From: Streptomyces sp. NBC_01267
GTDB lineage: Bacteria; Actinomycetota; Actinomycetes; Streptomycetales; Streptomycetaceae
Direction of reading: 5' to 3'
Assembly: GCF_036241575.1 (NCBI RefSeq)
Contig: NZ_CP108455.1
Span: 5,769,501-5,833,500 of the forward strand
Length of the DNA: 64,000 nt
Notes under the pieces: model-generated
What the model was told of the DNA's origin: nothing
What the model saw: only the letters and a program-made list of their open reading frames with translations
Databases searched by the model: none
Position numbers and translations under genes: made by a program
Part shown: positions 1-64,000 of the stretch, piece after piece
Position numbering within the stretch: position 1 is the first letter of the stretch
Layout: the number at the start of each line of letters is the position of its first letter

Positions 1-740
1 ACCTCCCGTACGTCATGGGCGAGGGCAACAAGAAGCTCTCCAAGCGTGACCCCGAGGCGTCCCTCAACCTCTACCGCGAGCGCGGCTTCCTCCCCGAGGG
101 GCTGCTCAACTACCTGTCCCTGCTGGGCTGGTCGTTCTCCGCGGACCGGGACATCTTCACGGTCGCCGAGCTGGTCGAGAAGTTCGACATCAAGGACGTC
201 AACGCCAACCCGGCCCGCTTCGACCTGAAGAAGGCCGAGGCGATCAACGCCGACCACATCCGGCTGCTGGACGTGAAGGCCTTCACCGAGGCCTGCACCC
301 CGTGGCTGCGCGCCCCGCACGCGAACTGGCCGGAGGAGAACTTCGACCAGGCCGCCTGGGAGGCCATCGCCCCGCACGCCCAGACCCGCCTCACGGTCCT
401 CTCGGACATCACGGCCAACGTCGACTTCCTCTTCCTGGACCAGCCGGTCGAGGACGAGGCGTCCTGGACCAAGGCGATGAAGGGCGACCCGGTCGCCCTC
501 CTCACCACGGCCCGCGCCAACCTGGCCGACGCCGACTGGACCAGCCCCGAGGCGCTCAAGGCAGCCGTCCTGGCAGCCGGCGAGACCCACGGCCTGAAGC
601 TCGGCAAGGCCCAGGCCCCGGTCCGCGTCGCGGTCACCGGCCGCACGGTCGGCCTGCCGCTCTTCGAGTCCCTGGAGATCCTGGGCAAGGAGCGCTCGCT
701 CCAGCGGATCGACGCGGCGCTGGCGAAGCTGTCCGCGTAA
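1..740 (+). CDS. gltX: glutamyl-tRNA synthetase, C-terminal part (5' end outside window)
   Basis: Class I aminoacyl-tRNA synthetase that charges tRNA-Glu in the cytoplasm. The frame is open from the left edge, so the catalytic N-terminal half with its HIGH motif lies outside the window. The visible part begins just before KLSKRD, the KMSKS-type ATP loop of this family, and continues as the mostly helical anticodon-binding domain for about 230 residues to the stop. Three tRNA-Glu genes lie 1 kb downstream, so enzyme and substrate RNAs are neighbours. The identity is recognised from the KLSKR loop and the following segment (YRERGFLPEGLLNYL), which is typical of bacterial GltX. Confidence 0.93.
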   Translation, partial: LPYVMGEGNKKLSKRDPEASLNLYRERGFLPEGLLNYLSLLGWSFSADRDIFTVAELVEKFDIKDVNANPARFDLKKAEAINADHIRLLDVKAFTEACTPWLRAPHANWPEENFDQAAWEAIAPHAQTRLTVLSDITANVDFLFLDQPVEDEASWTKAMKGDPVALLTTARANLADADWTSPEALKAAVLAAGETHGLKLGKAQAPVRVAVTGRTVGLPLFESLEILGKERSLQRIDAALAKLSA

Positions 741-784
741 AGAACCACCGACAGCCCGGGTGTTGCCGTCCTAGGCTGGAACAC

Positions 785-1504
785 ATGCAGATACGCGCGA
801 TCCTCTGGGACATCGACGACACGATCTTCGACTACACCAGCGCCGACCGCATCGGCATGCGACAGCATCTGGAGGCCGAGGGCCTGCCCGACGGATACGA
901 GTCCGTCGAGCAGGCCCTCGTCCGTTGGCGGGAGATCACCGACCAGTGCTGGGCGCGTTTCTCGGCAGGGGAGACGGACTGGCAGGGCCAGCGCCGCGAC
1001 CGGGTCCGCTCGTTCACGGGCGGGGCACTGAGCGACGAGGCGGCGGACGCCTGGTTCGCCCGTCATCTCGCCCGCTACGAGGCCGCCTGGGAGCTCTTCC
1101 CCGACTTCCTGCCGGCCCTGGACCAGCTGACGGCGGACTACCGCCATGGCGTGCTGTCGAACTCCGCCGCCCACAACCAGGAACACAAACTGCGCACGCT
1201 CGGTGTACGGGACCGGTTCGAGGTGCTGGTCTGCGCCGCCGAACTGGGCGTCGCCAAACCCGCACCGGGGGCCTTCCACGCCGCCTGTGACGCCCTGGGG
1301 CTCGTACCGGGGGAGGTCCTGTACGTCGGAGATCAGCCGGACATCGACGCGGCCGGTGCGCTCGCCGCCGGACTGTCCGCGGTCTGGCTCGACCGCCAAG
1401 ATCGCGGAGGGCGGCCCGAACTGGTCCGGATCACCGGACTCGGCCGGCTACCCGGCCTGCTGCGGGGCGATACCCGTTTTGGAGCGCCGTCCACCTTCAG
1501 GTAA
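785..1504 (+). CDS. HAD-superfamily hydrolase
   Basis: Protein of 239 residues. Motif I is DIDDT at residues 9-13 (nucleophile Asp and acid/base Asp). Motif II is the Ser of VLSNSA near residue 124, motif III the Lys of VAKPAPG, and motif IV is YVGDQPDID. The long helical cap between motifs I and II marks a subfamily I phosphatase, probably acting on a small phosphorylated metabolite; the substrate cannot be told. The ATG start lies 45 nt after the gltX stop, on the same strand, so the two are probably co-transcribed. An earlier start inside gltX would add an Arg/Pro-rich shadow translation and is unlikely. Confidence 0.85.
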   Translation: MQIRAILWDIDDTIFDYTSADRIGMRQHLEAEGLPDGYESVEQALVRWREITDQCWARFSAGETDWQGQRRDRVRSFTGGALSDEAADAWFARHLARYEAAWELFPDFLPALDQLTADYRHGVLSNSAAHNQEHKLRTLGVRDRFEVLVCAAELGVAKPAPGAFHAACDALGLVPGEVLYVGDQPDIDAAGALAAGLSAVWLDRQDRGGRPELVRITGLGRLPGLLRGDTRFGAPSTFR

Positions 1505-1591
1505 TGTTCTTCTTGCGCCGCCCGACCGGGCCGGAAGGCCGGAGCGGACAGCGCAAGCCGAGCAAGACCCCATAAAGGGGTTGCGCTTTGG

Positions 1592-1663
1592 TGGGCTATG
1601 GTGTAATTGGCAACACAACGGTTTCTGGTACCGTCATTCTAGGTTCGAGTCCTGGTAGCCCAG
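1592..1663 (+). tRNA. tRNA-Gln (anticodon CUG), copy 1
   Basis: A 72-nt cloverleaf. The acceptor stem TGGGCTA pairs with TAGCCCA, the anticodon stem ACGGT pairs with ACCGT around the loop TTCTGGT (CTG at 1625-1627), and the T arm contains GGTTCGAGTCC. The discriminator is G and no CCA is encoded. It is identical to the copy at 1913. Confidence 0.95.
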
Positions 1664-1697
1664 CGCAAAACCAGTAGTAGCAATCCTTGCAGTACAA

Positions 1698-1770
1698 GCC
1701 CCCGTTGTGTAGCGGCCTAGCACGCTGCCCTCTCACGGCAGTAGCGCCGGTTCGAATCCGGTCGGGGGTA
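1698..1770 (+). tRNA. tRNA-Glu (anticodon CUC), copy 1
   Basis: A 73-nt cloverleaf. The acceptor GCCCCCG pairs with CGGGGGT (first pair G-U), the anticodon stem CTGCC pairs with GGCAG, and the loop holds CTC at 1732-1734. The T loop contains TTCGAAT. The discriminator is A and no CCA is encoded. It is one of three identical copies; the 8 bases before it (agtacaa run) recur before copy 3, pointing to local duplication. Confidence 0.95.
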
Positions 1771-1831
1771 CAGATCCTTCCCGTGAGTTCTTCAGGGTCG
1801 CACCCGATGAACTTGATGCAGGATCGCTAGG

Positions 1832-1904
1832 GCCCCCGTTGTGTAGCGGCCTAGCACGCTGCCCTCTCACGGCAGTAGCGCCGGTTCGAATCCGGTCGGG
1901 GGTA
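1832..1904 (+). tRNA. tRNA-Glu (anticodon CUC), copy 2
   Basis: Same sequence as the copies at 1698 and 2009, with anticodon CTC at 1866-1868. Only 8 nt separate it from the next tRNA-Gln, so the two must be cut from one transcript. Confidence 0.95.
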
Positions 1905-1912
1905 CTCCACCA

Positions 1913-1984
1913 TGGGCTATGGTGTAATTGGCAACACAACGGTTTCTGGTACCGTCATTCTAGGTTCGAGTCCTGGTAGCCCAG
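1913..1984 (+). tRNA. tRNA-Gln (anticodon CUG), copy 2
   Basis: Identical in sequence to the tRNA-Gln at 1592, with the same TGGGCTA/TAGCCCA acceptor stem and CTG anticodon. It sits between Glu copies 2 and 3 in the array. Confidence 0.95.
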
Positions 1985-2008
1985 CGTAGTTGCTCGACCG
2001 CAGTACAA

Positions 2009-2081
2009 GCCCCCGTTGTGTAGCGGCCTAGCACGCTGCCCTCTCACGGCAGTAGCGCCGGTTCGAATCCGGTCGGGGGTA
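2009..2081 (+). tRNA. tRNA-Glu (anticodon CUC), copy 3
   Basis: Identical to the two other tRNA-Glu copies. It is the last gene of the array and is followed 9 nt later by a strong terminator hairpin. Confidence 0.95.
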
Positions 2082-2090
2082 CCCATGAGG

Positions 2091-2122
2091 AAGGTCCTTC
2101 ACTTCGGTGAAGGACCTTTTCT
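2091..2122 (+). terminator. Rho-independent terminator of the tRNA array
   Basis: A perfect 12-bp stem (AAGGTCCTTCAC with its complement) closed by a TTCG tetraloop and followed by TTTT. It ends the Gln-Glu-Glu-Gln-Glu transcript. Confidence 0.9.
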
Positions 2123-2235
2123 GTATGCCGAGTTGGGAATTCGTCGCGGATGAGCGCGGCAGTGGGGGACAGGGGCCGCCACGACGTTGGGGCGGCCTCG
2201 GGGGCTGGATGTGCGGGTCGGTGCGGGTGGGTGGT

Positions 2236-2952
2236 TCAGCCGGTACGGCGCAGCGCCTCGGAGAGCCTGCCCGCGGCGTCGATGACCGCCTGGGCGTGCA
2301 TCCGCCCCGGGTGCCGGGTCAGCCGCTCGATCGGTCCCGATACGGAGACCGCGGCGACCACGCGGTTCGACGGCCCGCGTACCGGAGCGGAGACCGAGGC
2401 CACGCCGGGCTCGCGCTCGCCGATCGACTGGGCCCAGCCCCTGCGCCGGACGCCCGAGAGCGCCGTCGCCGTGAACCGGGCGCCCTGGAGCCCCCGGTGG
2501 AGACGTTCGGGCTCCTCCCAGCCCATCAGGATCTGGGCGGACGAACCGGCCTTCATGGTGAGTGTGGAGCCGACCGGGACGGTGTCCCGCAGCCCCGACA
2601 GCCGCTCCGCCGCCGCCACGCAGATCCGCATGTCGCCCTGGCGCCGGTAGAGCTGGGCGCTCTCACCGGTGACGTCGCGCAGATGTGTCAGTACCGGTCC
2701 GGCCGTGGCCAGCAGCCGGTCCTCGCCCGCCGCCGCGGCGAGCTCGGAGAGGCGGGGGCCGAGTATGAACCGGCCCTGCATGTCCCTCGCCACCAGACGG
2801 TGGTGTTCCAGTGCCACGGCGAGCCGGTGTGCCGTGGGTCGTGCGAGCCCGGTCGCCGCGACCAGCCCGGCGAGGGTGGCCGGACCGGACTCCAGAGCGC
2901 TCAATACCAGAGCTGCCTTGTCGAGAACGCCGACGCCGCTAGAGTTGTCCAT
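2236..2952 (-). CDS. ndgR: IclR-family transcriptional regulator NdgR
   Basis: Protein of 238 residues with an N-terminal winged helix-turn-helix (LAGLVAATGLARPTAHRLAVAL, residues about 28-50) and a C-terminal IclR effector-binding domain. It is transcribed away from leuC with a 173-bp gap. An IclR gene divergent from leuCD is the known place of NdgR (AreB in other species), which controls leucine and other amino-acid genes and affects antibiotic production in Streptomyces. The ATG was chosen because the following MDNSSGVGVLDKA is the usual IclR N terminus; the frame upstream is a proline/arginine-rich extension without family character. Symbol assigned from family plus context. Confidence 0.88.
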   Translation of the reverse strand: MDNSSGVGVLDKAALVLSALESGPATLAGLVAATGLARPTAHRLAVALEHHRLVARDMQGRFILGPRLSELAAAAGEDRLLATAGPVLTHLRDVTGESAQLYRRQGDMRICVAAAERLSGLRDTVPVGSTLTMKAGSSAQILMGWEEPERLHRGLQGARFTATALSGVRRRGWAQSIGEREPGVASVSAPVRGPSNRVVAAVSVSGPIERLTRHPGRMHAQAVIDAAGRLSEALRRTG

Positions 2953-2983
2953 GCAACGATACTCGCGTCTCACTCTGTGAAAC

Positions 2984-3010
2984 GCAAGTTCAATTTTCCA
3001 GGGAACTTGC
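2984..3010. promoter_or_regulatory. candidate operator between ndgR and leuC
   Basis: An 8-bp perfect inverted repeat, GCAAGTTC with GAACTTGC, separated by 11 nt of AT-rich sequence, lies 32 bp before the ndgR start and about 115 bp before leuC. IclR regulators bind such dyads in divergent promoters. That NdgR binds here is inference. Confidence 0.45.
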
Positions 3011-3125
3011 CAACCTGTAGGGGCGGTCGTACAACGACTCGCAGTTGCCCGCCCGGTACGGGGGTTCGGACGGGGACGCCCGATTTCTAGTTGGGCCGGC
3101 GAAGGCGCCGGCCGGAGGGAAAGCG

Positions 3126-4550
3126 ATGGGTAGGACACTCGCGGAGAAGGTCTGGGACGACCATGTCGTCAGGCGCGCGGAAGGCGAGCCCGACCTCCTC
3201 TTCATCGATCTGCACCTGCTGCACGAGGTGACCAGCCCGCAGGCGTTCGACGGCCTGCGCCAGAACGGCCGGCCGGTGCGGCGCCTCGACCTCACCATCG
3301 CCACCGAGGACCACAACACCCCGACCATCGACATCGACAAGCCCATCGCGGACCCGGTCTCCCGGGTCCAGCTGGAGACACTGCGCAAGAACTGCGCGGA
3401 GTTCGGCGTGCGACTGCACCCGCTGGGCGACGTCGAGCAGGGTGTCGTCCACGTCGTGGGGCCGCAGCTGGGTCTGACCCAGCCGGGCACCACGGTGGTC
3501 TGCGGTGACAGCCACACCTCCACCCACGGTGCCTTCGGAGCGCTGGCGTTCGGGATCGGCACCTCGCAGGTCGAGCACGTGCTGGCGACCCAGACGCTGC
3601 CGATGGCCCGCCCCATGACGATGGCCATCACGGTCGAGGGCGAACTGCCCGACTCCGTCACGGCCAAGGACCTGATCCTGGCGATCATCGCCCGGATCGG
3701 CACCGGCGGCGGCCAGGGCTACATCCTGGAGTACCGCGGCTCCGCCATCGAGAAGCTCTCGATGGAAGCCCGCATGACCATCTGCAACATGTCGATCGAG
3801 GCGGGTGCGCGGGCCGGCATGATCGCCCCCGACCAGACCACCTTCGACTACCTCCAGGGCCGCGACCACGCCCCGCAGGGCGCAGACTGGGACGCGGCGG
3901 TCGAGTACTGGAAGACCCTGCGCACCGACGACGACGCGGTCTTCGACGCCGAGGTGTTCATCGACGGCGCCGAACTGGCCCCGTTCGTCACCTGGGGCAC
4001 CAACCCCGGCCAGGGCGCCCCGCTTTCCGCCAGCGTCCCCGACCCGGCTTCGTACGAAGACGCCTCGGAGCGTCTGGCCGCCGAAAAGGCCCTGGAATAC
4101 ATGGGGTTGACCGCCGGGCAGCCGCTGCGTGACATCAAGGTCGACACGGTCTTCGTAGGTTCCTGCACCAACGGCCGTATCGAGGACCTGCGCAACGCGG
4201 CGGCCGTCCTGGAAGGCCGCAAAGTCGCCGACGGGGTACGGATGCTGGTCGTCCCGGGCTCGGTACGCGTCGCCCTGCAGGCCGTCGAGGAAGGCCTGAA
4301 CAAGGTATTCACCGCGGCGGGCGCCGAATGGCGGCACGCGGGCTGCTCGATGTGCCTGGGCATGAACCCGGACCAACTCGCGCCCGGCGAGCGTTCGGCG
4401 TCCACCTCCAACCGTAACTTCGAGGGCAGGCAGGGCAAGGGCGGCCGTACGCACCTGGTCTCCCCGCAGGTGGCCGCCGCCACCGCCGTGCTGGGCCGGC
4501 TGGCCTCGCCGGCCGACCTGTCCGACGCTCCGACCCTCGTGGAGGCCTGA
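3126..4550 (+). CDS. leuC: 3-isopropylmalate dehydratase, large subunit
   Basis: Catalytic 4Fe-4S subunit of isopropylmalate isomerase, which interconverts 2- and 3-isopropylmalate in leucine synthesis. 474 residues. The aconitase signature [21 protein letters not shown] is near residue 125, and the cluster cysteines are in VGSCTNG (near 347) and in GCSMCLGMN (near 407-410). The ATG at 3126 follows a GGAGGG ribosome site and gives the usual [15 protein letters not shown] start. leuD follows after 5 nt, so both subunits come from one mRNA. Expression is probably governed from the shared intergenic region with ndgR. Confidence 0.97.
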
Positions 4551-4555
4551 TTTCC

Positions 4556-5149
4556 ATGGAAGCTTTCACCAAGCACACCGGCCGGGTCGTCCCGCTGCGC
4601 CGCGGCAACGTCGACACCGACCAGATCATCCCGGCCCACTGGCTGAAGAAGGTCACCCGCGACGGCTTCGAGGGCGGGCTCTTCGAGGCCTGGCGCAAGG
4701 ACCCGCAGTTCGTGCTCAACCAGCCCGAGCGCAAGGGTGCGACGGTGCTGGTCGCGGGTCCCGACTTCGGTACCGGCTCCTCCCGCGAACACGCGGTGTG
4801 GGCCCTGCAGAACTACGGCTTCAAGACCGTGATCTCGTCCCGGTTCGCCGACATCTTCCGCGGGAACTCGCTCAAGAACGGGCTCCTGACGGTGGTTCTC
4901 GACCAGAAGATCGTGGACGCCATCTGGGAGCTGACCGAGGCCGATCCGACCGCCGAGGTCACGGTGGACCTGGAGAGCCGCCAGGTGCTCGCGGAGGGCA
5001 TCACCGCCGACTTCGAGCTCGACGAGAACGCCCGCTGGCGGCTGCTGAACGGCCTGGACGACATCAGCCTCACCCTTCAGAACGAAGCGGACATCACGGC
5101 TTACGAGGCGGCCCGACCGGCCTTCAAGCCGCGTACAATTAACGCCTGA
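4556..5149 (+). CDS. leuD: 3-isopropylmalate dehydratase, small subunit
   Basis: Swivel-domain subunit that pairs with LeuC to form isopropylmalate isomerase. 197 residues, normal length. It starts MEAFTKHTGRVVPLRRGNVDTDQIIPAHWLKK, with the conserved NVDTDQIIPA segment, and contains GPDFGTGSSREHAVWAL, the substrate-binding loop of the family. The ribosome site GGAGG lies inside the leuC stop region. A strong hairpin follows the stop. Confidence 0.97.
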   Translation: MEAFTKHTGRVVPLRRGNVDTDQIIPAHWLKKVTRDGFEGGLFEAWRKDPQFVLNQPERKGATVLVAGPDFGTGSSREHAVWALQNYGFKTVISSRFADIFRGNSLKNGLLTVVLDQKIVDAIWELTEADPTAEVTVDLESRQVLAEGITADFELDENARWRLLNGLDDISLTLQNEADITAYEAARPAFKPRTINA

Positions 5150-5164
5150 GCAGCACTTATTCAG

Positions 5165-5200
5165 GACTGCGCCCCCTGCCAGCCGGCAGGGGGCGCAGTC
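5165..5200 (+). terminator. terminator-type hairpin after leuD
   Basis: A perfect 16-bp GC-rich stem with a 4-nt loop (AGCC), starting 15 nt after the leuD stop. There is no T-run, which is common for Streptomyces terminators. Confidence 0.75.
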
Positions 5201-5253
5201 GCTTGTTGAGCCCCCGTCGGGCGACAACTCGCCCCAGATGGCACAATCGGCGC

Positions 5254-5532
5254 ATGGGACGCGACAACCAACTCAAGCTCTACGCGGAAGTCGCCGAACA
5301 AATGAAAGAAGCGCACACAAGGGTGCGTGAACTGCAAGTCCCGGAGGGCGTAAGGATGGCGCTGTCCCGGAAGCTGTTGGTCATCACGGCCACGGCGAAG
5401 CACGATCTCACCGATGCAGCAACGCGGCTGGACCGGTTGATGAAGGACCTCGACGAGGGTCGATTCCCCGATGGCAACTCCCTTGGTGCAACTCCGCAGC
5501 GGTTGAGTTCGTTGCGGCACAAGGGTGATTAG
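5254..5532 (+). CDS. conserved small protein of unknown function
   Basis: Protein of 92 residues, hydrophilic and mostly helical by composition, starting MGRDNQLKLYAEVAEQMKEA, with no signal peptide, membrane segment or known motif that I recognise. It lies alone between leuD and hupS on the same strand, with its own short upstream region. The ATG at 5254 is preferred over an earlier frame extension rich in Arg and Pro. I recall a small gene at this place in other streptomycetes but no function for it. Confidence 0.7.
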   Translation: MGRDNQLKLYAEVAEQMKEAHTRVRELQVPEGVRMALSRKLLVITATAKHDLTDAATRLDRLMKDLDEGRFPDGNSLGATPQRLSSLRHKGD

Positions 5533-5544
5533 ACCGTTTCGTGT

Positions 5545-5573
5545 TTGATTTGCGGTATATATCTGCCTAACGT
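5545..5573 (+). promoter_or_regulatory. candidate promoter of hupS
   Basis: TTGATT and TAACGT are separated by 17 nt of unusually AT-rich DNA (TATATAT inside the spacer), about 50 nt upstream of the hupS start. The spacing and hexamers fit a vegetative sigma-70 type promoter. Confidence 0.45.
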
Positions 5574-5624
5574 GCGAAAAAGCCTGAACAGTTTCGTTCG
5601 GGCAATGTCTCCGAAGGGGAAGAC

Positions 5625-6278
5625 GTGAACAAGGCGCAGCTCGTAGAGGCCATTGCCGACAAGGTCGGTGGCCGCCAGCAGGCCGCAGACGCTGTCGATG
5701 CCGTACTGGACGCGATCGTCCGCGCAGTTGTCGGCGGCGACCGTGTATCGGTCACCGGCTTCGGCTCGTTCGAGAAGGTCGACCGTCCGGCCCGTTACGC
5801 CCGCAACCCGCAGACGGGTGAGCGCGTACGGGTCAAGAAGACCTCGGTGCCGCGTTTCCGCGCGGGCCAGGGCTTCAAGGACCTCGTCAGCGGCTCGAAG
5901 AAGCTCCCGAAGAACGACGTGGCCGTGAAGAAGGCGCCCAAGGGCAGCCTCTCGGGCGGTTCTTCCACCCGTACGACCGTCAAGAAGGCCGCGGCCAAGA
6001 AGGCCACCGCCGCCAAGAAGACGGCCGCGAAGAAGACCACGGCAGCGAAGACCGCCGCCAAGAAGACGGTGGCGGCCAAGAAGGCCACCACGGCCAAGAA
6101 GGCCACCACGGCCAAGGCGGTCGCGAAGAAGGCCGCCCCGGCGAAGAAGGCCACTGCGAAGAAGGCCACCGCCAAGAAGACCGCGCCGGCCAAGAAGACC
6201 GTGGCCAAGAAGGCGCCCGCGAAGAAGACCACGGCGCGCAAGACCACCGCCAAGAAGGCCACCGCCAGGAAGAAGTAG
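5625..6278 (+). CDS. hupS: nucleoid-associated protein HupS, HU domain with lysine-rich tail
   Basis: DNA-compacting protein of 217 residues. The first 92 or so residues form an HU fold (MNKAQLVEAIADKVGGRQQA, then RNPQTGERVRV and VPRFRAGQGFKDLV). The remaining half is a histone-H1-like tail of KKA, KKT and AKKATA repeats, at least 30 lysines. In Streptomyces this two-part HU is HupS, made mainly during sporulation and distinct from the short HupA. The GTG start gives the family N terminus. The repeat-rich 3' half is a likely place for length variation between strains. Confidence 0.93.
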   Translation: MNKAQLVEAIADKVGGRQQAADAVDAVLDAIVRAVVGGDRVSVTGFGSFEKVDRPARYARNPQTGERVRVKKTSVPRFRAGQGFKDLVSGSKKLPKNDVAVKKAPKGSLSGGSSTRTTVKKAAAKKATAAKKTAAKKTTAAKTAAKKTVAAKKATTAKKATTAKAVAKKAAPAKKATAKKATAKKTAPAKKTVAKKAPAKKTTARKTTAKKATARKK

Positions 6279-6300
6279 GCGGCACGGGCCACCCACGCGT

Positions 6301-6330
6301 CGGGCCGGACTCCTTCGGGAGTCCGGCCCG
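6301..6330. terminator. terminator hairpin between hupS and the convergent gene
   Basis: A perfect 13-bp stem (CGGGCCGGACTCC with complement) with a TTCG loop, in the gap between two convergent genes. It could stop transcription from both sides. Confidence 0.8.
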
Positions 6331-6380
6331 CGGTGCGTTCTGCCGTGTGTCGTGCTGCGTGCGCGGGCTGTGCGCGGGTT

Positions 6381-6584
6381 TCAGAAGGTCTGGAGCGTCA
6401 CCAGCGAGATGTTCAGGGAGTCGCCCTCGCCCGTCGTCTCGATCCGTACCCGCTGTCCGGGCCGCAACAGTCTCAGGCCCCCCGCGTCGAAGGCCGGGGC
6501 GCCGAAAGCCACCGGGGTGCCGTCGTCGAGCAGCACGCTGCCGCTGCGGGACTCGGAGTCGTACGTGTACGCGGTCGCCTGCAT
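6381..6584 (-). CDS. small cold-shock-domain-like protein
   Basis: Protein of 67 residues. The pattern GSVLLDDGTPVAFGAPAF, then GLRLLRPGQRVRIET, resembles a cold-shock (OB) fold: the glycine after the first strand, and an L-x-x-GQ-x-V-x-x-E segment as in CspA. The RNA-binding aromatic motifs KGFGFI and VFVH are missing, so it is a divergent member, if it is one. It runs convergent to hupS and in the same direction as cofC, whose stop is about 60 nt before this start (reading the minus strand), so the two may share a transcript. Confidence 0.6.
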   Translation of the reverse strand: MQATAYTYDSESRSGSVLLDDGTPVAFGAPAFDAGGLRLLRPGQRVRIETTGEGDSLNISLVTLQTF

Positions 6585-6644
6585 GCCCGAAGCTTACGAC
6601 CTGGTGCGCGACAGAGGTCGGGCTGCCGGTGCCGGCCCGGACCG

Positions 6645-7304
6645 TCACCCCGCCGTGGCCGCGTACCGTACGGCCGTGTGCGGGCCGAGGCCCAGGGCCA
6701 CCGCGGCCAGCAGATCGTCCCCGGTGTCCACGTCCTGGCGCACCGAACGGACGTCATCGAGAAGTATTTCCACCGCTCCCGACGCGGAATGCCGGGCCCG
6801 TGAAAGGCCACCGAAAGCCGGGATCAATTCCGTGCCCGGCGTCGCTGTCAGTAAAGTCGTGCCGATTCCCGCGGCGTCCGTCAGAAATGCGCGGGGAAAA
6901 TCAGCGGCCCGTTCGAGTACCCGCAGCAATTCCTCCGGGCGCAGCGCCGGAAGATCGGCATTCAGTGCTGCCACGGCCGCACCGGGGCGCAGCGCACGGA
7001 CCGAACGCGCACCGTGCGCCAGCGCCGGGTTGAGCCCGCTCGCGGAGATATCCGGCACAATCCGGGCACCCAGTGCGGCCAGTTCCACCGCGGCCAGTGC
7101 GTCGTTGGTGACGACGGCCACATCACGTACCGCGGAACAAGCCAGCGCCGCCGCCACCGTGTCCTGCGCGAAGGCCAGCGCGAGCCCCGGGCGCACCGCG
7201 TCGGACGCCGCCGGTGCGAGTCTGCTCTTCGCCAGCGCCAGGGGCTTCAGGGGTACCACCAGGGACCAGTTGACGGTCCGATCCATGTTCGGCATCGGCC
7301 CCAT
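6645..7304 (-). CDS. cofC: phosphoenolpyruvate/2-phospholactate guanylyltransferase (coenzyme F420 synthesis)
   Basis: Nucleotidyltransferase of the GT-A fold, 219 residues, recognised by VVPLKPLALAKSRLA near the N terminus (nucleotide-binding loop), TND near residue 67 and NADLPAL near 114. It joins GTP with a phosphorylated three-carbon acid, making the side-chain precursor of the deazaflavin cofactor F420; in actinobacteria the substrate is phosphoenolpyruvate and the gene is also called fbiD. The start is uncertain: Met residues 1, 4 and 7 of the frame are all possible. It diverges from plsC, with a 116-bp gap that must hold both promoters. Confidence 0.88.
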   Translation of the reverse strand: MGPMPNMDRTVNWSLVVPLKPLALAKSRLAPAASDAVRPGLALAFAQDTVAAALACSAVRDVAVVTNDALAAVELAALGARIVPDISASGLNPALAHGARSVRALRPGAAVAALNADLPALRPEELLRVLERAADFPRAFLTDAAGIGTTLLTATPGTELIPAFGGLSRARHSASGAVEILLDDVRSVRQDVDTGDDLLAAVALGLGPHTAVRYAATAG

Positions 7305-7420
7305 TGTGGCCTGAGCCCGCGATACCGGGCGGGCCGGGCCGGGCGTACGGTGTTCTCGACAGAGCAGGGGCCTGGGGCGAGACGTGACGTGTTCGACAGC
7401 CAGGCAGAGTTGAGGTCCTA

Positions 7421-8188
7421 GTGGAAGGTGTCCGGGTGTCCCGCCGCAGAATCGGCTTCTGGTACCGCCTCGCGGCGGTCATTGCTAAACCGCCGTTGCT
7501 GGTTCTGTTCAAGCGGGACTGGAGCGGAATGGAGCACATGCCGGAGGACGGCGGCTTTATCACCGCGGTCAATCACAACTCGTATCTCGACATGTTCTCC
7601 TACGGTCACTTCCAGTACAACACGGGCAAGGTGCCCCGCTTCCTGGCGAAGGCGGCGCTGTTCAAGGTCCCGGTGGTCGGGATGCTGCTGCGCGGTACCG
7701 GGCAGATCCCGGTCTACCGCGAGTCCTCCAACGCCTTCGGTGCTTTCCGGGCCGCTGTGGACGCCGTGCAGCGTGGTGAGTGCGTCGCCTTCTACCCCGA
7801 GGGCACCCTCACCCGCGACCCCGGCCAGTGGCCGATGACCGCGAAGAACGGGGTGGCGCGGGCCGCGCTGCTCACCAGGGCGCCGGTCATTCCGGTGGCC
7901 CAGTGGGGCGCCAACCTGGCCATGCCGCCGTACGCCACCGAGAAGAAGGTCCGCTTCTTCCCGCGCAAGACGCTGGAGGTGAAGGCCGGACCGCCGGTCG
8001 ACCTCAGCCGGTTCGACGGCGTGGAACCCACCCCCGAGGTGCTCCGGGAGGCGACCGAGACCATCATGGCCGCTGTCACCGCCCTGTTGGAGGAGCTGCG
8101 CGGGGAGAAGGCGCCCGCCGAACCGTACGACCACCGCAAGGCCCGCGCAACAGCGCGGCGCAAGGCCGCAGGAGAGGGCACCAAGTGA
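7421..8188 (+). CDS. plsC: 1-acyl-glycerol-3-phosphate acyltransferase
   Basis: Membrane-associated acyltransferase of phosphatidic-acid synthesis, 255 residues. The catalytic HX4D box is in NHNSYLD (near residue 49) and the glycerol-phosphate binding motif is FYPEGT (near 125). An N-terminal hydrophobic stretch (FWYRLAAVIAKPPLLVLF) probably lies on the membrane. The GTG start follows GAGGT by 5 nt; a second GTG five codons later is possible. Its stop overlaps the gpsA start by 4 nt, so glycerol-3-phosphate supply and acylation are coupled. Confidence 0.92.
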   Translation: MEGVRVSRRRIGFWYRLAAVIAKPPLLVLFKRDWSGMEHMPEDGGFITAVNHNSYLDMFSYGHFQYNTGKVPRFLAKAALFKVPVVGMLLRGTGQIPVYRESSNAFGAFRAAVDAVQRGECVAFYPEGTLTRDPGQWPMTAKNGVARAALLTRAPVIPVAQWGANLAMPPYATEKKVRFFPRKTLEVKAGPPVDLSRFDGVEPTPEVLREATETIMAAVTALLEELRGEKAPAEPYDHRKARATARRKAAGEGTK

Positions 8189-9186
8189 CGCGAGTAGCCG
8201 TCTTCGGCAGTGGATCCTGGGGCACGGCCTTCGCCGTCGTCCTGGCCGACGCGGGCTGTGACGTGACCCTCTGGGGGCGTCGCGCCGGTCTCGTCGACGC
8301 CATCAACACCACCCGGACCAACCCCGACTACCTGCCGGGGATCGAACTCCCCGCGACGGTACGGGCCACCACGGACCCCGCGGAGGCCGCCCGCGACGCC
8401 GAGTTCACGGTGCTCACCGTGCCCTCGCAGACGCTGCGCGCCAACCTCACGGACTGGGCGCACCTGCTGCACCCCGGCACCGTCCTCGTCTCGCTGATGA
8501 AGGGCGTCGAACTCGGCACGGCCAAGCGGATGAGCGAGGTGATCGAGGAGGTCGCCAAGGTCCCCGCAGAGCGTGTCGCCGTACTCACCGGGCCCAACCT
8601 CGCCCGGGAGGTCGCCGGCCGCATGCCCGCCGCCGCCGTGGTCGCCTGCCAGGACGAAGCGGTGGCCCGGCGCATCCAGGCCGCCTGTCACACGTCGTAC
8701 TTCCGTCCGTACACCAACACCGACGTCGTCGGCTGTGAACTCGGCGGCGCCGTCAAGAACGTGATCGGCCTCGCCGTCGGGATCGCCGACGGCATGGGCC
8801 TGGGCGACAACGCCAAGGGATCGCTGATCACCCGCGGCCTGGCCGAGACCACCCGGCTCGGGCTGGCGATGGGCGCGGACCCGCTGACCTTCTCCGGCCT
8901 CGCGGGCCTGGGCGATCTGGTCGCCACCTGTTCGTCACCGCTCTCGCGCAACCACACCTTCGGCACCAACCTCGGCCGTGGCATGACGCTCCAAGAGGCC
9001 ATCGCGGCCACCAGCCAGACGGCCGAAGGCGTCAAGTCCTGTGAGTCGGTGGCGGATCTGGCCCGGCGACACGAGGTCGAAATGCCGCTCACGGAAACCG
9101 TTGTGGACATCGTCCACAACGGGAAGGCGCCGGTCGTCGCGCTGAAGGAACTGATGTCGCGCAGCGCCAAGGCCGAGCGACGCTGA
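8185..9186 (+). CDS. gpsA: NAD(P)-dependent glycerol-3-phosphate dehydrogenase
   Basis: Reduces dihydroxyacetone phosphate to sn-glycerol 3-phosphate for phospholipid synthesis. 333 residues. The Rossmann motif VFGSGSWGTAFAVVLADAG is at residues 5-23, and the C-terminal domain carries ELGGAVKNVIGLAVGIADG with the catalytic Lys. The GTG start overlaps the plsC stop (GTGA), with a GGAGAGGG ribosome site inside plsC, which favours translational coupling. ddl follows after 35 nt on the same strand. Confidence 0.97.
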   Translation: MTRVAVFGSGSWGTAFAVVLADAGCDVTLWGRRAGLVDAINTTRTNPDYLPGIELPATVRATTDPAEAARDAEFTVLTVPSQTLRANLTDWAHLLHPGTVLVSLMKGVELGTAKRMSEVIEEVAKVPAERVAVLTGPNLAREVAGRMPAAAVVACQDEAVARRIQAACHTSYFRPYTNTDVVGCELGGAVKNVIGLAVGIADGMGLGDNAKGSLITRGLAETTRLGLAMGADPLTFSGLAGLGDLVATCSSPLSRNHTFGTNLGRGMTLQEAIAATSQTAEGVKSCESVADLARRHEVEMPLTETVVDIVHNGKAPVVALKELMSRSAKAERR

Positions 9187-9221
9187 ACTCGGCACGTACC
9201 AGCAGGTACCCTCAACGCGAT

Positions 9222-10385
9222 ATGAGCAGCGAGAACTCCTCCCAGAGCCTTGAGCAGCAGCGTCGTAAGCCGCGTGTGGCGGTCGTCTTCGGCGGGCGCA
9301 GCTCCGAACACGCCATCTCGGTGGTCACCGCGGGCGCGGTGCTGCGCGCCATCGACCGTACGAAGTACGACGTGCTGCCCATCGGCATCACGACGGACGG
9401 CCGCTGGGCGCTGACCGCGGACGATCCCGACCGGATGGCCATCACCGACCGCACCCTGCCGACGGTGGCCGAGATCGCCGAGCCCATCGAGGGCGGCGTG
9501 GTGCTCTCCGTCGACCCCGGCAACCGTGAGGTCGTCTACAGCGAGCCGGGCTCGGTGCCCAAGGCGCTGGGCGACGTCGACGTGGTCTTCCCGGTACTGC
9601 ACGGTCCGTATGGCGAGGACGGCACCCTGCAGGGTCTGCTGGAACTCTCCGGTGTGCCCTACGTCGGCGCGGGCGTGCTCGCCTCCGCCGTCGGCCAGGA
9701 CAAGGAGTACATGAAGCGGGTGTTCATCTCCTTCGGGCTGCCGGTCGGCCCGTACGAGGTGATCCGGCCCCGCGAGTGGAGCCGGGACCCCGCCGCTGCC
9801 CGCAAGAAGATCGTGGACTTCGCCGGTGAGCACGGCTGGCCGCTCTTCGTGAAGCCCGCCCGGGGCGGTTCCTCGATGGGCATCACCAAGGTCGACTCGT
9901 TGGCGGGCCTGGACGACGCCGTCGAGGAGGCGCAGCGCCACGACCCGAAGGTGCTCGTCGAGTCGCTGCTGCGCGGCCGTGAGATCGAGTGCGGGGTGCT
10001 GGAGTTCCCGGACGGACCGCGGGCCAGCGTGCCCGCCGAGATCCCGCCGGTCACCGCGCACGACTTCTACGACTTCGAGGCGAAGTACATCCCCGGGGAG
10101 TCCGCGGCCGGTCTGGTGCCCGCGCCGCTGACCGCCGAGCAGACCGCCGAGGTGCAGCGGCTCGCGGTCGAGGCGTTCGACGCGGTCTCCTGCGAGGGCC
10201 TGGTGCGCGCCGACTTCTTCCTCACCGAGGACGGCGGGTTCGTCATCAACGAGATCAACACGATGCCGGGGTTCACCCCGATCTCCATGTACCCGCGGAT
10301 GTGGCAGGAGAGCGGCGTCAGCTACCAGGAGCTGGTGGACCGGCTGATCCAGGCCGCGCTCGACCGCTCGACAGGGCTGCGCTGA
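9222..10385 (+). CDS. ddl: D-alanine--D-alanine ligase
   Basis: ATP-grasp enzyme that makes D-Ala-D-Ala for peptidoglycan. 387 residues. FGGRSSEHAISV is at the N terminus, GPYGEDGTLQG near residue 128, the ATP-grasp lysine loop FVKPARGGSSMGI near 210, and the metal-binding end VINEINTMPGFT near 346. The residues seen are of the D-Ala type (ligase A family), so no sign of D-Ala-D-lactate resistance. The ATG is 35 nt after gpsA. A GC-rich hairpin follows and separates it from the convergent lipoprotein gene. Confidence 0.96.
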   Translation: MSSENSSQSLEQQRRKPRVAVVFGGRSSEHAISVVTAGAVLRAIDRTKYDVLPIGITTDGRWALTADDPDRMAITDRTLPTVAEIAEPIEGGVVLSVDPGNREVVYSEPGSVPKALGDVDVVFPVLHGPYGEDGTLQGLLELSGVPYVGAGVLASAVGQDKEYMKRVFISFGLPVGPYEVIRPREWSRDPAAARKKIVDFAGEHGWPLFVKPARGGSSMGITKVDSLAGLDDAVEEAQRHDPKVLVESLLRGREIECGVLEFPDGPRASVPAEIPPVTAHDFYDFEAKYIPGESAAGLVPAPLTAEQTAEVQRLAVEAFDAVSCEGLVRADFFLTEDGGFVINEINTMPGFTPISMYPRMWQESGVSYQELVDRLIQAALDRSTGLR

Positions 10386-10395
10386 GCAGGGCTTG

Positions 10396-10429
10396 CCGCC
10401 GGGCCGTCCGGTCCGGCGGGGCCCGGCGG
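10396..10429. terminator. candidate terminator hairpin after ddl
   Basis: Arms CCGCCGGGCC and GGCCCGGCGG, 10 bp, with a 14-nt loop, lying between the convergent ddl and lipoprotein genes. No T-run. Confidence 0.45.
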
Positions 10430-10442
10430 TCCGGGACAGGTT

Positions 10443-10913
10443 CTAGAGGCTGGACGGATCCGTCTTCTTGATGGCGCTCGCGAAGTCGGAGAGCGGGGTG
10501 ACGTCATGGGCGTACTTCTGCCCCAGGGTCACCTCGACGTAGGCCTTGCGGTAGGTGGTCGTGAACCGCGGGCCGTCGGCCCGCTGTTCCAGCATCCAGT
10601 TGACCCCGTCCGCCTCGACCGCCTTGGCCTGCGGATCGTCCATCTCGTCGGGGCGCGGGACACCGCAGCGCAGTACGATCGCCGCATCCCCCCATCCCGC
10701 GGTCAGTTCGGACTTCGGCGCCAGCTCGGAGCGGTTCTGCCCCGCGACGGTCTTCGGCAGCTCCTTGTCGAGTGCCTTGCACAGCTCGACCTGGTCCGCG
10801 GGCGGCTCGGGAACCGCGACCGATGTCGCGTCGTCCGTCGATGAGCAGCCCGCGGCAGCCAGCAGCAGGGCCAGGGCGGAAAGCGTCAGGAGCCGATGGC
10901 GGGAAGACGTCAC
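10443..10913 (-). CDS. putative lipoprotein, DUF3515 family
   Basis: Protein of 156 residues with a lipoprotein signal: a positively charged start (MTSSRHRLL), a hydrophobic run and the lipobox LAAAGC, so Cys22 or so would be lipidated outside the membrane. The mature part has the conserved KALDKELP and a paired cysteine pattern (ELCK and LRCG) typical of the DUF3515 family, whose function is unknown. The GTG start lies 20 nt downstream of the stop of the Lrp-type gene, on the same strand, so the two may form an operon. Confidence 0.8.
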   Translation of the reverse strand: MTSSRHRLLTLSALALLLAAAGCSSTDDATSVAVPEPPADQVELCKALDKELPKTVAGQNRSELAPKSELTAGWGDAAIVLRCGVPRPDEMDDPQAKAVEADGVNWMLEQRADGPRFTTTYRKAYVEVTLGQKYAHDVTPLSDFASAIKKTDPSSL

Positions 10914-10933
10914 CGGCCCAGCGTAGACGGGGG

Positions 10934-11167
10934 CTAGATGTGCACGACCGGGCAGGTCAGGGTTCGTGTGATGCCGTCCACTTGCTGGACCTTGGCGACC
11001 ACCATGCGGCCGAGTTCGTCGACCGTGTCGGACTGCGCCCGGACGATCACGTCGTAGGGGCCGGTCACGTCCTCGGCCTGGATCACCCCGGGGATCTTGC
11101 CGACGAGCTCGGCGACGGCGGTCGCCTTGCCCACTTCGGTCTGGATGAGGATGTACGCCTGTACCAC
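10934..11167 (-). CDS. Lrp/AsnC ligand-binding-domain protein without a DNA-binding domain
   Basis: Protein of 77 residues, the length of one RAM domain (alpha-beta sandwich) of the Lrp/AsnC family and without the helix-turn-helix half. It starts VVQAYILIQTEVGKATAVAEL and includes GPYDVIVRAQ, the usual ligand-loop segment. Stand-alone RAM proteins bind amino acids or act through other regulators; the role here is unknown. The GTG was chosen because GGAGG lies 5 nt before it; longer frames upstream are not of family type. Confidence 0.85.
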   Translation of the reverse strand: MVQAYILIQTEVGKATAVAELVGKIPGVIQAEDVTGPYDVIVRAQSDTVDELGRMVVAKVQQVDGITRTLTCPVVHI

Positions 11168-11493
11168 GGAACCTCCAAGGCGGCCACGAGGATCATGTGG
11201 GGGATAAAGGGACGCCACGGTATCGCGTCGTTCCGGGCAGCGGGGAGACCTGCGCGCCCGGCAGTGCCACGCGTTCGGGGCGTATGGGATACAGGGTTGA
11301 CGTACCCGATTGACGGTACCTACAGCAGTGACGGCCCGCGACCGCGAGTGGACCGGGGCCGAAGGGGTACGGCGATGCGCTGTCCGCACGGGGACGCCGT
11401 CCCCTGCCGGGACCGCGCCCGGGGCCCCGGCGGGAAAAAGCCGACAAGCAGGCCGGACCTGATGTCCGGGATCACGATGAGAGGCGAGGGGCG
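11168..11493. other. intergenic region before thiL, candidate promoter
   Basis: A 326-bp stretch between divergent genes, without an open frame of coding character. It contains TTGACG at 11297 and TACAGC at 11321 with an 18-nt spacer, a possible promoter for thiL. GGGGATAAAGG near 11201 is AT-richer and may belong to the promoter of the minus-strand gene. No riboswitch fold (for example a THI element) was recognised. Confidence 0.4.
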
Positions 11494-12459
11494 ATGAAGG
11501 GCACTGTGGGGGAGCTCGGGGAGTTCGGGCTGATCAGAGAGCTCACCTCCCGGCTCACGACCACGCCGGCGGTACGGCTGGGACCGGGCGACGACGCCGC
11601 GGTCGTGGCCGCACCCGACCGGCGGGTGGTCGCCAGCACGGACATCCTGCTCGAAGGGCGGCATTTCCGCCGGGACTGGTCCACGGCGTACGACGTGGGC
11701 CGCAAGGCCGCCGCGCAGAACCTGGCGGACATCGCGGCCATGGGCGCGGTGCCCACCGCGATTCTGCTGGGCCTGGTGGTGCCCGCCGAACTCCCGGTCA
11801 CCTGGCCGACCGAGCTGATGGACGGCATCCGCGACGAGTGCCAGGTGGCCGGCGCGGCCGTGGTCGGCGGTGACGTCGTACGCGGCGAGACCATCACCGT
11901 CTCCATCACCGCCCTCGGCGACCTCCGCAACCACGAGCCGGTCACCAGATCCGGAGCCATGCCCGGCGATGTCGTCGCCGTCACCGGGTGGTTGGGCTGG
12001 TCGGCCGCCGGTTACGCGGTGCTCTCCCGCGGATTCCGCTCGCCGCGCGCCTTCGTCGAGGCGCACCGTCGCCCCGAACCGCCGTACCACGCGGGCCCCG
12101 CGGCTGCCGGACTCGGCGCCACCGCGATGACCGACGTCAGCGACGGGCTGGTCGCCGACCTCGGTCACATCGCCGAGGCCAGCAAGGTCCGGATCGACCT
12201 GCGGGCCGGGCTGATCGATGTCCCGACCCAGATGAGCGACATCGGCCAGGCGGTCGGTGTCGACCCGCTCCAGTGGGTGCTCACCGGGGGAGAGGACCAC
12301 GCGATCGTGGCGACCTTCCCGCCGGACGTGAAGCTGCCCGCCCGCTGGAAGGTGATCGGCGAGGTGCTCAACCCGTCGGCGCTGCCCCATGTGACGGTCG
12401 ACGGAGCGCCGTGGACCAGCAAGGGCGGCTGGGACCACTTCGGGGACGACCCCTCGTGA
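11494..12459 (+). CDS. thiL: thiamine-monophosphate kinase
   Basis: Last step of thiamine diphosphate synthesis: phosphorylates thiamine monophosphate. 321 residues of the PurM/ThiL fold. [10 protein letters not shown] near residue 30 binds metal and [14 protein letters not shown] near 48 is the dimer/substrate strand, and [11 protein letters not shown] near 212 and TGGEDHAIV near 264 are conserved ATP-site motifs. The ATG follows GAGGCGAGGGGCG. The stop overlaps thiD by 4 nt, so the two thiamine genes form an operon. Confidence 0.95.
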
Positions 12460-13250
12460 CGGCGCCACCGCTGGTCCTCACCGTCGCCGGATCGGACTCC
12501 GGCGGCGGTGCGGGTATCCAGGCCGACCTGAAGACGATGCTGGCGCTGGGCGTGCACGGGATGAGCGTGCTCACCGCGGTCACCGCACAGAACTCGCTGG
12601 GTGTGCACGGGGCGTGGGAGCTGCCCGCAGACGCCGTACGCGCCCAGTACCGGGCCGTGGTCGACGACATCGGCGTGCAGGCGGTGAAGACCGGAATGCT
12701 GTCGTCCGCCGAACTCGTCGAGACGGTCGCCGCGCTGCTGTCCGGGACGGACGCCCCGGTGGTCGTCGATCCGGTGGGGATCTCCAAGCACGGGGATCCG
12801 CTGCTCGCGGCGGAGGCGCTCGAATCCGTACGGACCGAGCTGCTGCCCACGGCGACGGTCGCGACGCCCAACCTGGACGAAGTGACCCAGCTCACCGGCG
12901 TACGGGTGGAGTCGGAGGCGGACCTGCCACGGGCGGCGGCGGCCGTACTGGCCCGCGGCCCGAAGTGGGTGCTGATCAAGGGCGGCCATCTCGCGGGCGA
13001 CGCGGTCGATCTGCTGACGGACGGCGGCGAGGAGCACTGGCTGCGGGCGCCCCGCTACGACAACCGCCATACGCACGGCACCGGGTGCACGCTGGCCTCG
13101 GCGGTCGCCTCGTATCTGGCGCACGGCCGTGCCGTACCCGACGCGGTCGTCGCGGCCAAGGAGTACGTCACGGGTGCCATCGCGGCCGGCTTCCCGCTGG
13201 GGGCCGGCATCGGCCCGGTGGACCACGGCTGGCGGCTGCGCTCCGCGTAG
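12456..13250 (+). CDS. thiD: hydroxymethylpyrimidine/phosphomethylpyrimidine kinase
   Basis: Ribokinase-family kinase that phosphorylates HMP and HMP-P to the pyrimidine half of thiamine. 264 residues. The start [21 protein letters not shown] is the substrate-binding signature, [15 protein letters not shown] is near residue 102, and the anion-hole/catalytic [15 protein letters not shown] is near 208. The GTG start overlaps the thiL stop. A strong bidirectional terminator follows. Confidence 0.96.
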
Positions 13251-13255
13251 ACGGC

Positions 13256-13309
13256 GTGCGGGCAGGAGACGCCGTGCGGGCATGAGACAGCGTGCGGGCA
13301 TGAGAAAAG
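13256..13309. repeat. three tandem 18-bp repeats after thiD
   Basis: Units start with GTGCGGGCA and continue with (T/G)GAGA, each 18 bp long, starting at 13256, 13274 and 13292. The third runs into the terminator stem. A small local duplication of unknown meaning. Confidence 0.7.
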
Positions 13310-13336
13310 CCGGTCCACCGAGGTGGACCGGCTTTT
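13305..13336. terminator. bidirectional terminator between thiD and rpmB
   Basis: A perfect 15-bp stem starting AAAAGCCGG and ending CCGGCTTTT with a tiny loop, so a T-run exists on both strands. It serves convergent thiD and rpmB. Confidence 0.9.
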
Positions 13337-13378
13337 CAAGGCAACCGCAAGGGGCTGCGCAACGACGAACCGTCGGCG

Positions 13379-13564
13379 TTAGCGCGAGACCTTGCCGGCC
13401 TTGATGCACGATGTGCAGACGTTGAGCCGCTTCGGCGTCCGACCGACCACGGCACGCACGCGCTGGATGTTGGGATTCCAGCGACGCGGCGTACGGCGGT
13501 GCGAGTGCGAAATACTATTGCCGAAGCCCGGCCCCTTGCCGCAGACGTCGCAGTTGGCAGCCAC
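13379..13564 (-). CDS. rpmB: 50S ribosomal protein L28 (zinc-binding form)
   Basis: Large-subunit ribosomal protein of 61 residues, starting [16 protein letters not shown] and carrying CDVC and CTSC. These two CxxC pairs show the zinc-ribbon (C+) type rather than the zinc-free paralogue used under zinc starvation. The GTG start is the only one giving the family N terminus. It stands alone on the minus strand, divergent from the DAK2 gene with a 234-bp gap. Confidence 0.95.
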
Positions 13565-13798
13565 GGGTCACTCCAAAGACTTCAGATGCACTTACAGTGA
13601 ATTCCGGCGCGCCGGAATCATTAACTGAAGTGGCGGTACCGGGGGAATGGCCCGATTCTCATCGGGCAACCGAAGCAGCATACAACGACTGCGTCGGTAG
13701 AACGAAACTACCATGACCCGCACCGCTCCCTTCCCGGCAGCCTCTCCCGGACCCGGGTCTACCCTGCGGTGCAACCCCGCTGCTCAAGGAGGCTCCAG

Positions 13799-15436
13799 GT
13801 GCCGCAGCTGCCCGACGAGATGGACGCCGTCGTGGTCCGCACCTGGTGCTCACTGGCGCTCGAAGCGCTGGGCAGGGACCGCGAGGAGATCGACGCGATC
13901 AACGTCTATCCGGTCGCGGACGGGGACACCGGCACCAACCTGTACCTGACCGTGGAATCCGCTGCTCAGGCGGTGGAAGCGGTCTTCACCGCGCACGGGA
14001 CCGTGGACGGCGCATCCGCTCCCGCGCTGGCCGACGCGATGGGGGCCATGGCGCACGGCGCGCTCATCGGCGCCCGGGGCAACTCGGGGACGATCCTGGC
14101 CCAGTTGCTGCGCGGCATGGCCGAGGTCCTCGGTACTCCGGCAGGTGACGATGATCACTCACAACTGCTGAGCGCCGCACTTCGCCGGGCGGCCGAATCG
14201 GCGTACCAGGCGGTCGCCCACCCCGTGGAGGGCACCGTCCTGACGGTGGCCACGGCAGCGGCCGAGGCGGCCGTCGTGGCCGGTGGCTCGGGAGGCGGCT
14301 GTACGGCGGTCGCGCGCGCGGCCCACGCGGGGGCGCGCGCGGCACTGGACGCGACCCCCGGACAACTGGCCGTGCTCGGGCGTGCGGGCGTGGTGGACGC
14401 GGGCGGGCGCGGCCTGGTCGATGTGCTCGCCGCGCTGGCCGGGGCGTTCTCCGGCGAGGCCCCGGTGGCCGAGCGGCGGCGGGCCGCGCCGGTCCTGCCA
14501 CCCCACTTCACCGAGGACTGCCCGGCCGACGGCGGACCGGCCTTCGAGGTGATCTACCTCCTGGAGGCGGCGGACGACGCGGTGGCCCGGCTCCGTACCC
14601 GGCTCGACGCGCTCGGTGACTCACTCGTCGTCGTCGGCGGCGACGGTCTCTGGAACGTCCATGTGCACGTGAACGACGCGGGGGCGGCCGTGGAGGCCGG
14701 GGTCGACGCAGGACGCCCCTACCGGATCCGCATCACCCACTTCGGCTCCGCCGGAACACCCGAGCGCGAACAGGTACAGCGCGCGGTCGTCGCGGTCGTG
14801 CCCGGCGAAGGCCTGGCAGGGCTGTGCCGGGAGGCGGGCGCGACCACGGTGCTCGCCCGCCCCGGGGAGCCGCCCGCGAGCGGCGAACTGGTCGACGCGA
14901 TCCGGCGCGCACACGCCCGGGAGGTCGTCCTGCTGCCCAACGACGCGGCGCTGCGGCACACGGCCGCCGCGGCGGCGGAACAGGTCAGGGCGGAGGGCGT
15001 ACGGGTGGCGCTCGTCCCCACCCGGGCGGCTGTCCAGGGAGTCGCGGCCCTGGCCGTGCACGAGCCCGAACGCCGCTTCGACGAGGACGTGGTCGCCATG
15101 ACGGCCGCGGCGGGCGCCACCCGCTACGCCGAACTGGCCGTCGCCGAGCGGCAGTCCTGGACGAGCGCGGGGATCTGCCAGGCGGGCGACGTACTGGGCC
15201 TGATCGACGGCGATGTCGCCGTGATCGGGGCGGACCTGGCCACGACGGCGGAGACGGTGCTGCACCGGATGCTGTCCGCAGGCGGCGAACTGGTCACGCT
15301 GGTACTGGGCGACGGGGTGCCGGTGGCTGTCGCCGACCGGCTGGAGGCGTTCGTACGGGGCGGGCACCTGGCGGTCGACACGGTGGTCTACGACGGCGGC
15401 GTGCAGGCGGCGCCGCTGCTCATCGGCGTGGAGTAG
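13799..15436 (+). CDS. DAK2-domain protein, FakA/DhaL-like kinase
   Basis: Protein of 545 residues with an N-terminal DhaL (DAK2) domain: INVYPVADGDTGTNLYLT near residues 35-52 carries the aspartates that bind Mg-ADP, with GARGNSGTILAQLL near 87 and GRAGVVDAGGRGLVD near 195. The C-terminal half resembles the FakA type, in which the DAK2 domain phosphorylates a fatty acid held by a partner FakB (DegV family); no FakB is encoded nearby. The GTG start follows AAGGAGG by 5 nt. recG follows, as in many actinobacteria and Firmicutes. Confidence 0.85.
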   Translation: MPQLPDEMDAVVVRTWCSLALEALGRDREEIDAINVYPVADGDTGTNLYLTVESAAQAVEAVFTAHGTVDGASAPALADAMGAMAHGALIGARGNSGTILAQLLRGMAEVLGTPAGDDDHSQLLSAALRRAAESAYQAVAHPVEGTVLTVATAAAEAAVVAGGSGGGCTAVARAAHAGARAALDATPGQLAVLGRAGVVDAGGRGLVDVLAALAGAFSGEAPVAERRRAAPVLPPHFTEDCPADGGPAFEVIYLLEAADDAVARLRTRLDALGDSLVVVGGDGLWNVHVHVNDAGAAVEAGVDAGRPYRIRITHFGSAGTPEREQVQRAVVAVVPGEGLAGLCREAGATTVLARPGEPPASGELVDAIRRAHAREVVLLPNDAALRHTAAAAAEQVRAEGVRVALVPTRAAVQGVAALAVHEPERRFDEDVVAMTAAAGATRYAELAVAERQSWTSAGICQAGDVLGLIDGDVAVIGADLATTAETVLHRMLSAGGELVTLVLGDGVPVAVADRLEAFVRGGHLAVDTVVYDGGVQAAPLLIGVE

Positions 15437-15543
15437 GCGCAGTGGGCGGAACGGCACGGAGCCCGGCCCGCCGCCCCGCCCCCGCACCCCCCGTCCCCGC
15501 ACCCCGCGCCGGGAACCACCCGCTGTCACACCCATGGTGTGCA

Positions 15544-17739
15544 ATGGACCTTGTGCCCGCGCTCGACGAACCACTCAAGAACACGCTCGGAGCCCCCACC
15601 GCGAAGGTGATGGCCGAGCACCTCGACCTGCACACGGTCGGCGACCTCCTGCACCACTACCCCCGCAGATACGCGGAGCGCGGCGAGCTGACCCCGCTCG
15701 CCGAACTGCCCCTGGACGAACACGTCACCGTCTTCGCGCAGGTCGCCGACGCCCGGGTGCTGACCTTCAACCAGGGCAGGGGAAAGCGTCTGGAGGTGAA
15801 CATCACCGACGGGAGTGGCCGTCTCCAGCTCGTCTTCTTCGGCAAGGGCATCCACAAGCCGCACAAGGAGTTGCTTCCCGGCCGTCGTGCGATGTTCGCG
15901 GGCAAGGTCTCCAAGTTCAACCAGAAGCTCCAGCTCGCCCACCCCACGTACGAGCTGCTGGACGACGACACCGACGCGGACGCCGTGGAGGCCTGGGCGA
16001 ACGAACTGATCCCCATCTACCCCGCCTGCAAGGGCCTGGAGTCCTGGAAGATCGCCAAAGCGGTCTCCGCGGTGCTGCCCAGCGCCCGGGAGGCCGCCGA
16101 TCCGCTGCCGCCCGCGCTGCGCGACGGACGGGGGCTGACCACGCTGCCCGAAGCGCTGCTGAAGGTCCACCGCCCGCAGTCCAGGGCCGATGTCGCCGTG
16201 GCACGGGACCGGCTGAAGTGGGACGAGGCATTCGTCCTCCAGGTCGCGCTCGCCAGACGACGGCACGCCGAGACCCAACTGCCCGCCGTGGCAAGGAAAC
16301 CCGTACCGGGCGGGCTGCTCGACGCCTTCGACGCCAAGCTGCCGTTCACCCTCACCGAAGGGCAGCAGAAGGTCAGCGCGGAGATCTTCGGCGAGCTCGC
16401 GGCCGAGCATCCGATGCACCGCCTGCTCCAGGGCGAGGTCGGTTCCGGGAAGACGATGGTCGCGCTGCGGGCCATGCTCGCGGTGGTCGACGCGGGCGGT
16501 CAGGCCGCGATGCTCGCGCCCACCGAAGTGCTCGCGCAGCAGCACCACCGGTCCATCACCGAGATGATGGGCGAGCTGGCCGAGGGCGGGACACTGGGCG
16601 GCGCCGAGGAGTCCACCAAGGTGGTCCTGCTGACCGGCTCCATGGGGGTGCCCGCCCGCCGCAGGGCGCTGCTCGACCTGGTCACCGGCGAGGCCGGGCT
16701 CGTCATCGGGACGCACGCGCTGATCGAGGACAAGGTGCAGTTCCACGACCTGGGCCTGGTGGTCGTCGACGAGCAGCACCGGTTCGGGGTGGAGCAGCGC
16801 GACGCCCTGCGCGGCAAGGGCAAGCAGCCGCCGCACCTGCTCGTCATGACGGCGACGCCCATTCCCCGCACGGTCGCGATGACGGTGTTCGGCGACCTGG
16901 AGACCTCGGTCCTCGACCAGCTTCCGGCGGGCCGCTCGCCGATCGCCACCCACGTCGTACCGGCCAAGGACAAGCCGCACTTCCTGGCCCGCGCCTGGGA
17001 GCGGGTGCGCGAAGAGGTGGAGAACGGACACCAGGCCTACATCGTGTGCCCGCGCATCGGGGACGGCGAGGACGAGCCGAAGAACAAGAAGCGGGCCGCC
17101 GGGGACGAGCCGGAGGCGGACAAACGGCCGCCGCTCGCCGTGGTGGACATCGCCGGACAGCTTTCCGGGGGCCCGCTGAAGGGGCTGCGCATCGAGATGC
17201 TGCACGGCCGGATGGCGCCCGACGACAAGGACGGCGTGATGCGCCGTTTCGCCGCGGGGGAGGTGGACGTGCTGGTCGCCACGACCGTCATCGAGGTCGG
17301 CGTCAACGTCCCCAATGCCACCGCCATGGTGATCATGGACGCTGACCGGTTCGGCGTATCCCAGCTGCACCAGCTGCGCGGCCGGGTGGGCCGCGGCTCG
17401 GCACCCGGTCTCTGTCTGCTGGTGAGCGAGGCCCACGAGGCCGGCCCCTCCCGGGCCAGACTCAGCGCGGTGGCCGCCACGCTCGACGGCTTCGAGCTCT
17501 CCCGCATCGACCTCGAACAGCGCCGTGAGGGCGACGTGCTGGGCCAGGCGCAGTCCGGTGTGCGGTCCTCGCTGCGGATGCTCGCCGTCATCGAGGACGA
17601 GGAAGTCATCGCCGCGGCCCGTGAGGAGGCCGCCAGGGTCGTCGCCGCCGACCCCGAGCTGACGAACCTGCCCGAGCTGAGGACCGCGCTGGACGCCCTC
17701 CTCGACCAGGACCGCGAGCAGTATCTCGACAAGGGCTGA
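15544..17739 (+). CDS. recG: ATP-dependent DNA helicase RecG
   Basis: Branch-migration helicase that remodels stalled forks and Holliday junctions. 731 residues. An N-terminal wedge/OB domain (FQ/GKRLEVNITDGSGRLQLVFFG near residue 85) is followed by helicase motif I GEVGSGKT near 297, the DEQH box VVDEQHRFG near 409, MTATPIPRT near 435, and the C-terminal motifs LHGRM near 553 and HQLRGRVGRG near 615. An acidic/lysine insert (EDEPKNKKRAAGDEPEADK) between motifs IV and V is a little longer than usual. The ATG at 15544 is the only ordinary start close to the family N terminus. Confidence 0.96.
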   Translation: MDLVPALDEPLKNTLGAPTAKVMAEHLDLHTVGDLLHHYPRRYAERGELTPLAELPLDEHVTVFAQVADARVLTFNQGRGKRLEVNITDGSGRLQLVFFGKGIHKPHKELLPGRRAMFAGKVSKFNQKLQLAHPTYELLDDDTDADAVEAWANELIPIYPACKGLESWKIAKAVSAVLPSAREAADPLPPALRDGRGLTTLPEALLKVHRPQSRADVAVARDRLKWDEAFVLQVALARRRHAETQLPAVARKPVPGGLLDAFDAKLPFTLTEGQQKVSAEIFGELAAEHPMHRLLQGEVGSGKTMVALRAMLAVVDAGGQAAMLAPTEVLAQQHHRSITEMMGELAEGGTLGGAEESTKVVLLTGSMGVPARRRALLDLVTGEAGLVIGTHALIEDKVQFHDLGLVVVDEQHRFGVEQRDALRGKGKQPPHLLVMTATPIPRTVAMTVFGDLETSVLDQLPAGRSPIATHVVPAKDKPHFLARAWERVREEVENGHQAYIVCPRIGDGEDEPKNKKRAAGDEPEADKRPPLAVVDIAGQLSGGPLKGLRIEMLHGRMAPDDKDGVMRRFAAGEVDVLVATTVIEVGVNVPNATAMVIMDADRFGVSQLHQLRGRVGRGSAPGLCLLVSEAHEAGPSRARLSAVAATLDGFELSRIDLEQRREGDVLGQAQSGVRSSLRMLAVIEDEEVIAAAREEAARVVAADPELTNLPELRTALDALLDQDREQYLDKG

Positions 17740-17797
17740 GAGACTGACGGGACAGGAGCCCGACCAGGACTGACTCCGCTCACCGAGAAGGACTGAG

Positions 17798-18382
17798 ATG
17801 ACCCGCGTGATCGCCGGTACGGCCGGCGGGCGCCGCCTCGCCGTTCCGCCGGGCAACGGCACCCGCCCCACATCCGACCGCGCGCGCGAAGGGCTCTTCT
17901 CGACCTGGGAAGCGCTCCTCGGCACCCTGGAGGGGACCCGGATCGCCGATCTGTACGCGGGATCCGGCGCCGTCGGTCTGGAGGCGCTCTCCCGCGGCGC
18001 GGTGCACGCCCTACTGGTCGAGGCCGACGTCCGGGCCGCGGCGACCGTCCGTGACAACGTACGCACCCTGGGTCTCCCCGGGGCGGAGGTACGGACGGGC
18101 AAAGCGGAGCAGATCGTGACGGGACCGGCGCCCGAAGCCCCGTACGACGTGATTTTCCTCGATCCCCCGTACGCCGTGACCGATGGCGATCTTCGCGAGA
18201 TCCTGCTCACACTCCGTGCCCAGGGGTGGCTCAGCGGCGATGCCCTCGTCACGGTGGAACGGAGCACACGAGGCGGAGAATTCAAGTGGCCCAAGGGTTT
18301 TGAGCCTTTGCGGGCCCGTCGCTACGGCGAGGGCACGCTTTGGTACGGTCGCGCCGCCTTTACGTGCGAAGACGCACGATGA
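17798..18382 (+). CDS. rsmD: 16S rRNA (guanine-966-N2)-methyltransferase
   Basis: SAM-dependent methyltransferase of 194 residues that modifies G966 of 16S rRNA. It starts [19 protein letters not shown], the usual RsmD opening, followed by [16 protein letters not shown], the SAM motif [18 protein letters not shown] near residue 50 and the catalytic DPPY (FLDPPYAV) near 123. It lies between recG and coaD, as in most actinobacteria. The stop region touches the coaD leader. Confidence 0.94.
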
Positions 18383-18408
18383 CCGGACCCGGGAACGAGG
18401 GACTTCAG

Positions 18409-18891
18409 TTGCGCCGCGCCGTCTGTCCGGGGTCGTTCGACCCCATCACCAATGGACACCTCGACATCATCGCCCGAGCGTCGAAGCTGTACGACGTCGT
18501 ACATGTGGCCGTGATGATCAACCAGTCGAAGCAGGGTCTGTTCTCCATCGACGAGCGGATCGAGCTGATCCGTGAGGTGACCGCCGATCTCGGGAACGTC
18601 GAGGTCGAGTCCTTCCACGGCTTGCTCGTCGACTTCTGCAAGCAGCGCGACATCCCGGCCATCGTGAAGGGGCTGCGTGCCGTCAGCGACTTCGACTACG
18701 AGCTTCAGATGGCCCAGATGAACAACGGGCTCTCCGGTGTCGAGACGCTGTTCGTCCCCACCAATCCCACCTACAGCTTCCTCTCGTCCAGTCTGGTCAA
18801 AGAGGTCGCGACCTGGGGCGGAGACGTCTCGCACCTGCTGCCGTCGCTCGTCCACGAGGCCCTGGTGCAGCGCCTCGGCGAGAAGCGATGA
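18409..18891 (+). CDS. coaD: phosphopantetheine adenylyltransferase
   Basis: Fourth step of coenzyme A synthesis: adenylates 4'-phosphopantetheine. 160 residues from the TTG at 18409, which gives the usual [19 protein letters not shown] start with the nucleotidyltransferase GxFDPxTxGH signature; GAGGGA lies 6 nt before it. An ATG at 18379 overlapping the rsmD stop would add ten residues and is the alternative. The C-terminal [13 protein letters not shown] corresponds to the second ATP-binding motif. Length matches the family. Confidence 0.94.
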
Positions 18892-18987
18892 ACTGACCAT
18901 GCGTCACCCGGTGTCGGGCGGGCGCCGACTGGCCGTACAGTCGTCCCCGTCCGTCTCCAGGCCGGAAGAACAGGTGGCGAGCACACG

Positions 18988-20103
18988 GTGGACGTGCAGA
19001 AGAAACTCGACGAGATCGTCGACACGGTCGGCAGCGCCAGGTCCATGCCCATGTCGGCCTCCTGCGTGGTCAACCGCGCCGAGTTGCTGGCGATGCTCGA
19101 AGAGATGCGCGAGGCCCTGCCGGGGTCCCTGGCGCAGGCACAGGAACTGATCGGCGGCCGCGAGCAGATGGTCGAGGAGGCCCGTATCGAGGCCGACCGG
19201 ATCATCGAGGCGGCCCATGCCCATCGCGGCTCCCTGATCTCCGACACGGAGGTCGCCCGGCAGTCCCAGGACGAGGCCGACCGCGTCCTCGCGGAGGCCC
19301 GCCGGGACGCCGAGGAGATCCGCGCCGAGGCCGACGACTACGTCGACTCCAAGCTGGCGAACTTCGAGGTCGTCCTCACCAAGACCATCGGCTCCGTCGA
19401 CCGCGGGCGCGAGAAGCTGCTCGGCCGCGGCCCGGGTCTGGACGAACAGGGGTACGAGGACCCGGAGGCCCCGGAGCGCAGTCACGACCCGGAGACGCTC
19501 AGGGAGCGGGCCGACGAGTACGTCGACACCAAGCTGGGCGCCTTCGAGGCCGTACTGGCCAAGACGCTCGAAGCGGTGGGGCGCGGCCGGCAGAAGCTGC
19601 ACGGCCGGGTCGCCTCCGACGAGCTCGGTGTGCACATGGCCGAGCAGGACGAGATGGGCCACCGGCACAGCAGCGACGCGGACTTCCTGTCGGACCTGGC
19701 CGAGCCGCAGCCGGCCGTTCCGGCTCAGCAGCCCGCGTCGATGCCCGCGCCGCTGGCGGCCCAGGCGCAGCCGGAGGCCCTTCCGCAGCGGCAGACCGAA
19801 GTCCCGGCCCAGCAGACGTACGACCCGTACGGCTATCAGCAGCCCCAGCAGCCCCAGCAGCCCCAGCAGCCCCAGCAGCAGGACCCCTACGCGTACCAGC
19901 AGCAGTACGGATACCAGCAGGACCCGTACGGCTATCAGCAGCCCCAGCAGCAGGACCCCTACGCGTACCAGCAGCCCGAGCAGATCCAGCCGCAGCAGCT
20001 CCCGCAGCAGGCCCCGCAGCAGAGCGCCCTCGACGAGACCAGCCTCTTCGACACGAGCATGATCAACCTCGATCAGCTCCGCGAGTACGAACAGGGACGC
20101 TAG
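18988..20103 (+). CDS. DivIVA-like coiled-coil protein with Gln/Pro/Tyr-rich tail
   Basis: Protein of 371 residues. Residues about 1-210 are helical and charged (VEEARIEADRIIEAAHAH, AEARRDAEEIRAEADDYVD), as in DivIVA/ATP synthase b-type coiled coils; the phrase EADxYVDxKLxxFExVLxKTxxxVxRGRxKL occurs twice, at about 112 and 172. The tail from about 240 is almost only Q, P, Y and D in repeats such as DPYGYQQPQQ, hence disordered. Homologues at this place are annotated as cell division initiation protein; the direct role is unknown. The GTG start at 18988 is probable. Confidence 0.8.
   Translation: MDVQKKLDEIVDTVGSARSMPMSASCVVNRAELLAMLEEMREALPGSLAQAQELIGGREQMVEEARIEADRIIEAAHAHRGSLISDTEVARQSQDEADRVLAEARRDAEEIRAEADDYVDSKLANFEVVLTKTIGSVDRGREKLLGRGPGLDEQGYEDPEAPERSHDPETLRERADEYVDTKLGAFEAVLAKTLEAVGRGRQKLHGRVASDELGVHMAEQDEMGHRHSSDADFLSDLAEPQPAVPAQQPASMPAPLAAQAQPEALPQRQTEVPAQQTYDPYGYQQPQQPQQPQQPQQQDPYAYQQQYGYQQDPYGYQQPQQQDPYAYQQPEQIQPQQLPQQAPQQSALDETSLFDTSMINLDQLREYEQGR
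19822..19992 (+). repeat. in-frame repeats coding the Q/P/Y tail
   Basis: Two long units beginning GACCCGTACGGCTATCAGCA (19822 and 19921), two copies of a unit with GACCCCTACGCGTACCAGCA, and runs of CCCCAGCAG. Slippage here can change tail length without breaking the frame. Confidence 0.8.
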
Positions 20104-20272
20104 GAGCTTTCCGGTCCCGAAGGGGCCGATTGGGTCTATGGCGGCCGGTCCAGTATCCTGGCTCTTCGGTCGCCCGTATCTCCGCGATCCGTGCTGCCCG
20201 TTCCGATGGTCTCCGGACGGTTTCCGACGTGGCGGCGCCCTATTCTTCAGCGATCCGAAAGCAGGAAGAGCC

Positions 20273-20917
20273 CTGAACGCCCGCCTCGACCACCGCAACC
20301 CCCTCGTGTTCGACACACACGAGCTGGGTCGGCGTCCCGGTGCGCTCCAGCGGCTCACCCGCTCGGTCGCAGCCCCCAAGGATTTCGGTATCGAAGGGGT
20401 CATCGGAGTGCCCGAGGGCGCTCCGGTCGAAATCCAGCTCCGCCTTGAGTCGGTCATGGACGGGGTGCTTGTCACAGGCACCGCCCGTTCATCCGCCAAG
20501 GGGGAGTGCGTAAGGTGTCTGGAGCCGCTGGAGCGAGAGCTCGAAGCGGATTTCCAGGAGATGTTCTCGTACCCCGAAGCCGACGACCGGGGCCGCAGCA
20601 AGAAGGCGGACCCGGCTGACAGTGCCGACGACGAGGACGAGGAAATCACCCCACTTGAGGACGGCTTGTTCGACCTCGAACCCGTGCTGCGTGATGCGGT
20701 GGTGCTCGCACTGCCGATGCAGCCGGTGTGCCGGGAGGATTGCGCCGGCCTGTGTTCCGAATGCGGAATCAGGCTGGACGACGAACCCGGTCACCACCAT
20801 GACGCCGTCGACGCACGTTGGGCGGCGCTGCAGGGACTCGTCGGGACCGGCCAGGTCGACGAGAAGGACAACGTTGACGGCGCCGAGCCTGGCGTCGACG
20901 AGAAGCAGGAGAAGTAG
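20273..20917 (+). CDS. YceD/DUF177 family protein
   Basis: Protein of about 214 residues. It contains the DUF177 core: [24 protein letters not shown] near residue 80, and [19 protein letters not shown] near 148, whose cysteines may bind metal. YceD homologues are co-transcribed with rpmF and are implicated in 23S rRNA or L32 maturation in plants and bacteria. No ATG, GTG or TTG lies between 20138 and the conserved [18 protein letters not shown], so the CTG at 20273, 5 nt after an AGGAAG box, is the likeliest start; the alternative is ATG at 20138, adding 45 residues of atypical codon use. rpmF follows after 2 nt. Confidence 0.82.
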
Positions 20918-20919
20918 CC

Positions 20920-21093
20920 GTGGCTGTTCCGAAGCGGAAGATGTCGCGCAGCAACACGCGCCACCGCCGGTCGCAGTGGAAGGCTGCGGTCCCCACCCTG
21001 GTTACGTGTGAGCGTTGCCAGGAGCCGAAGCTCCAGCACATCGCGTGCCCGAGCTGCGGCACCTACAACAAGCGCCAGGTCCTCGAGGTCTGA
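20920..21093 (+). CDS. rpmF: 50S ribosomal protein L32
   Basis: Ribosomal protein of 57 residues, starting [21 protein letters not shown], with zinc-type CERC and CPSC pairs. The GTG start is 2 nt after the DUF177 stop, with AGCAGGAGAAG as ribosome site inside that gene. The yceD-rpmF pair is widely conserved, here followed by rnc. Confidence 0.96.
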
Positions 21094-21112
21094 GCGGCTG
21101 GTGAGAGGCGCA

Positions 21113-21916
21113 ATGTCTGACGTCAACAAGACGGACAATGCCTCGTCCCACACGCTTCTGGAAGGGCGGCTCGGGTACACACTCGAGTCCGCCCTTCTGG
21201 TGCGTGCGCTGACCCACCGTTCGTACGCGTACGAGAACGGCGGTCTGCCCACCAACGAGCGACTGGAGTTCCTCGGGGACTCCGTGCTCGGCCTGGTGGT
21301 CACGGACACGCTCTATCGCACCCACCCCGATCTCCCGGAGGGCCAGCTGGCCAAACTCCGGGCCGCGGTGGTCAACTCGCGTGCGCTCGCAGGGGTCAGC
21401 CGTGGGCTCGAACTCGGTCTCTTCATCCGGCTCGGCCGCGGTGAAGAAGGCACGGGCGGGCGGGACAAGGCGTCCATTCTCGCCGACACCCTGGAAGCGG
21501 TGATCGGCGCCGTCTATCTCGATCAGGGCCTCGAAGCGGCATCGGAGCTGGTGCACCGGCTTTTCGACCCCCTCATCGAGTTGTCCTCCAACCTCGGCGC
21601 GGGCCTGGACTGGAAGACCAGTCTTCAGGAACTCACCGCAAGCGAAGGTCTCGGGGTTCCGGAGTACCTGGTCAGTGAGACCGGTCCGGACCACGAGAAG
21701 ACCTTCACCGCTGCTGCTCGCGTCGGTGGTGTCTCGTACGGCACCGGCACCGGCCGCAGCAAGAAGGAAGCGGAACAGCAGGCGGCGGAATCCGCGTGGC
21801 GTGAGATCAGCGCCGCGGCGGAAGAGCGTGCGGTGGCGGCCAGGACCGCTGCCGACGCCCCCGAAGAGGACGCCGACACCTCTTCGGCCCCTGCCGCCGG
21901 TACGGCTTCGGCCTGA
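21113..21916 (+). CDS. rnc: ribonuclease III
   Basis: Double-strand-specific endoribonuclease, 267 residues. The nuclease domain carries [15 protein letters not shown] near residue 45 (catalytic Glu and Asp) and [15 protein letters not shown] near 122. The C-terminal dsRNA-binding domain includes [18 protein letters not shown], and an acidic Ala-rich tail follows. In S. coelicolor the same gene is absB, needed for antibiotic production. The ATG at 21113 follows GAGAGG; an in-frame GTG four codons earlier is possible. Confidence 0.96.
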
Positions 21917-21930
21917 CGCCGGTTCTTTCC

Positions 21931-21958
21931 CCGCCCGTCCCCTCACGGGGGCGGGCGG
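21931..21958 (+). terminator. candidate terminator hairpin between rnc and mutM
   Basis: A 12-bp stem (CCGCCCGTCCCC with one G-U pair) and a TCAC loop, 14 nt after the rnc stop, followed by TT only. Confidence 0.5.
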
Positions 21959-22014
21959 TTCCGCATGCACCGGCCATCGTCGCGTTGACCGGCCAGACCT
22001 TCGGAGGATCAGTC

Positions 22015-22875
22015 GTGCCCGAGTTGCCCGAGGTGGAAGTCGTCCGGCGCGGGCTGGAGCGCTGGGTCACCGACCGTACCGTCGCCGAGGTGCAGGTGCT
22101 GCACCCTCGTGCCGTACGCCGTCACACCGCGGGCGGCGAGGACTTCGCGGCGGCGCTGCGGGGCCATCGGTTCGGGGTGGCGAGCCGACGGGGGAAGTAC
22201 CTCTGGCTGCCGCTGGCGGACACCGACTCCTCGGTCCTCGGCCATCTCGGGATGAGCGGACAGCTCCTCGTGCAGCCCGAGGACGCCACCGACGAGAAGC
22301 ATCTGCGGATCCGTATCCGGTTCGACGACACCCTGGGCACCGAGCTGCGCTTCGTCGACCAGCGCACGTTCGGCGGGCTCTCCCTGCACCCCAACACCGC
22401 GGACGGGCTGCCGGACGTCATCGCGCACATCGCCCGCGATCCGCTGGACGAGAAGTTCGACGACGCCGCGTTCCACACGGCGCTGCGCCTGCGCCGTACC
22501 ACCATCAAACGCGCTCTGCTCGACCAGTCGCTGATCAGCGGGGTGGGCAACATCTACGCGGACGAGGCGCTCTGGCGCTCGCGCCTGCACTACGAGCGCC
22601 CCACCGCCACCCTCACCCGCCCGCGCACCGCGGAACTCCTCGGTCACGTACGGGATGTGATGAACGAGGCGCTCGCTGTCGGCGGCACCAGCTTCGACAG
22701 CCTCTACGTCAACGTGAACGGTGAATCGGGCTACTTCGAACGGTCGCTGGACGCCTACGGGCGCGAGGACGAACCATGCCGCCGCTGTGGCACCGCCATG
22801 CGCCGCCGCCCCTGGATGAACCGGTCGAGCTACTTCTGCCCGCGCTGCCAGCGCCCACCGGCCGGCTCGCTCTAG
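22015..22875 (+). CDS. mutM: formamidopyrimidine-DNA glycosylase
   Basis: Base-excision repair enzyme that removes 8-oxoguanine and Fapy lesions. 286 residues. It starts [16 protein letters not shown], with the catalytic N-terminal Pro and Glu, which requires the GTG at 22015 (GGAGG 8 nt upstream). A conserved Lys is in [10 protein letters not shown] near residue 80, and the C-terminal zinc finger is CRRCGTAM with CPRCQ. Complete and of normal length. Confidence 0.96.
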
Positions 22876-22939
22876 AAGGCTCCGGCTAGAAGGCTCCGAC
22901 CTGCTGGAATCCAGTGAGTGAGCTTCGGGCCCCGGAACG

Positions 22940-23353
22940 CTACGCGCGCTCCTGCGGATCGCCGTGCGCCGAGTCGTACCGCCCGCGTGCTGTGAGTACT
23001 TCGTCCATCCGCCCCTCGACGAGCTCGATCAGCCCGAGCAGCCGCTCCGCGACATCGTGGCCCAGGGCCGTGAGTTCGTAGTCGACGCGGGGCGGATTGG
23101 TCGGCTGCGCCTCGCGGTGCACGAGGCCGTCACGTTCCAGCGCGTGCAGCGTCCGGGAGAGCATCTTCTCGCTGATGCCGTCGACGCGCCGGCGCAGCTC
23201 GTTGAAGCGCAAGGGGTGCTCGTGCAGGGCGCCGACCGTCAGGCTGCCCCAGCGGCCCGTGACGTTCTCCAGGGTGCCGCGCGAAGGGCACGCTCTGGCG
23301 AACACGTCGAACGGCAGGTCGGCGGCGCTGTCGTCGCGAACCGTGCTTTCCAT
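22940..23353 (-). CDS. HxlR-family transcriptional regulator
   Basis: Winged-helix regulator of 137 residues. It has the HxlR opening CPSRGTLENVTGRWGSLTVGAL near residue 22 and the recognition region RFNELRRRVDGISEKMLSRTLHALERDGLVHRE near 48-80. Such proteins often sense aldehydes, quinones or oxidants, sometimes through the N-terminal Cys seen here. It is convergent with mutM. Its upstream side is the left edge of the integrated element, 35 nt away, so any divergent target gene has been separated from it or never existed. Confidence 0.88.
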   Translation of the reverse strand: MESTVRDDSAADLPFDVFARACPSRGTLENVTGRWGSLTVGALHEHPLRFNELRRRVDGISEKMLSRTLHALERDGLVHREAQPTNPPRVDYELTALGHDVAERLLGLIELVEGRMDEVLTARGRYDSAHGDPQERA

Positions 23354-23387
23354 ACGGCCAGCCTACTGCGGTACCGCGCCGCGGTTC

Positions 23388-23398
23388 AGAAGCCGAAG
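23388..23398. repeat. left attachment-site core (attL), candidate
   Basis: AGAAGCCGAAG, identical to the site at 30044. Read on the minus strand with the preceding TCA it spells FGF-stop, as does the real end of the CAP-domain gene at the right edge. Fusion of the two flanks at this core would rebuild that gene with TGA instead of TAA as stop. Confidence 0.65.
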
Positions 23399-23536
23399 AA
23401 GTGACGGTGCGGGTTCGCAGCCTGCGGACTTCTTGACGATCAATGCTGTGACCTGCGGCTGGGGTGTCGATGGGTGTCAACGTTGGTCATCGCTGTGCGG
23501 CCGCGGACGGCCCACAGACGGCCCGCACCGTCATAC

Positions 23537-24208
23537 CTAGCTGGAAGACTTATCCTCCGAAGCCTTTGTGCGACGCTGCTGGAATTCGTCGTACTTGGCG
23601 GTGAAGACGTAGATGTAGTCAAGAAGCGCTTCGGCGAGTTCTAGAGCGTCCTGGGCGTCCTCCCGGCCCAATGCTTCCTTGCTGAAGTGGGCTCCTTGGT
23701 TGCCGAGCACGCGCAGTGCTTGCGCCCAGTCGAAGAGACGCCCCTCGATCTTTTTTGCGTCACGCAGCTCACCCAGCGCAGCAAAAAGCGCCTTCTTGCC
23801 TGTTCCCTGGTCGAAGCACATGCCCTCAAGAGTGCGTCGGACCATAACGGCAGTGGCGGTGTACAACTTGGCGCTGAAGCAGGCCCGAGCCTCGCGCATT
23901 TCGCGGGCTATCGGTAGGGGGATGCTCGGGCTCAGCGGTCCTGTAGCACTGCTAGGCCATTCCTGCGTCGGGCTTGTCCAGCCCCAGTGGCCACCAGCCA
24001 CCATCTCTGACATCTGCATGAGTAGCTGAGGGTTTCGGCACCCGTCGCACGACACAAGTGTGTAGAGCAGAGGCTCGAACCCCTCATCGCCCTCGGGCGC
24101 CAGCGTATAAGTTCCTCGCTGGGTGCTCAGTGTGTGCCCGTCGCAGCGAGGACACTCGATCAACATCGGTGGTAAGGGGGCGGCCCCCCACCCATTCGCG
24201 GTCGTCAT
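23537..24208 (-). CDS. DUF4145-domain protein with N-terminal zinc ribbon
   Basis: Protein of 223 residues. Two CxxC pairs, CPRC at 19-22 and CDGC at 54-57, suggest a small zinc ribbon. The rest (AREMREARACFSAKLYTATAVMVRRTLEGMC, then ALGELRDAKKIEGRLFDWAQALRVLGNQGAH) is the DUF4145 helical core, a family often found in mobile or defence-linked genes but without a settled function. The ATG at 24208 lacks a clear ribosome site; Met15 is the alternative. It is cargo at the left end of the element, separated from the other genes by the structured non-coding region. Confidence 0.75.
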   Translation of the reverse strand: MTTANGWGAAPLPPMLIECPRCDGHTLSTQRGTYTLAPEGDEGFEPLLYTLVSCDGCRNPQLLMQMSEMVAGGHWGWTSPTQEWPSSATGPLSPSIPLPIAREMREARACFSAKLYTATAVMVRRTLEGMCFDQGTGKKALFAALGELRDAKKIEGRLFDWAQALRVLGNQGAHFSKEALGREDAQDALELAEALLDYIYVFTAKYDEFQQRRTKASEDKSSS

Positions 24209-24760
24209 TCTTGGGAGACTAGCGGGGTGTCCAGTCGCTTGTGTCCTCAATGGCAGAGGTTGCCGGGTGCAGCGTCGACGGGGTCTCAGAGGCCGAGCCC
24301 AGCTCCGAAACCCACCACTCACCTCAGCTCCCATCCCGTCCGCCTTCGACCCACACACCGTGGAGCGGGCGTGGTTCAGGGCGTCAAGGTGGAGCGCGCC
24401 ACTGTACGAACGACCTTGACGCCCTGGGCCGCGACTGCTCGGCTCTGCCTGGGTCGAAGGCGGACGGGATGGGAGCCCCACAACGCTCACAACGCTCCGG
24501 CCGGCACCCGCGAACGGCGCCCCTCCCATCCCGGAGTCTGAGCGCCCCCGCCGGAGGCATGTCCTTGAGCCGCGGGCTTGGTTCTCGTCTCATGCCCTCC
24601 GGGCCTATCCACTGCGGGCGCGCGTCGGCGGCGGCAGCGACGAGCGGGCCGAAGGCAGGAGCGCGGGAGCGGCCAGAGCCGGGAAGCGCGCCCGGCGGAG
24701 CGGAGCGCAGCCGGGTGCCTTGATGAGGTAGAGAAACCTGTAACCCGGCCTGCGCGCTGG
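24209..24760. other. long non-coding stretch of the element
   Basis: A 552-bp gap without a credible gene: open frames on several strands overlap one another and are rich in Arg, Pro and Ser. It contains a 150-nt nested inverted repeat (listed separately) and a second shorter copy of CCCATCCCG near 24526. It is the best place in the element for a replication origin. Confidence 0.7.
24327..24476. repeat. 150-nt nested inverted repeat
   Basis: Outer arms of 27 bp are perfectly complementary (24327-24353 and 24450-24476), inner arms of 14 bp likewise (24377-24390 and 24413-24426). Both spacers are 23 nt long and also pair in part, with G-U pairs, and the top loop is 22 nt. The result is one long hairpin with a bulged middle. 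Candidates: single- or double-strand origin of the rolling-circle replicon, or a structured RNA. Confidence 0.85.
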
Positions 24761-25459
24761 CTAGGAGATCTGCTCGGCGGAGAGGGCGTCCGCGATGGCC
24801 TGCATCTCATGGGTGATGGCGTTGGCACCCAGAGAAGCGAACGTCTCGGCCTTGGTGGGCTTGTTGGCGTAGCCGATCACGCTGGCTCCAGCAGCTCGCG
24901 CAGCTTGGATGTCAGTCACTGAGTCACCGATCAGAGCGCATACAGAGACGTCTACGTGCATCAGTTCAGCGGCGTGTATCAGCGGATACGGGTTCGGCTT
25001 CATGAGATGCGGCTGCTCGGATGGGCGGCCCACGATCTCGGCGACGTATCCCCCCAACCCATGACGGTCCAAGAAGGCCTTTACACATTGGGCAGAGTTG
25101 TTGCTCACCACCGCAATCCCTCGGTTGGACTTCCTAGCTGCCAGCAGCGCAGCCACAGAACCCGGCGTCGGAGCTCCAGCAACCTCAACCGCCCGAACCT
25201 CTGCTGCCGTTAGGGCCTGCTCGATCCTCTGGCCCAAGGCTGCATCCGCCTCGTGGGCAATGCTGAGTACCTCGATGGGGTCGGTCGTTCCCATCGCCTT
25301 CGCCGCCGCAGCTCCATCTTCAGCCGAAAGCAGCCCCGCCAGCTCGCTGGCAACTTGCGGTGCCGGCAGTCCGGCGAACACGTCGCAGAGAGGCCCGTCG
25401 AAGTCGAACAACAGGACACGGGCTCCGATGAGCGCCTGGCTGAGAGGGTCAGTGGGCAT
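24761..25459 (-). CDS. HAD-superfamily phosphatase of the element
   Basis: Protein of 232 residues. LLFDFDGPLCD at 16-26 gives the Asp nucleophile and the second Asp; VVSNNSA near 124, KPNPYPLIHAAE near 163 and IGDSVTDIQAARAAG near 183 are motifs II, III and IV. It looks catalytically complete, a phosphoglycolate-phosphatase-like type; substrate unknown. The ATG at 25459 overlaps the end of the GntR gene by 11 nt and follows GGAAGGGA, so the pair is translationally coupled. A longer frame upstream would overlap GntR further and is not favoured. Confidence 0.85.
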   Translation of the reverse strand: MPTDPLSQALIGARVLLFDFDGPLCDVFAGLPAPQVASELAGLLSAEDGAAAAKAMGTTDPIEVLSIAHEADAALGQRIEQALTAAEVRAVEVAGAPTPGSVAALLAARKSNRGIAVVSNNSAQCVKAFLDRHGLGGYVAEIVGRPSEQPHLMKPNPYPLIHAAELMHVDVSVCALIGDSVTDIQAARAAGASVIGYANKPTKAETFASLGANAITHEMQAIADALSAEQIS

Positions 25460-26315
25460 CGAGATCGAAGTCCCTTCCGATGGTTCCCCACACGCTGTCG
25501 AACCACATGCCAGCCTGCTGCACCTGTTGGGCGCCGCTGGAGGATGCACCATCGTTGAGGGAGTGGTGGAACAGCACAGTGTCCTTGCCCACCAAGTCGT
25601 AGATCTCGATGGTTTCGCCTTGGGCGACGACCTTGTTGGGCCGGATCGGGTAGTACCCGAAGAAGGCGTCCTCGCCGTTGATGACGTACAGCTTGAAGAA
25701 GGGCGTCCCGCTGTGGACGCGCACCTGGATGCGGGTTTCTGAGACGAGGCCCAGGTGCTTCAGCTCAGCGACGGAGTCACGGATGCTGCGGGTGTAGCTG
25801 ATCATGATCTCCCGCATACGGTCGCGGAGACGCTGATCATCCTGGCCGTCCGTCATCCGGACCGGCGCGGCCTGGGGCACCGACATGTCCGGGACGAGTA
25901 TCCGCATGGTGATGCTCTGCGGCGTCAGCCTGCCTACTCGGATCTTGTCCAGTGGCTCTTGGAGTGCACCATGCAGGGTTTCGCTGGAGAACCCAGCGAA
26001 GTCGATGGTGACCTCATCCCGGCTGAACGCCTGCTCTACATACGGGCGAAGACCAGAGGGACGCTCGGTGCGGTTACGGACGTAGACCCCGCTGCCCTTT
26101 CGGGAGATGACAAGGCCCTCGTCCTCCAAGTCCCGCAAGGCCCGTTGGATCGTGGCCCGCGCGAAGCCGTACAGCTCGGTTAGCTCCTTGTGGGAGGGGA
26201 GCTTCTCTCCGGGGGCGATTCGACGGGTGCGGATGGCGGCGCTCAGGCTGCTTGCCACCTGCTCGTACGGCGGTCGGTCGTCGTCTGGATCCAACGGGTC
26301 GGGAACGTAGGTCAT
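25449..26315 (-). CDS. GntR-type regulator with unusual C-terminal domain
   Basis: Protein of 288 residues. The N-terminal GntR winged helix runs from PPYEQVASSLSAAIRTRRIAPGEKLPSHKELTELYGFARATIQRALRDLEDEGLV to about residue 75. The remaining 200 residues do not show UTRA or FCD features that I recognise; they end with RVHSGTPFFKLYVINGEDAFFGYYP and a tryptophan-containing segment. It stands divergent to the rep operon, the place of KorSA-type repressors in AICEs, and is coupled to the HAD gene. Likely role: repressor of the element's replication genes, responding to an unknown ligand. Confidence 0.82.
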   Translation of the reverse strand: MTYVPDPLDPDDDRPPYEQVASSLSAAIRTRRIAPGEKLPSHKELTELYGFARATIQRALRDLEDEGLVISRKGSGVYVRNRTERPSGLRPYVEQAFSRDEVTIDFAGFSSETLHGALQEPLDKIRVGRLTPQSITMRILVPDMSVPQAAPVRMTDGQDDQRLRDRMREIMISYTRSIRDSVAELKHLGLVSETRIQVRVHSGTPFFKLYVINGEDAFFGYYPIRPNKVVAQGETIEIYDLVGKDTVLFHHSLNDGASSSGAQQVQQAGMWFDSVWGTIGRDFDLDAH

Positions 26316-26353
26316 TTCTCGATGGTAGGTGACCGGAGGCGGACTAGGACAGT

Positions 26354-26429
26354 CATGTCAGCCAAGTTGTTGACATGGCTAGCCATGCTCTCTAACTTGG
26401 GACATGGCCAACCAAGCTAGTCAGGTTGG
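26354..26429 (+). promoter_or_regulatory. operator/promoter region of the rep operon
   Basis: TTGACA at 26370 and TAACTT at 26393 have a 17-nt spacer: a good promoter for the rightward genes. Three dyads overlap it: CATGTCA-n10-TGACATG (26354-26377), the perfect 14-bp palindrome CATGGCTAGCCATG (26374-26387), and CCAACC-n10-GGTTGG (26408-26429). A repressor bound here would block the promoter; the divergent GntR protein is the natural candidate. Confidence 0.7.
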
Positions 26430-26497
26430 TCACGTCGGGGCGGCACCCTACGGCCAAGCAGATGTGCCGCCCCTCGTCCCCTGAGGGAGCTTCCATC

Positions 26498-26953
26498 ATG
26501 CATGCAACACTCTTAGCTGCGCGTACCAGTCCGGACACCTCCGCTGAGCGTGACTTGCGCACAACCTTGCGGATGACGGGTGCTGAACGGACGGTCGCGC
26601 TGTACGCCTCGGACATGCCCACGGGCTTCTCCTGGTCGAGGGGCATCACACCGCAGGTGATCGCCTGGGTCATGCAGGGCGTTGACCGCCTCGGCTTCGA
26701 CGACGTGTACCGCTCCGGTGTGGAGGCGCAGCACTACAGGGTTCTGCGTCTGGCCGGTCAGGTCTCGGCAGCGGCGCGGCGCTGGTTTCGTGGTCGTTTC
26801 CCCGACCGTGCGCGGCTGGACTGTGTGGAGCAGGCCAACGCCATGCTGACCTTCCGCCTGGGCGACTACGAGCCGGTCTCCGGCTACGTCGGGGACGACA
26901 CTTTCCGGGTGTATCGCGCCTACGGCGATGACGTGGACGAGGTGGGCGTGTGA
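26498..26953 (+). CDS. hypothetical protein, first gene of the element's rep operon (contains TTA codon)
   Basis: Protein of 151 residues, not recognised. The middle (VIAWVMQGVDRLGFDDVYRSGVEAQHYRVLRLAGQVSAAARRWFRGRF) is helical and basic; the end is acidic. The ATG at 26498 follows GAGGGAG, a good ribosome site. Codon 6 is TTA (26513-26515), the leucine codon read only by the bldA tRNA in Streptomyces, so translation may be limited to differentiating cells. The stop overlaps the next start by 4 nt. Similar small genes often precede repSA in AICEs. Confidence 0.7.
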   Translation: MHATLLAARTSPDTSAERDLRTTLRMTGAERTVALYASDMPTGFSWSRGITPQVIAWVMQGVDRLGFDDVYRSGVEAQHYRVLRLAGQVSAAARRWFRGRFPDRARLDCVEQANAMLTFRLGDYEPVSGYVGDDTFRVYRAYGDDVDEVGV

Positions 26954-27162
26954 CCGCCTTCCCCGATGACGCCCTGCACGCGGCTGAGTGGGCGGACGAG
27001 AGGCGTACCGAGCAGATCGGCATGTACCTCGACGCTCATGACGTCCGCCCCTACACCCGGTTCTTCACCGTGATCGATGACGCCCACTACGCCGAGGAAG
27101 ACGCCAAGGTGCGCGGGCTCTACCCGCCGATCGGGCACGGCTACCCGAGGGAGGACCAGTGA
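26950..27162 (+). CDS. small hypothetical protein of the rep operon
   Basis: Protein of 70 residues, acidic, with HAAEWADERRTEQIGMYLDAHDVRPYTRFFTVIDDAHYAEEDAKV; no motif recognised. GTGA overlaps on both sides (with the gene before and with rep) make it a tightly coupled middle member of the operon. Could be an accessory of replication control; that is only inference from position. Confidence 0.65.
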   Translation: MTAFPDDALHAAEWADERRTEQIGMYLDAHDVRPYTRFFTVIDDAHYAEEDAKVRGLYPPIGHGYPREDQ

Positions 27163-28592
27163 CGGTCTTCCCCGTCGAGCCGTCGGCCGTGGCCGGTACT
27201 GCTGCGGTCGTGGGCACCGACCCCCTGACCCTGGCCGACCTCCTACGCGTCGCCAATGCCCCCGGCTTCGACCGGTGGCAGGAACAGGTTCGCCGTACCG
27301 GTGGCTGCTCGGACCCGATCCACCTGGAGGGCATGACCACGACCCGCGACGCGAAGTCGGGGCAGGTGCTCTACTCCTACAGCACCCAGGGCGAGCCCGG
27401 CGGACGGCTGCGGGTGGCCTGCGGCAACCGTCGCGCCTCCCGGTGCCCCTCCTGCGCCTGGACCTACGCCGGAGACACCTTCCACCTGATCCGCGCCGGA
27501 CTGACCGGCGACGTGAACAAGGGCACCCCGGTCACCGTGCGCACGCACCCCAAGGTCTTCGCGACCCTCACCGCCCCGTCGTTCGGCCCGGTCCACAACC
27601 GCCCCACCAAGGGCGCCTGCCGATGCGGCACCGACCACGCCGATGGCTCCCCGCTGCTGGGCTCGGCGCTGAACCCGGCCACGTACGACTACGCGGGTGC
27701 GGTGCTGTGGAACAACCACGCCGGAGACCTGTGGCGGCGCTTCACCATCTACCTCCGACGGGAGGTCGCCGCCCGCGCCGGCCTCTCCCAGAAAGCCTCG
27801 GCCAAGGAGTGCCGGATCTCCTTCGGGAAGGTCGCGGAGTTCCAGAAAAGGGGCGCGGTCCACTTCCACGCGATCGTCCGACTTGACGGACCCGACGGCC
27901 CCGACACGACCCCGCCGCCCTGGGCCAGCGTCGGCCTGCTGTCGGACGCGATCCAGGCGGCTGCTGCCCGCGTGAGCGTGCCCGTCCCACCTTCGGGCGA
28001 GCAACCGGCCCGGACCCTGCGGTGGGGTGCTCAGGTAGACGTACGGCCGATCGGCTCGGACAACGCGAACGACGACCTGACCGAACAGGCCGTGGCCGCG
28101 TACGTCGCGAAGTACGCCACCAAGGCAGCCGAGACGACCGGCACCGTGGACCGGCGCATCGGAGAGCTGGCCGAACTCGACAAGCTCACCGACCTCCCCG
28201 ACCACGCCCGGTGCCTGATCGAAGCGTGCTTCGACCTGGACGACGCCTACCCCGAACGCAAGCTCTGGCAGTGGGCCCACATGCTCGGCTTCCGCGGCCA
28301 CTTCTCCACCAAGTCCCGCCGCTACTCGACCACCCTCGGCGCCCTGCGCCAGGTCCGGGCCGACTTCCGCGCCCGCCAGGAACGCCGCGAACGGGGCCTG
28401 CCCGACTCGGACGACTCCCCGGAGGGCTCCACACTCACCCTCGCCCACTGGACCTACGCCGGACACGGCCACACCCCCGGCGAATCCTGGCTCGCCGCCA
28501 CCATCCACCGCGACATCCACACCAACCGCGAGACCGCCCGCGAAGCACGCGCCGAACTCGAAGACGTCGACGGACCGGAGGTGTGGGCATGA
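27159..28592 (+). CDS. RepSA-type rolling-circle replication initiator
   Basis: Protein of 477 residues. It has the HUH motif in KRGAVHFHAIVRLDG near residue 232 (two His around a hydrophobic residue bind the metal) and a catalytic-tyrosine candidate in AAYVAKYATKAAE near 313, followed by a C-terminal part with RGHFSTKSRRYSTTL. The N-terminal CxxC-type segments (ASRCPSCAWTYAGD, GACRCG) resemble the zinc-like part of Streptomyces plasmid Rep proteins. Such proteins nick the origin and start rolling-circle replication of the excised circle. GGGAGG precedes the GTG start; xis overlaps the stop. Confidence 0.9.
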   Translation: MTVFPVEPSAVAGTAAVVGTDPLTLADLLRVANAPGFDRWQEQVRRTGGCSDPIHLEGMTTTRDAKSGQVLYSYSTQGEPGGRLRVACGNRRASRCPSCAWTYAGDTFHLIRAGLTGDVNKGTPVTVRTHPKVFATLTAPSFGPVHNRPTKGACRCGTDHADGSPLLGSALNPATYDYAGAVLWNNHAGDLWRRFTIYLRREVAARAGLSQKASAKECRISFGKVAEFQKRGAVHFHAIVRLDGPDGPDTTPPPWASVGLLSDAIQAAAARVSVPVPPSGEQPARTLRWGAQVDVRPIGSDNANDDLTEQAVAAYVAKYATKAAETTGTVDRRIGELAELDKLTDLPDHARCLIEACFDLDDAYPERKLWQWAHMLGFRGHFSTKSRRYSTTLGALRQVRADFRARQERRERGLPDSDDSPEGSTLTLAHWTYAGHGHTPGESWLAATIHRDIHTNRETAREARAELEDVDGPEVWA

Positions 28593-28786
28593 GGCGGCCG
28601 CTCCCCGATCGCTACCTGACACCGCTCGATCTGGCTGACCTCCTCGGCGTTCCGGTCGAGACGGTCTATCAGTGGCGGCGCAAGGACACCGGGCCCCGTG
28701 GCTTCCGCGTCGGCCGGCACCTCCGCTACGACCCCGAAGACGTCCGCGTGTGGGTCGCCGCACTGATGGACAAGGAGGCTGTCTGA
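28589..28786 (+). CDS. xis: excisionase (MerR/AlpA-type helix-turn-helix)
   Basis: Protein of 65 residues: YLTPLDLADLLGVPVETVYQWRRKDTGPRGFRVGRHLRYDPEDVRVWV. This is the short winged-helix DNA-binding fold of recombination directionality factors, with the ETVYQWR recognition helix. The ATG overlaps the rep stop by 4 nt, and its own stop overlaps the int start. It would bend DNA at the attachment site and push the integrase towards excision. Confidence 0.9.
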   Translation: MRRPLPDRYLTPLDLADLLGVPVETVYQWRRKDTGPRGFRVGRHLRYDPEDVRVWVAALMDKEAV

Positions 28787-30021
28787 TGGCCGGACACATC
28801 CAAGACCGCTGGTATAAGACCGAGCCGGGGCCGAAAGGCAAGACGGTCAAGGTTGCGACCGAACGACATGGAGTCGGTCTGCGTTACCGCGCCCGCTACG
28901 TCGGTCCCGATGGCAGCGAGAAGTCCAAGAGCTTCCCGGACAAGCAGAAGCGCAAGGCTGAGACCTGGTTGGCGAACATCGAGGCCGACATGTCCCGTGG
29001 CGACTACATCGCTCCTGAGGCTGGTAAGGCCACTTTCGAGCAGTACGCCACGAAGTGGATGAAGACGCAGATGACCGACCCCTCCACTCGGGAGTCTGTC
29101 GAGATGCGGTTGCGTCTTCACGCGCTCCCGCACATCGGCAAGCGCCCCATCGGTTCGTTCAACCCGACACACATTCGACTGTGGATGCGGATCCTTGAGG
29201 ACGCGGGGCTCTCGCCTGCGTATCGGCGCGGCATCTTCGCTCACGTCTCGACCGTCTTCACGGCCGCTGTCGAAGACCGGGTGATCCGGGCCAATCCATG
29301 CAGCGCAAGGTCTGTGAAGGCTCCCCGCCTCGACCCGCGCAAGGTCAAGCCTTGGTCTGGTGATCAGGTCAAGGCTGTGCGGGCTGTCCTGCCTGAGCGG
29401 TATCGGGCGCTTGTCGACCCCGCCGCCGGGTGCGGTCTTCGACAGGGGGAGGTGTTCGGCCTGGCTGTCGAGGATGTCGACTTCCTCGGCGGTGTCGTGC
29501 ATGTGGTCCGACAGGTGAAGCTTCTGCGCAACCGGCCCGTGTTCGCACCGCCCAAGGGTGGCAAGGAGCGGGAGGTTCCCCTGCCGGAGTCCATCGCCTT
29601 CGCGTTGGCCGGCCACCTCACGCAGTACCCGGCGGCGGAGGTCACCTTGCCCTGGAAGTCTTTGGACGGCCCGCCGGTTACCGCTTCTCTGATCTTCCGG
29701 AGCCCTGAGGGCTTTTCCCTGAACCGGAATCGCTTCAACGACCGGCAGTGGCGCCCTGGTCTCCGTGCTGCCGGTATCGCCAACGGGAGGGATAACGGGA
29801 TGCACGCGCTACGGCACTTCTATGCATCCGTGCTGTTGGACGCCGGGGAAAGCATCAAGGCCCTGAGCGAGTACCTCGGCCATCACGATCCGGGCTTCAC
29901 GCTGCGGACCTACACGCACCTCATGCCGGCCAGTCAGACGCGTACGCGAGCAGCCGTGGACGCAGTGTGGGCCGCCCCGGTCGCCAATGACGGCCCCGAG
30001 ACGGCCCACGAGAGTTCATAG
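28786..30021 (+). CDS. int: tyrosine site-specific integrase
   Basis: Protein of 411 residues. The catalytic set is visible: Arg219 in GLRQGEVFGL, His340 and Arg343 in HALRHF, His366 in LGHHD and Tyr376 in RTYTHLM. The N terminus (SKSFPDKQKRKAETWLANIEADMSRGDYI) is the arm-binding region, followed by a core-binding helical domain. AAGGAGG lies 9 nt before the ATG. The gene ends 22 nt before the candidate right attachment core, the standard place for an integrase gene. It looks intact. Confidence 0.95.
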   Translation: MAGHIQDRWYKTEPGPKGKTVKVATERHGVGLRYRARYVGPDGSEKSKSFPDKQKRKAETWLANIEADMSRGDYIAPEAGKATFEQYATKWMKTQMTDPSTRESVEMRLRLHALPHIGKRPIGSFNPTHIRLWMRILEDAGLSPAYRRGIFAHVSTVFTAAVEDRVIRANPCSARSVKAPRLDPRKVKPWSGDQVKAVRAVLPERYRALVDPAAGCGLRQGEVFGLAVEDVDFLGGVVHVVRQVKLLRNRPVFAPPKGGKEREVPLPESIAFALAGHLTQYPAAEVTLPWKSLDGPPVTASLIFRSPEGFSLNRNRFNDRQWRPGLRAAGIANGRDNGMHALRHFYASVLLDAGESIKALSEYLGHHDPGFTLRTYTHLMPASQTRTRAAVDAVWAAPVANDGPETAHESS

Positions 30022-30041
30022 GTCGCTGACCTGCGGAATTC

Positions 30042-30947
30042 TTAGAAGCCGAAGTCCTGGGTCCACCAGGGACCGCCGGACCCGAAGTGCACGCCGACGC
30101 CCAGCGTCTTGAAGTCGCAGTTGAGAATGTTCGCGCGGTGGCCCGGACTGTTCATCCACGCGTTCATCACCGCGGTGGCGTCGCTCTGCCCCTTCGCTAT
30201 GTTCTCGCCGCCCAGACCCGTGACCCCGGCCTTGTCGGCCCGGTCCCAGGGGGTGGCGCCGTCGGGGTCGGTGTGGTCGAAGAAGCCGCGCGCCGCCATG
30301 TCGTCGCTGAAGGCCCCGGCCAGCGCGGCGAGGTCGCCGTCGGCCTGTACGGGCCGGCAACCGGCCTGCGCCCGCTGCTGGTTGACCAGGCTCAGCACCG
30401 CTGCCGCCGCAGCGCTCTCGGAGCTGGTCGCTGCCCGGGGCCGCGCGGACTCCGTACGCTCGGGCGTCGCAGTGGTGGTACGGGTCGGGGCGGCGCTGTG
30501 CGCCGCGGCCCCGCTGCTCTGCTTCGCCTTCGGGCCGGTCCGCTCCGAGGGGGAATCCGAGGGCGAACCGGAGGCCTTCTCCTTACGTGGCGACGGAGCG
30601 GCCGACGGCGCGTGGGCGGAGGCCGAGCCGGTCGGGGCGGAGGGGGTGCCCGATGTAGGTGTGGCGGACGATCCGCCCTGCGTCTGGAGGTCCGGCACCC
30701 CGTCGGCGCGCACCTGGTCACTGCCGCCGGAACCGCCCACCGTGTAGGTGTCCCCGCCGGGCAGCAGCCCTGATGCCATGGCCACGGCGCCGACCGCGAC
30801 GGCGGCCGACACCCCCAGCAGCCCGGCGCGTACGGGCGTGGCCTTCCGCTCCTTGCGGCGCGCGCGGCCGTGGTGCGAGCTGTCCGGGGCCGCCGGGTGG
30901 TCAGGGGCGGGCGCCGGTACGGCGGCAGAGCGACGATGGCGTCCCAC
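30042..30947 (-). CDS. membrane-anchored CAP/SCP-domain protein
   Basis: Protein of 301 residues. A short basic N terminus is followed by one membrane segment (VRAGLLGVSAAVAVGAVAMASGLL, about 37-60), then a long Ser/Pro/Ala/Thr-rich linker, then a C-terminal CAP domain (about 180-301) with VNQQRAQAGC, HTDPDG, GENIAKG, WMNSPGHRANIL and a WTQDFGF end. CAP-domain proteins are extracellular; function in Streptomyces is unknown. The GTG at 30947 was chosen since GAGGAAGG lies 8 nt before it; the only earlier starts are TTG or ATT without a ribosome site. The stop overlaps the right end of the integrated element. Confidence 0.85.
   Translation of the reverse strand: MGRHRRSAAVPAPAPDHPAAPDSSHHGRARRKERKATPVRAGLLGVSAAVAVGAVAMASGLLPGGDTYTVGGSGGSDQVRADGVPDLQTQGGSSATPTSGTPSAPTGSASAHAPSAAPSPRKEKASGSPSDSPSERTGPKAKQSSGAAAHSAAPTRTTTATPERTESARPRAATSSESAAAAAVLSLVNQQRAQAGCRPVQADGDLAALAGAFSDDMAARGFFDHTDPDGATPWDRADKAGVTGLGGENIAKGQSDATAVMNAWMNSPGHRANILNCDFKTLGVGVHFGSGGPWWTQDFGF
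30044..30054. repeat. right attachment-site core (attR), candidate
   Basis: AGAAGCCGAAG, the same 11 bases as at 23388, coding the last residues and part of the stop of the CAP-domain gene on the minus strand. It lies 22 nt after the int stop. Confidence 0.65.
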
Positions 30948-31080
30948 AGGCGGTGCCTTCCTCAAGCTCGACGTCAACGAAATTCACCCGTACGGGTGAG
31001 GCGCATTGGGTCGGGACTGTAGTCCATGAGGCGTGGGGGCGAGGTGCGGGTGAGCCGATTGGCCGGTTAGCGTTTCGGCT

Positions 31081-31362
31081 ATGAACGAAGATGCACGGCT
31101 TACCGCCTGGGTGCGCGGCAAGGTCCAGGGAGTGGGGTTCCGCTGGTTCACCAGGGCCAATGCGCTGGAGATCGGTGGCCTCACCGGATTCGCCCTCAAT
31201 CTGGAGGACGGCAGAGTGCAGATCGTGGCCGAGGGCCCGCGCGAGAAGTGTCACCTTCTGCTGGAGTGGCTGAGGTCGTCCGACACACCCGGCAGAGTCG
31301 ACGGTGTCACTGAGATCTGGGACACTCCGCGCGGTGGGTACGCGACCTTCGCGATCCGCTGA
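31081..31362 (+). CDS. acyP: acylphosphatase
   Basis: Small enzyme of 93 residues that hydrolyses acyl phosphates. [47 protein letters not shown] carries the phosphate loop (GKVQGVGFR, with the catalytic Arg) and the conserved GxxxNLxDGxV with the catalytic Asn. Divergent from the CAP gene across 133 bp. Complete and of standard length. Confidence 0.95.
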
Positions 31363-31734
31363 CCCGGCCGGGGCGCGCCGGACGGACCATCTGCCCCTGG
31401 CATATACGTAAGGCAGAAAATGCCTGGTGGTTGCCAAGAAGCGCACTCCGTGCCAGGCTGCGGCGGTAGCGATGATCTCCACGCCCTCAGGGCCCCGCAG
31501 GAGAGCCGCACCGCAGGTCGCCCTGCCGTGCGCCCCCGGGTCTGCCCTTCGATACGGGCTGTGATCGTGTTGACCGTCAAACTTTTTGGTGAGACCCTGG
31601 AAGCCCCGCGCACCTCAGCTGCTTGGCAGTAGGAAAACGCAGAGACTCTAGAGGCTGCCGAGTACCGCGGGTGCGATTCCCCCTATGACCCGCCACTTCT
31701 CCGGTCGGTCACTCAGTGTGGAGGACCATCCATC
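31363..31734. other. intergenic region between acyP and a small coiled-coil gene
   Basis: A 372-bp gap. Nothing in it reads as a convincing gene: a frame of about 70 codons ending near 31632 lacks a ribosome site and family character. It is AT-richer around 31570-31590 (TTGACC followed by AAACTTTTT), where a promoter could lie. GGAGG at 31721 is the ribosome site of the next gene. Confidence 0.5.
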
Positions 31735-31950
31735 ATGGCAAAGGCGCTTCTCGGTTACGTCGGCGGTTCCGACCCGCGACTTCTCTCCGAGATGCGACGG
31801 CTTCAGCAGCGCGTCCAGGACCTCGAATCCGAGCTCGTACGGATTCAGTCCGAGAACGACGCGCTGGCCGCCGCTGTTCAGCACCACGGAGACTCGTTGC
31901 TCGACGGTATCGACATCGACGTACCCCACGCGGAGCCTGCGCTCACCTGA
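31735..31950 (+). CDS. small conserved coiled-coil protein of unknown function
   Basis: Protein of 71 residues: MAKALLGYVGGSDPRLLSEM, then a heptad-rich helix (RRLQQRVQDLESELVRIQSENDALAAAV) and an acidic end. The Leu/Val/Ile spacing predicts a short coiled coil. The ATG follows GTGGAGG by 10 nt. It lies between acyP and smc and ends before a terminator, so it is its own transcription unit. I recall a protein like this next to smc in other streptomycetes, without a known role. Confidence 0.78.
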   Translation: MAKALLGYVGGSDPRLLSEMRRLQQRVQDLESELVRIQSENDALAAAVQHHGDSLLDGIDIDVPHAEPALT

Positions 31951-32032
31951 CCGAAGCCTCACAAAGGAAGCCCCACAAGGGACGGTCGGGCTGATCCGTC
32001 AGCCGCTTGAGATCCAATGCGCAAGGATATGC

Positions 32033-32058
32033 AAGGGACGCTTCGGCGTCCCTTCTTT
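32033..32058 (+). terminator. Rho-independent terminator before smc
   Basis: Stem AAGGGACGC with its complement (9 bp), TTCG loop, then TTCTTT. Ends the small coiled-coil gene. Confidence 0.8.
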
Positions 32059-32210
32059 CTGCTCACTCTCCCCCGCTTGCCGATGGCCGCATCACGCAGA
32101 CGCGGACTTCCCCCGCTGTACATCGCTTCGTCGCGCGTACGTCCTTTACCGTCTGATGTGCCCTGCACCTTCGTGGGTGAAACCGACAGCGAAAGGTAGA
32201 GTCCGGCGGC

Positions 32211-36122
<3,912 letters not shown>

Positions 36123-36247
36123 GAGGACAGCGTCCGGCGGGCTCTCCACCTGCCGGTCCGCCGAGTGGTGACCTCCCGGAAGCTGTGACCAACTGGAGGG
36201 GCTCGTACCCCCATGCCCGTCCTAGCGGACGTGCCCGAGGAGTTCAT

Positions 36248-37663
36248 GTGACCAGCACGGCGACACCGCAGCCCGGGGGCAGTCCGGCTGCCACGGAGCA
36301 CCTCGCGCACGTCATCTTCATCACCGCGGCTGCCGCCATGGGCGGGTTCCTCTTCGGTTACGACAGCTCTGTGATCAACGGTGCGGTCGAGGCCATCCAG
36401 AGTCGCTACGACATCGGGTCCGCCACCCTGGCCCAGGTCATCGCCATCGCGCTGATCGGCTGTGCGATCGGCGCTGCCACCGCGGGCCGCATCGCCGACC
36501 GCATCGGACGGATCCGGTGCATGCAGATCGCGTCGGTGCTGTTCACCATCAGCGCCATCGGCTCCGCGTTGCCCTTCGCTCTCTGGGACCTGGCCATGTG
36601 GCGGATCATCGGCGGCTTCGGTATCGGGATGGCCTCGGTGATCGGTCCCGCCTACATCGCCGAGGTCTCACCGCCCGCCTACCGCGGCCGGCTCGGGTCC
36701 TTCCAGCAGGCGGCGATCGTCATCGGTATCGCCGTCTCGCAGCTCGTCAACTACGGCATCCTGCAGGCGGCCAACGGCAACCAGCGCGGACAGCTGCTGG
36801 GCGTCGAGGCCTGGCAGGTGATGCTCGGCGTCATGGTCATCCCGGCCGTCATCTACGGTCTGCTCTCCTTCGCGATCCCCGAGTCCCCGCGCTATCTGAT
36901 CTCGGCGGGCAAGGAGGCGCGGGCCAAGCAGGTGCTGGCCGACGTCGAGGGCACGGACATCGATCTGGACGCCCGCGTGGCCGAGATCGAGCACGCCATG
37001 CGGCGCGAGCACAAGTCGACCTTCAAGGACCTGCTCGGCGGCGGCTTCTACTTCAAGCGGATCGTCTGGATCGGTATCGGCCTCTCCGCCTTCCAGCAAC
37101 TCGTCGGCATCAACGTGGCCTTCTACTACTCGTCGAGGCTGTGGCAGTCGGTCGGCATCGACCCGACGACCTCGTTCTTCTACTCGTTCACGACGTCGAT
37201 CATCAACATCATCGGCACCGTCGTCGCGATGATCTTCGTCGACAGGATCGGCCGCAGGCCGCTCGTGCTGATCGGTTCCGTGGGCATGGTCATCGGACTC
37301 GCGCTGGAGGCCTGGGCCTTCTCGTACCACCTGGTCCACGGCAAGCTGCCGACCGCCCAGGGCTGGGTCGCCCTGATCGCGGCCCACTGGTTCGTCTTCT
37401 TCTTCGCGATGTCCTGGGGTGTGGTCGTCTGGGTGCTGCTCGGCGAGATGTTCCCCAACAAGATCCGGGCCGCCGCCCTGGGTGTGGCCGCGTCCGCCCA
37501 GTGGATCGCCAACTGGGCGATCACGGCCAGCTTCCCGAGCCTGTCCGACTGGAACCTCTCCGCGACGTACGTCATCTATACGTTCTTCGCGGCGCTCTCG
37601 ATCCCGTTCGTGCTCCTGTTCGTGAAGGAGACCAAGGGCAGGACGCTGGAGTCCATGGGCTGA
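36248..37663 (+). CDS. glcP: sugar permease of the major facilitator superfamily (GlcP type)
   Basis: Proton-linked glucose transporter of 471 residues with 12 predicted membrane helices. Sugar-porter signatures: GGFLFGYDSSVINGA near residue 35, DRIGRIR, PESPRYLI near 212, QQLVGINVAFYYS near 282, DRIGRRPL near 333 and a C-terminal VKETKGRTLE. In S. coelicolor GlcP is the main glucose uptake system, and its gene lies just after smc, as here. The GTG at 36248 follows GAGGAG by 5 nt; an upstream frame extension is unlikely. Confidence 0.9.
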   Translation: MTSTATPQPGGSPAATEHLAHVIFITAAAAMGGFLFGYDSSVINGAVEAIQSRYDIGSATLAQVIAIALIGCAIGAATAGRIADRIGRIRCMQIASVLFTISAIGSALPFALWDLAMWRIIGGFGIGMASVIGPAYIAEVSPPAYRGRLGSFQQAAIVIGIAVSQLVNYGILQAANGNQRGQLLGVEAWQVMLGVMVIPAVIYGLLSFAIPESPRYLISAGKEARAKQVLADVEGTDIDLDARVAEIEHAMRREHKSTFKDLLGGGFYFKRIVWIGIGLSAFQQLVGINVAFYYSSRLWQSVGIDPTTSFFYSFTTSIINIIGTVVAMIFVDRIGRRPLVLIGSVGMVIGLALEAWAFSYHLVHGKLPTAQGWVALIAAHWFVFFFAMSWGVVVWVLLGEMFPNKIRAAALGVAASAQWIANWAITASFPSLSDWNLSATYVIYTFFAALSIPFVLLFVKETKGRTLESMG

Positions 37664-37691
37664 CCGCAGCGCCCCCTCTCCGCCACCCTGC

Positions 37692-38672
37692 TCAGCTCTT
37701 CAGCCGGGGCAGTACCTGTTCGGCGAACAGCTGGAGGCTGCGCCGGCCCTCGTCCACCGGCATTCCTCCGCACAGCGGATGCAGGACCAGGCTGTCGGCG
37801 CCGGACTCGGCCAGCGCCACGCACGCGTCGGGTGTGACGACCCGGTAGATCCCTTCGGCGCGCAGTTCCGCCACGGTGTCCGCCGACGAACGCACTGCGG
37901 ACCGGATGTCCTTGGACTGCCAGGAGGAGTACGTCCGCGCCTCGTGCAGGAAGTGCTCGCCGTACTCGGCCCAGACCCGGTCCGGGTCCTCGGCCACGTG
38001 CAGCAGCGGGACCTCCGCCGCGGGCATCATGCAGAACCCGTCGGTGCCGTGCTCGGCGCGCTGTTCGTGGTAGTACGCCTCCAGCTCGGGCAGATGCGCG
38101 CTCGGGAAGAGCGGCAGCCCCAGCCGGGCCGCCCGGCGGGCCGCCGCCCGGGACGAGCCGCCGACGAGCAGCAGCGGATGGGGCTGTGTGTACGGACGCG
38201 GAGTGACCCGGACGGTGCGCCCCCGGTACTCGAACGGTTCGCCGGTCCAGGCGTTCAACAGGGTTTCCAGCAGCTCGTCCTGGAGTTTCCCGCGCCTGCC
38301 CCACTCGGCGCCCAGCTGCGCGTACTCCTCCTGCCGGTACCCGATGCCCGCGACCGTCACCAGGCGGCCCGCACTGATCAGATCCAGTACCGCGATGTCC
38401 TCCGCGAGCCGCAGCGGGTCGTACAGCGGGCCGATGATCGCCGAGACGGTGACCGCGATCCGGCGGGTGGCGCCGAAGACGGAGCCCGCGAAGACGAAGG
38501 GGGAGGGCAGCCAGTTGTTGGCGACGCCGTGGTGTTCCTCGGTCTGGACGGTGTCGATGCCGTGGCCGTCCGCGTACACGGCCATCTCCAGGGCGGCCCG
38601 GTAGCGGGTCGAGAGGGACTCGGGAGTCGCCCGGGGATCGACGAGATTGAACCTGACGACTGTGAAGGCCAT
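37692..38672 (-). CDS. LLM-class flavin-dependent oxidoreductase
   Basis: Luciferase-like monooxygenase of 326 residues. TVQTEEHHGVANNWLPSPFVFAG near residue 42 is typical of the family (EHH flavin-side residues); GIGYRQEEYAQLG near 105 and PHPLLLVGGSSRAAARRAA near 155 are further family segments. It uses FMNH2 or F420H2; an F420 gene lies in the same window but no direct link can be drawn. The ATG gives the MAFTVVRFNLVDPR start with GAAGGGGG upstream. It follows the NCS1 permease by about 60 nt on the same strand, probably an operon. Confidence 0.87.
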   Translation of the reverse strand: MAFTVVRFNLVDPRATPESLSTRYRAALEMAVYADGHGIDTVQTEEHHGVANNWLPSPFVFAGSVFGATRRIAVTVSAIIGPLYDPLRLAEDIAVLDLISAGRLVTVAGIGYRQEEYAQLGAEWGRRGKLQDELLETLLNAWTGEPFEYRGRTVRVTPRPYTQPHPLLLVGGSSRAAARRAARLGLPLFPSAHLPELEAYYHEQRAEHGTDGFCMMPAAEVPLLHVAEDPDRVWAEYGEHFLHEARTYSSWQSKDIRSAVRSSADTVAELRAEGIYRVVTPDACVALAESGADSLVLHPLCGGMPVDEGRRSLQLFAEQVLPRLKS

Positions 38673-38733
38673 GACGGGAAGTCCCCCTTCGCCGGGTGGG
38701 AGCTGGCGAAGGGGGACGGTAGCTGACGTAGCG

Positions 38734-40194
38734 TCAGATGGGTAGGGTCGCGGGCTCACGGTCCGCGTCAGGCCCGCTGACGTCCGCCTTCGGCTTCGGG
38801 AGTACGGCGTAGAGCGCGGCCGAGACCAGGATGGTGACCACCCAGCCGAGGCCGTTGCGGCCGAGCCAGCTGTCCGCGAACGGTCCGCTGAACCACGCGG
38901 AGTCCGCGGTGCCCGCCCGGGTGAACAGCATCCCGGTGATCAGCGCGGCGAGCCAGGCGCCGACGGCGGCGGGGCTGAACCCGCCCCGGTACCAGTAGGC
39001 GCTGGTCCGGGTGGTGTCCATCAGGGCCACCGCGTCGTACCTGCGTCCGCGCAGCATGTCCGCGCCGAACACCCCTATCCAGGCGGAGAAGGCCACGGCG
39101 AGCAGGGAGAGGAATGCGATGAAGGAGCCCAGGAAACTGGTGGCCGCCAGCATCAGCACCAGCCCGAGCACCACGCTGATCACGGCGTTCACGGAGACCG
39201 CCCAGGCGCGGGGGACCTTGATGCCCAGCGTCAGCGCGGTGAAACCGGCCGAGTACATCGACATCGCGTTGATCAGGACCATGCCGACCAGGGCGATCAG
39301 CAGATACGGCACCGCGATCCACATCGGCAGGACCTTGCCCAGGAAGGAGACCGGGTCGGCAGCGCCCGCGAGGTCCGGGGTGGAGACCGCCATCACGGCG
39401 CCCATCAGCACCATCGGCAGGACGACGATGCCCGCGCCGCCGATCGACGCGCCGATCATGCCCGCGCCGGAGGAACGCCGCGGCAGGTACCGCGCGAAGT
39501 CCGGGCCCGACGGGACCCAGCTGAGACCGCCCGCGGCGATCAGGCCGATACCCGCGACCAGCGACGCGGTGGTACCGGCGGGCTTGGCGAACACGGCCGA
39601 CCAGTCGGTGTCGGCGATCAGATAGACCAGCACCAGGGCGGAGAAGGCCCCGAAGAGATATGTGGACCACTTGTTGCACACGTGCAGGGCGTTGATGCCG
39701 AGGCCCGAGATCAGGAACGTGGCGGCGACGAACAGCACCAGGGTCACGACGATCAGCGGGGTGCTGCTGTGGATGCCGAAGCAGATGTCCAGCACGGTCA
39801 GCAGCGCGTACGCACCGGTCACCGCATTGATCGTTTCCCAGCCCCAGCGGGCGATCCAGATCAGCGAACCGGGCAGCAGATTGCCGCGCTGTCCGAAGAC
39901 CGCACGCGACAGCGCCATGCCGGGAGCGCCGCCGCGCTTTCCCGCGATGCTGATGAAGCCGACCAGCCCGTAACTGATCACCGGGGCCGCGAAGGCGACG
40001 ATCAGCGCCTGCCAGAAGTTCAGTTTGTCGGCGACCACCAGACTCGCGCCCATGGCGAGCAGCAGCACGCTGATATTGGCGGCGACCCAGGTCGGAATGA
40101 GATCGCGGACACGGCCTTTGCGTTCGCTGTCCGGGACCGGTTCGAGACCGCGGGTTTCCACCGCGCCTTCGGTAACGTCGGAGGCGTGGGGCAT
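38734..40194 (-). CDS. NCS1-family nucleobase/cation permease
   Basis: Membrane transporter of 486 residues with about 12 helices, of the cytosine-purine, uracil, thiamine, allantoin family. Recognisable parts are IPTWVAANISVLLLAMGASLV near residue 34 and VPSGPDFARYLPR near 210 (SxDFARY substrate/sodium region). The substrate is not determined; the coupled monooxygenase suggests a nucleobase or heterocycle that is then oxidised. ATG at 40194 with GGAG 6 nt upstream. Divergent from ftsY. Confidence 0.88.
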   Translation of the reverse strand: MPHASDVTEGAVETRGLEPVPDSERKGRVRDLIPTWVAANISVLLLAMGASLVVADKLNFWQALIVAFAAPVISYGLVGFISIAGKRGGAPGMALSRAVFGQRGNLLPGSLIWIARWGWETINAVTGAYALLTVLDICFGIHSSTPLIVVTLVLFVAATFLISGLGINALHVCNKWSTYLFGAFSALVLVYLIADTDWSAVFAKPAGTTASLVAGIGLIAAGGLSWVPSGPDFARYLPRRSSGAGMIGASIGGAGIVVLPMVLMGAVMAVSTPDLAGAADPVSFLGKVLPMWIAVPYLLIALVGMVLINAMSMYSAGFTALTLGIKVPRAWAVSVNAVISVVLGLVLMLAATSFLGSFIAFLSLLAVAFSAWIGVFGADMLRGRRYDAVALMDTTRTSAYWYRGGFSPAAVGAWLAALITGMLFTRAGTADSAWFSGPFADSWLGRNGLGWVVTILVSAALYAVLPKPKADVSGPDADREPATLPI

Positions 40195-40373
40195 GGGGGG
40201 CTCCGTGCAGGCGTGAGGGGGAATGGGGGAGGTGACGCGCGTAGAAGGCGACATCATCGTAGGGGCGCCGCGAATTTTTCACATAGAGGATTTAGTCCCT
40301 TGTGTGATCCTGCGAAGGCTCGTGCGGCCGGGCTGTGAATGATCGCTGACCGGTGACTGATACTGGGTGGGTT

Positions 40374-41594
40374 ATGGAAATCGTCATCCTTGCTGTAGTC
40401 ATCGCCCTGGTCGCTGTCGGCGCGATCAGCGGGCTCGTGGTCAGCAGCCGCAAGAAGAAGAAGCAGCTGCCCACGGCACCGCCGAGTGCGCCGACCATCA
40501 CAGCGCCCGCCGAACCGCAGGTCGGCGAGGAAGCTGCCCCACCGCGCGACGAGTCGCGCCGCACCATCGAAGAGGTGGAGCTCCCGACGGCCGACGAGGC
40601 CGCAGGGACGCCCGTCGCCGTCGAGGACCCGGTCGTCGCGGAGCCACTGGCTCCGCAGATCGAGATCCCGGAGCCCACCGAGGGCCGTCTCGTACGGCTG
40701 CGCGCCCGGCTCGCCCGCTCGCAGAACTCGCTCGGCAAGGGACTCCTCACCCTGCTCTCCCGGGACAACCTCGACGAGGAGACCTGGGAGGAGATCGAGG
40801 ACACCCTGCTCACCGCGGATGTCGGTGTCGCGCCGACCCAGGAACTGGTCGAGCGGCTGCGCGAGCGGGTCAAGGTCCTCGGCACCCGTACACCGCAGGA
40901 GCTGCGCACCCTGCTGCGTGAGGAACTGCTGAACCTGCTCGGTACGGACTTCGACCGCGCGGTCAGGACCGAGAGCGGTCTGGACACCCCGGGTGTCGTG
41001 ATGGTCGTCGGCGTCAACGGCACCGGCAAGACCACCACCACCGGCAAGCTCGCGCGCGTGCTGGTGGCCGACGGCCGCAGCGTGGTGCTCGGCGCGGCCG
41101 ACACCTTCCGGGCCGCCGCCGCGGATCAGCTCCAGACCTGGGGTGACCGGGTCGGGGCGCGTACCGTGCGCGGTCCCGAGGGCGGCGACCCCGCGTCCAT
41201 CGCCTTCGACGCGGTGAAGGAAGGCATCAAGGAAGGTGCGGACGTCGTCCTCATCGACACCGCGGGACGGCTGCACACCAAGACCGGGCTGATGGACGAG
41301 CTCGGCAAGGTCAAGCGCGTCGTGGAGAAGCACGGCCCGCTGGACGAGGTGCTGCTCGTACTGGACGCGACGACCGGGCAGAACGGCCTGGTGCAGGCGC
41401 GGGTGTTCGCGGAGGTCGTGGCGATCACCGGCATCGTGCTGACCAAGCTGGACGGCACCGCCAAGGGCGGCATCGTGATCGCGGTCCAGCGGGAACTCGG
41501 CGTACCGGTGAAGCTGGTCGGTCTCGGTGAAGGACCGGACGACCTGGCGCCGTTCGAGCCGGAGGCGTTCGTGGACGCCCTGGTCGGAGACTGA
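40374..41594 (+). CDS. ftsY: signal recognition particle receptor FtsY
   Basis: GTPase that receives the Ffh-ribosome complex at the membrane. 406 residues: an N-terminal membrane helix (EIVILAVVIALVAVGAISGLVV, 2-23), an acidic linker, then the NG domain with GVNGTGKTTTTGKLA near 208, DTFRAAAADQL near 243, DTAGRLHTKTGLMDELGKV near 297 and TKLDGTAKGG near 359. The anchored N terminus is the actinobacterial form. ffh, its partner, lies 7 kb downstream. A strong terminator follows. Confidence 0.96.
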   Translation: MEIVILAVVIALVAVGAISGLVVSSRKKKKQLPTAPPSAPTITAPAEPQVGEEAAPPRDESRRTIEEVELPTADEAAGTPVAVEDPVVAEPLAPQIEIPEPTEGRLVRLRARLARSQNSLGKGLLTLLSRDNLDEETWEEIEDTLLTADVGVAPTQELVERLRERVKVLGTRTPQELRTLLREELLNLLGTDFDRAVRTESGLDTPGVVMVVGVNGTGKTTTTGKLARVLVADGRSVVLGAADTFRAAAADQLQTWGDRVGARTVRGPEGGDPASIAFDAVKEGIKEGADVVLIDTAGRLHTKTGLMDELGKVKRVVEKHGPLDEVLLVLDATTGQNGLVQARVFAEVVAITGIVLTKLDGTAKGGIVIAVQRELGVPVKLVGLGEGPDDLAPFEPEAFVDALVGD

Positions 41595-41607
41595 CATCCG
41601 TCGCACG

Positions 41608-41642
41608 AAGGCCCCGTCGCACGGTGCGGCGGGGCCTTTTCC
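41608..41642. terminator. terminator between ftsY and a convergent gene
   Basis: A 15-bp stem starting AAGGCCCCG (one T-G pair), one-base loop, then TTTT. On the minus strand the AAGG run gives a short T-tract too. Confidence 0.85.
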
Positions 41643-41677
41643 GTACCCCTTCGCCAAGCCGGGCCGTGCCGGGCTGA

Positions 41678-42334
41678 TCAGGCGGACAACTGGCGGTGGC
41701 AGATGTACGCCAGGGTGCCGAGCAGCAGCCGGGCCTGCGGCGGGCCACCGGCCGTCTCCAGCGACGGCGGGCGCAGCCAGCGGGCCGGGCCGAGCCCCGC
41801 GTGGTGCGACGGCGGGGCGGTGATGTGGTCCCCGGGACCCAGGCAGTGCAGATCGAGGTCCGCGTCGTCCCAGCCCATGCGGTAGAGCAGTTCGGGGAGT
41901 GCGCGGGCGGCCCCGGGAGCGACGAAGAACTGGGCGCGTCCGTCCGGTGTGGCACTGACCGGGCCCAGGGGGAGCCCCATCCGCTCCATCCGGACCAGGG
42001 CCGTGCGCCCGGCGGGTTCGGCGACGTCGATGATGTCGAAGCGGCGGCCGACTGGCAGAAGGACCGCAGCGCCCGGCGTCTCGGACCAGACTCTGGTGGC
42101 CTCGTCGAGTGTGGCCCCGGCCGGAACCTCCGGGGTGAATCCGAGCGGGTGGGCGCCCGGCGAGGCGCACAGCGGGTCCCCGCAGGAACAACTCCCGGAC
42201 ACGGCGCGAGCGCCCGGGACCACGTCCCAGCCCCACAGTCCGGTGAACTCGGCCACGGCCGTACCCTCCGGTGTGCGGCTGCGACGCCGTGTGCCGGAGC
42301 GGATGTCCCGGATGCCGCCGATGGTGAAGCCCAT
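41678..42334 (-). CDS. stand-alone Prim-Pol (bifunctional DNA primase/polymerase N-terminal) domain protein
   Basis: Protein of 218 residues. The segment GLWGWDVVPGARAVSGSCSCGDPLCASPGAHPLGF, with its paired cysteines, is the usual start of the Prim-Pol family found in plasmid and phage primases; no helicase domain is attached. The acidic DID (RRFDIIDVAEP) may be the metal site. Such stand-alone copies are conserved near nsdA in Streptomyces; activity is not known. The ATG follows GGAGGGGG. Convergent with ftsY, divergent from nsdA. Confidence 0.8.
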   Translation of the reverse strand: MGFTIGGIRDIRSGTRRRSRTPEGTAVAEFTGLWGWDVVPGARAVSGSCSCGDPLCASPGAHPLGFTPEVPAGATLDEATRVWSETPGAAVLLPVGRRFDIIDVAEPAGRTALVRMERMGLPLGPVSATPDGRAQFFVAPGAARALPELLYRMGWDDADLDLHCLGPGDHITAPPSHHAGLGPARWLRPPSLETAGGPPQARLLLGTLAYICHRQLSA

Positions 42335-42762
42335 GCCCCCTCCAACAGGTCGAACTCGTCGGTGGTTACGACCTGGAGTCTCTCCGTCACTCTACGTCGC
42401 AAACACCCTGGTCCCGGCGGTGTGGAGTGACGAGGGTGGTGGTGCGGAACGGCTCGCGCGCCCCGGCGCACACCGCTCCGCCCGCCTCTGATCGTCAGGT
42501 ATCCAGTCAATCGCGCCCGGAGGTGGGCGGGTTCATTCGTGGGGGTGGCGAATGGTGGCGTTTCCGGGATCGACCTCGCCGGGTCAGTGATCGTGGGATT
42601 ACGTTCAGTGCACGAACCCTCGGATCCAGTGCCCGCTCGGGTATGCCGGGGGCAAGTCGGTTCTCTGTTCGACAGGGCACAAGCGCCGGACAGTGGACCT
42701 CAACTCACGGCATTCTGATATGGGTTGGCGTAATGAGGCTTCAGCGGGATGGGGGCGTTCCA
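42335..42762. other. long divergent intergenic region upstream of nsdA
   Basis: A 428-bp gap between divergent genes, rich in G and less GC-biased at third positions than the genes around it, so non-coding. It must hold promoters for both sides; I cannot fix them. A possible ATG at 42733 lies in it. GATGGGGG at 42749 is the probable nsdA ribosome site. Confidence 0.5.
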
Positions 42763-44238
42763 GTGGGCGGCAGTGGCGACGGCAGTACGAGTGCCGGCAA
42801 GCGCCCGAACGAGCAACTGGGTTCGTGGTTCGTGCGCAGCGGCTGGTCGAAGGGGGAGCTGGCCCGCCAGGTGAACCGCCGGGCGCGGCAGATGGGCGCC
42901 CATCACATCAGCACCGACACCTCGCGGGTGCGGCGCTGGCTCGACGGCGAGCAGCCGCGCGAGCCGATTCCGCGCATCCTCTCGGAACTCTTCTCCGAAC
43001 GGTTCGGCAGCGTGGTCGCCATCGAGGACCTGGGGCTGCGCGCGGCGCACCAGTCACCCTCGGTGTCCGGTGTCGACATGCCGTGGGCGGGCCCGCAGAC
43101 CGTCTCCCTGCTCAGCGAGTTCTCGCGCAGCGACCTGATGCTCGCGCGGCGCGGATTCCTCGGTACCTCACTGGCGCTGGCCGCCGGTCCGACGCTCATC
43201 GAACCGATGCAGCGCTGGCTGGTACCCACACCCGGGGGCGAGCCCGTCGCCGAGGAGCCCGCGGGTCACTCGCGGCGCCCGTCCAAGCTTTCCGAGCCCG
43301 AGCTCGAACTCCTGGAGTCCACCACCGCGATGTTCCGCCAGTGGGACGCGCAGTGCGGCGGCGGACTGCGCCGCAAGGCGGTGGTCGGCCAGCTCCACGA
43401 GGTCACCGACCTGCTCCAGGAGCCGCAGCCCGTGGCCACCTCGAAGCGCCTGTTCCGCTGCGCGGCCGAACTGGCCGAGCTGGCCGGGTGGATGAGTTAC
43501 GACGTGGGGCTCCAGCCCACTGCGCAGAAGTACTTCGTCCTCGCCCTGCACGCCGCCAAGGAGGCCGGGGACAAGCCGCTCGGCTCGTACATCCTGTCCT
43601 CCATGAGCCGCCAGATGATCCATCTGGGCCGCCCCGAGGACGCGTTGGAACTGGTCCATCTCGCGCAGTACGGCAGCCGTGAATGCGCCACCCCCCGCAC
43701 CCAGGCGATGCTGTATGCGATGGAGGCCCGCGCATACGCGAACATGGGGCAGCCCAGCAAGTGCAAACGGGCCGTGCGGATGGCCGAGGACACCTTCTCG
43801 GACGCGGGCCTGGACGGCGAGCCGGAGCCGGACTGGATCCGCTTCTTCTCCGAGGCCGAGCTGAACGGCGAGAACGGCCACTCGTTCCGCGATCTCGCCT
43901 ATGTGGCGGGCCGCAGCCCCACCTACGCCTCGCTCGCCGAACCCGTCCTGGACAACGCGGTCGCGCTCTTCGGCAAGGACAACGAGCACCAGCGCTCCTA
44001 CGCCCTGAACCTCGTCGGCATGGCCACGGTCCAGCTGCTGAGGCGGGAGCCCGAGCAGTCCACCCGCTTCGCCGGGGAGGCCCTGGAGATCGCGGGGCGG
44101 ATCCGTTCCGAGCGGGTGAACACCAGGCTCCGCAAGACCGTCGCCACGGCGGTGCGGGACTTCGGGGACGTGCCCGCGGTCATCGCCCTCACCGACCGTC
44201 TCGCCGAACAACTGCCGGAGACCGCGGAAGCGGTCTGA
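42763..44238 (+). CDS. nsdA: NsdA, negative regulator of differentiation and antibiotic production
   Basis: Protein of 491 residues. The N-terminal part (NEQLGSWFVRSGWSKGELARQVNRRARQMG, then STDTSRVRRWLDGEQPREPIPRILSELFSERFG) looks like a helix-turn-helix of XRE type. The middle and C terminus (KYFVLALHAAKEAGDKPLGSYILSSMSRQMIHLGRPEDALEL) are TPR-like repeats. In Streptomyces this is NsdA, whose loss raises sporulation and antibiotic yield. The start is open: GTG at 42763 (GATGGGGG upstream, better codon use) or ATG at 42733, which adds 10 residues with low GC3. Confidence 0.88.
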   Translation: MGGSGDGSTSAGKRPNEQLGSWFVRSGWSKGELARQVNRRARQMGAHHISTDTSRVRRWLDGEQPREPIPRILSELFSERFGSVVAIEDLGLRAAHQSPSVSGVDMPWAGPQTVSLLSEFSRSDLMLARRGFLGTSLALAAGPTLIEPMQRWLVPTPGGEPVAEEPAGHSRRPSKLSEPELELLESTTAMFRQWDAQCGGGLRRKAVVGQLHEVTDLLQEPQPVATSKRLFRCAAELAELAGWMSYDVGLQPTAQKYFVLALHAAKEAGDKPLGSYILSSMSRQMIHLGRPEDALELVHLAQYGSRECATPRTQAMLYAMEARAYANMGQPSKCKRAVRMAEDTFSDAGLDGEPEPDWIRFFSEAELNGENGHSFRDLAYVAGRSPTYASLAEPVLDNAVALFGKDNEHQRSYALNLVGMATVQLLRREPEQSTRFAGEALEIAGRIRSERVNTRLRKTVATAVRDFGDVPAVIALTDRLAEQLPETAEAV

Positions 44239-44252
44239 GCAGCACCCGAACC

Positions 44253-44329
44253 CCGGCCACGACAGCTCACCCCGTGATGCCCGACTCGGCTCCCCCGCGC
44301 CAGGTCACCAGGGTGGTTGTCGTGGCCGG
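44253..44329. repeat. separated inverted repeat after nsdA
   Basis: Arms CCGGCCACGACA and TGTCGTGGCCGG (12 bp, perfect) with 53 nt between them, just after the nsdA stop. A long-looped terminator for nsdA or a protein-binding pair; either reading is tentative. Confidence 0.4.
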
Positions 44330-44408
44330 TCCACGCTGTGCGCAGGGTATCGGCGGACACCCGGGCCGACCCCGCGCTTCATCCGGGCGTAACACGCCCG
44401 TCCTCTTC

Positions 44409-44446
44409 GTCACTGCGGCGAAACATCGAGTGGCATCGTCGGAAAC
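44409..44446 (+). promoter_or_regulatory. GlnR-type operator upstream of amtB
   Basis: GTCAC-n6-GAAAC-n6-TGGCA-n6-GAAAC, matching the actinobacterial GlnR box (gTnAc-n6-GaAAc, two units) with exact 6-nt spacing. A weaker GTAAC-n6-GTCCT lies just upstream at 44389. GlnR is the nitrogen regulator that activates amtB-glnK-glnD under ammonium limitation in Streptomyces. Confidence 0.88.
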
Positions 44447-44548
44447 CGCGCTGCGTCAGTCTCGTGGCGCATAACCGGCTCGCACCTTCCCGCGGCTTCC
44501 CCGCAGCCCCGCCCGCCCGCGGGCCGCACCGACGACGAGGAGACGCCG

Positions 44549-46248
<1,700 letters not shown>

Positions 46249-46273
46249 ACGATCGAGAGACGGGAGCTGCCGG

Positions 46274-48745
46274 GTGACTCGTACGGATGGGACGACCGGT
46301 CAGGCGGACGAACAGGGACCCGGCGGCTACGCGGCGGCCCGGCTGCGCCTCCTCCAGGAGAAGGCGCGGTCCGGGCCGCCGCGCCGTTCCGCGCTCGCCC
46401 GGCTGACGGACGACTGGGCGGGCGCGCTCTTCACCGCCGCGGCCACCTCGGCCGGGGTGCGCGGCGCGGCCCTGGTCGCCGTCGGCGGGTACGGACGCGG
46501 TGAGCTGTCGCCGCGCAGCGATCTGGACCTGCTGCTCCTGCACGACGGAAAGGCGGACACGGCCGCCGTCGCCGCCCTCGCGGACCGGGTCTGGTACCCG
46601 GTGTGGGACCTGGGGCTCGCGCTGGACCATTCCGTACGCACCCCGGGCGAGGCGCGGAAGGCCGCGGGCGACGACCTCAAGGTCCAGCTCGGGCTGCTCG
46701 ACGCCCGCCACGTCGCGGGGGATCTCGGGCTGACCACCGCGCTGCGGACGACCGTGCTCGCCGACTGGCGCAACCAGGCGCCCAAGCGGCTGCCCGGACT
46801 GTACGAGCTGTGCCAGGAGCGGGCCGAGCGCCACGGCGAGCTCCAGTTCCTCCTCGAACCCGACCTCAAGGAGGCCAGGGGAGGGCTGCGGGACGCGACG
46901 GCGCTGCGGGCCGTCGCCGCTTCCTGGCTGGCCGACGCCCCCCGCGAGGGGCTCGACGGAGCCCGCAGGCACCTCCTCGACGCGCGAGACGCGCTGCATC
47001 TGGTGACCGGCCGGGCCACCGACCGGCTCGCCCTCCAGGAACAGCAGCAGGTCGCGGCGGAGCTGGAACTGCTGGACGCCGATGTGCTGCTGCGTGAGGT
47101 GTACGAGGCGGCACGCACCGTTTCGTACGCGAGCGACGTCACCTGGCGCGAGGTCAACCGCGTCCTGCGCGCCCGCTCCGCGCGCCCCCGGCTGCGGGCC
47201 CTCCTCGGCGTGGGCGGCAGGCCCGCGGCCGAGCGGACCCCGCTGGCGGAGGGGGTCGTCGAGCTGGAGGGCGAGGTGGTGCTGGCCCGCACGGCCAGGC
47301 CCGAGCGTGACCCCGTACTGCCCCTGCGGGCCGCCGCCGCGGCGGCCCAGGCCGGACTGCCGGTCTCGCTGCACGCCGTGCGGCGCCTGGCCCACGACGC
47401 ACGCCCGCTGCCCGTGCCCTGGCCGGCCGAGGCGCGCGAACAGCTGGTCACCCTGCTCGGCGCGGGCGAGTCCATGGTGCCGGTCTGGGACGCGCTGGAG
47501 GCCGAGGGGCTGATCACCGCGCTGCTGCCGGACTGGGAGCGGGTGCGGTGCAGGCCGCAGCGCAACCCCGTACACACCTGGACGGTGGACCGGCACCTCG
47601 TCGAGGCCGCGGTCCGGGCGTCGTCACTCACCCGCCGGGTGGGCCGCCCCGACCTGCTGCTCGTCGCCGCGCTGCTGCACGACATCGGCAAGGGCTGGCC
47701 CGGCGACCACTCGGTGGCCGGTGAGGTCATCGCGCGGGACGTGGCGGGCCGGATCGGCTTCGACCGTACGGACGCCGAGGTGCTCGCCACGCTCGTACGG
47801 CACCATCTGCTGCTCGTCGAGACCGCGACCAGACGCGATCTGGAGGACCCGGCGACGGTGCGTTCGGTGGCCGAAGCGGTGAAGTCCGCCCCCACTCTGG
47901 AGCTGCTGCATGCGCTGACCGAGGCAGACGCCCTGGCGACGGGGCCCGCGGCCTGGTCGTCCTGGCGGGCCTCGCTGGTGGCCGGTCTGGTCAAGAAGGT
48001 GGCCGCGGTCCTGGCGGGCGAGACCCCCGACGAACCCGAGCCCGCCGCTCCGGGAGCGGAACAGGAACGGCTCGCGGTCGAGGCGGTGCGCACCGGCGGT
48101 CCGGTCCTGGCCCTGCACGCCCGCACGGAGACCCGGCCCGGCGACGGCGCGGTCACCGGCGCCCCCGAACCGGTCGGCGTGGAACTCCTCATCGCCCTTC
48201 CCGACCAGCCGGGCGTCCTGCCGGCCGTCGCGGGGGTCCTGGCACTGCACCGCCTGACCGTACGCGCGGCCGACCTGCGCGCCGTCGAACTGCCCGAACC
48301 GGTCGGGCGGACGGCCGTCCTGCTGCTGAGCTGGCGGGTGGCTGCGGAGTACGGATCGCTGCCGCAGGCGGCGCGGTTGCGCGCGGATCTCGTACGGGCG
48401 CTGGACGGCTCGCTCGACATCCGGGCCAGGCTGGCGGAACGGGAGGCGGCGTACCCGCGCCGCCGGGGCACGCAGGCCCCGCCGCCGACGGTGAAGGTCG
48501 CACCGGCGGGATCGCGGCTGGCCACGGTGATCGAGGTCCGCGCGCAGGACGCCCCGGGGCTGCTGCACCGGATCGGGCGGGCGCTGGAGGCGGCGGAGGT
48601 GCGGGTACGGAGCGCGCACGTCTCGACGCTGGGCGCCAATGCGGTGGACGCGTTCTACGTGACGTGCGAGAAGGGCGAGCCGCTGTCGGGGGAGCGGGCG
48701 GCCGGGCTGGTCCAGGAGATGGAGAGCGCGCTGCGCGAGAGGTGA
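46274..48745 (+). CDS. glnD: PII-modifying nucleotidyltransferase GlnD
   Basis: Bifunctional enzyme of 823 residues that adds and removes a nucleotide on GlnK. The N-terminal nucleotidyltransferase has GGYGRGELSPRSDLDLLLLH at 71-90 (Asp83 and Asp85 bind metal). The HD phosphohydrolase domain has LLHDIGKGWPGDHS near 468, and two ACT domains close the protein (VELLIALPDQPGVLPAVAG near 637 and TVIEVRAQDAPGLLHRIGRALE near 752). GTG start 25 nt after glnK, with GGGAGC upstream. Homologues in Streptomyces adenylylate PII. Confidence 0.94.
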   Translation: MTRTDGTTGQADEQGPGGYAAARLRLLQEKARSGPPRRSALARLTDDWAGALFTAAATSAGVRGAALVAVGGYGRGELSPRSDLDLLLLHDGKADTAAVAALADRVWYPVWDLGLALDHSVRTPGEARKAAGDDLKVQLGLLDARHVAGDLGLTTALRTTVLADWRNQAPKRLPGLYELCQERAERHGELQFLLEPDLKEARGGLRDATALRAVAASWLADAPREGLDGARRHLLDARDALHLVTGRATDRLALQEQQQVAAELELLDADVLLREVYEAARTVSYASDVTWREVNRVLRARSARPRLRALLGVGGRPAAERTPLAEGVVELEGEVVLARTARPERDPVLPLRAAAAAAQAGLPVSLHAVRRLAHDARPLPVPWPAEAREQLVTLLGAGESMVPVWDALEAEGLITALLPDWERVRCRPQRNPVHTWTVDRHLVEAAVRASSLTRRVGRPDLLLVAALLHDIGKGWPGDHSVAGEVIARDVAGRIGFDRTDAEVLATLVRHHLLLVETATRRDLEDPATVRSVAEAVKSAPTLELLHALTEADALATGPAAWSSWRASLVAGLVKKVAAVLAGETPDEPEPAAPGAEQERLAVEAVRTGGPVLALHARTETRPGDGAVTGAPEPVGVELLIALPDQPGVLPAVAGVLALHRLTVRAADLRAVELPEPVGRTAVLLLSWRVAAEYGSLPQAARLRADLVRALDGSLDIRARLAEREAAYPRRRGTQAPPPTVKVAPAGSRLATVIEVRAQDAPGLLHRIGRALEAAEVRVRSAHVSTLGANAVDAFYVTCEKGEPLSGERAAGLVQEMESALRER

Positions 48746-48871
48746 GGGCGGAGAGGTGGGGGCGGGCCGGAACAGGCCCTAACCGGGACAGGGGCAGACC
48801 CCACCCACGGCGTCCGGATACCCTGGGGGAAACCGTCCCCCCGCCCCCTGACCCGAGGATCCGCGACCGCC

Positions 48872-50413
48872 GTGTTCGATACCCTCTCCGACCGCCTTGC
48901 AGCGACATTCAAGAACCTCCGTGGCAAAGGGCGCCTCAGCGAGGCGGACATCGACGCCACCGCACGCGAGATCCGCATCGCGCTGCTGGAAGCGGACGTC
49001 GCCCTGCCCGTCGTCCGCGCCTTCATCAAGCAGATCAAGGAGCGCGCGGCCGGTGCCGAGGTCTCCCAGGCGCTGAACCCGGCCCAGCAGGTCATCAAGA
49101 TCGTCAACGAGGAGCTCATCGGCATCCTCGGTGGCGAGACCCGCCGTCTCCGCTTCGCCAAGCAGCCGCCGACCGTGATCATGCTCGCGGGCCTGCAGGG
49201 CGCGGGCAAGACCACCCTGGCCGGAAAGCTCGGCCTCTGGCTGAAGGGCCAGGGCCACGCCCCGCTGCTCGTGGCGTGCGACCTCCAGCGCCCCAACGCC
49301 GTCAACCAGCTGAGCGTCGTCGCCGACCGCGCGGGTGTCGCGGTCTACGCGCCCGAGCCGGGCAACGGCGTCGGTGACCCGGTCAAGGTCGCCCAGGACT
49401 CGATCGAGTACGCGAAGACCAAGCAGTACGACGTCGTCGTCGTCGACACCGCGGGCCGCCTCGGCATCGACCAGGAGCTGATGCAGCAGGCCGCGGACAT
49501 CCGCGACGCCGTCAGCCCCGACGAGGTCCTGTTCGTCGTCGACGCGATGATCGGCCAGGACGCGGTCAACACCGCGGAGGCCTTCCGTGACGGCGTCGGC
49601 TTCGACGGCGTCGTGCTGTCGAAGCTCGACGGCGACGCCCGCGGTGGTGCGGCCCTGTCGATCGCCCACGTCACCGGCCGCCAGATCATGTTCGCCTCCA
49701 ACGGCGAGAAGCTGGACGAGTTCGACACCTTCCACCCGGACCGCATGGCGTCCCGGATCCTCGGCATGGGCGACATGCTCAGCCTGATCGAGAAGGCCGA
49801 GCAGACCTTCAGCCAGGCCGAGGCCGAGCAGATGGCCTCCAAGCTGGCGAGCAGCAAGGGCAAGGACTTCACGCTCGACGACTTCCTGGCCCAGATGGAG
49901 CAGGTCAGGAAGATGGGCAGCATTTCCAAGCTGCTCGGCATGCTGCCCGGTATGGCGCAGATGAAGGACCAGATCAACAACATCGACGAGCGGGACGTGG
50001 ACCGTACCGCCGCGATCATCAAGTCGATGACCCCGGCCGAGCGCCAGGACCCGACGATCATCAACGGCTCGCGCCGGGCCCGCGTCGCCAAGGGCTCCGG
50101 TGTCGAGGTCAGCGCGGTGAAGAGCCTGGTGGAGCGGTTCTTCGAGGCGCGCAAGATGATGTCGCGGATGGCTCAGGGCGGCGGGATGCCCGGTATGCCG
50201 GGCATCCCCGGCATGGGCGGCGGTCCCGGCCGGCAGAAGAAGCAGCAGAAGCAGGCCAAGGGGAAGCGCAAGAGCGGCAACCCGATGAAGCGCAAGGCCG
50301 AGGAGCAGGCGGCGGCCGAGCGCCGTGAGCAGGGCGGCGTGCCGGGGCTGCCGGCCGGTCAGGAAGCTAAGAACTTCGAACTTCCCGACGAGTTCAAGAA
50401 GTTCATGGGCTGA
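48872..50413 (+). CDS. ffh: signal recognition particle protein Ffh
   Basis: GTPase of 513 residues that binds signal sequences with SRP RNA. N domain (MFDTLSDRLAATFKNLRGKGRL), G domain with GLQGAGKTT at 107-115, CDLQRPNAVNQL near 139, DTAGRLGIDQELM near 192 and SKLDGDARGG near 250, and a C-terminal methionine-rich M domain (about 300-450: KLLGMLPGMAQM, RKMMSRMAQGGGMPGMPG). The tail is lysine-rich, then acidic. The GTG start follows GAGGAT by about 12 nt. No SRP RNA gene was seen next to it. Confidence 0.96.
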   Translation: MFDTLSDRLAATFKNLRGKGRLSEADIDATAREIRIALLEADVALPVVRAFIKQIKERAAGAEVSQALNPAQQVIKIVNEELIGILGGETRRLRFAKQPPTVIMLAGLQGAGKTTLAGKLGLWLKGQGHAPLLVACDLQRPNAVNQLSVVADRAGVAVYAPEPGNGVGDPVKVAQDSIEYAKTKQYDVVVVDTAGRLGIDQELMQQAADIRDAVSPDEVLFVVDAMIGQDAVNTAEAFRDGVGFDGVVLSKLDGDARGGAALSIAHVTGRQIMFASNGEKLDEFDTFHPDRMASRILGMGDMLSLIEKAEQTFSQAEAEQMASKLASSKGKDFTLDDFLAQMEQVRKMGSISKLLGMLPGMAQMKDQINNIDERDVDRTAAIIKSMTPAERQDPTIINGSRRARVAKGSGVEVSAVKSLVERFFEARKMMSRMAQGGGMPGMPGIPGMGGGPGRQKKQQKQAKGKRKSGNPMKRKAEEQAAAERREQGGVPGLPAGQEAKNFELPDEFKKFMG

Positions 50414-50450
50414 TCCCGCACCGGTACGCCCCGCTCCCGTGGAGCGGACT

Positions 50451-50505
50451 CGGCGGAGCGGCCCCCCGCTCGGTGAATTCCACCGAGCGGGGGGCCGCTC
50501 CGCCG
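50451..50505. terminator. 25-bp perfect hairpin between ffh and a convergent gene
   Basis: Arms 50451-50475 and 50481-50505 pair without a mismatch, with the 5-nt loop AATTC. It lies 38 nt after the ffh stop and 5 nt from the stop of the opposite gene. No T-run. Very stable; probably a two-way terminator or mRNA 3' stabiliser. Confidence 0.85.
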
Positions 50506-50509
50506 TGTA

Positions 50510-51373
50510 CTAGGCGGAGCGGGCGACCACGTAACGGAAGACGTTCGGCATCCACACCGTGCCGTCACGCCGCAGATGGGGGTGGAGCGCCTCGGCAACC
50601 TCCTTCTTCACCTGGGCCCGGTCCGCCGCCTGTATCGCCGCGTCGAACAGCCCGGTCGACAGCAGCCCCCGTACCGCGCTCTTCATGTCCGCGTACCCGA
50701 ACGGGCACGCCACCCGGCCGGACCCGTCGAGCTGCAGCCCCGCCCGCGCCGCGACCTCTTCCAGATCGTCCCTGAGCGGGCGGCGCGCCTCGTCAGCCGG
50801 CCGGGCGGCGACCCGGAGCACGGCCGAGGTCGCACAGCGCTCCGGCGGCCCCCAGCCGGTCAGGACCACCGCGCTGCCGCGCTCCATGAGGGGCACGGCG
50901 TCCTCGACGGCCGGGACCAGCCCGTCGGAATCGCCCGCCGTGCAGCCGATCGGCTCGAAGGCGGTGAGCAGGTTGAAGGGCGGCCCCGCACAGGTGCCGG
51001 ACCCCGCGTCGGACGCGTCGGCGGGGCCGCCGTGGACCAGGCGCGTTCGGCCCGCCCGGCCGCCCGCCGGGGCCATTTCGCCGTCCGCACCGGGCAGCAG
51101 TCGCTCACGGGCCAGCGCGATGCGTTCGGCGTGCGAGTCCACGCCGGTGACGCTCGCGCCCCGGGCGGCGGCGATCAGCAGGGCCAGGCCCGAACCGCAG
51201 CCGATGCCGAGCAGCCGGGTGGCGCTGCCCGCGTCCAGCCGCTTGTACACCGCTTCGTAGAGCGGTACGAGCATCCGCTCCTGGATCTCGGCCCAGTCGC
51301 GGGCACGCGTGATCGCCTCGGCAGAAGGAGCCGCAGCCGTCTGCCGGTGGTTCCGGACGAGCGTTGATGACAT
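50510..51373 (-). CDS. SAM-dependent class I methyltransferase
   Basis: Protein of 287 residues. SAM motif I is TRLLGIGCGSGLALLIAAARGA near residue 51, followed by the acidic end VTGVDSHAERIALAR; a C-terminal segment GRVACPFGYADMKSAVRGLLSTGLFDAAI is followed by a conserved FRYVVARS end. The type resembles small-molecule or tailoring methyltransferases, but the substrate is unknown. ATG (MSSTLVRNHRQ) without a strong ribosome site; divergent from proS over 234 bp. Similar proteins are present at this place in other Streptomyces as far as I recall. Confidence 0.8.
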   Translation of the reverse strand: MSSTLVRNHRQTAAAPSAEAITRARDWAEIQERMLVPLYEAVYKRLDAGSATRLLGIGCGSGLALLIAAARGASVTGVDSHAERIALARERLLPGADGEMAPAGGRAGRTRLVHGGPADASDAGSGTCAGPPFNLLTAFEPIGCTAGDSDGLVPAVEDAVPLMERGSAVVLTGWGPPERCATSAVLRVAARPADEARRPLRDDLEEVAARAGLQLDGSGRVACPFGYADMKSAVRGLLSTGLFDAAIQAADRAQVKKEVAEALHPHLRRDGTVWMPNVFRYVVARSA

Positions 51374-51607
51374 CGAATGCGCCCCAATTCGCCGAGAGAT
51401 CAGTGGTGCTCCGACTGCAAATCTCCGTGCCGGTGTGCGCGTCCCCGTGAGACGGAGACTCCCCGTAAGCCAGAGAACTCCGCATCCGCACGCAAGTCCA
51501 GGGGTGGCGAGGCAATGCTTGCGAACCCCGAATATGCGCCCTGGACGTGCGTCCCACGAGGAAAATCGAATCGCGGGCCCCGGGGTACTCGCCGTACCAT
51601 TCGCGCC

Positions 51608-53035
51608 ATGGCAAAGGCTCCCGTTCTCACGCCCCAGGCGGACGACTTTCCCCGCTGGTACCAGGACCTGATCAACAAGGCCGAACTCGCGGACAACGGA
51701 CCGGTGCGCGGCACCATGGTCATCCGCCCGTACGGCTACGGGCTGTGGGAGCGGATGCAGCAGGACCTGGACGCCCGCATCAAGGACGCGGGCGCTCAGA
51801 ACGCCTACTTCCCGCTCTTCATCCCCCAGTCTTACCTGACTCGCGAAGCTGAGCATGTCGAGGGATTCGCACCCGAGCTCGCGGTGGTGACACACGGTGG
51901 CGGCAAGGAGCTGGAAGAGCCCATCGTGGTACGGCCCACCTCCGAGACGATCGTCAACGAATACTTCTCGAAATGGGTGCAGAGTTACCGGGATCTTCCG
52001 CTGCTCATCAATCAATGGGCCAATGTGGTCCGTTGGGAGCTGCGGCCGAGGGTCTTCCTGCGTACGACGGAATTCCTCTGGCAGGAGGGCCACACCGCTC
52101 ACGCGACCCGCGAGGAGGCCCGTGACTACGCTGCGCACATCCACCGGAATGTCTACGCGGATTTCATGGTCAATGTGCTCGGCATCGATGTCGTACTGGG
52201 CCGTAAGACCGCCAGGGAGCGCTTCGCCGGAGCGATCAACACCCTGACCCTCGAAGGCATGATGCGGGACGGCAAGGCCCTTCAGCTGGGTACGAGCCAT
52301 GAACTCGGGACGAACTTCGCCAAGGCCTTCCACACCGAGTACCTGTCGAAGGACGGCAAGCAGGAGCTGGTCTGGCAGACCTCCTGGGGCGCCACGACCC
52401 GGCTGATCGGCGGGCTGATCATGTCGCACGGCGACGACAACGGGCTCCGGGTGCCGCCGCGGCTGGCCGCCGTCCAGGTCGTGGTCGTCGCGATCAAGGG
52501 GGACGAGGCGGTGACGAAGGTCCGGGAGATCGGCGCGAAGCTGCGGGCGGCGGGCATCCGCGCCCAGGTGGACGACCGCACCGACACCCCCTTCGGCCGC
52601 CGGGCGGTCGACTGGGAACTCAAGGGCGTTCCGGTACGGATCGAGGTCGGCCCGCGCGATCTGGCGGAGGGCACCGCGGTCCTGGTCCGCCGGGTGGTGG
52701 ACCCGCACAGCCCCGGCGGCAAGGAGTCCGTACGGATCGACGAACTGACCGAGCTGCTGCCCACGGTGCTCGAAGAGGCCCAGACGCAGCTGCTGCGGGA
52801 GTCCCGCGAGCGCCGGGCGTCCCGGACGAGCGAGGTCGCCACCGTCGGGGAGGCCGTCGAGGCCGCGACCGCCGGGGGCTGGGCGCGCATCCCGTGGGCC
52901 GAACTCGGCCCCGACGGCGAGGCGGAGCTCGCCGGGCACTCGGTGTCCGTACGGTGCCTGGTCGCCGAGGACGGGTCGGTGCCCGACTCGGACGATGCTC
53001 CCGGTACGGTCGCTCTGGTCGCGCGCGCCTACTGA
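51608..53035 (+). CDS. proS: prolyl-tRNA synthetase, archaeal/eukaryotic type
   Basis: Class II synthetase of 475 residues that charges tRNA-Pro. Class II motif 2 reads RPRVFLRTTEFLWQEGHTAHA near residue 152, the form of the archaeal/eukaryotic (type 3) ProRS; VRPTSETIVNEYFSKWVQSYRDLP near 114 is substrate-site sequence. There is no INS editing domain, the C-terminal extension is present and the chain ends in Tyr (VARAY), as in that type. Normal bacterial ProRS is about 570 residues with the editing insert; Streptomyces usually have that too elsewhere, so this may be a second copy. Start ATG, 234 bp from a divergent methyltransferase gene. Confidence 0.93.
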   Translation: MAKAPVLTPQADDFPRWYQDLINKAELADNGPVRGTMVIRPYGYGLWERMQQDLDARIKDAGAQNAYFPLFIPQSYLTREAEHVEGFAPELAVVTHGGGKELEEPIVVRPTSETIVNEYFSKWVQSYRDLPLLINQWANVVRWELRPRVFLRTTEFLWQEGHTAHATREEARDYAAHIHRNVYADFMVNVLGIDVVLGRKTARERFAGAINTLTLEGMMRDGKALQLGTSHELGTNFAKAFHTEYLSKDGKQELVWQTSWGATTRLIGGLIMSHGDDNGLRVPPRLAAVQVVVVAIKGDEAVTKVREIGAKLRAAGIRAQVDDRTDTPFGRRAVDWELKGVPVRIEVGPRDLAEGTAVLVRRVVDPHSPGGKESVRIDELTELLPTVLEEAQTQLLRESRERRASRTSEVATVGEAVEAATAGGWARIPWAELGPDGEAELAGHSVSVRCLVAEDGSVPDSDDAPGTVALVARAY

Positions 53036-53110
53036 GAGCGACCGGCCGGTGGCGGCAGCGCCCGACGAGGCCGGAACGGCCCTTGCGCGCAGGAGAGTGT
53101 GCTGTACCGG

Positions 53111-53142
53111 CGTGCGCCCCGGACCGCGCGCCGGGGCGCACG
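53111..53142 (+). terminator. terminator-type hairpin after proS
   Basis: Arms CGTGCGCCCCGG and its complement, 12 bp, loop 8 nt, about 75 nt after the proS stop; no T-run. The rest of the 285-bp gap to the next gene shows no further gene. Confidence 0.6.
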
Positions 53143-53320
53143 CAACCACGACGACTCCGCGCAGTCCTAAGTACCACCTTGGTGGGAGCTGTGAGGCTTC
53201 TCCGCAGATCAGCGCACCCGCCCGCGTCCGGACGCATCAAGGGCAACTGACGGGTACGTGCAAATTATTTGGGATGCCCCGGAATAGGAACACAGCGGCA
53301 CCCCGGCTCGTTGTCACGAC

Positions 53321-53914
53321 GTGAGCACGACACCAACTGTCCTCGCCGCAGAACTGGCGCAGGCGTGGGCCGACATTCAGCGGTACCACCCCGAGCTGCC
53401 GGATCTAGCCGCGCCCGAGTCCCTGATCGGCGAGTCCTCGTCCGCCTGTGGCGCTGAACTCTCCTTCGAGCGACTGCTCCATGAGGCAGTCCACGGCATC
53501 GCCGCCGCGCGAGGTGTCCGCGACACCTCACGCGCAGGCCGCTATCACAACCGTCGATTCCTGGCCATCGCAGAGGAGATGGGCCTCGACCACCCTGAGG
53601 AGCCGCATCCCAGCAGCGGCTTCTCGCTGGTCTCGCTCAACCCCGAGGCGAAGCGCAGATACCGCCAGACGATCGAGCGACTGCAGCGTGCGCTCAAGGC
53701 GCACACCGTCGCGACGGCCGCCGACACCAAGCGTTCCTTCCGCGGACCTGCCGCCCGGCACGGCTCCTCCGGTGGTGGCGTGCGCGTGAAGGCGGTCTGC
53801 GACTGCGGTCGCAATGTGCGGGTCGTTCCGTCCGTGCTGGCCCAGGCGCCCATCGTCTGCGGTGGCTGCGGGAAGGCTTTCCGTATCCCGGAAGTGGTGG
53901 CCGCGGCCGGGTGA
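53321..53914 (+). CDS. SprT-like zinc-metalloprotease-fold protein
   Basis: Protein of 197 residues. HEAVH (LLHEAVHGIAAARG near residue 52) is a HExxH zinc motif, followed by RYHNRRFLAIAEEMGL, the third-ligand region of SprT-like proteins. The C terminus has KAVCDCGRNVRVVPSVLAQAPIVCGGCGKAF, a zinc ribbon. SprT/Spartan relatives cut DNA-bound proteins, and SprT-like forms are also frequent in phages; the bacterial role is unknown. GTG start; no clear ribosome site. It stands between proS and the rpsP operon. Confidence 0.8.
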   Translation: MSTTPTVLAAELAQAWADIQRYHPELPDLAAPESLIGESSSACGAELSFERLLHEAVHGIAAARGVRDTSRAGRYHNRRFLAIAEEMGLDHPEEPHPSSGFSLVSLNPEAKRRYRQTIERLQRALKAHTVATAADTKRSFRGPAARHGSSGGGVRVKAVCDCGRNVRVVPSVLAQAPIVCGGCGKAFRIPEVVAAAG

Positions 53915-54142
53915 TCCCGGACGTCGCCCCCGCTTCCGTGCCACCCCCGGCCGCCGGTCGGCGGTGTGGTGACCGGGGCACCGGGTGCTCCGGACGTATG
54001 GCACAATGGCTAGCTGTACTCGACAGCCGCACAGGAACCCTCTCGTCCTCCGGCTGACGCGTCCATCGGGCACCCGAGTACCGCAACCCCACGTGGCATC
54101 TCGTTGTGCCCAACCACGTCAAGACCAGGAGACACCACTTCC

Positions 54143-54589
54143 GTGGCAGTCAAGATCAAGCTGAAGCGTCTGGGCAAGATCCGTTCGCCTCACTACCGCA
54201 TCGTCGTCGCCGACTCCCGTACCCGCCGTGATGGCCGGGCCATCGAGGAGATCGGCCTGTACCACCCGGTGCAGAACCCTTCGCGTATCGAGGTCAACTC
54301 GGAGCGCGCGCAGTACTGGCTGTCCGTCGGCGCCCAGCCGACCGAGCCGGTCATGGCGATCCTGAAGCTCACCGGTGACTGGCAGGCGCACAAGGGCCTT
54401 CCGGCCCCCGCGCCGCTGCTCCAGCCGGAGCCGAAGGCCGACAAGCGCGCCGCGTTCGAGGCTTTCGCCAAGTCCATGGAGGGCGACGAGCCGAAGGGTG
54501 AGGCCATCACCCCCAAGGCGAAGAAGGCCGACAAGAAGGCGGACGAGGCGGCTCCTGCCGCTGAGTCCACCGAGTCGACCGAGGCCTGA
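54143..54589 (+). CDS. rpsP: 30S ribosomal protein S16
   Basis: Small-subunit protein of 148 residues. It starts [42 protein letters not shown], the S16 signature. The C-terminal 60 residues are a charged Lys/Glu/Ala tail typical for actinobacteria. The GTG start follows AGGAGACACC. First gene of the operon with khpA, rimM, trmD and rplS. About 228 bp of upstream DNA holds the promoter; AATGGCTAGCTGTACT near 54005 is AT-richer than its surroundings. Confidence 0.96.
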
Positions 54590-54591
54590 GC

Positions 54592-54831
54592 ATGCTCGAG
54601 GAGGCTCTCGAGCACCTCGTGAAAGGCATCGTCGACAACCCCGACGACGTACAGGTCGCCTCGCGCAACCTCCGTCGTGGGCAGGTGCTGGAGGTCCGGG
54701 TACATCCCGACGACCTCGGTAAGGTGATCGGCCGTAACGGCCGCACCGCGCGCGCCCTCCGCACCATCGTGGGCGCCATCGGTGGCCGTGGTATCCGCGT
54801 CGACCTCGTCGATGTGGATCAGGTTCGCTGA
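54592..54831 (+). CDS. khpA: KH-domain RNA-binding protein KhpA
   Basis: Protein of 79 residues with a KH fold: EVRVHPDDLGKVIGRNGRTARALRTIVGAI, where VIGRNGRTA is the GxxG RNA-binding loop. KhpA (partner KhpB) binds RNA and affects cell division and translation in other Gram-positive bacteria. The ATG is 2 nt after the rpsP stop. A terminator hairpin follows, so part of the operon transcripts may stop here. Confidence 0.93.
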   Translation: MLEEALEHLVKGIVDNPDDVQVASRNLRRGQVLEVRVHPDDLGKVIGRNGRTARALRTIVGAIGGRGIRVDLVDVDQVR

Positions 54832-54853
54832 GAACAAGTTGAACACCGGCTCG

Positions 54854-54890
54854 GGCCGGGGAGGGCTGCCAAGCCGTCCCCGGCCTTTGT
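54854..54890 (+). terminator. intra-operon terminator hairpin after khpA
   Basis: A 14-bp stem (GGCCGGGGAGGGCT with one mismatch), loop GCCA, followed by TTTGT. It would separate rpsP-khpA from rimM-trmD-rplS in part of the transcripts. Confidence 0.65.
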
Positions 54891-55002
54891 CGTCCCCCAC
54901 CATTCAGGCGCATCGAGGAACCACGACGGTCCTCGGCCACCCGGCGCGAGCGGCGGCGGTTCGGCAGCAAGACGCAGCAAGAAGCAGGAGAAGGAGCGGA
55001 AC

Positions 55003-55548
55003 GTGCAGCTGGTAGTCGCGCGGATCGGGCGCGCCCACGGCATCAAGGGCGAAGTCACCGTGGAGGTGCGCACGGACGAGCCCGAGCTGCGGCTCGGGCC
55101 CGGTGCCGTACTCGCCACCGACCCGGCGGCCACCGGGCCGCTGACGATCGAGACCGGCCGGGTGCACAGCGGCAGGCTGCTGCTGCGCTTCGCCGGTGTC
55201 ACGGACCGCACGGGCGCCGAGGCCCTCCGTAACACGTTGCTGATCGCCGAGGTCGATCCGCAGCAGAAGCCGGAGGATCCCGAGGAGTTCTACGACCACC
55301 AGTTGATGGACCTCGACGTGGTCCTGGCGGACGGCACGGAGATCGGCCGGATCACCGAGATCACGCACCTGCCCTCGCAGGACCTGTTCATCGTGGAGCG
55401 CCCCGACGGCAGCGAGGTGATGATCCCCTTCGTGGAGGAGATCGTGACCTCGATCGACCTGGAGGAGCAGCGGGCGGTCATCGACCCGCCGCCGGGGCTG
55501 ATCGACGAGAGCCAGGCGGAGACCGCGTCCGGCAGGGACGACGACTGA
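55003..55548 (+). CDS. rimM: ribosome maturation factor RimM
   Basis: Binds S19 and helps 30S head assembly. 181 residues: [19 protein letters not shown] (RimM N-terminal domain), then a PRC-barrel with [22 protein letters not shown] near residue 95 and [14 protein letters not shown] near 140. The tail is acidic. GTG start with AGGAGAAGGAG upstream; the stop overlaps the trmD ATG. Confidence 0.95.
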
Positions 55549-56369
55549 TGCGGCTCGACGTCGTCACGATCTTCCCCGAGTACCTGGAACCGCTGAACGT
55601 CTCGCTCGTCGGCAAGGCGCGGGCCCGCGGTCGGCTCGACGTCCAGGTGCACGACCTCCGTGACTGGACCCACGACCGGCACAACACGGTGGACGACACC
55701 CCGTACGGCGGCGGCCCCGGCATGGTCATGAAGACCGGGCCCTGGGGCGAGGCGCTGGACGAGACGCTGGCCGCCGGCTACGAGGCGGGCGCGAACCAGC
55801 CGGTCCTGGTGGTGCCCACCCCCAGCGGACGCCCCTTCACCCAGCAGGTCGCGGTCGAACTCTCCGAGCGCCCCTGGCTGATCTTCACGCCCGCCAGGTA
55901 CGAGGGCATCGACCGGCGTGTCATCGACGAGTACGCGACCCGGATGCCGGTGTACGAAGTCTCCATCGGTGACTACGTCCTGGCGGGTGGCGAGGCCGCC
56001 GTGCTGGTGATCACGGAAGCCGTGGCACGGCTGCTTCCCGGTGTCCTCGGCAACGCCGAATCGCACCAGGACGACTCCTTCGCCACCGGAGCGATGGCCG
56101 ACCTCCTCGAAGGGCCCGTCTACACCAAACCGCCCGAGTGGCGCGGCCGGGGCATCCCCGACGTGCTGCTCAGCGGGCACCACGGCAAGATCGCGCGCTG
56201 GCGCAGGGACGAGGCCTTCCGCCGTACCGACCTCAACAGGCCGGATCTGCTGGAGCGCAGCGACCCCGCTTCCTTCGGGAAGAAGGACCGGGAAATGCTC
56301 TCGATCCTGGGCTGGAAGCCGGGGCCCGACGGGCGATTTGGGCGTGAGCCCGAAGCCGTGGAAGAATAG
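55548..56369 (+). CDS. trmD: tRNA (guanine-37-N1)-methyltransferase
   Basis: SPOUT-class enzyme that methylates G37 next to the anticodon. 273 residues. It starts [16 protein letters not shown], carries [11 protein letters not shown] near residue 48 and the trefoil-knot SAM site [16 protein letters not shown] near 140, and ends with a helical tRNA-binding domain. ATG overlaps the rimM stop by one base (TGATG). Confidence 0.97.
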
Positions 56370-56500
56370 GCCGCTGCTGTACGTCCGGCGTGCGCCCCTG
56401 CCACAGGGGGAACGACGTCCGCCCGACGCGATCAGCTCCCGAAACTCATCACGATGATGCCGTCGATGACCTGTGGCATCGGCGAAGAAAGCAGAAGATC

Positions 56501-56851
56501 ATGTCCAGCTTGCTCAATGACGTCAACGCCGCTTCGCTGCGGAGCGACCTCCCGGCCTTCCGCGCCGGTGACACGGTCAACGTTCACGTCCGCGTGATCG
56601 AGGGCAACCGCTCGCGTATCCAGCAGTTCAAGGGTGTAGTCATCCGCCGCCAGGGCGCGGGCGTCAGCGAGACCTTCACGGTCCGCAAGGTCTCCTTCTC
56701 CGTCGGCGTCGAGCGCACCTTCCCGGTGAACAGCCCGATCTTCGAGAAGATCGAGCTCGTCACCCGTGGTGACGTCCGCCGCGCGAAGCTGTACTACCTC
56801 CGTGAGCTGCGCGGCAAGGCCGCGAAGATCAAGGAGAAGCGCGACCACTGA
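56501..56851 (+). CDS. rplS: 50S ribosomal protein L19
   Basis: Ribosomal protein of 116 residues: [60 protein letters not shown]. Complete family length. ATG at 56501, start chosen by family N terminus; GAAGAAAGCAGAAG lies upstream. The 131-bp leader after trmD is longer than the other gaps of the operon. Signal peptidase genes follow after 33 nt. Confidence 0.97.
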
Positions 56852-56884
56852 GTCCACAGGGCGGCCGGATAGGCTCTGGCCGCG

Positions 56885-57652
56885 ATGGACACCGAAGCAC
56901 AGCACACGGAGCGCGATCTCTCCGCCGAACCGGATACGTCCGGTGAGGCGGCGGGGTCGCGCTCCGCGTGTTTCCCCGCCTGGCTGGAGGGGCCCTGGCG
57001 CAGGGCCGGGCTGCTCGTGCTGCTCTGCGCCGTGTTCCTGCTGCTGTTGAGCACGTATGTGATGCAGCCGTTCCTGATCCCCAGCGGCTCGATGGAACCC
57101 ACACTCCAGGTGGGGGACCGGGTGCTGGTGAACAAGCTGGCCTACCGGTTCGGCGCCGTGCCCCGGCGCGGCGACGTGATCGTCTTCGACGGCACCGACT
57201 CCTTCGTACGGGAGAAGCCGCCGCAGAACCCTGTGGCCCGTGTGGTGCACGGTGCTGCTGCGGCGTTGGGGCTGGCGGCGCCCGCCGATACCGACTACAT
57301 CAAGCGTGTGGTGGGAGTCGGCGGCGATCACGTCGTCTGCTGCGACAAGCGGGGGAGGCTCGAGGTGAACGGGCGGTCGGTGGACGAGGCTTATGTGTAT
57401 CCGGGCAACCCGCCGTCGCAGGTGCCTTTCGACATCGTCGTGCCCGACGGCACGCTCTGGGTGATGGGTGATCACCGGTCCCGTTCCAGCGACTCCCGAG
57501 ACCATCTCGGTGATCCGGGCGGCGGGATGGTCCCGGTCGACCATGTGATCGGGCGGGCCGGCTGGATCGGCTGGCCCCCCGGACGCTGGACCGCACTCTC
57601 GCAGACCACGGCCTTCACGCGGGTACCGCCTCCCGGCGGGGGCCATGGGTAA
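56885..57652 (+). CDS. sipW: type I signal peptidase (first of four)
   Basis: Membrane protease of 255 residues that cuts signal peptides outside the membrane. One membrane helix (about 41-60), then the Ser region LIPSGSMEPTLQVGDRVLVNKLA (catalytic Ser at about 69), the Lys region YIKRVVGVGGDHVVCCDKRG (near 139) and the end-box GDHRSRSSDSRDH near 197. No second C-terminal membrane helix. ATG 33 nt after rplS; its 3' end overlaps the next signal peptidase gene by 8 nt. Confidence 0.9.
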   Translation: MDTEAQHTERDLSAEPDTSGEAAGSRSACFPAWLEGPWRRAGLLVLLCAVFLLLLSTYVMQPFLIPSGSMEPTLQVGDRVLVNKLAYRFGAVPRRGDVIVFDGTDSFVREKPPQNPVARVVHGAAAALGLAAPADTDYIKRVVGVGGDHVVCCDKRGRLEVNGRSVDEAYVYPGNPPSQVPFDIVVPDGTLWVMGDHRSRSSDSRDHLGDPGGGMVPVDHVIGRAGWIGWPPGRWTALSQTTAFTRVPPPGGGHG

Positions 57653-58706
57653 CCGGGGACGAGTGCGGGGGAGTGCCGAGAGCAGTGGCCGGACGGACTT
57701 GGAGCCCCGGCCGCCCGGCGAACGGGCCCTGCCCACACGGGCCGAGCGACGCAGACTCGCGCGCAAGGTCAAGCGGCGACGGCGCAGTTCCACGGTGAAG
57801 GAGGTACCGGCCCTCCTCGTCTTCGCGGTCCTGATAGCGCTCGTACTCAAGACCTTCCTGGTGCAGGCCTTCGTCATCCCGTCGGGCTCGATGGAGGAGA
57901 CGATCCGGATCGGCGACCGGGTGCTGGTGGACAAACTGACACCGTGGTTCGGTTCGGAACCGCACCGCGGCGATGTGGTCGTCTTCAAGGATCCCGGTCA
58001 CTGGCTGCCGCCGGGGGAGGCGAGGACGACGGATTCCCCGTTCGTGGTCAAGGAGCTCAAGCAGGGCCTCACCTTCATCGGACTGCTGCCTTCCGACGAT
58101 GAACAGGACCTGATCAAGCGGGTCATCGGAGTCGGCGGGGACACCGTGAAGTGCTGCGACAAGAACGGCCAGGTCACCGTCAACGGCGTACCCCTCGACG
58201 AGCCCTATGTGCATCCGGGGAATCCGCCCTCAGAGCTGACGTTCGACGTGAAGGTGCCGGCCGGACGGCTCTTCGTGATGGGGGACCACCGGTCCAACTC
58301 GGCGGATTCGCGCTTCCATCTCGACGGGCCGTACCAGGGAACGGTCCCGGTGAGCGGGGTGGTGGGACGGGCAGTGGTCATCGCATGGCCGTTCGGGCAC
58401 TGGAGCCGGCTCAAGGAGCCGCCCACCTTCTCATCGGTGACGGACGCCTCGGGCTTGCCGTCCGGCGCGGGCGGGACGTCGAATAGTGTGACCTCCCAGG
58501 ATCGGCACCCAATGGGAGAACTCCCGACTCCTGCGGAACTCCCGCTCGTTATGGGAGTGGTGGGCCTGCGTCTCATCGGACGCGGGCGACGGCACGGAGT
58601 GAGGAGTGGATGTGGGGGACGTGGCGGTCGGCGCACGATCCGGACACGAGGAGCCGGAGGACCGGCCCGGATCGCCCGTTGGTGGCGCCGGGACCGAAGC
58701 CTTTGA
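57645..58706 (+). CDS. sipX: type I signal peptidase (second), with long overlapping 3' end
   Basis: Protease of 353 residues. A basic N terminus (RAERRRLARKVKRRRRSS) precedes a membrane helix (52-70), the Ser motif VIPSGSMEETIRIGDRVLVDKL near 78, the Lys motif LIKRVIGVGGDTVKCCDKNG near 155 and GDHRSNSADSRFH near 210. After about residue 285 the frame loses typical sequence, runs 95 nt into sipY and ends in an Arg/Gly-rich tail ([19 protein letters not shown]), longer than the sipX I recall from other strains (about 320). A changed reading frame near the end is possible. Confidence 0.85.
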   Translation: MGNRGRVRGSAESSGRTDLEPRPPGERALPTRAERRRLARKVKRRRRSSTVKEVPALLVFAVLIALVLKTFLVQAFVIPSGSMEETIRIGDRVLVDKLTPWFGSEPHRGDVVVFKDPGHWLPPGEARTTDSPFVVKELKQGLTFIGLLPSDDEQDLIKRVIGVGGDTVKCCDKNGQVTVNGVPLDEPYVHPGNPPSELTFDVKVPAGRLFVMGDHRSNSADSRFHLDGPYQGTVPVSGVVGRAVVIAWPFGHWSRLKEPPTFSSVTDASGLPSGAGGTSNSVTSQDRHPMGELPTPAELPLVMGVVGLRLIGRGRRHGVRSGCGGRGGRRTIRTRGAGGPARIARWWRRDRSL

Positions 58707-59553
58707 CATGGGGCCCTCCGGCCCGGTCGACGGCTCCGGCGAGCACGGCGGAGCCGACGGAGCGGCCGAGGAGAACGAGGCAAGCGGACCGAAGAAGCAA
58801 CGGTCCTTCTGGAAGGAGCTTCCGCTCCTCATCGGCATCGCACTGATTCTTGCTCTGCTGATCAAGACATTTCTGGTCCAGGCGTTCTCGATCCCCTCCG
58901 ACTCGATGCAGGACACGCTGGAGCGTGGCGACCGGGTACTGGTCGACAAGTTGACTCCATGGTTCGGATCGGAGCCGGAGCGTGGCGAGGTCGTGGTGTT
59001 CCACGACCCGGGCGGCTGGCTCGAAGGCGAGCCCGCGGCGCATCCGAACGTGGCCCAGAAGTTCCTCAGCTTCATCGGCCTGATGCCGTCGGCCGAGGAG
59101 AAGGACCTGATCAAGCGGGTGATCGCGGTCGGCGGTGACACGGTTTCGTGCAAGGCGGGGGGCCCTGTCGTCGTCAACGGCAAGGCGCTCTCCGAGAAGT
59201 CGTACATCTTCCCCGGCAACACTCCCTGCAACGACCAGCCGTTCGGCCCGATCCATGTGCCCAAGGGCCGGATCTGGGTGATGGGCGACCACCGTCAGGA
59301 CTCGCTGGACTCGCGCTACCACCAGCAACTGCCGGGCGGCGGCACGGTCTCCAACAAGGAGGTCGTCGGACGGGCCTTCGTCGTGGCCTGGCCGGTCAAC
59401 CACTGGACGTGGCTGGGGATCCCCAGCACCTTCGACCAGAAGGGCATCAACGCCGCTGCGGCGATGGGACCCGGGGCGTTGGGTCTCGCAGGTGCCCTGC
59501 CGATCGTGATCCGCCGCAGGCGCAAGCTGACCCGTGAGGGTACTGCCGGGTAG
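58612..59553 (+). CDS. sipY: type I signal peptidase (third)
   Basis: Protease of 313 residues. An acidic N terminus is followed by a membrane helix (LPLLIGIALILALLIKTFLVQAF, about 70-92), the Ser motif SIPSDSMQDTLERGDRVLVDKL, the Lys motif LIKRVIAVGGDTVSCKAGG and GDHRQDSLDSRYH. A second hydrophobic segment (AAAAMGPGALGLAGALPIVI) lies near the C terminus, so it spans the membrane twice. The GTG at 58612 has GAGGAG 5 nt before it; the GTG two codons earlier overlaps that site. The start lies inside the sipX frame. Confidence 0.88.
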   Translation: MGDVAVGARSGHEEPEDRPGSPVGGAGTEAFDMGPSGPVDGSGEHGGADGAAEENEASGPKKQRSFWKELPLLIGIALILALLIKTFLVQAFSIPSDSMQDTLERGDRVLVDKLTPWFGSEPERGEVVVFHDPGGWLEGEPAAHPNVAQKFLSFIGLMPSAEEKDLIKRVIAVGGDTVSCKAGGPVVVNGKALSEKSYIFPGNTPCNDQPFGPIHVPKGRIWVMGDHRQDSLDSRYHQQLPGGGTVSNKEVVGRAFVVAWPVNHWTWLGIPSTFDQKGINAAAAMGPGALGLAGALPIVIRRRRKLTREGTAG

Positions 59554-59597
59554 GGTGCCCTCCCAGATGTCGATCTCCGATGCGGGGGAGCCCTGGG

Positions 59598-60344
59598 ATG
59601 AGCGGAACGGTACGTACGAGTGACGGCGGCGGCCGGCTCGGCAGCGCGCTGTCGGGTCTGGCTGTGGCCGTCGGCTGTGTGCTCTTTCTCGGAGGGTTCG
59701 CCTGGGGAGCGGTGGAGTACAAGCCGTACACCGTGCCGACCGACTCGATGACCCCGACCGTCAAGGTGGGGGACCGGGTACTGGCACAGCGAATAGACGG
59801 CAGCGACGTGCACCGCGGAGACGTGGTGGTCTTCAAGGATCCCGACTGGGGCGACGTGCCCATGCTGAAGCGGGTGGTCGGGACCGGCGGGGACGAGATC
59901 GCCTGCTGCGACTCCCGGGGCCAGCTGACCATCAACGGCAAGGGGATCGCAGAACCGTATCTCCAAGCCAATCCGCTGACCAAGGGGCGGGCCTCGGCGG
60001 TCGACTTCACCGCGAAGGTGCCGGAGGGCCAGCTCTTCCTGCTCGGCGACGAGCGCACCAACTCGATGGACTCGCGCGTCCATCTCCAGGACGCGGACCA
60101 CGGAGCCGTGCCGCGCTCGACGGTGACCGGCCGGGTGGACGCTATCGCGTGGCCGTTGAGCGGCGGGGTGCTGGAGCGCCCGAAAGGGTTCGCCGCGCTG
60201 CCGGGCGGGGTCTCGCAGCCGGGGCCGCTGAAACTGGTGCTGGGCGCGGTGCTCGCCGGGGCCGTGCTGATCCTGGGCGGGACCGCGTACGGGCCGGTGG
60301 CGCGACGGCTGGGACGGAAAAAGGTGACTGCTGGTGTCGGCTGA
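59598..60344 (+). CDS. sipZ: type I signal peptidase (fourth)
   Basis: Protease of 248 residues, membrane helix near the N terminus (SGLAVAVGCVLFLGGFAWGA), Ser motif TVPTDSMTPTVKVGDRVLAQR, Lys motif PMLKRVVGTGGDEIACCDSRG, GDERTNSMDSRVH in place of the usual GDNR/GDHR, and a second membrane segment near the end (LVLGAVLAGAVLILGGTAYGP). ATG at 59598 with GGGGGAG upstream. The last codons overlap the start of the Nudix gene. Confidence 0.88.
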   Translation: MSGTVRTSDGGGRLGSALSGLAVAVGCVLFLGGFAWGAVEYKPYTVPTDSMTPTVKVGDRVLAQRIDGSDVHRGDVVVFKDPDWGDVPMLKRVVGTGGDEIACCDSRGQLTINGKGIAEPYLQANPLTKGRASAVDFTAKVPEGQLFLLGDERTNSMDSRVHLQDADHGAVPRSTVTGRVDAIAWPLSGGVLERPKGFAALPGGVSQPGPLKLVLGAVLAGAVLILGGTAYGPVARRLGRKKVTAGVG

Positions 60345-60846
60345 GCCGGCGGCGGAGTCGCCGGGAGCGTTGCGCAGGGTCGCGCGCGTGATTCTGCTCG
60401 ACCCCGAGGACCGGATCCTGCTGATGCACGGGTTCGAGCCCGCGGATCCGGCGAGTACCTGGTGGTTCACACCGGGAGGCGGCGTCGAGGAGGGCGAGAG
60501 CCACGAAGAGGCCGCGCTGCGCGAGGTGCGGGAGGAGACCGGGATCGCCGGCATCGAGCTCGGGCCCGTGCTCTGGACGCGGGTGTGCTCGTTTCCGTTC
60601 GACGGGCGGCGCTGGAACCAGGACGAGCAGTACTTTCTCGGTCGAACCATGCAGACGGACACGGCCATGGACGGGCTGACGCCGCTGGAGCAGCGCAGTG
60701 TCGCGGGTCTGAGGTGGTGGACTTCCGCCGAACTGTCCACGACGCGTGAGACGGTGTACCCGACCAAGCTCGCCGGGCTGCTGCGCACGCTGCTCGACGA
60801 GGGTCCCCCGGTTGCGCCGGTGGTTCTGGCCCCGGAAATCGTGTAG
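60334..60846 (+). CDS. Nudix hydrolase
   Basis: Hydrolase of 170 residues for nucleoside-diphosphate-linked compounds. The Nudix box GGVEEGESHEEAALREVREETGI (residues about 49-71) is complete, with the REVREE metal ligands. N-terminal RRVARVILLDPEDRILLMHG forms the first strands. Substrate unknown. GTG start overlaps the last 11 nt of the signal peptidase gene, so it belongs to that operon. Confidence 0.9.
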   Translation: MSAEPAAESPGALRRVARVILLDPEDRILLMHGFEPADPASTWWFTPGGGVEEGESHEEAALREVREETGIAGIELGPVLWTRVCSFPFDGRRWNQDEQYFLGRTMQTDTAMDGLTPLEQRSVAGLRWWTSAELSTTRETVYPTKLAGLLRTLLDEGPPVAPVVLAPEIV

Positions 60847-60902
60847 GGGTGCGGAGGACCGGCGCACAATAGGGGGACGCACGGCTGAAGGGGAACATGC
60901 CA

Positions 60903-61211
60903 ATGAGCGCCGAGGACCTCGAGAAGTACGAGACCGAGATGGAGCTGAAGCTCTACCGGGAGTACCGCGACGTCGTCGGTCTGTTCAAATATGTGATCGA
61001 GACCGAGCGGCGCTTCTACCTCACCAATGATTACGAGATGCAGGTGCACTCGGTGCAGGGGGAGGTCTTTTTCGAGGTGTCGATGGCGGATGCCTGGGTC
61101 TGGGACATGTACAGGCCGGCCAGGTTCGTCAAGCAGGTGCGGGTACTCACGTTCAAAGACGTGAACATCGAGGAGCTCAACAAGAGCGATCTCGAACTTC
61201 CGGGTGGCTGA
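60903..61211 (+). CDS. DUF2469 family protein
   Basis: Acidic protein of 102 residues conserved in actinobacteria: MSAEDLEKYETEMELKLYREYRDVVGLFKYVIETERRFYLTN, then DAWVWDMYRPARFVKQVRVLTFKDVNIEELNK. Function unknown. The ATG at 60903 lies 9 nt after AAGGGG; the ATG two codons earlier is too close (3 nt). Gene order nudix-DUF2469-yraN-yifB-dprA is typical of actinomycetes. Confidence 0.92.
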   Translation: MSAEDLEKYETEMELKLYREYRDVVGLFKYVIETERRFYLTNDYEMQVHSVQGEVFFEVSMADAWVWDMYRPARFVKQVRVLTFKDVNIEELNKSDLELPGG

Positions 61212-61295
61212 GTTGTCCACAACCGGCGAGTAGTCCACCAAGATCCACTCACTGGAGGCCCGCGCGGCACAGTCGGTACCGGAGGTGGTGCCGAT

Positions 61296-61655
61296 ATGAA
61301 CGCACGGGGGGCACTCGGGCGGTACGGCGAGGAGCTGGCGGCAAGGACGCTGGCCGGGGCCGGAATGACCGTCGTCGAGCGGAACTGGCGGTGCAGGGCC
61401 GGCGAGATCGACATTGTGGCGCGCGACGGCGACGTACTGGTCGTCTGTGAGGTCAAGACCCGCAGGGAAGGCTCCTTCGAGCATCCGATGGCAGCCGTCA
61501 CCCCGGCCAAGGCCGAGCGGCTGGTCCGTCTCGCCGAGCGCTGGCTCGCGGCCCATGGCGGGGCGCCACCCGGCGGGGCACGGATCGACCTGGTCGGCGT
61601 GGTGCTGCCGAAGCGCGGGGCGCCGCTGGTCGAGCATGCGCGAGGGGTGGCCTGA
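61296..61655 (+). CDS. UPF0102/YraN-type nuclease-fold protein
   Basis: Protein of 119 residues with a PD-(D/E)xK-like core: [54 protein letters not shown]. The E, D, and ExK residues (GEIDIV, CEVKTR) are those of the nuclease fold; the biochemical role is not known. GGAGG lies 10 nt before the ATG. The next gene starts 1 nt after its stop. Confidence 0.92.
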
Positions 61656-61656
61656 C

Positions 61657-63279
61657 ATGGGCTTCGCACGCGCGTGTTCGGTGGCGCTCGTCGGTGTCGA
61701 AGGTGTGGTGGTGGAGGTCCAGGCGGATCTGGAGCCGGGCGTTGCCGCTTTCGCACTGGTGGGACTGCCGGACAAGAGCCTGGTCGAGAGCAGGGACCGG
61801 GTCAGGGCCGCTGTGGTGAACTCCGGCGGCGAGTGGCCGCAGAAGAAGCTCACCGTCGGGCTGAGCCCGGCATCCGTACCGAAGAGCGGCAGCGGGTTCG
61901 ATCTTGCTGTGGCCGTGGCCATCCTGGGCGCGGCCGAGCGGATCGACCCCCGCGAGATCGCCGACCTGGTGCTCATCGGGGAACTGGGTCTCGACGGCCG
62001 GGTCCGGCCGGTGCGCGGGATCCTGCCCGCCGTGCTGGCGGCGGCGGAGGCCGGATACCGCCAGGTCGTCGTGCCGGAACAGACTGCGGGGGAGGCATCG
62101 TTGGTGCCGGGGATCTCGGTCCTCGGAGTGCGGAGCCTGCGGCAGCTCATCGCCGTTCTGACCGGCGAACCGGTCCCCGAGGAGGCTGCTCCCGCGGAGG
62201 GGCGGCCCGACTCGATACTGGCCGGGCTGATGATGCCGGGCGCCGGCGCGGGTACCGGACTGGCTTCGGGCACAGGGCACGGCAGCGGTCCCGAACTGGC
62301 GGATGTGGCCGGGCAGGCGGCAGCACGCAAGGCGCTGGAGGTCGCGGCCACCGGAGGGCACCACCTGCTGCTGCACGGACCGCCGGGCGCGGGGAAGACG
62401 ATGCTGGCCGAGCGGTTGCCGGGCATCCTGCCGACGCTGACCCGGCGTGAATCCCTGGAGGTGACGGCGGTGCACTCGGTGGCGGGCATTCTGCCGCCGG
62501 GGGAGCCGTTGGTCAGGACGCCGCCGTACTGCGCCCCGCACCACTCGGCGACGATGCAGTCGCTCGTCGGCGGAGGCAACGGACTGCCCAGGCCGGGAGC
62601 GGTATCGCTGGCTCACCGAGGGGTCCTCTTCCTGGACGAGGCTCCTGAATTCTCGGTTCGCGCTCTCGATGCCCTCCGCCAGCCGCTGGAGTCGGGGCAC
62701 GTGGTGGTCGCGCGCAGCGCCGCAGTGGTGCGGCTGCCCGCCCGATTCCTGATGGTGCTGGCGGCCAACCCCTGTCCCTGCGGCCGGCACACGCTGACCG
62801 GCGCCGGGTGCGAATGCCCGCCGTCCGCGGTCCGGCGTTACCAGGCCAGGCTCTCCGGCCCGCTCCTCGACCGGGTGGACCTCAGGGTCGAGGTCGAGCC
62901 GGTGCGCCGCTCCGATCTGATGGGGCAGGGGGACGCGGGTGAGTCGACGGCAGCCGTCGCCGACCGGGTGCGGGAAGGCCGGGAACGGGCGACCGCGCGG
63001 CTGATCGGTACGCCGTGGACCACCAACAGCGAGGTACCGGGCCACGAGTTGCGGACGCGCTGGACGGTCGCACCCGGGGCGCTCGCCGTGGCGGAACGGG
63101 ACATGGAGCGGGGGCTGCTCACGGCCCGCGGCCTCGACCGGGTGTTACGGGTCGCCTGGACGGTGGCCGATCTGGCGGGCCGCGACCGGCCGGGCGCTCC
63201 GGATGTCGGGCTGGCCCTCCAACTGCGAACCGGGGTGGACCGGGGGGCGCTGGCGGCTTCGGGAGGCCGGGCCGGATGA
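61657..63279 (+). CDS. YifB/ComM-family Mg-chelatase-like AAA+ ATPase
   Basis: Protein of 540 residues. N-terminal ChlI-like domain (GFARACSVALVGVEGVVVEVQADLEPG, LVGLPDKSLVESRDRVRAAV), then AAA+ core with Walker A LLHGPPGAGKTMLAERLPGI near residue 245 and Walker B VLFLDEAPEF near 322; a Cys-rich loop (NPCPCGRHTLTGAGCECPP) near 370 is family-typical. ComM of Vibrio is a branch-migration helicase for transformation; the actinobacterial role is open. Next to dprA, as usual. Confidence 0.94.
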   Translation: MGFARACSVALVGVEGVVVEVQADLEPGVAAFALVGLPDKSLVESRDRVRAAVVNSGGEWPQKKLTVGLSPASVPKSGSGFDLAVAVAILGAAERIDPREIADLVLIGELGLDGRVRPVRGILPAVLAAAEAGYRQVVVPEQTAGEASLVPGISVLGVRSLRQLIAVLTGEPVPEEAAPAEGRPDSILAGLMMPGAGAGTGLASGTGHGSGPELADVAGQAAARKALEVAATGGHHLLLHGPPGAGKTMLAERLPGILPTLTRRESLEVTAVHSVAGILPPGEPLVRTPPYCAPHHSATMQSLVGGGNGLPRPGAVSLAHRGVLFLDEAPEFSVRALDALRQPLESGHVVVARSAAVVRLPARFLMVLAANPCPCGRHTLTGAGCECPPSAVRRYQARLSGPLLDRVDLRVEVEPVRRSDLMGQGDAGESTAAVADRVREGRERATARLIGTPWTTNSEVPGHELRTRWTVAPGALAVAERDMERGLLTARGLDRVLRVAWTVADLAGRDRPGAPDVGLALQLRTGVDRGALAASGGRAG

Positions 63280-64000
63280 ACGGGGACGTGGGCGACGGCG
63301 AGCGGCTGGCGCGCGCCGCGCTGACCCGGGTGATCGAACCCGGAGACGAACAGGGCGGGCGGTTGCTGCGGCAGTTCGGAGCCGTGGAGTTGTGGCGGCG
63401 GCTCCGCACCACGGCGGGTGACGTGCGGGAGCTCTCCGGGGGTGAGAGAGCCCAGCGTTCGGAAGAGGGCGAAGGGGTGCCGCTCCCGCGGGTGAGCGCC
63501 CGGCGACTGAGCGGGTATCGGCTTCGGGCCGCCGCGGCGGAACCGGAGCGGGACCTGACGGCCGCAGCGGCCGGTGGCGGGCGGTTCATCTGTCCCGGCG
63601 ACCAGGAATGGCCGGGCCAGCTCGACGACCTGGGCGATGCCCGGCCGATCGGGCTGTGGGTGCGGGGCCGTCCCCATCTGCGGATATGGGCGCTGCGCTC
63701 GGTCGCGGTGGTCGGGGCCCGCGCGTGCACGGCGTACGGCGCGCACATGGCCGCAGCCATGGGGTCGGGGCTCGCCGAGCTGGGCTGGGTGGTGGTGTCC
63801 GGAGCCGCGTTCGGGGTGGACGGCGCCGCGCACCGTGGTGCGCTCGCCGCGGGCGGGGCCACGATCGCGGTGCTGGCCTGTGGCGTGGACACGGTCTATC
63901 CGCGTGGCCACGCCCAGATGATCGGCCGCATCGCCGAACAGGGGCTGATCATCAGCGAGTTGCCCCCGGGAGACCACCCCTCGCCGAGCCGCTTCATTCT
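63276..64000 (+). CDS. dprA: DNA-processing protein DprA (3' end outside window)
   Basis: Partial protein: about 241 residues visible. N-terminal SAM-like part (ERLARAALTRVIEPGDEQGGRLLRQFGAVELWRRL), then the Rossmann-like DprA fold (RSVAVVGARACTAYGAHMAAAMGSGLAELGWVVVSGAAFGVDGAAHRGALAAGG, CGVDTVYPRGHAQM, ISELPPGDHPSP). Loads RecA on single-stranded DNA in transformable bacteria; conserved but less understood in Streptomyces. ATG overlaps the yifB stop by 4 nt. Confidence 0.95.
   Translation, partial: MNGDVGDGERLARAALTRVIEPGDEQGGRLLRQFGAVELWRRLRTTAGDVRELSGGERAQRSEEGEGVPLPRVSARRLSGYRLRAAAAEPERDLTAAAAGGGRFICPGDQEWPGQLDDLGDARPIGLWVRGRPHLRIWALRSVAVVGARACTAYGAHMAAAMGSGLAELGWVVVSGAAFGVDGAAHRGALAAGGATIAVLACGVDTVYPRGHAQMIGRIAEQGLIISELPPGDHPSPSRFI

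Follow-up and report, generated by a model that had tools for sequence, protein, structure and literature searches.

Does a small integrative element that has kept its replication and recombination genes, and in which no transfer gene is recognised, represent a remnant on its way out or a satellite that other elements move? The question arises at a locus in a Streptomyces chromosome, which we analysed within a stretch of 64,000 nucleotides (the window). A sequence-only reading of the same DNA had described an AICE-like element here and had left both answers standing.

Borders and genes of the element

The element spans 23388-30054 (6.7 kb) and is bounded by 11-bp att repeats, with the core AGAAGCCGAAG present at 23388 (attL, 23388-23398) and again at 30044 (attR, 30044-30054); neither core is assigned a strand. 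In a genome of the same species (G358), the flanks are joined across one AGAAGCCGAAG copy, and the DNA is 99% identical on both sides. Because this exact empty site occurs within the species, the boundaries are beyond chance. They are those given by the sequence-only reading, which had also proposed looking for an empty version of the locus. The attachment site is the 3' end of a host CAP/YkwD gene (30042-30977, minus strand). At attR the element provides the stop codon of this gene, replacing TGA with TAA. Four CAP-site relatives (L050, L183, L185 and L188) conserve 72-80% of the bases that follow attL up to 23525, and this stretch perhaps holds Int arm sites.

Profile searches recognise three consecutive plus-strand genes in the AICE order proposed earlier, and all three reading frames are open: the rolling-circle initiator RepSA (27159-28592), the excisionase-type HTH protein Xis (28589-28786) and the tyrosine integrase Int (28786-30021). 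RepSA scores 501 bits in Pfam and 831 bits in NCBIfam, and its translation contains the HFH motif and the YVAKY tyrosines. Xis also scores 38 bits against mad1 in PADLOC, a likeness of the HTH, and the NCBIfam model for mad1 stays below its cut-off. The rep operon begins with a variable gene for a 151-aa protein (26498-26953, plus strand), followed by a 70-aa ORF (26950-27162, plus strand) that overlaps each neighbour by 4 bases. The 151-aa protein has no known domain in a Pfam search, and we set aside its predicted fold (mean pLDDT 46). These two ORFs had been overlooked, as had the two structured noncoding stretches discussed below (24309-24744 and 26429-26506).

The minus strand carries the three genes that had been listed as cargo. 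All are present. The HAD-family gene (24761-25459, start picked by eye), which overlaps the end of the GntR gene, has an open frame that is 96% identical in the nearest relative, G052. The DUF4145 gene, the cargo of the left end (23537-24208, start picked by eye), has no alignable counterpart in G052; its protein scores 17 bits against PD-T7-4 in PADLOC. The GntR protein (25449-26315) is, judged by position and similarity, probably a KorSA-like regulator and not cargo; it is 44% identical to the GntR of a tra-positive AICE in the same genome. That resident AICE carries tra, RepSA and Int.

The reported lack of an FtsK-like TraB and of a Nudix gene holds: all 10 FtsK_SpoIIIE matches of Pfam in the genome lie outside the element, two home-made Tra HMMs find nothing in it, and a Pfam search of its proteins matches no Nudix domain. 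Spd proteins also appear to be absent, since every sizeable ORF is otherwise assigned or is without a Pfam match. A clt-like transfer site had been suggested as well, and we looked for it as clusters of short repeats. The noncoding DNA of the element contains no exact 8-mer repeat cluster. With exact matches counted on one strand, a single 8-mer recurs three times inside a 160-base span of the element, and it falls in coding DNA; this approach to clt was dropped.

Two structured noncoding modules

A 436-bp module on the plus strand (24309-24744) is common to the window element and the tra-positive AICE in the same genome, at 96% identity. It contains an inverted repeat of 64 nt (24327-24390/24413-24476). 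Its structure is beyond chance, because 18 pairs in its hairpins are changed on both sides and none of 500 shuffles scored as high. The 3' third resembles pIJ101 7385-7269 (69% over 128 bp, with 0 of 1000 shuffles as good). This part of the plasmid, some 1.2 kb downstream from rep, is the one to which the single-strand origin sti is assigned. Like the sti/sso of pIJ101, the module, a putative counterpart, follows rep on the circle, in the same strand, and has strong secondary structure; it differs in an additional large 5' hairpin. Its orientation to rep is fixed and independent of Rep type, in fetched stretches (6 kb upstream, 14 kb downstream) that favour finding a downstream rep. Eight of the 40 module loci have neither rep nor tra and are taken as remnants. 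Rfam returned three matches up to an E of 1, all far below the gathering score; the best, mir-4776 on a module hairpin, reached 33.7 of 97 bits and was rejected. For AICEs, the shared module offers a concrete candidate for the single-strand origin.

Could it be the transfer site instead? The gene beside the module-like match in pIJ101 is presumably korB, which would favour a clt, but we take the pIJ101 clt to lie at the opposite (3') end of that gene, which counts against it. The identity of the module does not follow Rep (rho 0.12, p 0.50, n = 32) and does not clearly follow Tra (rho 0.35, p 0.06, n = 29), which is what recognition by a host factor would predict. Together with the placement of the pIJ101 match where sti lies and the want of clustered short direct repeats in the noncoding DNA of the window element, this makes a clt an improbable reading of the module. 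It draws what support it has from the 96% identity shared with the resident tra-positive AICE, from a description of the pIJ101 clt as close to korB in an excerpt of PMC3583192, and from the excerpted text of PMC9513070, in which no clt is described for pSAM2.

The second module is a structured leader of the rep operon (26429-26506, plus strand), which may act as the double-strand origin or as a regulatory RNA. It has a covarying 9-bp stem (26437-26445/26465-26473) with the loop CCTACGGCCAAGCAGAT, and a second, weakly supported hairpin spans the Shine-Dalgarno sequence. By BLAST, the leader occurs in 25 of 30 tra-less elements versus 0 of 44 tra-positive ones. A covariance model finds a longer, weaker version in many tra-positive AICEs, which rules out a tra-less-specific leader. 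Four strong matches (57-67 bits) lie just upstream of FtsK matches, two in G218 and one each in G197 and G009. The leader therefore belongs to AICEs at large, and a compact variant of it is common among tra-less elements. Matches to the model occur in 99 of 392 sampled genomes of the genus, and the weaker matches, along with a small number of strong ones, come from tra-positive elements. Eleven of 20 strong-leader loci are without a full RepSA and hence stand outside the Rep tree.

A tra-less RepSA clade that crosses species

Among 27 decidable elements at the CAP site, 24 are without tra and three (L052, L196 and L198) carry it. According to the sequence-only reading, sister strains whose element at this locus carries a complete tra gene would point to simple deletion. 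Such elements do exist, but their Reps fall in a different, tra-positive clade, and for this reason they look like composites and not like the undeleted parent of the tra-less element.

We built a RepSA tree of 105 rows (58 tra-positive, 39 tra-less and 8 undecided) from every fetched RepSA match below 1e-120 with at least 300 aa. One short row and 5 identical sequences were dropped, and L048 and L180, which repeats L133, had been set aside before that. A row counted as tra-less when the Tra HMMs matched nothing upstream, provided that 7 kb or more of upstream sequence was available or that an opposed GntR lay no further than 2.5 kb away. One clade of 36 rows (support 100/99) contains 35 tra-less rows, one undecided row and no tra-positive row. 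It takes 35 of the 39 tra-less rows, 19 at the CAP site and 16 at other att sites. Nine of its tra-less rows came to light solely by way of the leader model, and their check followed later; none of these loci has a Pfam FtsK match within 10 kb of the leader. The tra-less state is thus old and common to a RepSA clade. The tree also requires at least five changes of tra state, and four tra-less Reps (L049, L145, L171 and L174) stand outside the clade, so tra has been lost or gained more than once among RepSA elements.

Earlier Rep trees, limited to E below 1e-200 and to 10 of 19 named tra-positive loci with RepSA, led to the same conclusion. A Fisher test of 8/1 versus 6/40 gave p 2e-5, on counts compiled by hand in which tra-positive means an FtsK/Tra match a few kb from RepSA on the same strand and elements cut by contig ends are dropped. 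The 24/3 count includes elements without intact RepSA and is unsuitable for this comparison. Decay is also happening, since seven of the 24 tra-less CAP-site elements fail the 1e-200 RepSA filter, with a broken or missing Rep.

The closest copy, that of G052, lies in another species and is 95.5% identical to the window element; Rep, Int and GntR align over their full length. Fourfold sites in the element differ by 17.2% in Rep, 8.1% in Int, 3.4% in GntR and 1.9% in the small ORF, versus 48.7% in MutM, 48.3% in HxlR, 58.8% in CAP and 46.7% in AcyP in the flanks. This contrast (2-17% versus 47-59%) indicates that the tra-less form itself has moved between species. A second pair, L054/L190, behaves similarly (Int 11% and Rep 16% versus CAP 39%), and a third, L054/L193, shows the contrast for Int only (13%), its Rep (32%) being close to MutM (29%). 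Between the copy in the window and L183, Int retains 89% amino-acid identity even though the two differ at 53% of fourfold sites, and both Int and Rep appear to be under constraint.

Remnant, passenger or satellite

The tra-less clade, the apparent constraint on Int and Rep and the species crossing together favour a mobilisable satellite over a decayed remnant, the two options that the sequence-only reading had left side by side; mobilisation by a helper is what we infer. We think it likely that this is an integrative mobilisable element derived from an AICE, with TraB supplied by other elements, on whose transfer machinery it probably rides. Lifting of GntR repression would let Xis and Int excise the element, and RepSA would replicate it as a rolling-circle plasmid, with priming of the displaced strand at the sti-like module. 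An AICE or conjugative plasmid in the same cell could then provide the TraB that carries the double-stranded circle, or alternatively a chromosome segment bearing the element, into a neighbour, where Int would insert it at attB. Against this reading, the search for repeat clusters in noncoding DNA yielded no clt-like site, and a helper is not always resident, because the draft assembly of G113, which hosts a tra-less element, shows no AICE-type tra among its 12 FtsK matches.

A complete AICE that recently lost tra here and is on its way out would account for the tra-positive elements at the same site and for the copies that fail the RepSA filter. It cannot easily accommodate an entirely tra-less RepSA clade, the foreign Reps of the tra-positive CAP-site elements, or replication and recombination genes that are open and look constrained where a decayed remnant should have broken ones; for this copy, the species crossing and the Rep clades largely refute it, and we regard it as improbable. 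A passive rider, integrated by its own Int after the TraB of other plasmids or AICEs has moved chromosome segments, needs no dedicated mobilisation site. Chromosome mobilisation by TraB via clt-like sites is described in excerpts of PMC3218068 and PMC4170104, and the repeat-cluster search found no clt in the element. That a deep clade has kept both RepSA and the sti-like module nevertheless suggests that the replicating circle matters for spread or maintenance, which leaves the passive rider unlikely, if still to be reckoned with. Spread by phage, through transduction or as a phage satellite, would suit the small size, the integrase and the site-specific insertion. However, no capsid or packaging domain occurs among the element proteins, viral contigs hold five Int relatives of which the best is 46% identical, and all 1485 Int matches in phage records are below 60%; we consider it very improbable.

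The mobilisable element that we prefer resembles pSAM2-type AICEs of the RepSA group in its RepSA-Xis-Int order, GntR, sti-like module, rep-operon leader and site-specific insertion. By canonical AICE criteria, it has the initiator (RepSA), integrase, excisionase and att repeats but not the FtsK/SpoIIIE-type Tra, and its RepSA belongs to a separate clade. It also differs in attaching within a protein gene, which is not unique, because AICEs with pSLS-type integrases likewise avoid tRNA genes, according to an excerpt of PMC3218068. A DAICE, as defined in part of PMC9513070, is also an AICE-related element missing a functional block, but it keeps traB and has lost other functions; the window element is the reverse and does not qualify. 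With IMEs it shares, judged by sequence, its own integration and excision and the lack of its own transfer channel. The IMEs described in the excerpted text of PMC5704250 hijack T4SS-type single-strand transfer, and that text does not mention a TraB double-strand version.

Tra-less AICE relatives are already known, but a coherent lineage is not described in the literature searched. Fean1457, Fcci0407, Fcci1144 and Feul5809 of Frankia are isolated cases, for which the excerpt of PMC3218068 reports no lineage, species crossing or shared cis modules. We tentatively propose, with slightly more doubt than conviction, that Streptomyces has an old lineage of satellites that depend on TraB. Its members would be RepSA elements whose transfer was lost early and whose Rep differs from those of their helpers; they would use many att sites and different integrases, and travel in trans via the TraB of resident AICEs. 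If so, the distinct Rep type would let satellites coexist with a tra-positive AICE, and among elements that travel as double-stranded DNA they would be the equivalent of IMEs. Surveys that rely on traB as a signature would overlook elements of this kind. An excerpt of PMC9513070 asks whether every AICE depends on its own TraB or can hijack that of another. The question becomes directly testable here: the element is small, intact and tra-less, its attB is known, a sister strain has the empty site, and a tra-positive AICE shares the cell.

Boundaries and gene content of the element

The attachment (att) core, AGAAGCCGAAG, lies at window positions 23388 and 30044 and corresponds to the 3' end of the host CAP/YkwD gene (30042-30977, minus strand). 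A blastn comparison with the conspecific genome G358 places window segments 15001-23398 and 30044-36000 next to each other at 99% identity, with a single core copy between them. This is an exact empty site, and the insertion is polymorphic within the species. Together with the core at both ends, the unoccupied locus bears out the bounds 23388-30054 drawn in the sequence-only reading and supplies the empty version sought in relatives. The element keeps the CAP reading frame, altering the stop codon alone, as read from the blastn alignment. Elsewhere in the window, five tRNA genes (Gln, Glu, Glu, Gln, Glu) cluster at 1592-2083.

From left to right, the element carries a DUF4145 protein gene (minus strand), a 436-bp noncoding module (24309-24744), HAD and GntR genes (both minus strand), a leader (26429-26506), ORFs of 151 and 70 aa, and RepSA, Xis and Int, which are consecutive and in the AICE order recognized earlier. 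The GntR-HAD pair and DUF4145 gene, initially taken as cargo, are present, but we read GntR as regulation rather than cargo because, according to excerpts of PMC3218068, pSAM2 represses pra through KorSA, a member of the GntR family. The element's GntR is 44% identical to that of a resident AICE in the same genome (L045; G000:C1, about 2146820-2156530) that has tra, RepSA and Int. The GntR-adjacent gene is variable, encoding HAD in this element, a GNAT acetyltransferase in L045 and, in locus L054, an AAA_33 kinase-like protein for which BLAST finds relatives in L053, L055 and L056.

Distribution and phylogeny of tra-less elements

Matches to Int at E 1e-60 occur in 230 of 392 genus genomes. 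The CAP gene is the location of 13 among the 19 best-scoring other fetched Int-match places plus G172, and of 20 among the best 80 of 315 loci in genome_contigs; four loci, on contigs judged the same by their equal lengths, are common to both sets. With L182, L184 and L197 cut by contig ends, the decidable set is 27 elements, window included; for the left-cut L047, L190 and L195, tra state was judged from the intact interval ahead of rep. An FtsK/TraB-type transfer gene is absent from 24 of the 27, and RepSA passes E 1e-200 in 17 of these 24 and fails in 7. Where both att sites were found, tra-less elements span 4.5-9.5 kb (most 5-7.6 kb); L186, measured from an inner att copy, spans 2.7 kb. 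The remaining three elements (L052, L196 and L198) have tra; sizes measured in the same way for elements with tra are 9.1-12.3 kb. Tra at the same site in relatives had been proposed to indicate simple deletion; it does occur in these three, yet their Reps fall outside the tra-less clade, nested among tra+ AICEs. Their pairing of a CAP-type integrase with a RepSA of a tra+ clade points to module exchange between lineages.

An Int tree with five outgroup rows unites the CAP-site elements in one clade (100/100). The window belongs to a 13-member group (97/78) in which 11 are tra-less, 2 are unknown and none is known to be tra+. The RepSA tree is clearer on the tra-less lineage. Its fuller version has 105 rows (58 tra+, 39 tra-less, 8 undecided), including a 36-row clade (100/99) with 35 tra-less members, one undecided and none tra+. 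The CAP site accounts for 19 of the 35 and other locations for 16. Outside the clade lie four tra-less rows (L049, L145, L171 and L174), and the tree requires at least five changes of tra state.

We also examined 20 new loci picked by a strong score with a leader model built from tra-less elements. None of the 20 has a Tra HMM match, and all nine with full RepSA fall in the tra-less clade; given the origin of the model, this membership is partly expected, though no such expectation applies to their lack of tra. When the nine hosts were searched with Pfam FtsK, no match lay within 10 kb of the leader; G346 has a single 31-bit match 10.5 kb away on the opposite strand. Nine loci (L269, L271-L274, L276, L278, L281 and L286) have GntR, an integrase and a strong leader but lack RepSA; they may use another replication protein.

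AICE relatives without tra were noted earlier in Frankia (excerpts of PMC3218068), whereas DAICEs are described as retaining traB (excerpts of PMC9513070). Excerpts of an IME review (PMC5704250) cover TraB transfer and mention no TraB-dependent IME, and none of the papers listed by our literature searches is about a tra-less RepSA lineage or this attachment site.

Movement between species and possible helpers

The window element and its counterpart in genome G052 are 95.5% identical over 24311-30405 (the final 350 bases being CAP gene), compared with 80% in the upstream flank. Fourfold sites differ by 1.9-17.2% in four element genes versus 46.7-58.8% in four flanking genes. HAD is open in both, and the difference between the two elements is confined to the left end. 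Since neither copy has tra and their gene order is the same, the sequence comparison indicates that the tra-less form itself moved. L054 and L190 show the same element-host contrast relative to CAP (57 sites), and L054 and L193 show it for Int only. The opposite pattern in L192 and L194, where Int differs by 23% versus 7% for MutM and host flanks are nearly identical, points to element replacement (turnover) at one site in near-identical hosts. Among the other CAP-site pairs, compared where Int identity was at least 85%, element and host differ to a similar extent in most cases.

The resident AICE contains the module, GNAT, GntR, Tra, a small ORF with CxxC-type motifs behind the leader, a C5 cytosine methylase, RepSA and Int. 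Tra-less CAP-site elements have 12 further hosts among the genus genomes sampled; in 11 of these an AICE-type tra+ element also resides elsewhere in the genome, and in the twelfth, G113, none was found. Such co-residents are compatible with a helper role, a permissive observation only because AICEs are common.

Noncoding module and rep-operon leader

The 436-bp module is a candidate sti-like single-strand origin. Across 24 aligned copies (mean column identity 87%), its predicted structure pairs 98.8% of cells, with 18 pairs changed on both sides; neither value was reached in 500 shuffles, although scoring the structure on the alignment from which it was derived favors it. Shifting partners by 1-3 columns leaves under 40% of cells paired. 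Folding as single-stranded DNA gives z -6.9 for the rep-side strand and -3.4 for the other. In all 32 loci with rep, the module precedes that gene on the same strand (the fetched sequence extended 6 kb upstream and 14 kb downstream); in the circular form this position falls downstream of rep-xis-int. The final third of the module is similar to pIJ101 7385-7269 (46.4 bits versus a best of 39.2 in 1000 dinucleotide shuffles). This pIJ101 stretch is on the rep strand, about 1.2-1.3 kb downstream of that gene, in the region to which excerpts of PMC9761944 and PMC11985553 assign sti, where the second strand is synthesized. Module identity does not track Rep identity and tracks Tra identity weakly. 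Copies occur in at least 253 of 392 genus genomes, with few candidates scored per genome, and partly in Micromonospora pMR2. Eight copies (L136, L141, L143, L146, L150, L153, L156 and L164) have no RepSA or Tra within the fetched 20 kb and are probably remnants.

The leader's 9-bp stem, with two-sided changes in 6 of 9 pairs, and a conserved loop precede the highly variable first gene of the rep operon. A second hairpin is paired in just 78% of cells. Jointly, the two hairpins exceed all 500 shuffles in four of five measures, but not in number of pair types (254 of 500). The leader may be a double-strand origin or an RNA regulator. The window has the compact form; a longer version (11180-11279 in L045) is found in tra+ AICEs. 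In some tra+ AICEs (genomes G218, G197 and G009), a strong leader copy instead stands ahead of tra.
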